NCBI RefSeq assembly: GCF_921293095.1
Contig: NC_060254.1
Coordinates: forward strand, 106,850,917 to 106,914,916
Source: Ischnura elegans
Taxonomy: Eukaryota; Arthropoda; Insecta; Odonata; Coenagrionidae
Reading direction: 5' to 3'
Length of the DNA stretch: 64,000 nt
The position numbers and the translations under genes were made by a program. Each line of letters begins with the position of its first letter. Position 1 is the first letter of the stretch. Of this stretch, positions 1 through 64,000 are shown one piece after another. The notes beneath the pieces are model-generated. The model ran no database searches, was not told where the DNA came from, and worked only from the letters and a program-made list of their open reading frames with translations.

Positions 1-181
1 CGGGAATTCGGGAATCATTCAAACGTACATAGAGCAATAAATACAGTTGAACTTTCATTCATTCCTCAATTTAAATGTAGTACTCCGTAAAATATTTAAA
101 AAAAACGTCCGATTAGCTTTGACCACTTGTGATATTTCGCATGGAAGTATTATATTTAATCTTCATTTCTTTATTCCGCAG

Positions 182-337
182 GTTAATGACACTTTGGGAG
201 TGAGAATGACTTCTGGAACCATCAGATTCTTTTTCAATCAAGATTTGATTGGTTTGGTCGACACAGAATTTTACGGAGAAGTGTACGGCGTGGTGGATTT
301 AGAATACAACGTTGATAAGATCGCAATAACATCTTAA
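182..337 (+). CDS. Last coding exon of an upstream NHR-domain gene (partial)
   Basis: This is a terminal exon of 51 codons plus TAA, preceded by a pyrimidine-rich tract and CAG at 179-181. It encodes the C-terminal part of a Neuralized homology repeat: T-L-G-V near its start, a hydrophobic F-F-F-N-Q strand, and V-Y-G-V-V-D-L. The translation is identical to the last exon of the gene at 6751-27237. The nucleotide sequences differ at one silent site (aac versus aat, around base 309). The other exons of this copy must lie left of the window. The exon begins in phase 0, as in the intact copy. An ATG at 47 opens the same frame across the splice acceptor, but it is intronic and not a likely start. 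An intact gene upstream is inferred, not shown. Confidence 0.85.
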   Translation, partial: VNDTLGVRMTSGTIRFFFNQDLIGLVDTEFYGEVYGVVDLEYNVDKIAITS

Positions 338-485
338 GAATGCATTGCACCAAACAACGCCGAACATTTCATTATATTGTAGACTTCAATTGTGTGTGCG
401 GTGGAAAATAGATTGACATGTATGTACGGGTATTTCAAAATGACTGGCTCGAAAAAGTCTTCATTTTAGTTGCCAGAAATATGTG

Positions 486-491
486 AATAAA
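486..491 (+). terminator. Polyadenylation signal of copy-1 NHR gene
   Basis: A canonical AATAAA lies about 150 bases after the stop codon at 337. The same hexamer is conserved in copy 2 at 27386-27391. Confidence 0.5.
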
Positions 492-2693
492 AGCATTTCT
501 ACCCAAAAAATAATAAATCAGCACCTTTTTTCCATAAATAAAACGCATAATCCTCAAAATAAAATATTTAAGTGTTGCATGATAGCGCTAGCTAGATAGA
601 AGTTAACATTTCGCTTTCAATAATATCTACATATTACTAGACGACCTGGTGAACTTCATTTCACCTTCATATAATTCTATCAGCGGAAAGTTTTGAACAA
701 ATCCTTGTTCTGATGAAGAAACGTTTGTTGTTCTTGGACAATATTTCGCTTCACTGTTCGATTGTGAGCACAACGCCAACCAACTTACGCATCTGGATTG
801 CCCATCTCACATTATTTTAGTTTTGTTTATATTTTTCTTGGGCGAATACAAATTTGAATTTTATCAGATACTTGTAACGAAACTCACCTTCCACTTCTTA
901 AGTTGTGTCACCCTGGGGTACAGAAATACACTTAATTAAGAAATAACATGCACTAAAATCATTTTTTACAAATTATATTGAAAATGTCGTAAAGAAGACT
1001 AATTGGGCCCAATTTACTATCTATTATTATTCAAATATGTTGCGTAATTTCCCTTTCTGTTCCAATGTGCACAATCAAAAATTTTCTACACACACAACTG
1101 AACTCCCGCCACGGAAAACTTTGGTAAAAGGCGAAAGATTTATGCGGACTGACGTGAGATCTGCCGTACCTCTTCCTCCGCGACCTCTCGTAGGCGCCTC
1201 ATTTTTCTTTGCGTTCTTTTCTTCTTTCTGCCGATCTTTTCTTTTTTAGAACACGTCTATCTCCTAGTTCTCTCCATACAGAACCATGTTAGCTTTTCTT
1301 TCCGCGTCCCTTACTACCATTATTGCCTCCTCACTACGATTGTTAATTTTAATTTATTTATTTAAACTAACAACATGGCGGTTTTTTTGCATATTATTAT
1401 CGTATAATTCCTTGTAAGTAGGCATAAAACTATCCTGCATACTAGCTCTTGTTGTGTTTGTTGTTCACGGATTCGTTGCATTTGAAGCCACTTCTTTTTC
1501 AGTCGCTCTAGACGCAATTCTGCAATAGCAATACGACAATTTTCATTGCACTAGTAGCACCAAAAGTAGATTTAATACGTATCATAGTATACACTATATA
1601 CATATTATATCGGTATAAAATACATGCAAATGTCCTCTACCACGCAGATAATATCTAGATATTATAAGTATTATATCTGCTGCCATTATATGGATTTTAT
1701 ATTGATGAAATACGTATAACTCGTCGTAAATCTGTATATTATACATGTCTTAATCATGTCTGATGATTCCTGGTCACGCCGTAAGGATATTATCTGTATA
1801 TTTTAAAGATTCTTGTATGCATTAAGGACCTACACATGTATAAAATATGTATAATAAACAGATTTGCAAATCTGCATAGCGATATATTTCGAAATCTTAA
1901 AAATATGCAGATATAATCCTATTGGTGCTGCAAGGGTGTATGTCTCTCGCTGATCATCAGCACGGTAAGAACGTAAGGTTGCTCGTCGTACATTTCATTG
2001 TATTCAAACACGAAAGTTGGGTTGTATTCTCTTTGGCATGGTAAGTGACTAAATAAAAGAAAGTTCTGTTAAATAGCATTGCCATGTTAAACTACATAAA
2101 CAAATGACTGTCTTAACATAACCAATAAACGGTTAGTAACGAAATTAGCCAAAAGTAAGTGAAGAAAGTTCTCGCGCACTAAATTTGTGAATAAATAATG
2201 GACAAATGAACTTTTTAACGACGATAACAATGGATTTAATTTGTCAATTAACTAGTGATGTCAAACTACATTAACAATACTGACGGTCGTTAGGCAACAG
2301 TAAGAAAAAAAACCGTAAAATTTCAGCATTTTTATGATTTTTTTCGAAATTCACCGTAAATCACGAGGAAAACGAAAATTGTTTTCAAGAATGAGAATAT
2401 GTATTTATTTCCAATGGTATATGTTTTAACGATATGTGACCGTTATCACTAATTAAAATGTGTATAAGAAAAAAGGTCTGCAATCATCAATAACGAATTT
2501 TACATGTACTTATCATGGAAATGAGTCAGAGCCCATACCAGAGCCTCATGGGCCCTGCGGAATAATAATTTCACCATTTAAATCTTCCCTGAACTTTCAT
2601 GAATAATTTAAAACCACAATTAGCCAAATAGGTCCAGTCGGTCTCTAGTTCTAGCGAGACTAATGCTCAGCAATTCATTTTTATTATACAGAA

Positions 2694-2876
2694 GACTAAC
2701 TGTCCCGGCAAACTTCGTGCCGCCTAATAATTACTAGGAACACTCTAGTAGCACCATTTTTTCATCAAGTGCGGATGTAACCCAAAAAATCAAATATCAT
2801 AAAAATCGGTGAAGGAGTTCTTGAGTTATTAATGGTGTAAGTAACACGTTTTTGGACTTTCTTTTGTATACATATA
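2694..2876 (+). repeat. Dispersed repeat fragment (copy 1)
   Basis: The segment starts with CTGTCCCGGCAAACTTCGTG and contains AAAATCGGTGAAGGAGTTC. It is present in copy 2 at 30029-30205, as expected from the duplication. A diverged piece with the same order of motifs occurs at 20500-20628, so it is a dispersed repeat. Its class is not certain; similar sequence is common in insect genomes. Confidence 0.45.
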
Positions 2877-3205
2877 TGTGCATAATGTAATAATATTATA
2901 ATGGGGTAAGTATGTGCTTCCATTCTTGCTTCTGATTTCAGATCAACATTGCCATATTTTATGTCACCGTAGAGCAATTAAAGCAAATTAAAATTGCAGA
3001 GTATCACAGTGATGTACACATTCTATCTTTCCAATTTTGTGGCTTCCTCCTACGTTCTTTTCGATACAGTGGCCTTGACTACTAAAAGCGCCGAGATATT
3101 TACAGGCACTCAAACATACCCTTTGCCCTTAAGAAAACCCATTCAAGGCCTCCCTCATCTCCGAGTTCCTCCGTCAATGCCAAACAACCGCTCATCTTCC
3201 AGAAT

Positions 3206-5015
3206 ATTCATGGGATTCATCTGACAATTATGATACGGCAAGTTAATATATTATTTCACAATATTATAGTATCATTTTTTCGTTTTAAAATTTCTTATAA
3301 CAATATTTAATTATTCATAATGTTAATTATCTTTGGGCATATTATTAGTCAAATTTGTCGATATAGTTTTGTGAATCTCCGTGCTCGTCGAAGATTCCTA
3401 GGCTGAAAACTTAGGAAGAGCATGTACAACAAGATGAAGAAAAAAAATCTTGCCTATACTTTCCTATCCGACATCTAGAGAGTTTTAAGTTGAGCGGTGC
3501 ACCGCTCCGCTGAGGACGGCTGACCGGCGGCCAGCGGAAGACCGATTGGCGTTATCGCTCAAATATTTCTGTATCGGTGGTCGAACTTGCATGATGCATA
3601 CTTAGCATGATTCTACATCCTGTAAGATTATATACATCTAGTACTTCACGTCTATCGTATGCACACTTCTCGTTTGTGCACTCACCTTCAAATATTCATG
3701 AAACCAATCAGGGCCGGTTTTCATGCTCTTAATGAGAAAAATTATGAGTAATCAAAAGCGACTACTTAAGTCCTCATGCGAGAACCTTACGGTAACCACA
3801 AGATGTTTTTCTTTGCAAAACTTTCCTCATATTTTTATAGAGAAGAGATCCCTTAATAAGAGCCCTTAATAAGATCCCTTAAAATAGATGTACAGCGTTG
3901 TCAGCACGTTATTCCGAAATATGGTCCTGGCGCTAAGAGAAATAAATGCTCCCTAATGCCAAGAATTGTTCACAGAATCATTTCAACAGCCCATAGAGGT
4001 AGACAGGATGGCATTTGGAGGGAAAAATTTGTCTAAGCCCACCAAGGGTGCGTGCATCTTGCAAGTGCATTTTTTTCTCATATAATAACGGAATGAGGAT
4101 GACGGCCTCCCTCACCAGAACCATTGCATGGATGTGATGAATATTTCCAAATCAGTTTTATTTAATTATTTTCTTAGTGAACAAGTGCTGTGCTCTGAAC
4201 TGTGTTAACACTTTTAACTTGAGAAAATTCTCCTGTCCAGATAATTAAAGCACTTGGTTTGCCAATGTTTGGCATTCAAATTTCAGGATACGTCGGAAAC
4301 TCAGAGGCAAGTCTATATAAGCTTGTATATCTTTTATTCAATGTCAACTCATAATTTCTGGTTTTTTATTGATTAAAAATAGACAACTTATAGAAATCAC
4401 ATTCATCGTTTCAGCCGTAAATACACCTGTTAAACTTGAATTATGGGTGCCGCAAATTTTTTCGTACCTTGCGGTGTACAATAAAAATACAGAGAGAAAG
4501 GAATATTCCTAAGCGATGAAGAAGGAATATGTCATGGTATATTTGAAAACAAAATTTCTACTGAATGAAATCAAGCATGCTAAAAATATTCTGATGCTTT
4601 TTGTGCGAAGAATGTTTTCCCAAATTACCTGAGAAAGTGGAATCAAAGTTCGAGGACAGATGAGCAATTCAAAGATACGTTCATAAGCTAGTTGCAGAAG
4701 GAATTGAAATTCCCTCCCGAAGCATATCAATATCTCCCTCTCACATCTAGTGAGTGCAAATGATTACCGTGCATGTACAGTCGGCGAATAGGTATATGCA
4801 GTGTAAAAATAATCATTCATTAATCTCAATCATCATATTTTTAAAAGTGGAGTTTTAATTCAGGATTTCATTTCAGACAAGATGAAATTACGTGTAAATA
4901 TAAAATTATAATCAATAACTAAGAAATATTGGACCCGTTTCCATAATTTTGAAAAATCTGCGAACAAATGCTTTATGTGGATGAAACGTAATTATCTACG
5001 TGATTTGCAATTTTC
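3206..5015. other. Gene-less stretch left of the NHR gene
   Basis: No convincing coding exon or complete element was seen. There is a GC-rich patch at 3495-3550 and a short direct repeat around 3848-3886 (CCCTTAATAAGA units). By the duplication model, this sequence is also the start of copy 1. Confidence 0.4.
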
Positions 5016-5019
5016 ACGA

Positions 5020-5490
5020 CAGGTATCGATGAAAGACTTATCCATAGACTTTCAGTGATATTAAAATCTCTATCCTGCGGCTATGAGATAAATAATGAAG
5101 CCTTCAGTCAGTATTGCATTGAAAAAGCTGAGCTGTACATCGATTAGGTTGGTATCATATGCTGCTCATGGTACATGAAGTGCTGATACATGGAACAGCA
5201 ATTTCATTAGAATCCTTTCTTACAATTGAAGTTTTAACGGAGGAAGCATTGGAGATCAGGAACATAGACATGAGGAAATTCCGAGAGCAGCGTACAAAAA
5301 AATCTTCAAGAATGTAAAATAATGAAGATATCTTTCGAAGACTCCTTTAAATATCTGAATCATACATTATGATCACATCAAGAGCTGCAAAAAACGATGT
5401 CTGCATATCAGGTGAGGTGAAAATTTGCTAATTTTAAGTGATTCGGAGAGCGACGATGAGTCCGATGGGGTGACATCGGACGAAGATTCT
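5020..5490 (+). pseudogene. Decayed transposon-derived protein fragment
   Basis: In one reading direction the segment encodes, in order: G-I-D-E-R-L-I-H-R-L, G-Y-E-I-N-N-E-A-F, L-M-V-H-E-V-L-I-H-G, E-E-A-L-E-I-R-N-I-D-M-R-K-F-R-E, and E-D-I-F-R-R-L-L. This order resembles a conserved C-terminal region in uncharacterised transposon-associated insect proteins (VHK-LIHG ... SEEA-EARNKD). It is crossed by stops, for example after the K-S-S-R-M stretch near 5310, and has shifts of frame, so it is a relic. An acidic serine-rich tail (S-D-S-E-S-D-D-E-S-D) follows near 5440-5475. The family match is from memory. The function is unknown. Confidence 0.45.
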
Positions 5491-6664
5491 TTTAAAATTC
5501 GTTTTTTATATTCGTTTTATCGTTATATATGAACGTCATACTTGGCATTCATAAAGAAGTATTACAGGCTCGTCAGGTAATTTGACAGAGGGCAATCAAA
5601 AATGTAATCACTGCAAATCACGGGCAAAGAAACGAATGTGTGGTACCTACGAATAAAGATTCTTATTTTTCCATGGAGCCACTTACATTCTTTGAAAATG
5701 GGAAAAAAAATTATTTCCAGCATAGCATTTTAGTTCTTAAAGGCTATTTTCAGGTATAATTACTAGAACATATATACTAATAATATCTGTCGGAGGTCCA
5801 TAAAGTTGTAAAAATGTATGGAAATTGTATTCGAAAATTATAAACTCAACAAGATAGCATTTACCTGTGCCTAATTGAGGGAAAGTTTGGGAAAAATACC
5901 ATTTTTAGCAAAAACTGAACTTCAACCATCACATGATGAAAACCATGTCACATAAAAACTTAAGTATTATGCCACAAATAGATATTATTAGGGCTATAAA
6001 AAGAGCAAATGTGAATATTCCATTTGTTTCGTTGGTCAATTGTTCACCTTATGATTTCTGTTTCATTTTCATTAATTTTGTGGGCAGTGCTGCGTAAATG
6101 TGATTTAACTGCTAGGCCAATTCCGCGACCTGTCCTATCGCGTCAATCGTATCAGTAGATTTTATATCCTCGAGAAAAAATTTTGCGGTCGCTCATATAT
6201 CCCCTGAAGGCGAACAAAGTTAATGACATATTTTGTGGAGGTGGCGTCGGTTGATTATTTTCTAAGCGTAAATGTATTAGGGGGCGATTTTCACTGGAAG
6301 ATCTCTTTACATTTGATATAATTTCTTTCTCTGGGGTACGCCTTTTGGGAATATTGTTCCAATGCCCCAGCACTACCGCTTCTAAGTTCACTTTAATGCG
6401 TAGATTTTCACATGCGAATGCAGTGCGGAAAAAGATTTGGAAATTTGATTAAACAGTAGATATTTGAGATACAGAGTCCCATATAGATTGGTATATAAGT
6501 GAGCGGCGAAATTCTATCAAAAGGCTTATCGCTATTTTTTAGGTGTTCACAATTATGTTATCTCCTTGTCTCTCGTCAACACTCTTCAATTTTCCTCCTC
6601 ATCGACCAATTATCTCCTTTCGATGTTTCTTTTTATCAGCTAATGTTTTATCAGGTTTTCTAGG

Positions 6665-6699
6665 TATATAAGAGCTTACTTGTTATCACCCATTTAGTC
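6665..6699 (+). promoter_or_regulatory. TATA box and initiator of the NHR gene
   Basis: TATATAAG lies at 6665-6672. About 30 bases downstream is TTAGTC at 6694-6699, close to the arthropod initiator TCAGTY. This puts the start site near 6696 and gives a 5' UTR of about 55 bases before the ATG at 6751. A second TATATAAG at 6492 has no clear initiator at that spacing. Confidence 0.6.
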
Positions 6700-6750
6700 T
6701 TCATCGCTACTACAGCCACTCTATTGGTCTTGATTGCAATTGCCAGGAAA

Positions 6751-9700
6751 ATGACTTTTCTTCGGGCGATAATCGTTGCCACAATCATTTTCGGTATTGC
6801 TGGTGCACGATTTCCAAATTATTACATCCAAGAAGGCAGCGATAGTTTTTCTCACCCCTTCATCGGAAAACAGGATTATAAAGGTTAGATTTTTTCGTTT
6901 TTTACTTTCGGATATTTTCAAAAATATAAGGACTCGGAATAGACTTTATTTTAAATATAAGTTCCGTAACGGCATTCTAACAGTTATACAATGTAAATTC
7001 CTGAAAATGAGCAGAAATCACTTTGGTAATTGCTATAATGCTACTCAAATACCCTTTGGCAATTTAACGTGGAACCTCTTCCCTAGATAATGAAGATATT
7101 ATGTAGGTTTGAGAACTCAGCTTCAAATATGTAAAGTAAATTTCGTTTGAAATTACTTAAAATTGTGCACAGAGATTAACAAATCAAATTAATTACGAAA
7201 TTTTGTACTATTACCAATTCCATCGATTGCCTATGGCAGAATAAAATTATTCCAAATTTTGATTACTTCGATTTTTTATATTCAATCAGCAAACGTCTTT
7301 TCCATCGTTTCCACGTCTTTTCTAACAGTTGAGATATGATTGTTTATCACCTTCAAATTTGATGGGTACCCGCTCAATTTTCATTGAATGTCAAACATTA
7401 ATATCTTTAATGAAATTTATATAATATATCTATAATGAAAATTGCCGGAAAATACTCTTCTGATTGTGATTTGAATCAAGTCATGAAATAGTTCCCAGGT
7501 CCAATTTCATTTCATTTCCAGTGTAAGACCATCATAACCATTTTACACTCTCTTTCCTTCCATTATCTCGTCATTAGCAGTCTTGATGATTTTCTATCTA
7601 TTGCCTTCGGGAAACATTTATTACAGTGTAAGTAACGGCCAATATCGTGCGTGCAAACAAGTTTTTACGCTTAAAAACACGTATATTTCCTAGCGGAGAT
7701 TTCGTTTCACTGAGAAATGAATGTGCCAGGAATGTGCGAGTATCACTTTTTCATCTCGAGTCGAGTTGAAAACATGACCGAGTCGAGTCGAGTATGATGA
7801 ATTCTGGACCAGGCAATACAGCAATGCATACTCCAAAACATTCTCAAATTTCCAATCCCCCAGAGAATATTCTATTCTGAATGCTTAGCATGATTTAAAA
7901 AGAAAAAGGTAATGAGGGATTTTGATGGTAATTGGCAGAATTAGGAGATAAAAGAAATAAATGTGTCTTAAACTGTCCCATAGGCACAATTGAAAGGAAT
8001 TAACCTCTAGTAATGTGTCGACAATTTAAGTCATGATGTATCCTAACTACAGCGGTGGGCCCTGAATAAAGTCTTTTTCACAGCAATAATAAAGATTACA
8101 AAATAAGTAAATGAATCATATAATATTTGTTCCTTTGAAATATTCTTGCAGAAAAACCAATTGTTCTACATGCTTAGGCATCAGGTTTGTCGTCTCCATG
8201 TTACAGCATTACGGCCTGCAGAAAATTATCTTCCCCTACACACTTTTACACACTTAAGCTACACAAGTACCATCCCACCAAAATTACAAGATTTCGGAGC
8301 CTTTGGAATTTTTGTTTAAAACTATATCATCGATTTTTATGGATCTAGAGTCATCATAAAATTGAAGTGGACGAAGCGATCGAACTAAAGAAATCAGCTT
8401 TGTAGAGCCAAAAAAAATGTCACGTATTGTTAAATCAGCCTTTGCAATTCTTGTTTTCTAAGTTAAAGAAAGAAACTAAAAGCAACAAATGAATATTACG
8501 TCGGACGTGCGCAGTGATCAAAAAGGCTAAAAGATAGCACAACTTGTGACGTGACGTTTCAGCGCGACACACCGCGGCGAGACGCGTGGCAAGGGATAAA
8601 GGGTTGCCCTTCGCGGAAATAGTAAATGTTTCCCTCTCTTAAGCATGCCGCCTCAATCCCTTAACCCTACTTCATTACCCGAAGCATATTTCTTATATTT
8701 CTCATGTTATCTAAATAGCTCCATAGAGTAGATCAATAGGGCACAATTATTAAATATCAATTGGCATTTAAACGACCGCAGTCACCAACAAGGAGCTCTC
8801 ACGCTGTATTTAGATTGTGATACCATTGACGGGTATATGTTATGCTGATCTACGCTCCTCACTTCAAAAGAATAGTAAATAATGAAATAAACAGCACTTG
8901 TTACTCCCATTAGAGCTAATCTTGCATATTTGTATACCTTAGCTTCCCATAAACAAATACCAATTCGAAATCGTCGGCGTACTGCCGCCTTCGCACAGAG
9001 AAAATCCGACAGGTTCAGTTTTTCTGCTACGACGCAGCGAGCTGAAGACGTGACGTCATCAATTCTCAAAGAAGGGCTCTGATTGGCTCGCTAGCCGCGG
9101 CGTCAACGCAACGCCGACCTGTGAAGGCACCCTAAGAATGACTTATCGGCTTTAAAAACGATGTTATTACATGAGCTTCCTGATAGCGCTTCCTGTCGGC
9201 AGATTGCAACAGCTCGACAGCTCTGTAGCCGAAAAATTCTACCAACTACTCGACTCGACTCGACTCGGGTTTTCGAGTACTCTCGCATCCCTAGAATATG
9301 CTTTCATTCAAACCTATGGATGGCTTTGATTCGAGAGGGGTCACAAACAAATGTGTGTGCTTCCGCTCTGTTACGTGGCCAAATGCCTCCGTGATTAAAT
9401 AAATCTGTGGAAAAACCCACGATTTCGCTCAGCGAAAGAGTCAGGCGCTAATAGAACTATTCACCACGCATAAATCGAAGCGGCGTCATTTGATTATTAG
9501 GAATGTGTAAAAATCATTCATCATAAATATTCAATTTTTACGATGAAATATGGACACTTTTCAGATGAAAATCACCAGAATGTGGTTGAAGGTGCTACAA
9601 TATTGAAAAGTTTTCCCAAAACTCGGCTGGCATCTAAAGTAGAACACCAACAAAGCGAGCTGGATGAACTGTAAGTAAACACTAAATGAATGGTAAAATT

Positions 9701-12700
9701 CACCTTTTAAACATATATTTAAGGAATTATTTTCTATTTCATATGCAAATAAAATGTATTCTCAAACAGCTAAGAGTCTCAAAACTTAGACACATTTAAA
9801 GAAGATGGAATATTAACGCAAAATCACACGCGTCTGGAAATTCATCACTTATTCACATGTATTAACAGAATTTCGCTTCTATTTCTTTCCCGTATGAATG
9901 TAATTTACATTACTGGTGACGCCTATTTACCTACCTTCACCACGTGGTGTACTGCATTCCAATGAGCAGTTTTCACGAGCATGTTGGCACAAAAACATAC
10001 GCCCAGTAAGACGACCCCTAAGTTCTTGAAACCTTATTGTGTTCACAGCGTAATAAACGTGAAAAATTATGAACCGACTCGGAGAATTGTTGCTTTTGGA
10101 AGAAATTAGAAATAACATATAAATAATTATTTCAATTTTCACTGATCGATTCACGAAGGAGTTGGAATGACCCCGATAAAAAGATATATTTTGAATAATT
10201 GTCGCAATTCAGTGGAAGCACCTAAATAACATTCCTGTACTCTCCGGAAAAATTTTGGGAGGCCCCTGATCGAGCATTTTCAACGCGATTTCCTTCACGG
10301 TAAAGAGGAGAGTCAAACGAAACGCTGACCTAATTAAAAAAATTAGTATTATAAAATATTTTTATGGCCAGCCTAGGAGGTAACAGAGACTGTACTACCT
10401 CACTAAACTTAAGGTCGCGGGTTCCAATCTAACCTGGATGGGTTACAATCAGCCAGGGTCATTGATTAATGCGTTAGCCACGCGAGTCTTTTCTCGCATT
10501 TTAAGTGAAGTTATAATAATTAATAATTCGATTAAATTAATTTGCAGATTAAGCAAGTCAAAGGACGAACCTCTTCACTTCAGCGACATGCGGGGACGAT
10601 TGCTGATTCTAACGGACGACAGACGAAACCTCACCAGAGTCAAGTAAGAACTACTACTTCTTCGTTCCTATTTGCATAATTATATTCTTTCTTCTTAAAA
10701 ATATTTATGGCGAAAGTGATTGCCCCTAGTACGGTGTTACCACTTCTATCGGAGAGGAGAAAATTATCGTCGTAAAATCTTCGCTGTTACATGTAAGTCA
10801 CCTATTAATCACTTGGATAATAATCAAACAATAATTATAATATGGGAGAAATAGAAAGGTTATCATGGACAAAGTTTTTCAATTTTGTTGTTTATGGTGA
10901 ACAAATATAATGATACAATGAATGAATTGTAAATAATATTCAGTAAATCACACGAAAAAAGATGTTAAATTAAAACCGTGGATTACTGGAAATCTCCTGA
11001 GACATATTGAGAGAAAAAATTACCTCTTCAAAAAACACAGAAAGCATCCAAGCAAAGTTAGCCTGAAAAACGAATATCATAAGTACAGAAACGAATTGCG
11101 CGGAAATATTCGTAACGCAGCTAGTAATTACTACATGTCAAAATTTCAAATGGCAAATAGAAACACTAAATTACAATGGAATTTGCTTAAAGAATTAATT
11201 GGTGAAGAGCGAAGAGATCGTTCTATGATGCAGTTAGAATTAAATAGAATTGTTATTAGTGATTCAAAAAATTTAGACTCTGAATTTAATAAATACTTCA
11301 ACAAAATTTTTGAATGTGCAAAAGTAAAATACAATGATGAGAACAGGGCATGTAGTCAAAACCCCTGTGCTAATAAAAGTGAGTTGAATTCCTTTTAAAT
11401 AGAACCAGTGGTGCCAATTGAAATAGAAAAATTAGTTAAAAATCTTTCGTGCAATAAGTCCCCTGGACATGATGGTATAGATGTTAGAATGTTGAAATTA
11501 ATTATTGATGATGTTGCTCCTGTGTTCGCTCACGTCTTTAATTTAAGTTTTATCAATGGCGTATTTCCGAACCCTTTGAAGAAAGCTGTTGTTGTACTAG
11601 TGCATAAAAAAGGGGACAGATAACAAATAACGAATTACCGACCGATATCTCTTTTGTCTGTATTTGCAAAAATTCTAGAGAAACTTGTTAAAAGTCGCCT
11701 TCTGAAATTCCTAGACAAGACCAAATTTTTTAGCAAAAATCAGTTTGGATTCAGGCATGGATTGGGAACTGAAGGTGCTCTAGAGAAGCATATGACCGAA
11801 GTAAACAATTCAGTCAATTCAAGCTCGTGAACTATTGGGTTATATCTAGACATAACCAAGGCATTTGATACACTCTCGCACGAAATACTGCTAATGAAAC
11901 TTGCGCAAGCTGGAATACGAGGGTTATCACTGAAGTGGTTCGAAAGCTATTTGTCGTCTCGAGCACAATGTGTAAAAGTAAATAATTGTTTTAGTGAATA
12001 TGTTACAATTGAGACGGGAGTACCACAGGGCTCTGTCTTAGGACCTATTCTGTTTTTGATTTACGTAAACGATTTATGTGAAAATAAATTCAATGGTGAA
12101 CTCACAGCCTTTGCTGATGATATAGCACTGTGCTACTCAGCTCCCGATTGGAGTTGTGCTGAAGCACTTGTGAAAGAGGATCTATGTTTTTGCGAAAATG
12201 GTTTAATTTCAATAGGTTAGATTTAAGTGAAAAGACGAAGTTTATGTGCTATGACATATGTAATACAAGTATTTTTAATGGTAAACTCATATTTCATTAT
12301 ACAAATTGTTTCAATAGGGTGGTTTCCTATTATTTTTTTATTGCCTAAATCGAAAGATTGTTACTCCTGGAGTACGTATTTCACGCTTTTAGATTTTTAA
12401 ATGACGATATCTATTTTTCGCGATTAAATGAAAAGTGAAAATTTTCAAGCGCGCGAAAACGCGACGCATAAGTATGAATGTCGGGAAGTCTCTCCGCGTG
12501 ACGTATTTCTGGTTCCCCCTCCCGCCCTGCGAGGTGACCTTGAGGCGAGGCTTAGCGCTGATACGACGCAGGCTGCTAGCGGCTAGCCTAGTATCCTGCT
12601 GACTGGTAGCGCTTGGCTTAAATAAGGATTATTAATAACTTATCAAACGAGGAAAACTTTCCGAGCTTAGCCAGTTTTAATAAGTGATTATTAAGACATG

Positions 12701-15700
12701 TTTCCCTGAGCTCTGCGCCTCATGCATGCAATGGTAACCTCAGACGACGTATAACTCCTATCTTCTCGTATAGAAACTAAGTCCCTGTGACGTCACGTGG
12801 AGCGGCATCGCATGGGCGCCAATCTGGCCCTTTTCAAATGAGGATAAAAATGGACCATTGCCATTCGTCTAACCCGGTATTTCTTTAACAAAATAATTTG
12901 TATATTATGAATACACTAATGGTGGGTAAATAATTGCAATCAATGCCTTTCGTTTTCTTTGATGAAGGAAACCACCCTATTGTGTCTGTAACTGTCCGGT
13001 CATTGATAGAGTTAGTGAAATGAAATACTTGGGAGTAATTCTGGATAGTAACCTACGCTGGGATAAACACTTACTTACTGTAAACAAATGCCTTAGAATT
13101 GCCTTGTCCAAATTTTACTACTTACGAAGAAAATGTCCTCTTCCGGTTAAAAAACCATTTATTATGGCCTTGCTCATTCCAAACTTTCTTATGGTGTAAT
13201 CTGTTGAGGCAGTAATACATGAACACATTTAAGTGTGCACTCATTTTGCAAAAAAAATAATTAGGGTAATGCTGTCTAAAAATTGCTAAGACCACTCATT
13301 TCCGTTGTTTGTGGCCCTAAATTTGTTGCCACTTAGGCATTTGTATTTATATAGAGCTTAAATTGTTTTTTGCCAGAAGTGGAAATACGCCTAGTGTAAG
13401 TGACAAATATAAATATAACTTAAGGAATGAGTCATTTATAGTTGCAAAGAGACCTAAGTTAACTGTATATAAACGCTGTTTCATTTACATGGGGCCAAAA
13501 TTATTACATCTACTGCCCGCAAGAATTTAAAAAAATAAAACCACAAATGTCATGTTGAGACTTGCTAAAGACTGGCTCTTCTCACAGGAAAAAGTTGAAA
13601 ATTTATTTTGATGTTATTTACATAAAACTTAATGTATCAGGTACTGCATTATTATGTTGTTGGCATACATTTTTGTTAATTGATGGTGGCTCAATTCTGG
13701 TCCTATGACCTTCGAGAACACCTAAAGCTCCTTCTCTTTTTCCATTGTATTAAGATGTAAAAAAAACAAAGGTAGGAGTAATAAATTATTATTATTATAA
13801 TTGTCAAATGAGAGTTTTGAAACCATTAGAAATGGATGATTTCCAGCAGTTATTGAGCAATTAGAATGGCGTAAGCGAGGGCAGACGGAGAGCGTCACCT
13901 GCGGCGAGTTGGGCGAACTAATTAGAACGGGGCGACCGCACAAATCAGACAGAGGGAGGAGGGTTGTAGGGGTACAGGGGAGGGGAGGGGAAGGAGGGAG
14001 CTCTCTTCTTTCCACCAATGCGAATAAAGATTGTTTACTTTCTAAAGGAAAGAGGTACGAAAAAGAGAGTTTAATTATATTTCTCTCGGATCAATCTATT
14101 CAATTTATTTAATTGACGAAGAAGCCAAAACTGCTAAATTTTAACGGAACATTATTGTTTGCTCGATAAAGTAAGGGATGTGCTGTAACACTGATACTAT
14201 CATTCGATGCAAACAAAAGCTGCCTTACATTGTTCTCACTGTACTTCACCTATCCTGGCCCAACCGGTGTGAGAGCCTTCAAACCTATTACTACCTCCAC
14301 TGTGCAATCGCCCACTGAATCAAATCCGCTCATCTAGTTGCCCAACCATAAGAAACCACTCACCTGGCAGTAGTCGGAGCATATACGCTCACCTCCAAAG
14401 CTTGGAGAATTGGAGGTGAGCGTTTAAGCGCCGCAGATACTGACAGCTGAGCATTTTCCTATTATTGGCCAACTACATGAGCGGATTTGATTCGGTGAGC
14501 GATTAAAAAATATCGCCCACCGAATCAAATCCGCAAATATAGTAAAATTAATCGAAATCCCCTCTTTTAAAGTAGAACTTCTTCACTCGGGTAGAAGGGT
14601 GGGTCGAGGGGGGTGCTCAAACCCTCTTCTTATCCTTCAGGTCACCAATCCAATCAAGGGGACTTCATCGTGAAGCGAACACTCGGCGAAGTTATTCTCT
14701 CTCTCTTCCTTGACTCCTCTCCTCTCTCCACCCGAAACACTATATTCAAAAACTGAAAAAATTCTGCCTGAATTGAAAATAATAGCAACACACTGGAGAC
14801 AGCCAGAAGGCTGGGACTAGTGCAGCACCAAAATCAGAAATAGGGTTGTTTCCTTCATCAAAAAAAAACGAAAGACATTGACTGCGATTCGTTACCTACC
14901 ATTAGTGTATTTATTATATACAAATTATTTGGTTTTAGAATTCCCAGTTTAGACGAACGGCTATAGTCAATTTTAACCTCATTATAAAAAGGCCAGATTG
15001 GCACCCATGCGATGCCACTCCACGTGACGTCACAGGGACCTAGTTTCTATACGAGTAGATAGGAGTTTTACATCGTCTGAGATTACCAATGCATGCATGA
15101 GACACAGAGCTCAGGGAAACGTCTCTTAATAATCACCTATTAAAACTGCCTATGGTCGGAAAGTTTCCTTCGTTTGATAAGGTATTAATAATCCTTATTT
15201 TAGCCAAGCGCTACCTGCTTGCAGGGTAATCTGCTACCTGCTAGCATCCTACGTCGTATCAGCGCTCAAAGCCTCGCCCCGAGGTCACCTCTCTTGCGGC
15301 AGCGGGAACCAGAATGACGTCACGCGGAGTTTTCCTAACATTTATACTTAGCCGTCGCGTTTTCGCGCGCTTGAAATTTTTCGCTTTTCATTTAATCGCG
15401 GAAAATAGATATCGTCATTTAAAAATCTAAAAGCGTGATAAGCGTACACCAGAAATTATAATCTTTCGATTTAGGCAATAAAAAAAATTTTGGAAACCAC
15501 TCTATTCCGGTGAGGCGAGGCGTGACTTCACTCCTGAACCAAAGGTAACCTGATACTCCTGGCTCGTCTAGACGCGTCGAAGGGGGGAGGTGGGTCTGTC
15601 TAGACGGCCGAGTGCTCCCCTTCCCACTTTTTACCGTCGCATTGTTGCGGAGCGCTGAGGGGAGGTCGGAAATTCAAATTGGAAATCCGAATCTCGCCCG

Positions 15701-17994
15701 TTTTGGCCTTGCCGCGTACTCCACAGGGATATCTTTTCTCGCCACGGGCATTCGAATAAAACTATGGGTTTCAATTTCGATTTAAGATCAAAGGTTTTGC
15801 TCAGTCTCGGCAATTTCAAATTTTTGATTTTGCTGCTTAGAGATAAATTATAGTTACCCTAAGTCCATGCAAATATCTTTGATAACTTGAGGACATAAAA
15901 GTATGAATTTCCCCTGTTATAATGAATACATGTCTCCTAAATACGATTGTGAAAACTGCAGACTCTTCTGTTTTACCGCAAGCGAGTGATATGTGAACAC
16001 CGGGATAGAGTAATAACAGACGCCATCGGCCCACAGCGGCTCCAGCAGGTCGATCTGTAAATGTCATATGGCCGTCACAAGCGGATTTCGTCAGTTTACT
16101 ACGATGCTAGGGCGATTCTGAAACTATTTAGTCACGTCGATCTGACTACCTCGTCGGTGCAAGCATTCACGGCCAAGAGGCCCAGCCCTTCGTCGCGGCA
16201 ATGCGCTTAAAATTTTCATTATGAATATACGTTACGATTGTTTATTAATAGCACATTATTCGTTAATTACGATGGAAGCTATTTTAAGCTGTCACTTCCC
16301 AAAAATAAAGTGCATTAAAAATAAATAAAAGAAATGCGTACACTTAAACTTACATTCGCGCACTTTGAATAGGGTAGTTTCCTTCATCAAAGACAACGAA
16401 AGGCATTGATTGCGATTCGTTACCCACCATTAGTGTATTCATAATACACAAATTATTTGGTTTTTGAAATACCGGTTTAGACGAATGGCAAGGGTCAAAT
16501 TTTATCCTCATTTGAAAAAGGCCAGATTGGCGCCCATGCGATTCCACTCCACGTGACGTCACAGGGACCTAGTTTCTACACGAGAGGATAGGAGTTATAC
16601 ATCGTCTGAGGTTACCAATGCATGCATGAGGCACAGAGCTCAGGGAAACATGTCTTAATAATCACCTACTAAAACTGGCTAAGGTCGGAAAGTTTTCTTC
16701 GTTTGATAAGGTATTAATAAACCTTTTTTAAGCCAAGCGCTACCTTTCAGCAAGGTACTCAGCTACCCGCTGGCAGCCTGCGACGTATCAGCGCTAAGCC
16801 TCGCCTCAAGGTCACCTCACCGGGCGGGAGGGGGAACCAGAAATACGACGTACGGAGATATTTCCCGGCATTCATACTTGAGCGTCGCGTTTTCGCGCGC
16901 TTGAAAATTTTCACTTTTCATTTAATCGCGAAAAATAGATATCGTCATTTAAAAATCTAAAAGCGTGAAATACATACTCCAGGAGTAATAATCTTTCGAT
17001 TAAGGCAATAAGAAAATAATAGGAAACCACCCTATTGATGATATATGTGCCAATTGTATCTTCGCCTTGATTGCGATAGAAGTTGGTGAGAAATAATTCT
17101 TTTGCGAGCCGGTGAAAGCGTAGTCGCGGCAGTCAATCTTGGTTTTTAACGATGAATTTCAATCATCAATGCGAGGTTGTAGACTTCATGAATGTATTAT
17201 AATCAATGACAGTCGCAAAAGAAAATGTATTGCACTTCACAGTTAAGTACGATAACTTGCTACCTTATTCAAGTGCTAATACACAGAGGCATATGTTTTA
17301 GGAAATGCACATCAATCTAGGAGACTTTCCGTGAGTTACGTCAGTAATGAAGATGAAACCTTTATTTTCGAAAGAGGACACTTGGGTAGTGATACGGTTT
17401 AAGGGTTTTGTCCAAATATGCCCGAGTTCGAGAGAAAAAAAAGCATTTAAAAAATTAGAAATACGGACACGTCGAATTTAGTTTTTAAAAATCCACTCTT
17501 ACATTCAATGTCGATTTATCCTAGTGGTAGCGTTTCGCTTTCTGTAGGATTCGAGTTGGTGACTCGGAGATTGCAAATTTTTTCCAGTCTGCCAGTCTGT
17601 ACATTTTTTGTAATCTGTTCCATTTTCACAAAGGGTGAAGGCCGGTATCCACTAGTGATGGGTCGATCATGAACGATTCGATCAAAAAGATTGAATCACT
17701 AGGTGAATCAAATGACTCATGATTCATTTCGTTAAACAAGTCGATCATCAATCACTCCGACTTCCGGTTTCATATCAATCATCCCGGTTTCCGGTTCATT
17801 TCAAAATTTGGAACGATCGATGCTTGATCTATTTTCGACAGGGAAGAAATAGTTGAGAGAAAATTAAATATTATGTTATAAAGAACTGAATGCTTTTGTG
17901 ATCTTTTTCTTATATGATTTCCAGCAGTTATCAGTATTAATAACACAAATACACGTAAAAGGAAAGTATTAAGATGACTCTTGTAGGAGAACGT

Positions 17995-18032
<38 letters not shown>

Positions 18033-21000
18033 TAAAGCTGTTAACATTTTATTATGCCGTTTATAAAATCATCCTGCAGATCAGATTCATGCATAGTGTG
18101 TGGTGTATTTTGTGTTACATTTTTAGATATATAGTTAGAAATTATTCTATTAGTGTTAAGAAACTGTGACAGTTTTGCCTTCCCAAATATTTTCATGACA
18201 CTACTTCCTTCATTTTTGCAATATACTTTACTCATCTGGGAATTCACAATCAAAATAGTATATGAAATGTTAATATGGATAGCAATCAGCGTTACCAATG
18301 CTCTTCGAAGATGAGGCAGTATTTATTCGATTCTTCAAAGTGATTTATTACATCCATTGATAGAGTCTTTTCGATCTTGATTCCTTTTGAGTCTTTTCGA
18401 TCATAACGATTGAATCAATTGTTTGAATCATCTCTGTGACTCGAGTCAAAATGATTGAATCACTAAAATGATCGACTTTGCCCATCACTAGTGTCCACAG
18501 TGCGAGGCTGTTCGCTGCGAATGTCTCGTGGCGAATGCTCGTCTTTGCCTCGGACTGTGGATACCGACGTTGCTCGCTATGAGGCGTTCGCGTCGCACAA
18601 TTCGTGAATGCGGGTGGTTGGCGTGCTCGTAGTGAGCATTCGTGGTTACAAAATCGCTGAAGAGCGTATGTCTCACCCTGAGGCAGAATTCGCGAGGCAT
18701 TCGCAGCGAGCAGCCTCGCACTGTGGATACCGACCTTAAGCCCGTATGACACTATCCAATTTATTGGCCAATAAATCGGCGCACAATATAGTTTAAAATA
18801 TTGGGAGTTACGTACCGTATGACACGTATCAATATTTTCACCAATATTGGCCTAAAAGGTGTTCTAATGTCCCGCTTGAGAACGACATTGTATTTCGATT
18901 AATTTACGCTGTGTTCGTGTGATTTGTACTTTTCAATCAATAGTGAAACCACATTTTAGAAAATTCAAGCGAATTTTCGTAACAAAACCAATTTTTTACA
19001 TCCAAATCGTATGTTTTTTGAATAGCTTCTTGTAGTGGCCACTTGGTGTCAACAAACTGACTTCTGATTGGAGATTGGCCGCGATAAGATAGAACCTGTT
19101 CTAAATTCCAAATTGGGCGAGAAATTGTGTCCAATACTGTGGAAAGGAAATTGGACTAGAAATTGGTGCGTGTCAGTTGGACCACAATCCAAAATCCGAT
19201 GGATTGGCCAATGAATTGAAAAGTGTCATACGTGCTTTGAGAAAAAAGACTTTGCTGTTCCACAAAATAAAATAAATATTTGCGACCGGTTTCGATACGG
19301 CGTATCATCGCCTGGCCAACTGATGATACGCCATATCGAAACCGGTCGCAAATATATATTTTATTTTGTGGAACAGCAAAGTCTTTTTCTCTTACCCTTT
19401 GTGCATCATGAAGGAGTTCCATCATGTTACGCCACCCAACATCGCATGTTCCATGTTCGTCAGGCTTATTGATCGCAGAAGTTTTACATTTTTTACTTGA
19501 CGGCTTTTTGACAATAAGCCCTAAATTAATATATATGTCGCAATAGCGACATGAGGTAATAGGGGTGTTAACCTCAAATGAAAATACCCATTTAAGTAGA
19601 TGCTAACGGTGAGTTTTGGCTAATCATTCACATTGGTGAAAAATTTTTTGCAATAGGTGCATTACATTTTCTTTTGTGCTCAGATGAAATTTGTGCGCCT
19701 TTGAAACGGCCTGTTTCGGCGGGAAGTCAGTCTCAAATGGCTCTGACGTCACCCACAGCTACTTCGCTGGCTGTGCGCTTTCGGTGAACGCTGTTACCCG
19801 AGCCGTGCTTGAATTTGCGGATGCCGTGGTGAGAAACGGCTTTTTGTGTTATTAACCGTAAAAAAATGTCTTTAGGTCCAAGTCTGTTGCGTAAACTTGG
19901 CCCGTTCACGGAGCAGGTTAACACAACGCCTGACCGACACTTGACTGATGCTCAAAATCGTCAATAAAAGCCCCTATGAAGCAGCATGCGTATCAAATAA
20001 CTTTTCCTTAATTCCTAGCTGCGCTCTTGAAGCGAAGGAAGAAATACAACGGATGGTTTACCGACTCGTTAACATACCACGTTTAATTGATTATGAGAAA
20101 ATCATGGGTTTTCATTAGCACATGAGCACAAACATCACAAAAACTGAAGGACTGACCATACGATTTGTTAATCGTTATCACGAATGCAACACGGACATTA
20201 CCGTTTGCCAACAATTGCTTGGAGATTTGTTTACAAACACGGTAGTGAAGAGTCAGCCAGAGCTGGGCTTACAATTAGCTCGAAATAATTTTTTTTAAAT
20301 AAAATGTCAATATTTTGAATATAATTAGTAATTAAAATGTTATATTGCTACAAATTTCAGTTATTAGATAGGTAAAAACAAAACAAATAATTTAATTTGT
20401 AGTTTTGACCGACTTATCAATTGTTGTTGCGTTAATAACTTTTAAAAACATATCACTAAGAAAGAGATTAATTTTTTGTGTGAAATTATCCGTTATTTTA
20501 TGCCCTATGTGTTATCCGGGGCTGAGACGAATCCATGGAACCTAATATCATTAAAATTGGTGGAGCCGTTCTCGAGTTATAAGTGTTCTAACTAAAACGA
20601 TTTTCGACTTTCTTTTATTTATATAGAAGAGTTTTCATCTCAGCATCGCACTTTATGTGTAAAAAGCAAAATAAATAATGTTTCCGATGGAGATCAAATT
20701 ACGGTCCTTTGTTGAAACTTGCGGTGCAGAGGATTCAGATTGCTTGAAAAAGCATCGATTTAAAAATATGTTAACTCAATTAAATTTAAAGAGAATGTAT
20801 GCTTTGAAATGACGAAGTACTCATATCAAATATGAAAATCACATTCAGCGCATGCTGGGAGAACGCTCGATCAAATTAGATGAGCACACTTTGGAATGAA
20901 ATTTAGTTGTCCAGGTGTAGTTGCCACGTCGAATTAAATGCATAAGTAAGTGAAAAGCCGTTTTTCTCCACTCTTTCCACACAGTCCATTTGGAGGGCGC

Positions 21001-24000
21001 TTCATCAATGCGCTTGCATTTACGTCAAGACCACTTCAGGACGATGAGCTCCTCGAGATCACGATCTTGGAAATGAATGTCGAAGCTGGAGAAGATTACT
21101 ACTTGGCAATTGGAGTGACGACCGAAAATCCTGAAAAAATCAAAGAAGTACCACAGATGATTCTGGGCCTTAAGTAAGTACGACGAAACCTGAGGTGATA
21201 TCCGGTGCAGTCAAATCGATGACTCGGTAAAAATAGCTGAATAGTGAGTGATGTATGGCCGTTTTCCAATTCGCAATTATTCACCCTTCGTGCACTTTTC
21301 GACCGTCAACTTAAGGATGTGACGACAGCAAAGGTAGATCCAATCGACGAGGGCACGAAGGAACGAGGGAACGAAGGGTAAGCGAACAAGGGAACGCGGA
21401 TGCTCCCTCGATAGCGTGCCCGCGTAGGAAGTGGACGTGAAAATGGCGGCAATGGAAAAATTAGAAATCTTGAACTGGAGTTTTAAGTAATTTTGTGTTT
21501 ATTATGTGAGCTCTTTTACGTAATATTATATCGGCATTTGCTCTTCACGTGCAAAAATATAAGTATAAAGGTGAAACTGATTCTTAAATCAACCACCAGA
21601 TGTCCTAACACTTCCCCGCGCGTCACATTTCGTTACTGTCAACAGTTACTGTCAGAAAAAAATATAAAAAAAACGGATTACATATTGTTTGGAACCTTTG
21701 AAAAAAATCATGAACGGCAACAAATTAACAATAACATGATGTTTTCTTGGTATAATATATTAGGGGAGACCGGGGAACGTTGGCCCGATTTTTTTACATT
21801 TTTAAATATTTTTTATTTATGCATAGTTAACTTTATGAAATTATTGCTAAATTGTAGAACAGTCTTTCTAAATCTGGATGGCAATAATTAAACTTGAATA
21901 TATGTGTTATAAATTTAAAATAAATAAATAAATAATGGGCATATGACAGGTGGGCCAATCTGCCCCTACATCGGGGTAAGTTGGCCATGCGGCTGGGGCA
22001 CGTTGGCCCATGTATTTTTTGATAAGCTGAACTAGTATGATTTTAGGGAATCAAAATAAAACTAATAGTTATCAAGAAATATATTTCAATACATGCAATC
22101 ATTTTGCTAAAACAACGGGAAAGCTTTAAATTATTAGGATTTCTCGCGTGCTAATACCAACCAGTTAACTTTTGTGACTGTCCAGATACAAAGGATCAGC
22201 GCAGTTATTGCTTTTGTGAAATAGTACACGGATTTCATTGTTCACACATGTCTAATGAGCGCAACGCTTGCAATTTGTGCACTAAATGCATTGTGCTGCA
22301 GGCTGACCGTCGAAAAATGCACACTTTAGGCATAGTGAATCTTCATTTTCCTATATCGGACGCGCGTATTTTATTTTATTTTTTGGCTCTAGTTGACGTG
22401 CGTTACATTGTAATACTATGTCACGTTCAAATAGAAGTCTGTCTTCACCACTGCGCTTATATTTTAGTAGCCTCTGTGAATTTAATTGAGTCTTTGTGTC
22501 TAATCAGTTCAGACACAACACAACGCTCCCAAAGACGACTAATCGCAGACCCAGTGGAACCTCTGGAGTTGACTATTGATGCAAGCTTACTCTAAAATGT
22601 AACGGAAAATAATCCATGTAAGTGAGGAAGGGGTAATCCAGCTTTTGAGCTCAATTTAAATTGTAATTGAATTCTTCCTATAAAGAGGCAATCAAATGCG
22701 CAAGTCCACTCGACTTGTTTTTCACTTTTCTCGAATGAACTGCTTAAGCACATTTGCATAAACAGTGACATATATGCTAACCAGAAAAATGTAAATCTAG
22801 CTTTGGAGAAGGAGGAACGTATGACATGATAAAATCAGGTAATATGACATATAATGCTAATGTCATACGCACAATAAACGTATGTGTTGGTCCAAAAATG
22901 TAACAAAACTTAACAAAAGATACTTCCCCACACTCTTGTCGGCAAGCATGCATTGTAACCTGTTTGAAATAATATTAAGTCATTTACACCTGAATGTCAG
23001 CTCATTTGAAGATGGAAGCGACCGTCTATTCAAAATTAGGCCATTTTTGACGAAGGAATGCATGGCCAACGTGCCCCGTCATCGCTGGGCCAACCTGCCC
23101 CATCGCCATGTTTACAATAAATTCTATTCGTTACAAAACTCACGGAAGCAATTTAGATTGTATGCCACACACAAGTTATCCTTAAAATATGATATTTAAT
23201 TATAGTACTCAACTATTGGGCACAAATAGATCTAATCTTAAATAACACACATTTAACCTGTTAGTAGAATTTTACTGAAACACGCACAAATACAATTAAT
23301 CGCTACAACTTGTCAAAAACTGCTCCGCCAGTCATAATGGTGTTGTGGAGAAAGGGAAAGTGTGTTACCAACCTTCTGATAGATTCCTAGCACGATTCAG
23401 TGTCTATTGTATGAATTAGCTCGACTGGGCCATCCTGCCCCTATGGCCAAGTGCCCCGGTCTCCCCTACCCTAGCGAGATGTTTATTTAAAGTTAATACA
23501 TTATTATGTGCACACAATGTATGAAAAAATAATATTTAAGCAAGGTCAAATAATGCATTCATTCTGACTTTTCTTGGCAAAGAAGCAGATGATACGGTAT
23601 GTCACCGGAATAGTATAAGTATAGATTAAAGTGATGAATATTAAGTGTAAATAGCTAATGAGAGGTGCTTATTTCAGAGCCCCAGGGTGGTTTCTCTACG
23701 GTGTGCAGGGGTTCCAGTGTAACGGAAAATGCCAGATTATTGACGGCGTTAAGCTTCCAAGGAATGGCCAGGTGAGTGTCAATAATGGGACGAAGTGTCA
23801 TTGAGCTTTGAAGTGGATATGAGCTTTGAAGTGGATAGTGGAGTTTTCCTCATTGGGATAGTGCATGTTATTGGATAAAAGTTTGGCCACAGCATACGAT
23901 ATCGATCGGGAATAAAAATGAATTTAAGGGTAAAAACAATGCGGAAAATTCATATCGTGTGCTTCAAGTTAGCACTTTTATAGCTATTAGAACAGACCAT

Positions 24001-27000
24001 TAAGCCTTTTTCATACAAATAGAGTGATTTTACTTCAATTACTGCATTCATTCGCTAATTACTGAAAAATTATAACGGTAATAACCCTATTGATATTTAT
24101 TTTTACCATAATTATACATGATTAAGGAATGTTATGCTGGATTTTATCGTAAATGATAAATGATTTGACGCAGTCATAAATACTTTTTCCTTGCAAATAC
24201 TTGCTTAATGACGTGCACCAAAATTGGCATTTTCAGCTGCAATTTCCAGAAAATTTAGAAAGAGTTTTCAAGGCTTGTATTGAAGTTTTCTAGCAAATTG
24301 TATATAGTTATTTTCTCTAGCCAATCTCTGCAATTATCTGCAGCGGTTCCAAAATTTCCTAATACCCAACACGGCTAAGTCCGCCATTCTGGTCAACGCC
24401 AAAATTCCGTGATTCTACGTTAAAAGAAGTTTTATCCAAAAATTCAAGCGGTTAAGTTTTCAAAATAAACATAAGAAAGTATTTAAGAGCTAATAATATA
24501 TGAGCTTAATAGGTTAATGTGAACTTTTTTAATTTTGGTAAATCGTAGTTTACTACGACAAAGAAAAAAAATTCGGCAATTCAAATATGTATTTAAGCGT
24601 AATTAATTTGATGGCAAGACCTAAAAAAAGAATTTTTCATACAAATTAAATTGGCAAAATTGCCGGAGAAATAATTACATTTAAGTCTATCACAATGATA
24701 TGTTCTTTTCAATAACACAGGCCAACAATGAAAAAACCTTTTTACTGAAAATACCTTATTAACCGTATTTACAAGATTTGACACCCAGTGACTTTTTATC
24801 ATTTCTCAACTTGAATAAATAGCTTTGCAGACAAATTTTCTTGTCTATGAAGTAGATAATTGCCCAAATTAATGAATAATGAGAATATCCCGAAATTATT
24901 CTTTTTGAACGGCTAAAAATCCTTGGAAAAATGTATTTAAAATTTACAGAGCAGAAACGAGTTGAAGTTGAAAAATAGGAAAAACTTGATCCAAAAAAAT
25001 TATTTTTATATCTTTTTGTAAAGACTTATTGAATGACCTTCGTATCAAGTAATTGCCGATTTCTGATTTTTCTCTTTAAAATGCGCTCGATGAGGTTGAA
25101 TTTTTTTTATCATCGTGAGTGATTTTATACGCTCGATTGGAAGGCATAGTTTCTGGTGCTATCATGCAAACACAGCTCGAATGCATTGCATAAGTTGGTG
25201 CGGCTGCTCTCAAGACGACTGAATACATTCTAAGTTAACTCATATAAATCCTATTGTGGGACTTTGCAAGGTCGAGTACAGTGTGACGATGACTCTTCAT
25301 CATTTTATGCATTTAAATGACACTTAGCGTGCTTTTGTCTTCCCGGTTTGCATTGCGAACTCTTACGTGAGATAATAATATTCATCTATGTCTCGCTTCA
25401 TAAGAAATCAATTTAAATTAGGCCGTTATGACTCTGTTTAGCGAGGGGCCGATGAAAGCCGTTATTTTGGCTGGAGGACTGTTCTTTAATAACACAGGCA
25501 AACAATGAAAAAACCTTTTTACCGAAAATACCTTATTCTTATGTTTTTAAAGTTGCTGAATCCGAATGTGATGGTTTTAAAGTTGTTTCACCCACCATTT
25601 ATTCACATTTTACAGTTAAATTTATGAAATCAAGCAATATTTTTAGAATTTAACAGCTTTTTTATAGTTATAATAAAATTGAAAAAGTAGGCCTAATGAA
25701 CGAAGATAATGGGGGATTACTGTTGGTGTTTCACCGAGAAGTTCAGCAAGCGATTCATCGCAGAAAAATCTACACAAGAAGCTTCAAGGAAAAAAGGGAA
25801 AGAAAATGTAGACTAATTCCAGTTGACAAGTGTACCCTATATTATCACGCTGTAGTAAATAGAAACAATTTTATCACGATGTATTGAATAGTAAGTGCAA
25901 ACAATTTTATGATGTAACACAGTTTTTCATTGATTTTCCTGTATACCGTAAGGGGTATTAGACTAAATATTAAACTACATATTGCTTGGAAACTAAGGGT
26001 GATACAAAAAAACTAAGGTCAGGTTTGGATTCGGCACATTAAAATTTATAAAGATCAGCTATTAAAATAAAAACGCTTTCAAACAAAACTTTAATAGGGT
26101 GGTTTCCTATTATTTTTTATTGCCTAAATCGAAAGATTATTACTCCTGGAGTACGTATTTAACGCATTTAGAATTGTAAATGACGATATCTATTTTTCGC
26201 GATTAAATGAAAAGTGAAAATTTTCAAGCGCGCGAAAACGCGACGGGTAAGTATGAATGCCGGGAAATCTCTTCGTGATTCTTATTTCTGGTTCCCGCTG
26301 CCCCCCTGTGAGGTGACCTTGAGGCGAGGCTTAGCGCTGATACGACGCAGGCTGCTAGCGGGTAGCTGAGCACCCTGCTAGCAGGGAGCGCTTGGCTTAA
26401 ATAAGGATTATTAATACCTTATCAAACGAAGAAAACTTTCCGAACTTAGGTAATTTGAATGGGTGATTATTAAGAGATGTTTCCCTGAGCTATCTGCCTC
26501 ATGCATGCATTGGTAATCTCAGACGATGTAAAACTTCTATCTACTCATATAGAAAATATGTCCCGGTGACGTCCCAGTGTGGAGTGGCATCGCATGGGTG
26601 CCAATCTGGCCTTTTTCAAATGCAGTTAAAATTGACCATTGCCATTCGTCTAAACTGGGATTTCTAAAGCTAAATGTGATGAGTTGCATGCTGCAACCGT
26701 TCAGTTTTCCTGATTTATGACGTAAAACGTACCGTTTACGAACACCTAACTACTATGATTGTGAATGACCAAATGACTACTACAATCGCAAAAGAAGAAA
26801 CCGCATTCTAAGAAAATGTAAATAACTCGGTGATATGTAGCTCAATACGACAATTTACTACATGTTGCTCCTTTGAATAATTTTGTGGTTCGGGAATTCG
26901 GGAATCATTCCTTATATGGGTCAAACGTACATAAAGCAATAAATACAGTTGAACTTTCATTCATTCCTCAATTTAAATGCAGTTCTCCGTAAAATATTTA

Positions 27001-27237
27001 AAAAACGCCCGATTAGCTTTGACCACTTGTGATATTTCGCATGGAAGTATTATATTTAACCTTCATTTCTTTATTCCGCAGGTTAATGACACTTTGGGAG
27101 TGAGAATGACTTCTGGAACCATCAGATTCTTTTTCAATCAAGATTTGATTGGTTTGGTCGACACAGAATTTTACGGAGAAGTGTACGGCGTGGTGGATTT
27201 AGAATACAATGTTGATAAGATCGCAATAACATCTTAA
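6751..27237 (+). CDS. Secreted Neuralized-homology-repeat (NHR) protein, six exons
   Basis: Coding exons are 6751-6883, 9565-9670, 10548-10643, 20985-21173, 23678-23771 and 27082-27237. They give 257 residues plus stop, with GT-AG borders and intron phases 1, 2, 2, 2, 0 that all agree. Residues 1-19 are a hydrophobic signal peptide with a likely cut after G-I-A-G-A. Residues 20-87 are a polar linker. Residues 89-255 form one NHR: L-H-F and L-L-I-L-T-D-D (89-104), F-I-N-A-L-A-F-T-S-R-P-L (118-129), G-W-F-L-Y-G-V (178-184), T-L-G-V...I-R-F-F-F-N-Q (210-226) and V-Y-G-V-V-D-L (240-246). The only two cysteines are C189 and C193, which could bond if it is secreted. NHRs are best known from cytosolic Neuralized-type proteins carrying RING or SOCS modules. 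Neither is present here. Function and partners are unknown. Introns 1, 3, 4 and 5 carry transposons. The start is favoured by the TATA box and signal peptide. Confidence 0.85.
7727..9293. mobile_element. hAT-like element in NHR intron 1
   Basis: The ends are imperfect inverted repeats: CAGGAATGTGCGAG at the left, and TAGGGATGCGAGAG read inward from the right. Both are followed by runs of CGAGT/GAGTC. They are flanked by an 8-bp duplication, gaatgtgc at 7719-7726 and gaatatgc at 9294-9301, with one mismatch. The 8-bp duplication suits the hAT superfamily. No transposase frame was recognised in the 1,567 bases, so it is a non-autonomous or decayed copy. It contains CG-rich patches at about 8550-8620 and 9040-9120. 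Confidence 0.65.
10365..10480 (+). repeat. Possible tRNA-derived SINE fragment
   Basis: An A-box-like TGGCCAGCCTAGGAGG at 10365-10380 is followed about 40 bases later by a B-box-like GGTTCCAATC at 10420-10429. This is the order and rough spacing of a tRNA-derived Pol III promoter. There is no clear tRNA fold and the body ends indistinctly. It lies in intron 2, shortly before exon 3. Confidence 0.35.
10955..13802 (+). mobile_element. 5'-truncated LINE (CR1/Jockey-like reverse transcriptase) split by a MITE
   Basis: The translation gives a pre-RT linker (K-P-W-I-T-G-N-L-L-R), then K-S-P-G-H-D-G-I-D, N-Y-R-P-I-S-L-L, N-Q-F-G-F-R-H-G, L-D-I-T-K-A-F-D, G-V-P-Q-G-S-V-L-G-P and the catalytic F-A-D-D. 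After the interruption comes M-K-Y-L-G-V-I-L-D-S-N-L-R-W. These are non-LTR RT motifs in the usual order. Frame breaks: stop codons near 11396 and 11622, another near 11828, and further decay after about 13020. The endonuclease region is absent. The 3' end is a short (ATT)n tail near 13785-13800. A 661-bp MITE at 12317-12977 splits the frame after residues F-N. The clade assignment is tentative. It lies in NHR intron 3. Confidence 0.85.
12317..12977 (+). mobile_element. GGGTGGTTTCC MITE, copy 1 (inside LINE)
   Basis: It begins GGGTGGTTTCCT and ends AGGAAACCACCC, flanked by TA at 12315-12316 and 12978-12979. Removing it and one TA restores the LINE frame across the site. It is 661 bases with no coding capacity. 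The TA duplication suggests the Tc1/mariner superfamily, but no parent transposase is in the window. TGACGTCACGTG lies at 12788-12799. Confidence 0.9.
14306..14534. repeat. Nested palindrome repeat
   Basis: Arms at 14306-14340 and 14470-14504 are near-perfect inverted copies (about 35 bp, core GAATCAAATCCGCTCAT). A third partial arm in direct orientation lies at 14512-14534. Inside is a second perfect inverted pair of 14 bases, 14385-14398 and 14410-14423 (ACGCTCACCTCCAA). The structure suggests a foldback element or a MITE built from TIRs. The family is unknown. Confidence 0.6.
14843..15502 (-). mobile_element. GGGTGGTTTCC MITE, copy 2
   Basis: It is inverted relative to copy 1, 660 bases, with TA at 14841-14842 and 15503-15504. 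The ends are slightly eroded (GGGTTGTTTCC and GGAAACCACTC). CACGTGACGTCA lies at 15021-15032. Confidence 0.88.
16372..17032 (-). mobile_element. GGGTGGTTTCC MITE, copy 3
   Basis: It is in the same orientation as copy 2, 870 bases further on, and 661 bases long. TA flanks lie at 16370-16371 and 17033-17034. CACGTGACGTCA lies at 16550-16561. The DNA between copies 2 and 3 holds nothing recognisable. Confidence 0.9.
17636..18739. mobile_element. Short TIR/foldback element interrupted by a hAT MITE
   Basis: The left end (AAGGCCGGTATCCAC, then after the insertion AGTGCGAGGC) and the right end (AAGGTCGGTATCCACAGTGC read inward) are long imperfect inverted repeats. An extra internal copy of GTGGATACCG lies near 18560. 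Without the inserted element it is about 260 bases and CG-rich. The right end abuts TTAA (TGAA on the left), a possible but unproven target site. Confidence 0.6.
17653..18490. mobile_element. hAT-like MITE nested in the TIR element
   Basis: It starts TAGTGATGGG-TCGATCAT and ends with the inverse of TAGTGATGGGCAAAGTCG. The flanking 8-bp duplications are gtatccac at 17645-17652 and gtgtccac at 18491-18498. The end sequence and 8-bp duplication are typical of hAT. It is 838 bases with no transposase, and holds a (GAA)n tract at about 17998-18031. Confidence 0.8.
18740..19235. mobile_element. TIR element with CCCGTATGACAC ends
   Basis: GCCCGTATGACACTATCCAA at the left and GCACGTATGACACTTTTCAA read inward from the right form inverted repeats that continue through ATTGGCCAAT-like sequence. 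The length is 496 bases and no transposase was seen. Several internal CGTATGACAC and ATTGGCC copies occur. It abuts the elements on both sides. The target duplication is unclear. Confidence 0.65.
19241..19389. repeat. Imperfect foldback 1
   Basis: Arms of about 65 bases pair almost fully. The right half contains CTGATGATACGCC...ATCGAAACCGGTCGC. It is one of four short foldbacks in the window with a CTGA...GAAAC core. Confidence 0.75.
20500..20628 (+). repeat. Dispersed repeat fragment (diverged)
   Basis: A shorter, diverged relative of the sequence at 2694-2876: TATCCGGGGCTGAG, then AAAATTGGTGGAGCCGTTC, GAGTTAT and a CTTTCTTTTATTTATATAG end, in the same order. It lies in NHR intron 3. Confidence 0.4.
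21762..23467. mobile_element. GGGGAGACC-ended element with piggyBac-like remnant, NHR intron 4
   Basis: The ends GGGGAGACCGGGGAACGTTGG and, read inward from the right, GGGGAGACCGGGGCACTTGG are inverted repeats flanked by TA. Copies of GGGGCACGTTGGCCC-like sequence recur inside near 21970, 22005, 23070 and 23095. The element is about 1.7 kb. A frame at 22882-23199 encodes M-H-C-N-L-F-E-I-I-L-S-H-L-H-L-N and D-R-L-F-K-I-R-P-F-L, which resemble the DDE_Tnp_1_7 (piggyBac) transposase. The frame is only a piece and runs on into the terminal repeats. Whether the remnant belongs to the element or was captured is unclear, since piggyBac uses TTAA targets and these are not TTAA. Confidence 0.7.
24702..24760 (+). 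repeat. Direct repeat, left copy
   Basis: 59 bases nearly identical to 25481-25537, in the same orientation and about 780 bases apart, in NHR intron 5. Both include AATAACACAGG and AAAAAACCTTTTTAC. The nature is unknown. Confidence 0.6.
25481..25537 (+). repeat. Direct repeat, right copy
   Basis: Partner of 24702-24760, differing by a 2-base gap and two substitutions. Confidence 0.6.
26097..26669 (+). mobile_element. GGGTGGTTTCC MITE, copy 4 (3' truncated)
   Basis: It has an intact left end after TA at 26095-26096. It matches the family through the segment ending near 26669, then breaks off without the right TIR. The CRE/E-box site is degenerate. It lies in NHR intron 5. Confidence 0.85.
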
Positions 27238-30200
27238 GAATGCATTGCACCAAACAACGCCGAACATTTCATTATATTGTAGACTTCAATTGTGTGTGAG
27301 GTGGAAAATAAACTGGCATGCTTGCACGGGTATTTCAAAGTGACTGGCTCGAAAAAGTCTTCATTTTAGTTGCCAGAAATATGTGAATAAAAGCATTTCT
27401 ACCCAAAAAATAATAAATCAGCACCTTTTTTCCATAAAAGAAACGCATAATCCTCAAAATAAAATATTTAAGTGTTGCATGATAGCGCTAGCTAGATAGA
27501 AGTTAACATTTCGCTTTCAATAATATCTACATATTACTAGACGACCTGGTGAACTTCAATTCACCTTCATATAATTCTATCAGCGGAAAGTTTTGAACAA
27601 ATCCTTGTTCTGATGAAGAAACGTTTGTGGTTCTTGGACAATATTTCGCTTCACTGTTCGATTGTGAGCACAACGCCAGCCAACTTACGCATCTGGATTG
27701 CCCATCTCACATTATTTTAGTTTTGTTTATTTTTTTCTTGTACGAATAAAAATTTGAATTTTATTAGGTACTTATAACGAAACTCACCTTTCACTTCTTA
27801 TTTTGTGTTACCATGGGGTACAGAAATACACTTAGTTAAGAAATAACATGCACCAAAATCACTTTGTACAAATTATATTGAAAATGTCGTAAAGAAGACT
27901 AATTGGGCCCAATTTACTATCTATTATTATACAAATATGTTGCGTAATTTCCCTTTCTGTTCCAATGTGCACAATAAAAAATTGTCTATACATACAACTG
28001 AACTCCCCCACGGAAATCTTTGGTAAAAGGCGAAAGTTTTATACGAACTGACTTGAGTTCTGCCGTATCTCTTCCTCCGCGATCTTTCTCTCTCGGAGGC
28101 GCCTCCTTTTTCTATGCGTCCTTTTCATCTTTCTGCCAATCTTTTTAGAATACGTCTCTCTTTAAGCTCTCTCAATACACAACTATGTTAGCTTTCCTCC
28201 CGATCTTTTTAGAACACGTTTATCTCCTAGTTCTCTCCATACACAACTATGTTAGCTTTTCTTTCCGCGTCCCTCACTACCATTATTGCCTCCTCACTAC
28301 GATTGTTAATTTTAATTTATTTATTTAAACAAACAACATGGCAGTTTGTTTACATACAATTATGGTATAATGCCTTGTAAGTAGGCATAAAATTGTCCTG
28401 CATAATATGCATTGCACCCAACGAAGTCATTTGAAAACAACTGTTATCGTTTTGAGTGTTTGCCGAGAAATGTTTAGAATCATTTACCATACCAGAAACT
28501 AATGAGCATCATGGATCAGGTGGTGGCATCAATTGTGGCAATTTTACTTTTCCACCAGCAAAACGTAATCCAGTACATTCACCGTTGTACTTTTACGCAT
28601 TATAATATTGAAAAATTACTTTCATTACCTCAATTTCTACTTATTTTCCGTCTTTAATAATGTACTTCCGGATTGATTAGTTGAACGCTACTCGTTCCAG
28701 GATCAAAGGAGCATTGCGTCTTCCGAATCGCTAATTTCATCGTGTTGTGCTAGCTCTTGTTGTGTTTGTTGTGCACGGACTCGTTGCATTCGAAGCCACT
28801 TCTTTTTCAGTCACCCTAGAACGCAATTCTGCAATAACAATACGACAATTGTCATTGCCCTAGTAGCACCAAAACTAGATTTAATACGTATCATACATCA
28901 CCACTATATACATATTATATCGGTATAAAATACATGCAAATGTCCTCTACCACGAAGATAATATCTAGATATTATAAGTATTATATCTGCTGCCATTATA
29001 TGGATTTTATATTGATGAAATACGTATAACTCGTCATAAATTTGTATATTATACATATCTTATACATTTCTGATGATCCCTGGTTACGCCGCAAGGATAT
29101 TATCTGTATATTTGAAAGATTCTGGTATGCATCAAGGACCATGGATCATCAGACATGTATAAAATAATATAATATATAGATTTGCAAAACTGCATAATGA
29201 TGTATTTCGATATCTTAAAAATATACAGATATAATCCTTTCGGTACTACATGGGTGTATGTCTCTCGCTGATCATCAGCACGGTAAGCACGTAAGTTTGC
29301 TCGCCGTACATTTCATTGAATTCGAATACCGAAGTTGGGTTGTATTCTCTTTGGCATGGTAAGTAACTAAATAAAAGAAAGTTCTGTTAAATAGTATTGC
29401 TATGTTAAAGTACATAAACAAATGACAGTCTTAACATAAACAATAAACGGTTAGTAACGAAATTAGCCAAAGGTAAGTGAAGAAAGTTTTCGCGCACTAA
29501 ATTTATGAATAAATAATGGACAAATGCATTTTTTAACGACTATAACAATGGATTTAATTTGTCAATTAACTTAGAGATGTCAAACTACATTAACAATACT
29601 GACGGTCGTCAAGGGGACAGTAAGAAAAAAAAACGCTCACATTTCAGTATTTTTATGATTATTTTTTTCAAAATTCACCATAAATCACGAGGAAAACGAA
29701 TACTGTTTTCAAGAATAAGAATATGTATTTATTTTTATTTCCAATGGTATATGTTTTAACGATATGTGACCGTTATCACTAATTAAAATGTGTATAAGAA
29801 AGAAGGCCTGCAAGCATCAATAACGAATTTTACATGTATTTCTCATGGAAATGAGTCAGGGCCCATACCAGAGCCTCATGGGCCCTGCGGAATAATAATT
29901 TCACCGTTTAAACTCTCTGAACTTTCATGAATAATTTAAAACCACAATTAGCCAAATTGGTCCAGTCGGTCTCTATTTCTAGCGAGACTAACGCTCAGCA
30001 ATTCATTTTTATTATACACAAGACTAGCTGTCCCGGCACACTTCGTGCCGCCTAATAATTACTAGGAACACTTTAGTAACACCATTTTTTCATCAAGAGC
30101 GGATGTAACCCAAAAAATCAAATATCATTAAAATCGGTGAAGGAGTTCTTGAGTTATTAATGGTGTAACTAACACGTTTTTGGACTTTCTTTTATATACA

Positions 30201-30543
30201 TATATGTGCATAATATAATAATATTATAATGGGGTAAGTATGTGCTTCCATTCTTGCTTCTGATTTCAGATCAACATTGCCATATTTTATGCCACCGTAG
30301 AGCAATTCATACAAATTAAAATTGCAGAGTATCACAGTGATATACACATTCTATCTTTCGAATTTTGTGGCTTCCACCTTCTCCTAAGTTCTTTTTGATA
30401 GGTACAGTGGCCTTGGCAACTAAAAGCGCCGAGATATTTACAGGCATTCAAACATACCCTTTGCCCTTATGAAAACCCATTCAAGGCCTCCCTCATCTCC
30501 GAGTTCCTCCGTCAATGCCAAACAACTGCTCATCTTCCAGAAT
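26893..30543. repeat. Right end of tandem-duplication copy 2
   Basis: This is the counterpart of 1-3205 and includes the last NHR exon (27082-27237). It has about 340 bases at 28405-28747 that copy 1 lacks, and a local duplication of about 60 bases around 28136-28260 containing GATCTTTTTAGAACACG and ACACAACTATGTTAGC. The match ends at 30543. Confidence 0.9.
27386..27391 (+). terminator. Polyadenylation signal of the NHR gene
   Basis: AATAAA lies about 150 bases after the stop at 27237 and is conserved in copy 1 at 486-491. Confidence 0.5.
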
Positions 30544-31750
30544 GTTCTCCGAGCCACCTAAGACGTCCGCATAACCAGCAATTCCAAATGGCAAACGATG
30601 ATATCAGCTCTGCGATTGCTCATCGCTACTACTCACTACCTGTATTGATCGTGCACTCATGAACTGGCCCGTAATAAAAGCTTATGACGACGAATTTCAA
30701 CTTAATTTCAACAAATAAGCGAATTTTTATGGAAAGTCATCATGTTTAAAATGACAAAATGCTTGCTCAGATTTTAAAATTGCAGTTCCATTTTTTCCAA
30801 TAGAAAGGAATAACCTTTTAGTGTCATTTGCCAATGGATGAAAATATATTAATTAAGTGATAGAATTTTCTCATTTTCTTCAATTTTTAAAATTCATGCC
30901 GAGTCTCTCGTCTTTATTTGTTTCACGGCAATTGTAGCGCACAATCTTCTATATTGTTTCTACTGTATAGATACCTTTTTCTCAACTTACACGCAACCAA
31001 ACTCTACAAATGAGGAACCAAAATGCACAGAATTTATCAGAGACCATGCGACGGCATATCTTACTTCCTAAATATTGCTATTGTTTCCTAAAATTGGTTT
31101 TTAAATAATAAAAAAAACAAAAAAAACGGCAAATATTTTTGACGTTAACGGCGCACAAACTGATACATTTGTTCATTTGCAACAATATCTCGCATTCTTT
31201 AAATAAATTTTATTAAAATGCAGCTGATTCCACATTCAAGTCTCCTGTTGATACTTAAGTATGAGTCATCATGTGCGTTTAACAGAGGATAGTGTAATCA
31301 CTTCCAATGTTGTGTTTAAAGAGGTCCTTTGACCTCAATTTTTACATGAACATAACAATAAATTTGTACATAAGGCCTTGCCTTTTCTTCTACATTTTAA
31401 ATTAGAAACGCTCCCATCCCTCTGTGGACCCGCATTGAAAAGAGCGGGGGAAGCCCGCTGGGAGCGGGCGCAGCACGCTCGTATTAATTTATTTTTGGAT
31501 TATTAGAGTTGAAGACGTTGCCTATTTCAGTTTCCCAATTCCTAAAAGAGTCAAACTTTTACATATTTCAAAACACTCTACAAATACTGATAATAGTTAT
31601 AACCTTGGTCACCTAATGGGTAAAGCGTAATACTAATATCAACAATAGATACGGGCAACCGATATGTCTGAATGAGTGCAAGAATGTGCAAAGCATTGGG
31701 TTCCATGGCAGATAAGATGTGGGTACCCGGAATGCATGAGAACCAGAGTG
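30544..31750. other. Gene-less stretch after the duplication
   Basis: Unduplicated sequence. Nothing coding was recognised. A GC-rich patch lies near 31440-31485. Confidence 0.4.
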
Positions 31751-31761
31751 ATATCCTCAGC

Positions 31762-32412
31762 GTTATTTATTTATTCATTCAAAAACAGCCCAAACTGCCT
31801 GTACATTGAATAAAAAACCTCAAATCTGCAGCTTTAACAAATATAAACTATAAAAAGAATATTAAGGAAAAAAGATTCAGAAGGTGACTTTTCTGAGCTG
31901 CCTCTTGAATGATTTGATGGGCATTGAAAATCCAGGGAAGTGTGAGTACTCGAAATGCTATTGAAAGAGGTAGGGAGTCTGTAATAAAGTGATCTCTGGG
32001 AGAGAGAAAGACGGAATTTCGATTGGTTTATTTGGTGATCATTACGACCGGCGCGGGTGGGAATGTGGGGTGAAAAGAAAGGCAGTATTTCTGAGGATCG
32101 GAACTTGCCGTTAAAGGCATTGTAAATGAAGGAAAGATCATGAAAATTCCTATGGGAGGATAGTGGGACAAATGATAGGGCAGGCATTAGATTAGAAATA
32201 AAAATAAAAGCAATAGAATCGAAGACGTAGCCAGAAAAAATGGGGTTTATGTACTGACGGGATATTTTTCTGGGGGACACAAAAATCGATGAGTCGACAA
32301 TAGGCAAAAATCTATAATGGGCAACATCTGATAATGCCCAAAAACCTGTTATGATTGAAGTGTACAGTCGGTGACAGTCGAAAAACGAAGAAATGCAGTT
32401 CAAATCTATCAA
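31762..32412 (-). mobile_element. LINE 3' fragment (Jockey/CR1-like C-terminus)
   Basis: The minus-strand frame 32412-31834 (192 codons) contains S-S-H-R-N-F-H-D-L-S-F-I-Y-N-A-F-N-G-K and H-I-P-T-R-A-G-R-N. This is the post-RT signature of many insect LINEs (HDL-F-YK-NGK ... PTR--R). A 3' tail of TTTGAATGAATAAATAAATA (minus strand) ends it near 31762. The RT core is absent: it is 5' truncated. Confidence 0.7.
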
Positions 32413-33180
32413 AAATGAACTGGAAAAGAGTAATCGAGTCAGGCGTTACTTTACAGGTTTTACTCACAATAACTCTGCACCTACTCTTTCACTTTTTTAT
32501 TCCACGATCTCATTCGATTTTAACGATATAACCAATTAATTTCGATACAATCAATCATTTTTATCATTCAATTATGACGTTGAATCATTGAAATCGATTG
32601 AGTACTCGAAAGAGAAATAAATTGAAGCCGCGCAAAGTCATTCATAAACATCGCCATTGCAAAAAATCAACAAAACAGTGGAAAAGGATTATTAGGGCAT
32701 TGGCGATGACCGTAGCAGACAAATTAAAAGGAGCAGCAATTGGAAATGTGAAGAGCAAGGGTGATAAATAATGGAGCAGAGGAATTGATAAAGTGTGGGA
32801 GAGGGAGAGAGAGAAAAGAGTCTCATCACCTCAACTTCAAGAAAAAGACGGAACAAAGCAATCGAACATATCAAGGGCGTTGATCGCCAGGTGAAGAAAA
32901 TATTCCTGCGACATGTGAATGACAAGAACGCGAAGGAATAACTTACGCAGATAAAATACATGCAATTGGGAATGAAAGAGGAAATACCTATTTGTGGCAA
33001 GATTACCATATTTGTTGGGATTGGGTCGGTCGATGTTTCTCTTAGCGACCACTTAAGCAAAACACTCCTACGGCACTCATAACTCATCATGTTAAAATAT
33101 GATGTACCTAAATCTTTCTCGGCGGATTATTTGCATGGGGTCTTCTCAGGATATCATCAGGTTTAATTCGCTTTGCATGT

Positions 33181-33267
33181 CACCAACGTTTCGACGGACG
33201 ACTCGTCTATTGAATTTAATTCACCCTGATTATGACGATGGACGAGTCGTCCGTAGAAACGTTGGTG
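33181..33267. repeat. Imperfect foldback 2
   Basis: Arms at 33181-33207 and 33241-33267 are almost perfect inverted copies (CACCAACGTTTC, GGACGACTCGTC). The right half reads CTGATTATGACG...CGTAGAAACGTTGG and shares the CTGA...GAAAC core with the other foldbacks. Confidence 0.75.
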
Positions 33268-33330
33268 ATATATAGTACAACGATTCAAACCGTTATAAAT
33301 CTCGATAAGACTTCACGCAAGACATCTATT

Positions 33331-33949
33331 TCTCAACGATTGTCCTTCCCATAGTTTTGTATTGCTCTCCAATTTGGTCCATGTCAGCCCCGACTAACCT
33401 AAAATCCCTCGATTGCATCCCCCACTTCTTTGCCAAAATAGTTAGGCATAGAATCCCTCACTTACGCAATATGATCCTCTGATGCTGTATTGTATCTTCT
33501 CTTTCCTTGTCTAATCTGCAGAATCTCAGACTTAAAACGGCCTTCAACTTTCTACACAACATCTTGAACTCGACTTTTGACTGCCCTAAACTCATCTCTC
33601 TGTTGCATTGTAGAATACCGACTCGTTCCACCCGCTCGCTCTCCCTACTCCACCTTCCTAGTCCCTGAATCTCCCTGACCAAGCGCTCACCTTTATATCG
33701 CCTCTCCTCCCTTCTAAATTCGCTCCCTCCTTCCATGTATACTTTTTACCTGTCATGCAAAAAATTCACCGCACAAGCTCTGACCCATATGTCTGCCAAT
33801 TGCATGTTATACTTTCCCTACTGGTTAATTCTTTGTTTGTTTTTATATTGTTATTGTATTGTGTCTAATTCATGTAATTGTTAAAAATTTCACTGTAAAT
33901 TGGCATTACTGCTGTATATAAAATTTACTTAAATAAATAAGTAAAAAAA
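33331..33949 (+). mobile_element. LINE 3' fragment (Jockey/CR1-like C-terminus)
   Basis: The plus-strand translation gives L-P-I-V-L-Y-C-S-P-I-W-S, then N-F-L-H-N-I-L-N-S-T-F-D-C-P-K-L-I-S-L-L and I-P-T-R-S-T-R-S. This is the same post-RT region as at 31762-32412, in opposite orientation. Stops interrupt it. It ends in AATAAATAAGTAAAAAAA. Confidence 0.7.
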
Positions 33950-34358
33950 CCCGGATAATCTGTCAATGGGAAATGCATCATTTGAACAAACTAGCATAAG
34001 AGTCATTTACAGTACAAGTGATGAAAGTATCTCACATCACCGAAGTCCACGAATCGACAGCATCTCTTTGTGCACGCAATGGAGCCGAGGGGAAGTAGCA
34101 GTGGGGAGTTGAGTTCTGCGAGACGAAGGGAAAGGAGAAAGCGACACTTGAGTGCACGGCGCTCTCCCCCCCCCCCCCCTCTGGAGTGGGGAGGGGAGGG
34201 ACAGAGTGGAGGGGGGGAGGGAATTAGGAAATCGGGGTTTGATTTCCACACATTGGAAGAGCACGAGCAACACACGGAAGGAGCACTTTACGGAGAATTA
34301 AAATCGCATTATGAGGAGGGCAATTTTCATTGCCGAGACCTCCACCGAACGGACAATA

Positions 34359-35021
34359 GGGTGGTTTCCTTCATCAAAGATAACGAAATGCATTCATTGC
34401 GATTCCTTACCCACAATTAGTGTACTCATAATATACAAATTATTTGGTTTTAGAAATCCCAGTTTAGACGAATGGCAATGGTCAATTTTAACCTCATTTG
34501 AAAAAGGCCAGATTGGCGCCCATGCGATGCAACTCCACGTGACGTCACAGGGACCTGATTTCTATACGAGTGGATAGGAGTTTTACATCGTCTTAGATTA
34601 CCAATGCATGCGTGCGGCACAGAGCTCAGGGGAACATGCCTTAATAATCACCTATTAAAACTGGCTAAGGTCGGAAAGTTTCCTTCGTTTGATAAGGCAT
34701 TAATAATCCGTATTTAAGCCAAGCGCTACCAGCCAGCAGGGTACTCTGCTACCTGCTAGCATCCTGCATCGCGTCGTATCAGTGCCCAAAGCCTCGCCCC
34801 AAGGTCACCTCACTTGCGGCAGCGGGAACCAGAACGACGTCACACGGAATTTTCCCAGCATTCATACTTAGCCGTCGCGTTTTTGCGCGCATGAAAATTT
34901 TCACTTTTCGTTTGATCGCGAAAAATAGATATCTCCAATCAAAAATTTAAAAGCGTAAAAAGCGTGCTCCAGAAATAATAATCTTTCGATTTAGGCAATA
35001 AAAAATAATAGTAAACCACCA
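34359..35021 (-). mobile_element. GGGTGGTTTCC MITE, copy 5
   Basis: The left flank TA is at 34357-34358. The right end is eroded (GTAAACCACCA) and lacks a clean TA. It is 663 bases. CACGTGACGTCA lies at 34536-34547. Confidence 0.85.
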
Positions 35022-35064
35022 CATTCTAGGGATTGCGACCTGGGGGAATAGCAATCACCACCGA

Positions 35065-35590
35065 TACAAAGAAGAGAAAGAGGGCTTTCTCCAAAAAGAA
35101 GAATCTCCTCACAGCAGAGAACAAGTTTGGACGTTAGGAAACAATTCATCAGATGAGATGCTGCATATGGAGCAGGTCACGTTGTGGGAGCGATGCTTGG
35201 ACGTTGACAGCAGCAGAGAAATCAAGAGTGGAAACATTCGAAATGTGGTGCTACCGGGGAATAATAAAAATAAAATGGATCGAACGTGTAAGTAACGAGG
35301 AAGTGCTAAGGAAGGTGGGAGAAAAAAGAAGCCTCCTAAAAACTTAAGCAGAAGACGGGGCAACTTAGTTGGCCAATTCTAAGGCATGATGGCCTGATGA
35401 AGACAATCATTGAAGGACAAGTTGAAAGGACACAGAACAAGGGACGGCCCCGAATGAGTTACATAGGACAAAGGGTTATAAAGGATGTAAAAGAGAAGAA
35501 ATAGGTCGCTATGAAAAGGTTAGTGGATAGGAGAGAGAAATGTGGTGCTGCGTAAAACCAATCTTATGATTGTTGACTAAAAATTATGAT
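35065..35590 (+). mobile_element. LINE 3' fragment (RTE/BovB-like C-terminus)
   Basis: The translation contains A-W-T-L-T-A-A-E-K-S-R-V-E-T-F-E-M-W-C-Y-R, K-W-I-E-R-V-S-N-E-E-V-L-R-K-V-G-E-K-R-S-L-L-K-T, then (after stops) a Q-V-E-R-T-Q-N-K-G-R-P-R-M-S-Y-I-G-like region. These are C-terminal landmarks of a LINE family widespread in insects. Several stops and shifts are present and no RT core. Confidence 0.75.
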
Positions 35591-35763
35591 GACAAATAAT
35601 GCAAAGGTGAGACTTGTGATAGCCACGAATAAGAATATGTCAAAGTCAAAGAGGGATATTACGGAGCATTTCCAGTATTTAAACAAAAATATTTGTTGAT
35701 TCATGTGGTGTCATCTTGATACATACAAAGTAAGATCGTATAAAACTTTTTATAAGCCAAATA

Positions 35764-36367
35764 CAGAATATTCCGGTTAATTGGGACATATCGGAACTTG
35801 TGCACATTGCTCCAATTAAGCGACTGCCCCAATTAGGCGAACTCTCTTGTATATGGGCATAAAAAACTATTAAATTGTAGAAAGACGAATAAAGAATGTT
35901 TATAATGCAACATAAGTTTATTAAACTATTAATTTGATTAATAAATCAGCGAGTTTTAATTTATTATCATTTTTAAGAATTATAACAATTTAGTTAAAAA
36001 TATTTTTCACTCCCTCTGGCGACGCTGAATGAATGTCTTTTACTAAGTCCTATTAAAGAAAAGTCCTATCCTCTTGCGGATAGTACAACAACAAGAGCTT
36101 TCAAAATAGGGCAAGAATAGGAGCATTTGTGAAAAAATAAGAGTAAATCTCAGGAGGAAAAAAAATAGTATTCTGAAAACAAAAAAAATTAATTTAGCCG
36201 CGAATTTAGTCTATGTTGCCGACTCATGGCCCAATAAAGCGGCATGCTGTCCCAATTAAGCGGAGAATACTTTGGGATATTCCTCTATTGGGTTCTGTTC
36301 TTCAAAATCTACCCCAATTAAGCGGCTGCCCCAAGTAACCGGTGGACCCATTAAACGGAATCTACTG
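35764..36367. mobile_element. pogo/Tigger-like MITE
   Basis: The ends CAGAATATTCCGGTTAATTG and, read inward from the right, CAGTAGATTCCGTTTAATGG are inverted repeats with TA on both sides (35762-35763 and 36368-36369). Several CCCAATTAAGCGG copies lie inside each end. The CAGTA...TTAATTGGG pattern suits the Tigger/pogo branch of Tc1/mariner. It is 604 bases and non-coding. Confidence 0.7.
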
Positions 36368-36369
36368 TA

Positions 36370-39098
36370 ATTATAGGAATGGTACAACAGAAAACATATC
36401 ACAGCTTTATTTGGAAAAGGATGGCGGTCTTAAGTTTTTTTGCTATAAATGTGCTTCTCCTGCATGATTAGCACAATGCTTAGGAAAGTTAAGAAATACA
36501 GATTAAGGTACTGTTAGCCGCAACGACATCTAGTAAAAGTTTCAGAGAGCTCACATCACTCTCCTAGAGTATCCCTAATTACCCATGCCTAAACTCACTT
36601 TACTATTCACTACCTACTCTCAAATCAGTCAAACAAAATTTGTGATCTCAGTGAAGCGTGAAGCAGCCGCTCATCAAACTACTCTTCTCCATCTCCGCAT
36701 TGTATTTCACTAGTATTTGAATGCAATTTAATCACAAAAAATTATCATAAAACCTGTTGTCGGCGCTCATGATGCCTATGCATCTTTAAATAGCCATGAC
36801 TTATACATTCTTATCCTACGACTCTGGCGCGGACACAAGCGTATTCAGTTCGAGGCGCACATTTTTAGGTCTCTCATATTCGAAGACATGTCATATTTCC
36901 ATAATTCTGGGTCAAGTGTTTCAAATGGTTGATTGGGTCGAAGGGGAAGGAAGCAAATTGAATGCGTGAATGTTTCACCGAGTACCACCCTGAAGGATAA
37001 GCATATCACGAAATACGGTGGCGCAGGAAACGCAGAGACCAAATACGGATACTAATAATTAAAACTCAAAAGGCCAGTATCGAGACGTGCATCGAATTCT
37101 CCGAATCACTCCTTTATCGTGGTCAATTCATAATTTATTAAAAAGGACTGTCTGAAAGCAGAGCAGCGCATTTTCCAATTACTACCATTCCTACGACAAA
37201 TCCACAAATCATATAGTGAGAGAGTAAATAATATTACTCACTCAGGCTATATTGAGTACTAATAGGCCATAGTCATTCAGCGAAAACTGAATTAGCGAGT
37301 ATGTGTGTGGTATCAGTTGGTATCCAATAAATGCTATGGATACGGAAATAATTTTACCAAAGTTACCTCCAAGTCTTCGGTAAAATTTTAGAGAAAAAAT
37401 ACAGTGAAACCATGCAAGTAATACATATCACCCATAATATGTATACTTATTAATTTATATGACACCGAGGCCGACGTTATAATCTCCTATCAATCTGCCA
37501 ATAATGTCATACTTTTGTTGAAGAGTTTAGCTGCGTAATATTAATAACAACATCTTTAGATATTAATTGGATACAAGAATTAATCTTCCCACCACACTCA
37601 ATGATGTTGAGGCGGATAAAAAATACTTTCATCAGAAAATTTTCATCAATACGACAAATAGTGATTGAAACGCTTTCACTTTGGATAATGAACGGTGGTC
37701 AAGACATTAAGATGCACTGAACAGCCCTTGGTAGGAAATCATGGCGGATGATAAACTTTTCTTTGATACACAACTCTTTATATAAAAGCATTTCCCTCCA
37801 TTTAAACCTTCCATCATTGATATGTGATCACTTGATTAATAGCGCCGTTGTCAATCACACATGGAACAAAAAATAATTAATTTACTTGGAGATCGTGTCT
37901 CTCCATTCCCGATTTGATAAAAGGAACAATATAAAGATACTTATTGAAAATACGCTTGCTTTGGTTAAGATTCGGTCCTCTTATTTATTATTTTTTATCA
38001 TTACATTTTTTAAATATTATGTTAAATTTGTTATTATTATGTGTATCTAGGCTTGCTGAATATCGGTTTTTCATAAAATTGACAGTTTTGCAAATAAATA
38101 AAGCAAAAATATATCCATCCCAATATCTCCTGCCACAATCATTACAAGTAAATTTGTAGTTAATATTTTATGTGTATCACATTGATCGGGATAGACAAAT
38201 AAATCATTCATGAGGAATTATCTTCGTATATAGACTTGTAATGATAAAACACAATTCATGAGACAACCGAATATAAATCCAAACAATGTATTCTACGTTA
38301 TCCAATTTGAATAAATATGTATAATATACATTTTTATTGTTTATGTTGTCCCTTCCTCCCAGTCCGTTCATTATATAACTTATCATAGGCGTAACGACGT
38401 TTTTGGAAAAGACCGCAACGTTGACCTCAAGATAAGATACACCATATATGATCATTCTTTGCAAAGTTACTGAGCAACCTTTGCCAACAAAGAAGTTAAG
38501 GTAAAAAGCAGTCAGGACAAAAAAACACCGTCTAAAAGGAATACCGCCTCATTAGAATATTGGAAGGTAAAGGCTGAAGGGCGTCGAAGTGAAAATCTCC
38601 GTTTTAGAGGCTGCAGAGAGTTTTCACTTTCAAATCTACGGCGTATGCTCGCGTGGAGCGCAGGCCTTTGCCACGAGAAAGAGCCGTCACGTCATACTTT
38701 AGGTAATGGCCTTGTGTAAGCAACGGAGCGCACTGGGTCGCGGACATCTGATGAGCATCGCTGAAGATGGACGGACTGCGAGCTGAAGATTATATTTTCC
38801 CAGGGAATCTTCGCCACGAAACTTCGATGCTCAACAAATCCAAATAGAATAAAATTTCCTCCTTAATCAAATCCGCCGTGGTAGATCCCTCCTCAATTAT
38901 ATGTTAACCTTTCTCAAGTTAGAATCGAGAAGCTACATGCATAACGGAGTGTTCCTATGGCCGCATAGGAAATACCGACAGAGGAACGAACGCTTACAGC
39001 ATGAAGCCAAGTTCAAGAAATGATGAAAATGAAGGAGATTAATGACTAACTCTAAGGGTCGCACTAGAATAATTCCAATACATTGCGGCGATGCTTCC
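36370..39098. other. Gene-less stretch
   Basis: AT-rich DNA with no convincing exon. A TATATAAAAG at about 37778 is not followed by a recognisable coding exon. A more GC-rich interval lies at 38560-38800. Confidence 0.35.
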
Positions 39099-39106
39099 CA
39101 TGTCTG

Positions 39107-39275
39107 CAGTGGCGGATACATGGGGGGGGGGGGAGGGCTACTGGGCTATAAAGCCCCCCTTAGGTATCCAATTTACACTAGATAGAATGGTAATTTTTTC
39201 CGAACCCCCATTATTACTGCTGGAATTTTAACCCCCGCTTAGACCCCCCTTGTTCCTATCCTGGATCCGCCAGTG
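39107..39275. mobile_element. CAGTGGCG hAT MITE, copy 1
   Basis: It starts CAGTGGCGGATACATGG with a long G run and ends ...TGGATCCGCCAGTG. The 8-bp flanks catgtctg (39099-39106) and catgcctg (39276-39283) differ at one base. It is 169 bases with an interior rich in C-runs and G-runs. Confidence 0.75.
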
Positions 39276-39283
39276 CATGCCTG

Positions 39284-41160
39284 GATAAACTTACACCATG
39301 AGATGGTTTTAAAATTGGCAGAATTCAACTGTATCTGAAATTTTTACTTGAATGCTAAAATTCCTGTTCTAACACATAATCAAAATGAATGAAAGATTTA
39401 GTGTGCATAGAACGATCTACTTTACATAAACGTTGTATATGTCGACAATGATGACAGCATGTTGATAAATTCGACTGATTCAAAACAACTTCAAGAGATC
39501 ATACCTGTTAAAAATTCCGTATGCATTAATCGCATCCAATCTATCATATTTAACTATCGTGCCTCAGATACATCGTGGCTGATAATAAAACCGTGAATCT
39601 TGCAACAAACCTCGCCAGGATATTTGATATCGCATCGTTTCCTTTGTCCTTCAAACACCGTCCACCCAAATAAGTGGCGAGAAAAAAATACCCAATGCCT
39701 CTCATGTGAGCTCAAGGCGATGGTTCACATTTTATAATTGGAAGATATTCAAGATGCGTGAAGGCCCACCTAGATACCATACATCTGCCGTCAAATTCCA
39801 TTACACACAAACAGCAGCAAATTCAAAAATATTAATGCGCTTTCTACATATTTAATTAGTTTCGGATATAAGTACCGCGGTCCATGATGTCCAAACGATC
39901 GCATGTTGGGGACACCCGCGTCACATCTCTGACAACAGTCTCAACCTCGTTGCTGCCAAGACCATCAGCGCAAGGCTATGGTAACGCGCAATTGAAGAGA
40001 GGAATATCATGATGTAAACTGTATTGCTCGACCTGCCATTTCATCCCGAGCAGAGCAGCGAAGACGATACTGTTGGTGGATGTTTTAGTCCGGAATTACC
40101 CAAAACAAGATTGCTGGGATAGTTTGGGATTTTGAACGACAGTAAATGAATGTGTTGTTATTAAGAAAATTAATTTTAAAATAATCAACTGTTCAGAGAG
40201 GTAACTTGTTTTAAATAGAACGAATAGAAAAAAAACAAACTAACTTGGTGCGAACTTTGATTCATAGAATCCATAAATGGCTTATGTTACTCGAAGAAAA
40301 GAATTGACATTCCTGGATGCTTTATTTGAAATTGACGTACATAAAAAATTGCTCCTAATGACAGTGTACCAATTCAAGCCGAAACTCCGATCCGAATATT
40401 GAAATACAAGAAATCAGTCATGGCGTGACACTGTTGGAATATGTGGACTGCGTTTAGATAATCTTAAAAGCTTTCCTGCATCCTTCACTCTCTCGATTTT
40501 AGATTTCCCGAATAGATAAATTTTCCCGATTTGCCCGAATAATTACGACCGCATCGAAGTTGAATAATATCCCTGATTTTTTTTCTTCCGAAGATTTAAC
40601 TTATTTTTCGCAATGAAAAATCATATAACTGCATACCGAGATTGATTTTTGAATTGATATTTTTAGTATCGAGAGAAAGGTGGTAGTAATCGTAAGTTTT
40701 GGGCACCTCCTAAGCGTTCACTAGTACAACCGTGACTACGAGATTAAGGATTGTTGAAATCCCACTAAAACTTATCGAAAAAAATATTATGAGGCAATTT
40801 ATATGTTCTATTGTGGTGAGGAAGGGATTGAGCAAGCACTTCAAGAGTTATTCCGTTAGAAGGCGTTCATCAGACTCCACTGTCGTGACTACGAGATGAA
40901 AATTTGTGAAAATCTCCCTGGAAGTTGGAAAGATGATTCAAATGTTCGTTCTCCCCCTCCCCCCCCCAACCAATCTTCCAACTCTCACTTTCCTTGGTCC
41001 AACACAAGCCCACTCCAGCTCCTTCAATCCTTTCCTTCCCCCCCCCCTCCCACCCTTCCTGCAGCAGCGAGCACCGTCTCCCCTCGCTCAGACGGTCAAA
41101 CGCACCTCTTGGAGCAACACCGCCTTGACGACGACAGTGCGACGAGAAAACAAGTGAACG
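39284..41160. other. Region upstream of the CPAP1-like gene
   Basis: No genes were recognised. An approximate direct repeat containing GTGACTACGAGAT occurs at about 40713-40748 and 40860-40897. Pyrimidine-rich low-complexity DNA at 40950-41060 leads up to the first exon. TCAGAC near 41088 is a possible initiator; no TATA box was seen. Confidence 0.35.
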
Positions 41161-44100
41161 ATGGCGTGGGGTATTTGTGTTCTGCTCGTCTCTTTGGCGC
41201 TAACTCTCTCTCCAGAGTCCACCTCTTCTAAGTCAATACAGGTAAGCACATTTTCATTCTCTTTTTTAACACCAATGTGGTTCTTAACCGCTGGCCCGTA
41301 TGATCCTAGACTGTGACTCAACCATTACTATCATAGTACTTTACCGATTAAGGTAGGTTTCCAAGGAGTGTTCAAGAAGTGATCCGGAAGCCTCCCTTTC
41401 CTCCGAGCACTGCCTTCTTTAATTCATTGTAAGGCCTACTCCCTTTCAATCTATCTAAAAATCATATTCTTTTCCTTCCCCACCCTCGTTTCCCTAACAT
41501 TCTACCCTCGAACACCATTTTCAACATCCCCTCCCCGCTAAGCACTGATTCCATCTATACCTTCTGTCTCCTCCGTATCTCATCTAAAAGCTGCCTCTCA
41601 TCACCCACCATGTCCAGCACTTCGTCGTTCCTTTTCCTTTCCGTCCATTTCACCCTATCCATTCTTCTCCATACCCACATCTCGAATGCCTCCAACCTTC
41701 TCTCGTCTCCTTTCCTCAGTGTCCACGGTAAAGTAAAATATATCAATAGCAACATACTAACAAGCAAGCTGCTTTCAACAAGCGTGTTACGGGGTACAAC
41801 AGCTGTAAAAAGGAAATGCGGTTACGAAGTCCCGTATAGCATGTATTAAAAGTTTTTTTTTTTTGCTATCGAAGGAAAAACAAATTACTAAGCCGATCTT
41901 TATGGCATTCTCTCTACATTTTAGTTCTGTCGGACCTGGAAATATGTTGAGGTTCTAATTTGATATGTGATCTCAATGCGCTCTCAAAGACCCCGCTCGC
42001 TCACACAATCTAATTGCAAGCCCACCGTATTTACCACGAGTCTCCATCGGCTCCCAGCCTAATTAATTTCAAAGCGTTTTTCGTGCGCCCCCACCACTTT
42101 TCGACGAAGCTTTCCCTTATGTTTTATCAAGTTCACGTATCAAGTCTTTCTCCGCCGGATCTCGTATTTTCGCTGTGTGTTCAAGGTGTTGTCGGGCGAA
42201 AGCCTATCTCACTTTTTCGCCCGACCTCCTCCCCCAGTTCCCTACGCATCCCTCTCCAATTCTCCTGCATCCTCTTCCCAAATTACCTCTGCCTGTCAAA
42301 AGAAATAGGATCTTCATCAAGATGTGTTAAATGTGACTCGTAAGTAACCTTTGCGAACGAGAGAATAGGGTCGTTTCCTATTATTTTTTCATTGCCTAAA
42401 TCGAAACATTATTACTCCTGGAGTACGTATTTCACGCTTTTAGATTTTTAAATGACGATATGTATTTTTCGCGATTAAATGAAAAGTGAAAAATTTCAAG
42501 CGCGCGAAAACGCGACGGCTAAGTGAGAATGCTGGGAAAACTACGTGTGACGTCGTTCTGGTTCCCGCTGCCGCAAGTTAGGTGACCTTTGGGCGAGACT
42601 TTGAGCGTCGGCTAAGTAGGAATGATGGGAAAAGTCCATTCGACGTATTTCTGGTTCCCGCTGCCACCCTGTGAGGTGACCTTGAGGCGAGGCTTGAGCG
42701 CTGATACGACGCAGGCTGCTAGCAGGTAGCAGAGTACCCTACTAGCAGGCAGCGCTTGGCTTAATTATGGATTATTACTACTTTATCAAACGAAGGAAAC
42801 ATTCCGACCCTAGACAGGTTTAATAAGTGATTATTAAGAGATGTTTACCTGAGATCTGTGCCTCATGCATGCATTGGTAATCTCAGACGATGTAAAACTC
42901 CTATCTACTCGTATAGAAACTAGGTCCATGTGACGTCACGTGGAGTGGCATCGCATGGACCCCAATCTGACCTATTTCAAATGCAGTTAAAATTGACCAT
43001 TGCCATTCGTCTATACTGGCATCTCTAAAACCAAATAATTAGTATATTATGAAAACCCTAATGGTGGGTAACGAATAGCAATCAATGCATTTCGTTTTCT
43101 TTGATGAAGGAAACTACCCTGTTCCTAAGGGAGTGGGGGGAGGGGTTCTTTGGGGGTTCCAGCGCCCCCATTTTTTTCCATTGAGACAACCCTCCGCCAT
43201 ATAATTATCTGAGGAGGTCATCTAACCCGCGAAAACCTCTCTCCTGACACATCGATCCTTATAGAGCTACATTGCATTAAATCCGCTGATAACTACCGAT
43301 GAATTTACCTTTAAGCAAATGAAATAGATAACTGACATAATAGGATGTAAGTGTTTCCGATACTTGCGTGTTGACCACACAATATCAGCGTTTGCACCAC
43401 CATCCACCCAATCTCTCCTCCGATGCGCATTTTTGCCTTCAGATGGGAACGCATGCTTCTGGGAGGGACCCCAAAGTGCCGCAAAGATCGATCAGCGAAA
43501 GGATCGCTTTTTTTATGCCTGTTGGCATAACATTCTTTGTCAGGCCTAATTCACCCCAAGCGAAATCCGAACAAACCTCACTTCAATCTTCTTTTCGTAG
43601 TAAAAGTCGAAGGTGCTTCACGGGCAGCCTCCCGGCCCTGAACGTAATTTGCCCTGTGAACCAGAATGATGTCGCATTAAATAATCCTCATTTAAAGTCT
43701 CTGAAATGCTACACATTCATTACTCTCCTATATTCCCAATCACACCAAGGGTCTCAAAAAGAGTGTGCAGATACTTATAGTAGGCCCAAGTCCGTCTCCT
43801 CGAAGCTTTATGGTTTTTTTCCACTTTGGCGGGATTTAATCGGTTTTCGAAAATGCCCGCAGCGTGGCGCTGGGGACAGAGTGATCCAACACTCACAATA
43901 TAATATAAGCGAGAGATGGAACTTAAAATTTGTGAATGACATCGGCACGATTGTAATTTTTGGTTAGCATAAAACGCGAATGAAAACGTTTCTCTCTCTC
44001 TGCGTTCCCTCATTAGCGACGCGAGTTCCGACTTTCGTAAACGCAATGAAATGCGCGGAGGATGTCCAAATGCCAAATGGTGAATCGTATGGTGTTGTAA

Positions 44101-47100
44101 TATTGGTGGCCTTCACCCGAGCGAGGTCCAAACATCCTTTCCGAGTCTCCAACTCTCCACTTTCGCACGGGAAAAGCGCGAATTACACTGCGGTGGTGAC
44201 GCGTGATCTTAGGGTTTTCCGGCGTATCAGTTGCAGAAAAGTTTCTCGGGTTTTCCACCGGTTGATGTCGTCCATGTCTCCCGACGTTTCGATCAGCGAC
44301 TTGCGGCAGCGACTTCGGAAGATACCCTGAGGATGATCAGAAAGTCGCTGATCGAAACGTCGACGTGACATGGACGACATCAACCGGTGAAAAACCCGAG
44401 AAACTTTTATACACTGCGGTGGGTTTGCTGCACGCACGCCGTTCAGCGGTGAACAGAGGAGCGCTACGTTTTCCATAAGAATAACATGCCGGCATCAGAA
44501 AGGAAACCGAAAATATTTTCGCCCAATACCTACGTATTATAGTCATAAATTTTCATTCAACTTTCTGGAAACGAGCAATTCGTGCGTTTCGTTGCTTACA
44601 CTTTTATTTCCCACTTATGTTCAGTGAACGTTGTAATAATTCAATTAGGTTGGGAAAAATTCTACGTATTAACAGTTAAAAACTCGAACAAAATTCACTA
44701 ACTCTTGATTAATATTGTGGTATTCCATTATATGCTTTCTTTCATATCACACAAGTACTTATACCACTTGTATTTTACCGAGCGCGACCCAGGTTTCAAC
44801 GAATTATCATAATTAGCTCCTGAAGATGACGATAATTCATTGAAACCCGGGTCGCGCTCTGTAAAAAATAAGTGGTATAAGTAATTGTGTGATATCCAGG
44901 AAGTTAAATACTCGCTTTAAGTATATATTAGCTGAATTTGCAGTTTCACTCAAGTAGCAATGTGGTTGTTGGATATTTTTGGATGTGAGGCCTTTTGCTA
45001 TTAAAATCGGTTCTCGAAGCTAGCTAATAAAATTTACTTATTTCCGTGAATACCTAGGATAACCAGGAGAGTATAAAAATTACTAAAATGAGCCAGACAG
45101 GTATTTTCAGTCGGACATTCACGGCATCATTCTTATTCCGCCAATAGGGTGGTCTCATATTATTTTTTATTGCCCAAATCGAAAGATTATTACTCCTGGA
45201 GTACGCATTTCACGCTCTTAGATTTTCGAATGACGATATCTATTTTTCGTGATTAAACGAAAAGTGAAAATTTTCAAGCGCGCGAAAACGCGACGGTTAA
45301 GTAGGAATGCTGGGAAAAATCCGTGTGACGTATTCCTGGTTCCAGCTGTCGATTGGCTTAAATAAGGATTATTATTCCTCTATCAAACGAAGGAAACTTT
45401 CCGACCTTAGCCAGTTTTAATAGGTGATTATTAAGAGATGTTTCCCTGAACTCTGTGCCTCATGCATGCATTGGTAATCTCAGACGATGTAAAACTCCTA
45501 TCTGCTCGTATAGAAACTAGGTCCCTGTGACGTCATGTGGAGTGGCATCGCATGGGCACCAATATGGCCTTTTTCAAATGAGGTGAAAATTGACCATTGC
45601 CATTCGTCTAAACTGGGAATTCTAAAACCAAATAATTTGTATATTATGAATACACTAATGATTGGTAACGAATCGCAGTCAATGCCTTTCGTTTTCTTTG
45701 ATGAAGGAAACTAACCTATTCGTGACAAGCAGGCAACAGCTTAATTTTACATTCGAACATCTCCTCGCAGTTTTCCACTGTCTTTCTCTTGACACCATAC
45801 GCAAACGATTCCTAAGGATTATTCACTACTCCATGGAGGCAGTTGATCCCTGCATGAATCCTAACAGAGCACTCTTTCTTTACCTGAGGAACTCCTTCAT
45901 GCGTGGCATAGCTGTTTTCGTCTGCGCGTGCGCAGCGCCACCCATCAGATGTGAGATCACACCAGCTAACTCCATATGGCCCCCATGAAAAATTACTCAT
46001 GCTTGGAACAACATTTTCCATAGCAACGCGTCTTCTGCCCAAATTGTTTGCAAGTAATATTCCAATAGCCTTAATTCTCGTCACGAAATGACTGATTTTT
46101 TTTCAATTGACTGACTTTCAATGAATGGTTCAATGCGCACGACAACAGTTAACGACCACTTCCTCCAATCACAGCACAAGCCGCGCATAAATTTTGAGAT
46201 CCCTTTCAGCGGAATTAAGACTATTCTGCGTTTCTCAAAAGACAAAAATTCATTGCTGTCAGTTAACTTCAAGAGAAATTTGATTTAAATTAATTTCACA
46301 TTTCAAACTTTAGTTACGCTATTATAACTTGTTGTAAACCAATGGACGTACATTTTGAGCTTTCAACTTAATAGTTAGGCCAAGATAAATTGTTGTGAAA
46401 TATGATTAATGATTACCAAAAGCACTGTCTAGGATTCGAGTTCAAAATCCCTCGCACGACATTCAAACACGACGAGACTATACCGACTCCATTTAGAACT
46501 CTGGAGGCTGCTAATATATGCGCTTCTTGACTCCGAAAATTCCCCCTTTTTCCCACTTTCCAACATTCTCTCTTAATGAATGCCTTTACGTCGTCTCGCG
46601 GCCTTATCCGGATTTCACGACTTCCCGCGAGAAGACGAAGCCTTGATTTCTGTTCGACCTGCGAGTGAAAAGTTCCCAACAGTGCAATCAAGTTTATGGA
46701 TTCCAATTTGGGAAAAGGCCTCACAATCAGGTTGGAATAAAACCTTGAATGAAATCATTCTCAATAGCTGTAAACGAAATCAAAAGCCTCAAAATGTGAA
46801 AGCGTCACCTATATAATATAATTTTTCACGACTCACTTACTTCTTTGTGCCTTACTTCATATTAAAATGCAACAACGTTAAGCGTTTAAAAAATTAATTT
46901 TCTAGTCCCGGAATTGTAGACCATTTCGAAGAAATTTTTAAAATATAATATCTATCGTTGCCAAAAAGACATAGCAATCAGATTAAATAAGTAGAAGGCA
47001 CATTTGAAACTGGAGGTAGAGGAGGTTTGAATTTAATAAAAATGGGTTTGTTGAAATAAATTGGGTGAAAGGCATTTAAAGGTTTCAAAGCATTTTCCAT

Positions 47101-50100
47101 CTATTGATCTCCTTCCTTTTTGCAAGTTATGTCAATTTTTTCAATGCGGGCTACTTTTTATGGAAGTCACAGTGTGGAACATAACTTTAAGCCAAAAACA
47201 TTGCACCACAATTCAAATTCATGGAGCAGTTACTTATGTAGGTCCTTTTGAAGGAAATTTTAGTCTTCTCAATTTCAGCATAATCACTTTGTAAAAATGG
47301 TTGATAAAATATGCAAATACCTATCACAAAATTCAGTGAATTGTTTCACTGTACGATATAAACTGCAGCGAACACCTGCATATGTTGTAAAATCAGAATA
47401 AATCACCAACAGTAAAATAAAATGCAATTGAAAAACATTGATACATATTTTGTCTCCAACTTTGGACGGGATTTTACAGAGGAATTTAATATGAAGTTTT
47501 AATGGATTACCTCAATTTTTCGCCTACCAAAATTTGAGTTTAGTGATTAAAAATTAAATCCGGGTTCCAATCACCGCCGAAAATGCTGTTTTTTTTACAT
47601 AAATTTCATCATTTATATGCTTGCACACTTTTCTGCTAGCATTTGGTGGCATCAGGTATGGTTTTCAACTAATCGTCTAGCATGAAAACCTATTCTTAAT
47701 TGACTGGCACAGAGCGCATGAAAATAATGAAATATTGCCTCTTTTAAATCCTGGTCCAAGTTCGCATGAAAAACATTATTTCTCGATCTACATCTCGGTC
47801 CCTGTGCCCCAGTAAATAAGGTCCACTATCTATTGCAACAACCTGACTAGAATGATTTTACATTCAATATTTCATAAAATTTAAGCATGTAACTTCCATC
47901 TCGTTAACTATAGCCACCTAAAATTTGCTATCAGGAACGGAAACTTTAAGTTAATTTAATTAAATAATGGTTTCCGTAAAAGAAATTTCTGTTGAAGGAT
48001 CTATAAAATGCATTTACAATCAATAAGAAACTAAAGTGCTAAGAATGAGAAATCCTCACCGCCCACGGCGAATGCTCGTGAATTTCTGCTTTGAATGCGT
48101 TGGCGAGGGATCAGCCTTACAATTGACTTTCTATCCAACATGAAGTTATTCATTTAATTCTCACTCGATGAAAACTTAAACGCTTATATTCAGCAATAAA
48201 ATATAATTTTCATGCATCATGGATTCATCAAGATGGTTAAAGTGACATAAAGAGTTAGTGTCGATGTAAAATAATGAAGTGAGCACAATGTATGTCTCCG
48301 CCTCTCTGAAAATAGTGTCAAGGATTGAGAGTTTCAAAAGAGAACTGTGCACATGAGAGTGTGTTGGAGGGACATTCACGCACTCTCCAACCAGCCTAAA
48401 TAACGTAAAAACTTGTTCGAAATACCCGCACTTTAAGGAGAAATTTCAAGAGACATTCGAGAATAACTTATTTTAGTTAATAAATATTACGTAGGCCAAA
48501 CAATTAGCTCACGATTTCAGAAGAGAAAGTTGGCATAATTCATTAAACCTTCTTATTGCATTTCTCTAAAATATCCTGTCTAAAGATGGACACAGATTTA
48601 TTTCACTTGCTTTGTAACTCTTTCTTAGCCAGAAATCCCTTAATTATGAGCATGCGACAATGGGTATTATACTTGTCGCCCGTCATGGAGAGGGTCTATA
48701 ATGCAAGCGTAAGCCTTTTGATCACCTAGTCAGCAACAGCTTCCGTGAAAGGCCCTGTCAATCATTGTGAAAAAAATACTCATTTTTGCCAGTTGTTCCC
48801 ATTCAGCTATAATCGACGTTGGACTGTGTTTTCAGAGAGCAAACTAAAGAAAATAAGAATGAGAATTTCAATCAAGTTATAATAGTCCATAAACGTTGTA
48901 AATTCTTAAAAATGTAATGACGTAAGGTGACGGATGCCTACGATGCCATGAGCCCAGCGCCACGGGTGACTCTTCTGAAAAAAGCATGGTACAGCTCAGT
49001 CGCTGAACTAACCAAGGAAAATTATCATGCGACGACACACACAAACAACGCATAGCAAATGCGAGCAGCTCAATCCAACGATGCTCTCTTATTCTCGTAA
49101 AACCTACCGCTTACTCGAGAGTTCAATAGAGTAGTTTCCTTCATCAAAGAAAACGAAAGGCACTGATTGCGATTCGTTACCCACCATTAGAGTATTCATA
49201 ATATACAAATTATTTGGTTTGCGAAATCCCAATTTAGACGAGTGGCCATGGTCAATTTTAACCGCATTTGAAAAAGGCCAGATTGGCGCCCATGCGATTC
49301 CACTCCACGTGACGTCACAGGGACCTAGTTTCTATACGAGTAGATAGGAGTTTTATATCGTCTGAGATTACCAATGCATGCATGAGGCACAGATCTCAGG
49401 GAAACATCTCTTAATAATCACCTATTAAAACTGGCCGGAAAGTTTCCTTCGCTTGATAAGGAATAATAATCCTTATTTAAGCCAAGCGCTACCAGCTAGC
49501 AGGGTGCTCTTCTACCTGCTAGCATCCTACATCGTATCAGCACTCAAAGCCTTGCCCCAAGGTCACCTCACTTGCGGCAGCGGGAACCAGAACAACGTCA
49601 CACGGAGTTTTCCCGGCATTCACACTTAGCTGTCGCGTTTTCGCGCGCTTGAAAATTTTCACTTATCTTTTAATCGCGAAAAATACATATCGTCATTTTA
49701 AAATCTAAATCGTGAAATACGTACTCTAGGAGTAATAATCTTTCAATTTAGGCATTAAAAAATTAATAGGAAACCACCCTTTTATTCACGTACATCACTG
49801 AATACACATTGAAGTGCTTGAACATAAAGTCCAGGATATCAATCGCGAAAAAAATCAATTTTCTAACTAGAATCCCTCGAATAAGCTCCAAGTGATTTAA
49901 TGACAAATGCATTGCTTCCGCGTGGAACTAAAAAAACCCTGGAAATATGACAGCTCCCCTCTGCGTATGCAGATCTGTGATGACTAGCATTAATGATTAT
50001 TGTGTACCACAGTCCCATCTTCTCATGAGGATTTTTCTACGTTTCGTAATGAATTTAGGCAAGAAAGTTGGCCCACCTATATTTTATTAAAGAAGTTATA

Positions 50101-53100
50101 TACAATCATTTAGATATATGGCATAATTGAGAGAAAACCTGGTTAACTGGAAAATTGGACTTTTAAATAAAGTACGGCTATAATTCAATGTCCGTTTAAA
50201 AAGAGTTGGTAATTATTTCTTGTAGAGGTAATAACTGTGACTTGATAAAGAGGTATGAAATATATATACGATAAATCTCGAATTTATCATTCACGAGGCA
50301 TGACGAGGTTCATAAGTTATTCGAGGGGAACCACAAATTCAAGCAGATCCCTCAGCGGACATGGATTGCTTGATTGTGTTCCACTGACTTGACATAAAAG
50401 TTGCAACTGTATCAAGTTCATCTGCCAAAGTATATCGTGAGACATGGCTAACATAAGAAGATATTTGGACTCATAAAACTGTAAGGTACCTTTCTCAGTA
50501 TAGATGTATTGGTGGAGGGATCTGTCCTGGGAGTTGATAAAAAAAAGCTTCAAATCCAAGTTCTACAATAAAAATATCTCCCAGATATTCATGAGACCTG
50601 ACGAATTTAAGAAGGCTCTCGAGAATTCAGGAAATTGAGCATTCGGGCAGCCTCGAATGAAATGGCAACGGAGGGGAGTGAGTCTGTTGAACACGCGTGC
50701 GGAGCGAGGGGAAGCGTGCGCTCCTCGAGTCGTCATTACGCGATGCTGAAGGACGACTGAGGCAGAGCGTGAAGATTCATATCCCGCGGAATTATGGGAA
50801 AGGTGGCGTGAGAGTGGGGTGGGGGCGTCCATCCAAGCGGAGGCGGATGCCGGAAAGCGTTGATGGGCGCCAGACAGAGAAAGCAAAGCATCGCATGCCC
50901 CATGCCGTTCTCACCGGGGCAAGGTCAAGCGATGTTTTTAATTACAAACCCTTCCACCGTGGGGCTGCAAGTCACCGGGCCCGCTTATTCGTGTGATGGA
51001 TATTCTGCGACTTTTATGTTATCGATACGATATTGTTCATTCCGGAAAAGAGACTCTTGCCCTGCACTTCAAGTTTTATAAATGGTCCCCATGGCAATCA
51101 TCTCTTAGTTTCATCATTTTTCTAAACATAATTTTTTTGTTGCTGTAATTCTTATTTATGTATCTATAATTTCTTATTTATATATACTGTAAATAATTGC
51201 AAGAAAATATGGCCAGTTTACTGATAGGTCTTCGATTGATAATAACACATTTGTTCATGAAATTTTAGCTCTTAAACATTTTGATGCCTGAAGCCAAATA
51301 ACATTATTACTTTTCAGATTCTTGCTAATAGAATTTTTTACCCTTATCATTAATATTCTTTGGGCATTAATTCTTTTGGGTGTATTTATTTACATGAGCA
51401 ATAAGGCATTTTGTTTTTTTCTTGAACTCCAATGAGCTTTTCAAATAAATACGCAGTCGACTTAATATTGTAAAGGGCAACTTACGAATACAGAGGATTG
51501 CATTTTTAAGAAGTGTATTGCAGTGGAAGCTATTTTCCAGGAGTATTTTAACAAACGGATTCATGTTTTCATCATAAAACGTGTAAATCATGAGAGGCAG
51601 AGAGAAATATCCTTGAATATGGACGTGCGCGACATCACGACTGCAGCTTTAGACAGAAATGTGCGTCCCCATTCAAAATCAAGCACATACTTACTTATTA
51701 AAAATGTGGCGTCACCACCTTGGCTATTTAAAATTTGTAAGTCTTAGATCTACAAGAGAAATTAAGGTATTTTCTACTTTTAACTACCTGAGTATTCTAT
51801 GGAATTGAATTAAGCAACCATTCGAAACAGCCACGAACATCGCCGTCTCGGTGAGCGGGGAAAAGCGCCCATTTTTCAAATGTCTATAATTTGGACGATG
51901 GAATGCCGGAAATGTCTTTACATATTTCCAGGTCCAATGAAAGGCCTCTTTCAAGAGGATATTTGCGTATTCGAAATCAAATGGCTGCGAAACAGTTTCA
52001 CAGATCACCATGAAACTAAAAAGTCAAATTTATGTATTTTTTCTTGCTGGACATGGTGGGTGAGGAGAGGCAGCTTTTAGATGAGATGCGGAGGAGACAG
52101 AAGGTATGGATGGATCGAGTGCTTAGCTGGGAGGGGATGTTGAAAACTGTGTTAGAGGGTAAAATGTTAGGTAAACGAGGGATAGGATGGAAAAAAAGGA
52201 TGTTTAGATAGAGTGAAAAGGAGTAGGCCTTGTTGTGAATGGAAGAGGGAAATGGTTGATGGGGAGGGAGGATCCCAGAATTCTTCTCCAGTACTCCATG
52301 GAAACCTACCTTTATAGGTAAAATACAGTAAATATAGTGTATTTGTTCAAGGAAAAGGTATTTATACTATTTTAGTTATTGTAAGTGTCCCCGATGTTCC
52401 ACTTGATTCACATTGGCTCCAGTAACGTGGTTTCTCTGTTTGCTTTATAAAACTAATTTCATTCAAGACAGAGGGCCGCGGTTTGATTTATTCGGTGGAT
52501 GAAAAAATTGAAAATGAAATTAATTTAAGCGATTTTCTTTGAAACTCGTTCTTCACGGGCCATGGAACTGCACATCTTCAAGCAGTGTGTTTTTTTCTGA
52601 ATCGGGCGGGCGATGGTCTTAAAATTATATTAGGGACTATTTTCCACCATTCACTAGTGCATCTTTTCATGCAATGTACGCCTTAACACGATGCATTTTG
52701 AAATACACTCTCGCAACGAACTTTAGGATAGAAATTCTTAAAATCACACTAGAAGCAGACAAAAACTCTCAATTTTCCTGAAATCGACGACAGCACAGTT
52801 CCTTGTAAACCAGTCATGGTAAAAATAAATAGAGATTGTGAATTATATCGGAGAGTGATTGGTGAGTGAGTTTTAAATATAAAACGATTTCAATTAGTAT
52901 CGTGTAATCATTTATGTGAATAACTTTTTCCCTCGATAGATGATTACTAAATACTTGGGCCGGGATTTTGCTAATTGGATGACTGGATAAATAAAGAATT
53001 TAATTATTTCATAAATTTGGACCTCGAGACTGATATCGCAGTCACTATTGTTTTTCAATTATCTGAATTCAGCTTCGTGGTAAATTGGACGCGGATTTGG

Positions 53101-54007
53101 GAGTCAAACGGCTGGTTATATGATACCTTAACAGGCACATGTTAATGAGTAAACGAATGAACGTGAGAAATCACCGAGCAACCACCCGACTTGTAAGGGC
53201 GCATGAATAGAAAATAGACTTTGCCTTAATTAGGCTGCATTCGCACATGCTCCGCTCCGAATCACCACTCAAGTACTTAGGTGATTGCAAGCTGATGGGA
53301 TAGGCCAGGCCTACGTCTGATGGGCTATGCTTATATTAAAATAACGGATGTTTCAAAAGGTATTTTAACGCTTCATAATATTTATTGAACAAAAATTACA
53401 ACTATAAATGATACATCAAATAAAAGAGAAGCTCGAATAGTTTTTTTTTTAAACTCTGCCATATCACTTATCATTCATACCTTCAAGTCTACTTTAATAA
53501 ATATTATGAAGCATTAAAACATCGCTATTCGTTTTGAAACTCCTAGTGTATTAATTGAGTCAGTCCACTAAAATTCGACCAAAATATTGGCAAAAAATGT
53601 GTGAAATAAGGAGGATAAAAATGCATGCAATGGCTCATTCAGAAGTTCATTGAACATTAAGATAGATAATTTTTGTACAATTTTATAAAATTTAGGCACC
53701 AATTATTTTTTAAAGTGTCCAAATCGATTTTTGAGCATATGCATGTATCGCTTGATGTTTCCAGAAGCGCGGCTTCGCCGATGCCCCGATCTACCACGCT
53801 CAGCCGATAGGGGCGGTGATCCACACGCCGGCGCAGCCCACGGTGCACCGAAGGAAGCCCAAGGAACCGCAGCAGGACTTCAGCAAGATCCCTGGCATCC
53901 CAGGGGTCGACTACCCCCTCTACCACGAAGCCCCCCCCACCAGCTTCCACTGCGGCAACGTCCCTGTCGCCCCTGGAATGTACGCCGACGTTGAGACCGG
54001 TTGCCAG
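41161..54007 (+). CDS. CPAP1-like secreted chitin-binding protein, exons 1-2 (3' incomplete)
   Basis: Exon 1 (41161-41241, 27 codons) starts M-A-W-G-I-C and encodes a signal peptide. It ends CAG before GTAAGC. Exon 2 (53765-54007, 81 codons) follows TTTCCAG and ends CAG before GTAACA. Both borders are phase 0. Exon 2 has a proline-rich stretch (about 35-65), then I-P-G-I-P-G-V-D-Y-P-L-Y, then the start of a type-2 chitin-binding domain (CBM14): F-H-C (C90), P-G-M-Y-A-D-V-E-T-G-C-Q (C107). This order is characteristic of CPAP1 proteins, single-domain peritrophin-like proteins secreted into cuticle or chitinous matrices. The remaining cysteines must lie on later exons, and none was found before 64000, so intron 2 exceeds 9.9 kb. 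Exon 2 is far richer in GC than its surroundings. Pairing the two exons rests on matching phase, strand and the expected signal peptide. A transcript would settle it. Confidence 0.75.
41342..41730 (-). mobile_element. LINE 3' fragment (RTE-like C-terminus) in CPAP1 intron 1
   Basis: The minus strand encodes T-L-R-K-G-D-E-R-R-L-E-A-F-E-M-W-V-W-R-R-M, K-W-T-E-R-K-R-N-D-E-V-L and E-I-R-R-R-Q-K-V, followed by a decayed tail that reaches C-T-C-C-T-T-G-G-A-A-A-C-C-T-A-C-C-T-T. It is 5' truncated. It is related to the fragment at 52047-52325. Confidence 0.75.
42368..43119 (+). mobile_element. GGGTGGTTTCC MITE, copy 6 (with internal duplication)
   Basis: It is 752 bases, longer than its kin, because about 95 bases are duplicated in tandem (about 42514-42608 and 42609-42704), each copy containing TTCTGGTTCCCGCTGCC and AGGTGACCTT. 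TA is at 42366-42367; the right flank is TG. TGACGTCACGTG lies at 42931-42942. Confidence 0.88.
43122..44236. other. Stretch without a recognised gene
   Basis: It starts with a G/C-run segment (43130-43200) resembling the interior of the CAGTGGCG MITEs but without clear ends. A 199-codon frame at 43368-43967 shows no domain, signal or splice context and is probably chance. Confidence 0.3.
44237..44408. repeat. Imperfect foldback 3
   Basis: Long arms pair (AAAAGTTTCTCGGGTTTTCC, GGTTGATGTCGTCCATGT). The right half reads CTGAGGATGATCAG...CTGATCGAAACGTCG and contains its own GATCAG/CTGATC hairpin. Confidence 0.8.
44744..44895. repeat. Imperfect foldback 4
   Basis: Arms begin ATATCACACAAGTACTTATA and continue through GAGCGCGACCCAGGTTTCAA. 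The right half reads CTGAAGATGACGATAATTC...TTGAAACCCGGGTCG. Confidence 0.8.
45147..45716 (+). mobile_element. GGGTGGTTTCC MITE, copy 7 (internal deletion)
   Basis: It is 570 bases with TA at 45145-45146 and 45717-45718. It lacks about 90 bases (the AGGTGACCTT...TAGC segment) in the same region that copy 6 has duplicated. TGACGTCATGTG at 45528-45539 keeps the CRE but has lost the E-box. Confidence 0.88.
45720..49120. other. Gene-less interior of CPAP1 intron 1
   Basis: AT-rich DNA with no recognised element or exon. Confidence 0.35.
49129..49779 (-). mobile_element. GGGTGGTTTCC MITE, copy 8
   Basis: It is 651 bases with left TA at 49127-49128; the right flank is TT. CACGTGACGTCA lies at 49306-49317. 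Confidence 0.87.
49780..52046. other. Intron 1 segment with a GC-rich patch
   Basis: No gene was seen. About 50640-50990 is clearly richer in GC and CpG than its surroundings. It could be regulatory or an old element, and nothing in it is diagnostic. Confidence 0.3.
52047..52325 (+). mobile_element. LINE 3' fragment (RTE-like C-terminus) in CPAP1 intron 1
   Basis: It encodes D-M-V-G-E-E-R-Q-L-L-D-E-M-R-R-R-Q-K-V-W, then a decayed tail ending in CCATGGAAACCTACCTTTA. It is the same family as 41342-41730, in opposite orientation and more severely truncated. Confidence 0.7.
53346..53544. mobile_element. Short TIR element (GTTTCAAAA ends)
   Basis: GGATGTTTCAAAAGG with ACGCTTCATAATATTTATT on the left mirrors GGAGTTTCAAAACG with ATGCTTCATAATATTTATT read from the right. 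It is about 200 bases and lies just before CPAP1 exon 2. Confidence 0.6.
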
Positions 54008-54631
54008 GTAACACGTCCGCCATCCTTCTTTCTTATAGCTCAGGAAGATATCCATTACAAATACGTGACGCAACCTAAGTCTCTCACGAAGCCGCCTCCG
54101 AGTCTCCAGCGGCTCCTCATCTAATCTCTCCCTAATTTTAGAAGTAAAGCGTGGTTTTTCCTTGAAATGTAAGCGCTAGATTCGCGGATTAGATCTTTCT
54201 GAGAGAAAAAAACAATACTCTGCGTAATAAATTCAAGTGGCGCCAAGTGGGCGCCAACCCGTGATGCCCAGCCAACAATGCAATGCCGCTAGAGCGCTCC
54301 GCACATTTAAACACGATTTTTGTCTGTGTGTATACCTGACCATGTGTATACCAGTATATATGCTTACTCTATGCTATCACCTCGTTACCCTGACACATCT
54401 AGCTCCTACTTTCATTTCTCTGATTCTCCTCGCTGATGTCCTGAGCACTGAAAATGCGTTAACGTGCTCAAGTGAATTATTATAAAATGCTCCTTGAAAC
54501 CTTATGAATGCATTAGCAGGAAATAATAATCCTCATCTTATTTCGTTCATGAATTCGTACATTTCGGTCCTCCAAAATCGTTGGCGCATCGTCGTATGGA
54601 CTCGTTGGCATTGATATGAGGTGTAGGGGGC

Positions 54632-54909
54632 CATTGGCGTAACTATGGGGGGGACGAGGGGGATATATACCCCCCCCAAAGCCTCAGAGAAATAAAAATA
54701 GTATCCAAAACTATTGTCTAGTTTTGACATACAGTAAATTTTAATGTAACCTTTTAATGAAACCCAAATTTTAAGTGCCATAATTATGTAAAATGTAATT
54801 TGCAGGCATGGAATTTTTCCAAAATTTTCCCAAACCGGGGGAGGGGAGCAAGAGTTAGCCCTTCCCCCTCCCCCCCCCAGCCCAAAGCACATTCCTAGTT
54901 ACGCCAGTG
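54632..54909. mobile_element. CAGTGGCG-type hAT MITE, copy 2
   Basis: The ends CATTGGCGTAACTATGG and, inward from the right, CACTGGCGTAACTAGGA are inverted repeats. The flanks tagggggc and aagggagc match at 6 of 8. It is 278 bases with G-runs and C-runs near each end. Confidence 0.65.
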
Positions 54910-54917
54910 AAGGGAGC

Positions 54918-56054
54918 CACGATATTACGTCTTCAAACTGCGCGATCTCTTAATGCTCAGAGCAGGCGCTGGTGTTTTTCCACCGCCCTTCCGCTGATGT
55001 CGATGAAATGCATTGCGAGATGCATTAGTGATCTAGCTAATTTTTTCATTTGCGGAAACCGGAACTTGGGACTTTGAATGACCAAAGTGACCTTAAATTC
55101 GATCCTTTGCAAGTCCACTACACCTGTTTAACCATTAACTGTTACAGTTTTGAGTCCCATAAATGTCAATTATTCCTCTATATAGTCATTGAAGTGAGGA
55201 ATTTCATAACGCATGAAGCCCATCAGCATAGTTTGAAGGAAAACAATTTTCTCTGCACATCTACATCGCTACCTAATCCATCACTTCAATTTTTCCCCAT
55301 TGAAAGATATTTTTACTTCGTTTATTATATAATTTATCCACAGGAGAAAACAGAAAAAAACAGCTCCAGAAGCCCCACAGATAATTATGAAACAGTTCAT
55401 CTCAAATTACTGCCTAGTGAATACGGCCCCTTAAGTCATTTTTACTTACAACTTTTCTATGACTGAGAAATGAATATTTAAAAAGTAGAATAAATCATAT
55501 TAAAGAGTCAATAAGATTGCATTAGGTATGAGCCTGGGTTAGGAACATCTGGAATCTGTAATTTTTAACACAGATGACGTCGAGGACTTTTTTATGGCCC
55601 AAGATTGTTTTTTTTTGGCACCGACGGCCAGTAAACAAGAGATGATTGCGTCTGAAGCAAACCTTTCGCCCTCTCCTCGCGTGGCGGATACCTGCGCGGG
55701 AATTATTACCGGTACTTAAGGCGAACTGAGTGCGTGACCGAGTTTTATATATCCGTGCAACACTTTCAGACGAACGAGAAATGAGAGGGGATTGCGTCAC
55801 TCACCCCTCAATCGAGACGGAGGGTGTCCACGCAGGTGAACGCAAACGAATCGAACCCCACCCCCTCGGATTATAAACGCACCATTCTCCGTCCTATTAA
55901 TAACGAAGTAACCAAACCAGGAAGCTAAATATTCACAGCAGACAAAAGTTAGCGACACGCGTTTGATCAGGAAGTCCCCTTTAGATTAAAAACTGATTTT
56001 ATAAAGTTTACTTATCAATAGATCATCTTCCTCAAAAGAAAACATCAATAGACT
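54918..56054. other. Gene-less stretch, CPAP1 intron 2
   Basis: No element or exon was recognised. The 138-codon frame at 55050-55466 shows no domain. Confidence 0.3.
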
Positions 56055-56062
56055 CATATTAC

Positions 56063-56369
56063 CAGTGGCGCAGCGAGGGAGGGTAGGGGTTTGTGGGTTA
56101 AAACCCCCCTCAGAGCTCAGAGAAATTTTAAGTTTAATCCATTTTACTTAATTGTATTGATATTACTAATAGAATAGTGTAATAATTAATAAAATATCCC
56201 TCAATAAGCCGTATAACTCACCATTTTGAACCATTTATCTTAACATTCCGCAATTTATTAATCTTGCACCTGCCGCTTATCCTGGTGGGTATTCCATACC
56301 CCCACACACACCGGTATTACTTGCACCTAACCCCCCCCCCCCCAGCATTAATTCCTAACTGCGCCCCTG
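56063..56369. mobile_element. CAGTGGCG hAT MITE, copy 3
   Basis: It starts CAGTGGCGCAGCGAGGG and ends CTGCGCCCCTG. The flanks are catattac (56055-56062) and catattag (56370-56377). It is 307 bases and closely related along its length to the copy at 59003. Confidence 0.8.
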
Positions 56370-57701
56370 CATATTAGAATCGATCTGTGATTACCAAGTT
56401 GATTCCTTAATTTCCAAAAGATGTAAGATGCAAAAGCAGCGATTTTTATTTGAGGAAATATTAAAATCGAAATGAGTGGGTAATAAATCTTCGAATGGTA
56501 CTAGTGCGTGTCCAGTGTCCACGCTTATGCTATAGTCTCCCAATCGCTTCGTCATTGGATACATCAACTGATCTAATCAAAGGGATGGCAATCCTAAAAC
56601 ATCTTGGTCAATTGAGATCAAATTAAGTTTTAGTAAATGTGGCCGACAAATTAACTATTTAGAAAATAAGCTCGATAACATTATAACAAGGAGTTACTGA
56701 AAATTTTCGTGAATAGTTTTCGTGAGTAAGGAGATTTTCAGAAAGGAAAAATTAAATACATTGAAATTTCCTAGACAGTAACACAAATAAATTTTCCGAA
56801 AAACACGTATGAACTACATTAATATGAAAATAAAATCACCAGTACTGACATTCAAGTTAATTTAAAAATCACCGATGGTGGGAAAAATATTTTACAAAGA
56901 AGGTAAATTTCTTTTCGCATCATAGTGTTCAAGAACATTCTTTCCTGAGAAAAATCTGAGTGTATGCAAATTTTGAGCTTAAATCATATGATTCATGGCT
57001 GGCGTAAATAAAATTCAGAGTGAGTGATAAAATGCAAATAAAAATGGCAACGTGATCGAGATGGTGAAACATTAAAAACGATGAGTTAAAAATGTTATTG
57101 TCTGTTGGAGACCAAATAATCGACGTGAGACTGGTTCGAGTAGACGCGCGCAATATGGGGAATGAGTGGCGAACGCCTTTACATTTATTTCCACATTCGC
57201 GTCGACTTGAGACGCGAAACGAGTGAGCATAAGGTGAAATTTCGCGGCATTCACTTTGCTGATCTATTGAAAGTGCGAGGAATGGAGCAGCATGCTGATC
57301 GATCAGCAGTTACGCGGAAACGAGGCGACCAACTTAGAGGAGACAGGAGAACATGGTGTCGTAAACACTCTCGCCAACCAGAAATATACGACAGAAGGAT
57401 AAATTCAAACATTGAGAGATTAGCTTGTAGTCCCCTCCCCCAAATCCCCTAGATAATCGTACGGAAAGCATTTCTACCTTCTCTTAAATTGTCAGGAAGC
57501 AATATGAGGAGCATTTCACGGTTAATACGGAGGGATAGAATGGCAAAGAAAATTACTATTGAAATATTGCGTCGACTAAGATCTCACAATAAGTCTCGAG
57601 CCCAGGCTCTAGCGAATAAACAGTCGCGCGGCAATGAGAAAATTTAAAACGTTGGAAAAATGGAAAATTTAGAACTGATTATTACGATTATAGGTACCAT
57701 T

Positions 57702-57957
57702 CAGTGGCGCCATCCATGGGGCCTGAGGGGGCCCGAGCCCCCTTAAAAATTCGTTACAGGAGTGAGTAAAAATGTGTCAGCTTGTCGATTTTCCCCGGAG
57801 TGTCCAGAATCGAGGTTCGAGTTATCAGGGTTCTTCTGTTGACCATTCGACTCTTCTAAAATGCTTAAAAAAACTTAAAATTCACTACTTATAAAAATTC
57901 CCGGGGCAAGATCCCCGTTTGGGCCCCCCAAATATTTTTTGTAAGTCGGCGTCCCTG
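57702..57957. mobile_element. CAGTGGCG hAT MITE, copy 4
   Basis: It starts CAGTGGCGCCATCCATGGG and ends CGGCGTCCCTG. Exact 8-bp duplications gtaccatt lie at 57694-57701 and 57958-57965. It is 256 bases. Confidence 0.85.
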
Positions 57958-58831
57958 GTACCATTTGTAAGAAACCATCGCCTGGTTCTGCTTCCACCCG
58001 TTCCAATGCAGAGAAAATCCTTACTCCCTAATAAGCTAGAATCTTCCTTTCCATCGCCTGAGAGATAACTATGTACCACGCGTTAAACTTTATATTCAAC
58101 TATCAAAACAAAAATTTACACACGAAGAATATGGAAACTCGCAGAATAAAATGACCTAATATTTTATCAACATATAACCAGATATTTTCAAGAGTATTTC
58201 ACCTTTTTCATCCATCAAAAAATGAATACTTGAAGTAATTTATTCACATTTAGCCGGCGAGTAATCAAAATTTTAACACGAATTAAAAAAGAAAATTGTC
58301 AATATGTTCACAAATAATTAATTATTACAAGTGTTCTATCACAATATGAGATAATTTTTAAAGATTTATTCAGTTAGATGTGAAAGACATAAAGGATATT
58401 TCAAGACAATATTACTGCAATTAATAGCAAAAAACCTGAGGCTTATTACGGTGCGAAAAGACCATAAAATCATGGAAGAAATTGAGAATGTAGGCGGCTG
58501 GACCTCGGCTACGAGAACACAACCATGAGCAAGCACGCTGGAATACAAAAGCCGCCCGGCGAGGTGAAAGGCCTACATTCGCGCTCATATAACATTACGC
58601 AATACGGCGAGAAGGTGAACTAAAAAAAACAAGAACAGGGACAAGTGAGGAGGAGGGCCTGTGGGAGGAGGCTGACTTCTTAAGCCGACAAACGGCTTTT
58701 GAGATCTTGGGTGTGTCCCGAAAGCACTTGTGGAAAAAGGCCCCTCGGCATATTATTGCACACAGCTGTAGTAGGGTAGTAGTGGTCTGCCCCATGGCGA
58801 CCGAAAGAAGGGATATGGAGCAGCGAACCAG

Positions 58832-58885
58832 ACTCCCCTCCCCCCATCGTGGTTAATTTCACATCATATGCCACTTCGCCACACC
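58832..58885 (+). repeat. Short diverged repeat, copy A
   Basis: It shares CCCCCCATC, TAATTTCACATCA and a CCACACCC end with 60094-60143, in the same order and orientation. The origin is unknown. Confidence 0.4.
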
Positions 58886-59002
58886 CTAGCTCCTACGAGC
58901 ACGCTCTCCCGCTGATATGCTGCAAGTGAAACTACGGAGGGAATTTAAGGATTGCGACCAAGAATTCGGTGGGAAAATAAAAGATCAAAAGACGGGTCTG
59001 AT

Positions 59003-59681
59003 CAATGGCGCAGCGAGGGGGGGGTTTAATTTCAATTTCAATTAATTTATTATCGTGGGCCATTTGGCCCATGAGATAATTTACAAGTGCACAAAAATTC
59101 AGTAAATATCATTTGACAAAGGTTCAAAGAAAAAAAAACACTACATCAAGACTCAGTAAATACAAAAAATAGAGAAAAAAAACTAAAAACAAAAACAAAA
59201 TATAAACCTATCCAAGCATATACATACAATTGCATCCCGAATACGGATGCCCGGGTATCTAGCCACACAACATTTTCAGACATATTAAATACATTTGAAA
59301 CAGTATCGCAATTTATTCAAAGGAAAATATTCAGGTGTAACAGAAAAACGTAGGACCAATAGAAAATTATATCATGAATACAGATACCCGGGTATCTAGC
59401 CACACATTTTGGGGGATGAAACCCCCCCAGAGCTCACAGAAATTTTTAAGTCAAATCTCTTTTACCTAATTGGATTAATATTGCTTACAGAACAGTGTGA
59501 GGATTTATAAAATATCCCTCAGAAGGCCGTAAAAATCACCATTTTGAACCATTCAACTCCAAACATTTCTGGTGGAGGGCCCGCACCTCCCGCCTATGGC
59601 AAGTATGCCATACCTCCAGTGCACCCCAGTATTAGTTGCGCTTGAAACCACCCCTAGCCTTAATTCCTACCTGCGCCCCTG
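59003..59681. mobile_element. CAGTGGCG hAT MITE, copy 5 (interrupted)
   Basis: It starts CAATGGCGCAGCGAGGG and ends CTGCGCCCCTG. Exact 8-bp duplications ggtctgat lie at 58995-59002 and 59682-59689. It is interrupted by about 380 bases at 59028-59409; without them it would be about 300 bases, like the copy at 56063. Confidence 0.85.
59028..59409 (-). mobile_element. Probable LINE 3' fragment inside the hAT MITE
   Basis: Read on the minus strand, it ends GGCCCACGATAATAAATTAA followed by TTGAAA-type repeats, a typical non-LTR tail. It contains a local direct repeat with CCCGGGTATCTAGCCACACA near 59250-59268 and 59387-59406. No coding sequence was recognised. Confidence 0.5.
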
Positions 59682-60093
59682 GGTCTGATGGTCGTATAAT
59701 TAACTGATTGCAACAATATTGTATGTTTTCATGTTGATTATTTCGTACCGATATTTTGTTTTCATTAAACCTCGTACGAAGACTTCGACGAAATTCATTT
59801 ATTAATTAATCAATTGATAAATTTGTTATTGCAATACTGAAGCAGGAAGTTTCAATGTTGGCCTCATTCTCTGTTTACTGCGCAGCCACCTTATTCACTT
59901 GAATTTGCGCGGACGGGCGACATGTCTGCGCAGAATGACCCACAAGTACATACTCTCATTTCCAAAAGCACGCAATCATTCCCATTCACCGCAACTAGAG
60001 GCATTCCACAGGTTGGGACGGGTGGCTAATTGACACCCCTCCCGAACTTCCCAAATTGAACTTTCCACTCTCCACGCGAAACAACTCAACTGG

Positions 60094-60143
60094 ACCCCCC
60101 CCCATCCCGTGGCTAATTTCACATCACACGACACCACCACACC
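60094..60143 (+). repeat. Short diverged repeat, copy B
   Basis: Partner of 58832-58885, 1.26 kb downstream, on the other side of the interrupted MITE. Confidence 0.4.
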
Positions 60144-60310
60144 CATAGGAAACGACCCCACAAACAGGTGAACTGCACGTGAAACGGCGACCGAATTTTC
60201 CACGTTGATTGGCCCGTGTGTGCGCAGTTAAAATTTTTATCCACTTTTCTGGAACATCAAATTTCTTGCGTAAGGTCAACCGCAGAAGCGTGTATCACTT
60301 TGCGTGCCAT

Positions 60311-60421
60311 GGACGTAATATTACGTCCTATTAATACGTCTGAAGATTGCCATGGGCGTAATATTACGTCTTTCTATTTGATTGGCTTTGTATACGTGAA
60401 GTCGTAATATTTCGCCCGTGG
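60311..60421. repeat. GACGTAATATTACGTC palindrome cluster
   Basis: A perfect 18-base palindrome GGACGTAATATTACGTCC lies at 60311-60328. A near copy, GGGCGTAATATTACGTC, ends at 60370. An inverted variant, GTCGTAATATTTCGCCCGTG, lies at 60401-60420. The second and third form inverted ends of a unit of about 70 bases, which suggests a tiny TIR element. Confidence 0.6.
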
Positions 60422-60429
60422 TACTTTTT

Positions 60430-61100
60430 CAGTTTACTGCTTAATGGTTCTGGTTTTTCAAAAATCAAGTGCTCGATGGAAAAAGAGTTCACTTTATGTC
60501 TTGAGGACGAAAAGTCCTCAGTAGCTACCGGCATCCTTATCTTAGGCCACTTAGTGTGAAAATTCTTTTGCGGAAAGAACCGTTCGTTGAGGGTGCAGTA
60601 ACCCTTTTTGTCATCCAGGATTTATAATGCTTTGATTGTAACAATGCTTTTTTATGATTACCATGCTTTAAATAGTTCAAATTGAGTGTAATAAAAAATT
60701 ATTATGCATATTATGGCGGTACATCATATGTTGCAACCTTTTTTAATTTTTCAAAAACAGTAGGTTGTCATTGTTAAATTATATATTTAAAATTAGCCAT
60801 GAATGTTATTCAACTCATTCATAAAGAAGAGCAAAGTCCATTTTTTCTGAAATACACATCGATATAAATATATTTTTGATTCTAATGTTTTAAAAAATGT
60901 ACAAATTTAGTAAAAATGGCTGGATTTTTCAGTAGGGCTTTAAAATTAGCAGCCAGCACTCTCTGTATCTTCCCCTCTTATACGCCCTTGATGCACCAAA
61001 TATTTAGAGGTTCTGAAGAACACCCCGTGATATATTTTATGATTGAAATAAAAGTCAAATTGAAAGAAGTATGTGAAATTTTGGAATCAAAACAGAAAGT
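60430..61100. other. Gene-less stretch
   Basis: AT-rich DNA. The 63-codon frame at 60916 has no recognisable domain. Confidence 0.3.
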
Positions 61101-61101
61101 A

Positions 61102-62840
61102 CAATAGACCTCTGGACACCTATCAAGGTAAAGACCTTTCTGAAAAGTACGTGTAAATATTAATCTAAATGGCGTAGCACTTTGGCCGTATAATCTTGCA
61201 TTTTTTTATTTCGAGCATTTTAAATAGCTGTCACTTGCCATGCAAGAAGAACGTAATTCGCACCACTGCCATCTTGAATGACGTCAGCTCATGCAATAGC
61301 GTTGTTCGCGTCCGTGCGCATTACTGTAGAGGAGGTAAAGAATTAGTGATTTTGTGGATATCACGCCGTTTCTGTTGTCGTACGTATTTCGTCGATTTGT
61401 CGAAGCGCAGCTTTAAGTACTGTATTGTGCCTATGTGCAGTAATACTAGTGGAAATGCCTCAAATAAGTATTTTCACACGGTCCCCCAAGACGGTGAATG
61501 ACGAACTGTTCGGATGAAAAAGTGCCGACGAATTTCAGTCTCTTGATTTATTGGTACTTACTACGAAAACTCTAATATAATTAACTGAAGTAATTCTTTC
61601 TTGAAACTAGGGAAAGACTGGACAATGTTAGAGTAACTCGAATATATGCTTACAAAACCAAATGAATAAGTACCGTAGAACCCTACAGCTCATTGATAGG
61701 TAACAAATGTAATAATAATAAGCGGATAGTTTTATCTCCTATATTTTTGCTGTAGGTAAAGAATGTAAGGAACAGCAACAGAAAAAGGGGAATTTTTTTA
61801 TCCCATTAAGTTACTTAAAAGTGAAATTTTGAGCAAGTGGGCTACTTCGAAGAAGTTCCATATTATATTTTCCACACTTCAGGAAATACTAATTATTATG
61901 TCTATTAAATCGGAGATTTCACCACTTAAAAATTTCATCAGGTTGTTCTACACGAATAAATAACGGGAAAATTTGTTTTCCTTATAATGCTAAATAAAAA
62001 AGATACAATACCACTTAGAGTAAAGTCTTACGTACCCAAACAGGCTATGCAATCCTTACACGAAAGAGTCACAACTTCGCTTTCGCCGCTCTCCTCCAAA
62101 AGACGGGCTTCAACAACATAGGCCTTCGATCGAACCTACGAATACGATCACGGACGATGCATTCATTTTTATCACGCTTTACCACGTAACTTATAGCATC
62201 ATCGCCGTATTCTTCTCGTCTGACTCTATGTGAATAAAAGGATTTAGAAACGTTGACATCAACTAATACCCTAAGAAAATCAATTTCCACTCGTGGTGAT
62301 ACACTCACCTAGCCATCTTCACTCCCCGGGTCTCAGAATTTATGTAGTTACTATTAATTCAGTAGTTACTATTTATACATATGAATGTAAACATTGAGGC
62401 AGTTGAAAATTTAGGCAAGTTTCTCGCGTCTCCCTTATCGAAACCAGGATCCATGATGCCCACGGAAGCAAAATAATATCCCCAGTAACTTTTTCACTCT
62501 TCGGAAAAGCACGTCACGGCGATATTATGTTCACTTCTCAAAGTGAAACGCTAACGAAGTGCCGATCCGTGCTGAAGATCTTGCAAATCCGCCGAACCCC
62601 CATGAATTTCATGGGACCGCCGCATGGTTGCATGAGCTGACGTCATATTTCCGTCAGCCAATGGAAATACGTATTGAGGTGGGAGTGTCTGCTGATGAGA
62701 AAAGCTTCCTTTTCTTGCCATTAAAAGACATTCCATGGAAAATTATTACATATAATAAACGTTTTACGTATATATTTATCCTTATTGATTTTTTAGAACA
62801 TATTTGAAGGCAAATTAAAATTTTGTCCAGAGGTCTATTG
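61102..62840. mobile_element. P-like / THAP-domain DNA transposon remnant
   Basis: Perfect 17-base terminal inverted repeats CAATAGACCTCTGGACA lie at 61102-61118 and, inverted, at 62824-62840. Perfect 19-base subterminal inverted repeats ATGACGTCAGCTCATGCAA lie at 61278-61296 and, inverted, at 62628-62646. A frame ending at 61501 encodes K-Y-C-I-V-P-M-C-S-N-T-S and N-K-Y-F-H-T-V-P-Q-D, matching the start of a THAP (C2CH) zinc finger. The rest of the finger and any RNase-H-like transposase core were not seen. Terminal plus subterminal inverted repeats and a THAP N-terminus fit the P-element superfamily. At 1,739 bases it is probably an internally deleted copy. The target duplication is unclear. 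Confidence 0.7.
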
Positions 62841-64000
62841 CAGAAGCGACTGGATATATTGTGCGGCTGTGCGCAGCAAGCAGGGAGTCAATCCTCAGAC
62901 ATTTTAATCCTTCTTTCTGAGCGTGTCCACCCAGTCCCTCTCCCAATCATAATGCACAAAATAGGTATTGAGTGGTCCTGAATGATTAATTGTAAGAGAA
63001 GGAAAAACGCATTAACAAAACTAGGAATACTAATGATGATCAAAAGAGTAAAGGAGAGAATAAAATTCACTCACATGACTGCAATTGCATACAAAGACGG
63101 TGTAAGTGCTAGAAATCGAGTGGAATCCCATTTGAATTCCCAAAGTAACGAATACGAGCGAGTAAGCCTCGAAATAAGGACGAAACGTATTTAAAAAGAT
63201 GTAAAAGGCTACATTTTCTCAAATTTCACCATTTCTACAATTGCACACTTTGATTGCGACTACAAAATGACTAAAAAATGACTAAAAAATAATGACTCTT
63301 TCCCAAAAATAAGTTCAACAGGAGAACCGTCGTCGGGATATTTGTCCCATTTGTAAAGCGAAAGTCTTCTTTGGCCTTCGATATATTTTGCAGAGCGATG
63401 GGAATCGCCGACAGTCAATGAATTTTAGAGTACTCTATTTCAGAAAAAACTATGAATATTGAGCCATAAGTATTTGATAAGATATTGCATGATAAAATAC
63501 AGCATGAATATTCGCAATTCGAAAATTTCCTACAACTTCGGAGAACCATCGATGTGGGTATGCAACCCGCAGCACAACAAGAGTCCCTTTTTGCATATTT
63601 TTTATGTTTCCTCATAACTATGACGGTTTTAGACATATACTATTGCAAAAACCTGTGACTCTAGTGTTTAAGAAGTTTTAATGGATACGGTTATGAAAAT
63701 AAATCACAGCATCCAGGTTGGGTAATAATATGTAGCCACAAATTAGAACAGTCACAGCAATTTGAAATTTATCTCAGTCTGTATCCGTATTAAGCTTGAC
63801 TTCAAGGAATCCTAGCAGTCTAGGCTCTAACCAGCAAATGTTTGAGGGTGAAGGCCCTTTCCTTGAAAGATTTGGGGGCACTTCACATTAAAGAATTTTG
63901 GAGGCGTTTCACTGCCCACTGACCACAGACTTCCTTACAGCGGAATTCAATTGCTTTGCTTTCATCTCCATGCTTTACCTACAGCGTCATCAGACTAAAT
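62841..64000. other. Right edge of the window
   Basis: No gene or element was recognised. It should lie inside CPAP1 intron 2. Confidence 0.3.

What the first reader, a model, noticed from the sequence alone, without database searches (positions are those of the whole stretch)
6751..27237. A secreted, stand-alone Neuralized-repeat protein
Seen: a TATA/Inr promoter, a clear signal peptide, and six exons whose phases agree and encode one NHR and nothing else. Known: NHRs are best known from cytosolic Neuralized, NEURL and Ozz proteins with RING or SOCS partners. Inferred: this NHR acts in the secretory pathway or outside the cell, perhaps as a glycan- or protein-binding beta-sandwich, with C189 and C193 possibly bonded. 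I do not recognise a described family with this build.
Basis: partly seen in the sequence, partly recalled or inferred. Interest (0 to 1): 0.75.

Follow-up and report, generated by a model that had tools for sequence, protein, structure and literature searches.

The report
Secreted single-domain Neuralized-repeat protein gene
This stretch of what looks like an animal genome holds an intact-looking six-exon gene for a small protein that is probably exported from the cell and carries one copy of a binding domain best known from proteins that work inside cells; what it binds is unknown.

Summary
Six exons (6751-6883, 9565-9670, 10548-10643, 20985-21173, 23678-23771, 27082-27237) with GT-AG borders and agreeing phases encode 257 residues. 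Residues 91-256 match the Neuralized profile PF07177 (positions 1-148 of 149, E 1.3e-14); exon 4 alone is found in a raw frame (E 1.9e-6). Exon 1 starts with a typical signal peptide, and there is no second hydrophobic stretch. No RING or SOCS profile matched in the three + frames of 1-31652; the stop follows the domain by one residue.

New: the gene lies in a roughly 27-kb tandem duplication. The last exon of a second copy is at 182-337, with one silent change in 156 bases.

Weakest link: nothing tests that exon 1 joins the NHR exons. A start at 9543 without signal peptide, or a direct splice to 10478, stays possible. Best reading: a soluble secreted NHR binding protein without an E3 partner; ligand unknown; SPRYSEC proteins are the nearest precedent. 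Ten paper searches (listings seen) showed no secreted stand-alone NHR protein; no animal proteome could be searched.

The parts
6665..6700 (+). TATA box (6665-6672) and Inr-like TTAGTC with A at 6696
   Evidence: such pairs are at chance level in the window as a whole
6751..6883 (+). exon 1: ATG, signal peptide MTFLRAIIVATIIFGIAGA, start of mature protein
   Evidence: (1 of 266 ATG stretches passes a rule written afterwards)
9565..9670 (+). exon 2: linker (residues 45-80, end codons shared)
   Evidence: best-scoring of 9 phase-compatible candidates, not unique
10548..10643 (+). exon 3: end of linker and start of the NHR domain
   Evidence: lets the NHR profile match from position 1 instead of 24
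20985..21173 (+). exon 4: NHR core
   Evidence: PF07177 E 1.9e-6 in a raw frame; best-scoring candidate internal exon
23678..23771 (+). exon 5: NHR, holds C189 and C193 (CNGKC)
   Evidence: acceptor scores poorly
27082..27237 (+). exon 6: end of NHR, stop TAA
27307..27463 (+). polyadenylation-signal-like hexamers (27307, 27386, 27412, 27458)
   Evidence: pattern only
182..337 (+). last exon of a second, tandem copy of the gene (its other exons would lie left of the window)
   Evidence: 155 of 156 bases equal, the one change silent (AAC/AAT)
1..3209 (.). 3' part of the upstream copy of the tandem duplication; matches 26891-30547
   Evidence: 90.2% over 1520 and 91.8% over 1801 aligned columns
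26891..30547 (.). 3' part of the downstream copy of the tandem duplication

Best explanation
A tandemly duplicated gene, probably of an arthropod (not proven), makes a 257-residue precursor. The first 19 residues send it into the endoplasmic reticulum and are cut off after AGA (inferred). The remaining 238 residues (27.0 kDa, pI 4.9) are a linker of about 70 residues followed by one complete NHR domain (shown by profile). With no second hydrophobic segment it is soluble and leaves the cell (inferred). C189 and C193 lie either side of NGK, probably a hairpin turn, and may form a local disulfide; N107 and N208 are possible glycosylation sites (inferred). Without a RING, SOCS box or second NHR it has no known means to direct ubiquitination; it most likely works as a free binding domain for an extracellular protein or glycan, the way secreted SPRY proteins of cyst nematodes use a related fold (inferred).
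For: Gene model and phases; PF07177 over profile positions 1-148 of 149, E 1.3e-14, the only family at E up to 1; nearest solved chain is KIAA1787, 2e63, E 3.1e-6 over mature residues 75-231 (that KIAA1787 is NEURL4 is recalled). Signal-peptide rule met by 1 of 266; 19-residue stretches with mean hydropathy above 1.2 start only at residues 1-8. No RING/SOCS profile in the three + frames of 1-31652. Exon 1 leaves one base and exon 3 as modelled needs two, and exon 2 fits both. Second copy with identical protein in exon 6: 1 change against 6.5 expected at the rate of the 3' flank (Poisson P 0.011), or 6.1 with the intron tail added (P 0.016). PMC4054857 (passages): SPRY proteins of nematodes are typically not secreted, but a minimum of 37 secreted ones lie in one expansion in Globodera pallida. 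PMC8195603 (passages) names the Neuralized repeat among SPRY-like domains with the concanavalin lectin fold; PMC2923778 (passages) says that SPRY and NHR structures are similar.
Against: No transcript, no ortholog and no structure model. Exons 1 and 2 carry no profile match; their link to exons 3-6 rests on splice signals and phase. Acceptors of exons 2, 3 and 5 are not outstanding by my rough score (ranks 134, 174 and 415 of 1067). The exon 6 conservation is modest: a stretch of the non-coding 3' flank is as alike (561-720: 1 mismatch in 160), so gene conversion could explain it. The TATA/Inr pair is at chance level. No close relative was found in viral or prokaryote collections, which hold no animal genomes.
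Confidence: 0.68

Rival explanations
1. The NHR protein is cytosolic: transcription starts near exon 2 and translation at the in-frame ATG at 9543 (MKYGHFSDENHQ...), so there is no signal peptide; exon 1 belongs to another transcript.
For: The frame of exon 2 is open upstream past that ATG to 9501 (sequence).
Against: No TATA+Inr pair there (the + strand pairs are at 6665 and 52878), though such pairs are weak evidence; exon 1 fits exon 2 in phase, and exon 1 has the only start of 266 that passes the signal-peptide rule.
Confidence: 0.15
2. Signal peptide and NHR are joined, but with another N-terminal linker: exon 1 splices straight to an acceptor before 10478 (exon 10478-10643), or both forms exist. 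The product is still secreted.
For:: that exon is open and phase-compatible with exon 1, score 3.6 against 3.8 for exon 2.
Against: Exon 2 has the better acceptor (0.5 against -0.4); the difference is small and the score is home-made.
Confidence: 0.1
3. It is an alternative or partial transcript of an ordinary E3 component (Neuralized, NEURL2/Ozz or NEURL4 type).
For: NHR is known from such proteins (PMC9098882, passages).
Against: Stop one residue after the matched domain and the same stop in both tandem copies; no RING, SOCS or further NHR profile in the three + frames of 1-31652. Very short exons would be missed, and the minus strand of the gene region was not scanned.
Confidence: 0.04
4. 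The gene is a decaying duplicate.
For: It lies in a duplication, with repeats and a broken reverse transcriptase in its introns.
Against: All six exons open with GT-AG borders, full-length domain, exon 6 with one silent change only.
Confidence: 0.03

Closest known systems
NHR of human KIAA1787 (NEURL4 by recall; PDB 2e63)
   Same: NHR domain; nearest solved sequence, E 3.1e-6
   Different: NEURL4 has several NHRs and is not secreted (recalled); here one NHR behind a signal peptide
Neuralized / NEURL1 E3 ligases (NHR1-NHR2-RING, recalled)
   Same: NHR domain
   Different: no RING and no second NHR found
Ozz / NEURL2 (two NHRs plus SOCS box; PMC9098882, passages)
   Same: NHR as the binding part of a protein of similar size (285 residues there)
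   Different: one NHR, no SOCS profile, signal peptide
SPRYSEC proteins of cyst nematodes (PMC4054857, passages)
   Same: works alike (inferred): a SPRY-like beta-sandwich, usually not secreted, used as a secreted binding protein and amplified in copies
   Different: SPRY, not NHR; effectors of plant parasitism; no common origin implied

Membership tests
PF07177 Neuralized (NHR) | match to the domain profile above the curated cut-off | tested here: met
   54.8 bits against cut-off 23.3, profile 1-148 of 149
Neuralized-type E3 ligase | C-terminal RING | tested here: not met
   no RING profile at E up to 1 (up to 10) in the three + frames of 1-31652; stop one residue after the domain
Ozz/NEURL2 | SOCS box after the NHRs | tested here: not met
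   same calls; no SOCS profile
NEURL4/Bluestreak | several NHRs in one protein (recalled) | tested here: not met
   one NHR stretch; the other copy's exon 6 has its own stop
Secreted proteins | cleavable signal peptide, no further membrane segment | tested here: met
   by hydropathy and a home-made rule written after seeing the sequence; SignalP not available; depends on exon 1 being joined
Secreted proteins | product found outside the cell | not testable with these tools
   needs expression
SPRYSEC | SPRY domain | tested here: not met
   only PF07177 matches at E up to 1

The most novel reading that the evidence does not exclude
An undescribed family of secreted, stand-alone NHR proteins, amplified by tandem duplication, in which an intracellular substrate-recognition domain has become a disulfide-braced extracellular binding protein (lectin-like, immune, digestive or reproductive).
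Probability: 0.4. Interest if true: 0.65.

Novelty: new variant of a known kind. Interest (0 to 1): 0.5.

Why it matters
NHR domains are studied as cytosolic substrate readers of ubiquitin ligases. A secreted one would show the fold working outside the cell and give a small single-domain protein on which NHR ligand binding can be measured. Annotation by name would call such genes neuralized-like ligases, so a family of this kind could be hidden in arthropod data sets (inference).

Tried and rejected
Own-genome search for PF07177: no genome is held for this window. Close relatives in viral contigs and genome contigs: none; 16 and 88 pattern matches, none confirmed; these are viral and prokaryote collections, so this says little.

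Ten paper searches. I saw listings; two gave 0 papers (7, 32); one search listed 20 of 1,842 papers and none of the 20 holds a neuralized term, so it was useless. No listing reports a secreted stand-alone NHR protein. PF07177 is named in one paper: one midgut transcript of the desert locust, lower at 2 h than at 24 h after feeding (PMC10484617, passages, section 3.3 read); whether it has a signal peptide is not stated in what I read. [quoted passage not shown] Mentions in PMC10829477 and PMC10521528 (passages) are by name only; PMC9334734 (passage) only labels an NHR domain in a figure legend.

The first home-made scan for internal exons with tight thresholds gave 7 candidates: exon 4, and exon 3's donor with other acceptors, but not exon 2 or 5 (exon 6, being terminal, was not sought). 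Exons 2, 3 and 5 were then placed by reading the sequence. A first version of exon 2 was one base too long and broke the frame (which also ended in an error); corrected. The sigma-70 promoter scan is of no use here. Ten open frames of the 29 of 95 residues or more listed gave no Pfam match at E up to 0.1. No tRNA was found.

Full report
Observation. I rebuilt the gene from the sequence. Exons 6751-6883, 9565-9670, 10548-10643, 20985-21173, 23678-23771 and 27082-27237 have GT-AG borders, phases 1, 2, 2, 2, 0 that agree, and encode 257 residues ending in TAA.

The NHR. An untouched + frame of 6751-21750 gave one Pfam family, Neuralized, E 1.9e-6, at exon 4; the other two frames of that stretch gave only a reverse transcriptase. 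Joining exons 4-6 gave E 4.1e-13 over profile positions 24-148; the full protein gave E 1.3e-14 over residues 91-256 and profile positions 1-148 of 149. So exons 3 to 6 together make one complete NHR in order. Among solved structures the NHR of KIAA1787 (2e63) is the only credible match: E 3.1e-6, next best E 0.21.

The signal peptide and the promoter. Exon 1 begins MTFLRAIIVATIIFGIAGA-RF: a charged start, a hydrophobic core and an AGA site. Of 266 ATG-started stretches with 40 open codons on both strands, only this one meets a simple signal-peptide rule, which I wrote after seeing it (the rule stops at residue 18, I take 19 by eye). The protein has no second hydrophobic segment. A TATA box at 6665 and an Inr-like site with its A at 6696 stand 31 bases apart, the A 55 bases before the ATG. 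But the window has 3 such pairs where 20 single-base shuffles give a mean of 3.25, so they add little by themselves.

Is exon 1 part of this gene? This is the weakest link. Exon 1 leaves one base and exon 3 as modelled needs two, so an exon between them is required unless exon 3 starts earlier. Of 9 open, phase-compatible candidates (2 of them longer forms of exon 3), exon 2 scores best (3.8), followed by a direct splice to 10478 (3.6), which would keep the signal peptide with another linker. A cytosolic product starting at the ATG at 9543 in the exon 2 frame cannot be excluded without transcripts.

No E3 partner. The three + frames of 1-31652 hold no RING, SOCS or further NHR profile, and the stop comes one residue after the matched domain. 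The minus strand and 31653-64000 were not scanned in full; 10 of the 29 open frames listed were, without a match.

A second copy. Positions 1-3209 match 26891-30547 at 90 to 92%. The match includes the last exon of another copy of the gene at 182-337, with one silent difference in 156 bases, and U5 snRNA matches on the minus strand at 1056-1167 and 27956-28067. The gene is thus part of a tandem duplication of about 27 kb whose left copy runs out of the window. At the rate of the 3' flank (30 of 718) exon 6 should show 6.5 changes; one is seen (P 0.011, or 0.016 with the intron tail added). Part of the non-coding flank is equally alike, so this supports selection only modestly; gene conversion is the alternative, and an assembly artefact is not excluded.

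Mechanism. Shown: one full NHR, a signal-peptide-like start in a phase-compatible first exon, no second hydrophobic segment, no E3 profile in the + frames around it. Inferred: export, removal of 19 residues, a C189-C193 bond across a hairpin turn (in the 2e63 alignment CNGKC lies on DGRS with one gap; that this is a turn is inferred), glycosylation at N107 or N208, and binding of an extracellular ligand. A precedent for such a change of place is SPRYSEC: SPRY proteins of nematodes are typically not secreted, but Globodera pallida has a minimum of 37 secreted ones, all within one expansion (PMC4054857, passages). NHR is counted among the SPRY-like domains with the concanavalin lectin fold (PMC8195603, passages).

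Novelty. The domain is known; the build (signal peptide, linker, one NHR) was not seen in the listings of ten paper searches. No animal protein database was available, so uncharacterised orthologs may well exist in public proteomes.

Noticed in passing
1-3209 and 26891-30547: Tandem duplication of about 27 kb that carries the NHR gene and a U5-like snRNA; BLAST identity of the two stretches 90-92%.
   Followed up: partly
1056-1167 (-) and 27956-28067 (-): Two U5 snRNA matches (64.7 and 52.9 bits), one in each duplicate; they differ at 10 of 111 compared positions, so at least one may be a variant or pseudogene.
   Followed up: partly
12310-12983, 14836-15507, 16365-17038, 26090-26675, 34353-35027, 42362-43126, 45143-45721, 49122-49784: A repeat family of about 670 bases in both orientations, about 84-92% alike in the rows printed (40 of 50 self-match rows); three copies lie in intron 3 and one in intron 5.
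   Followed up: no
10937-12217 (+): Broken non-LTR retrotransposon in intron 3, with a reverse transcriptase match (PF00078, E 2.2e-27).
   Followed up: no
21761-23468: Intron 4 holds a stretch of about 1.7 kb with inverted ends (18 bases, 94% complementary) and inner inverted repeats at 21986-22010 / 23086-23110, perhaps a mobile element.
   Followed up: partly
53756-54124 (+): Open frame whose end resembles (from recall) the start of a chitin-binding type 2 domain of a conserved arthropod protein; no Pfam match for this piece and no partner exon found by motif.
   Followed up: partly
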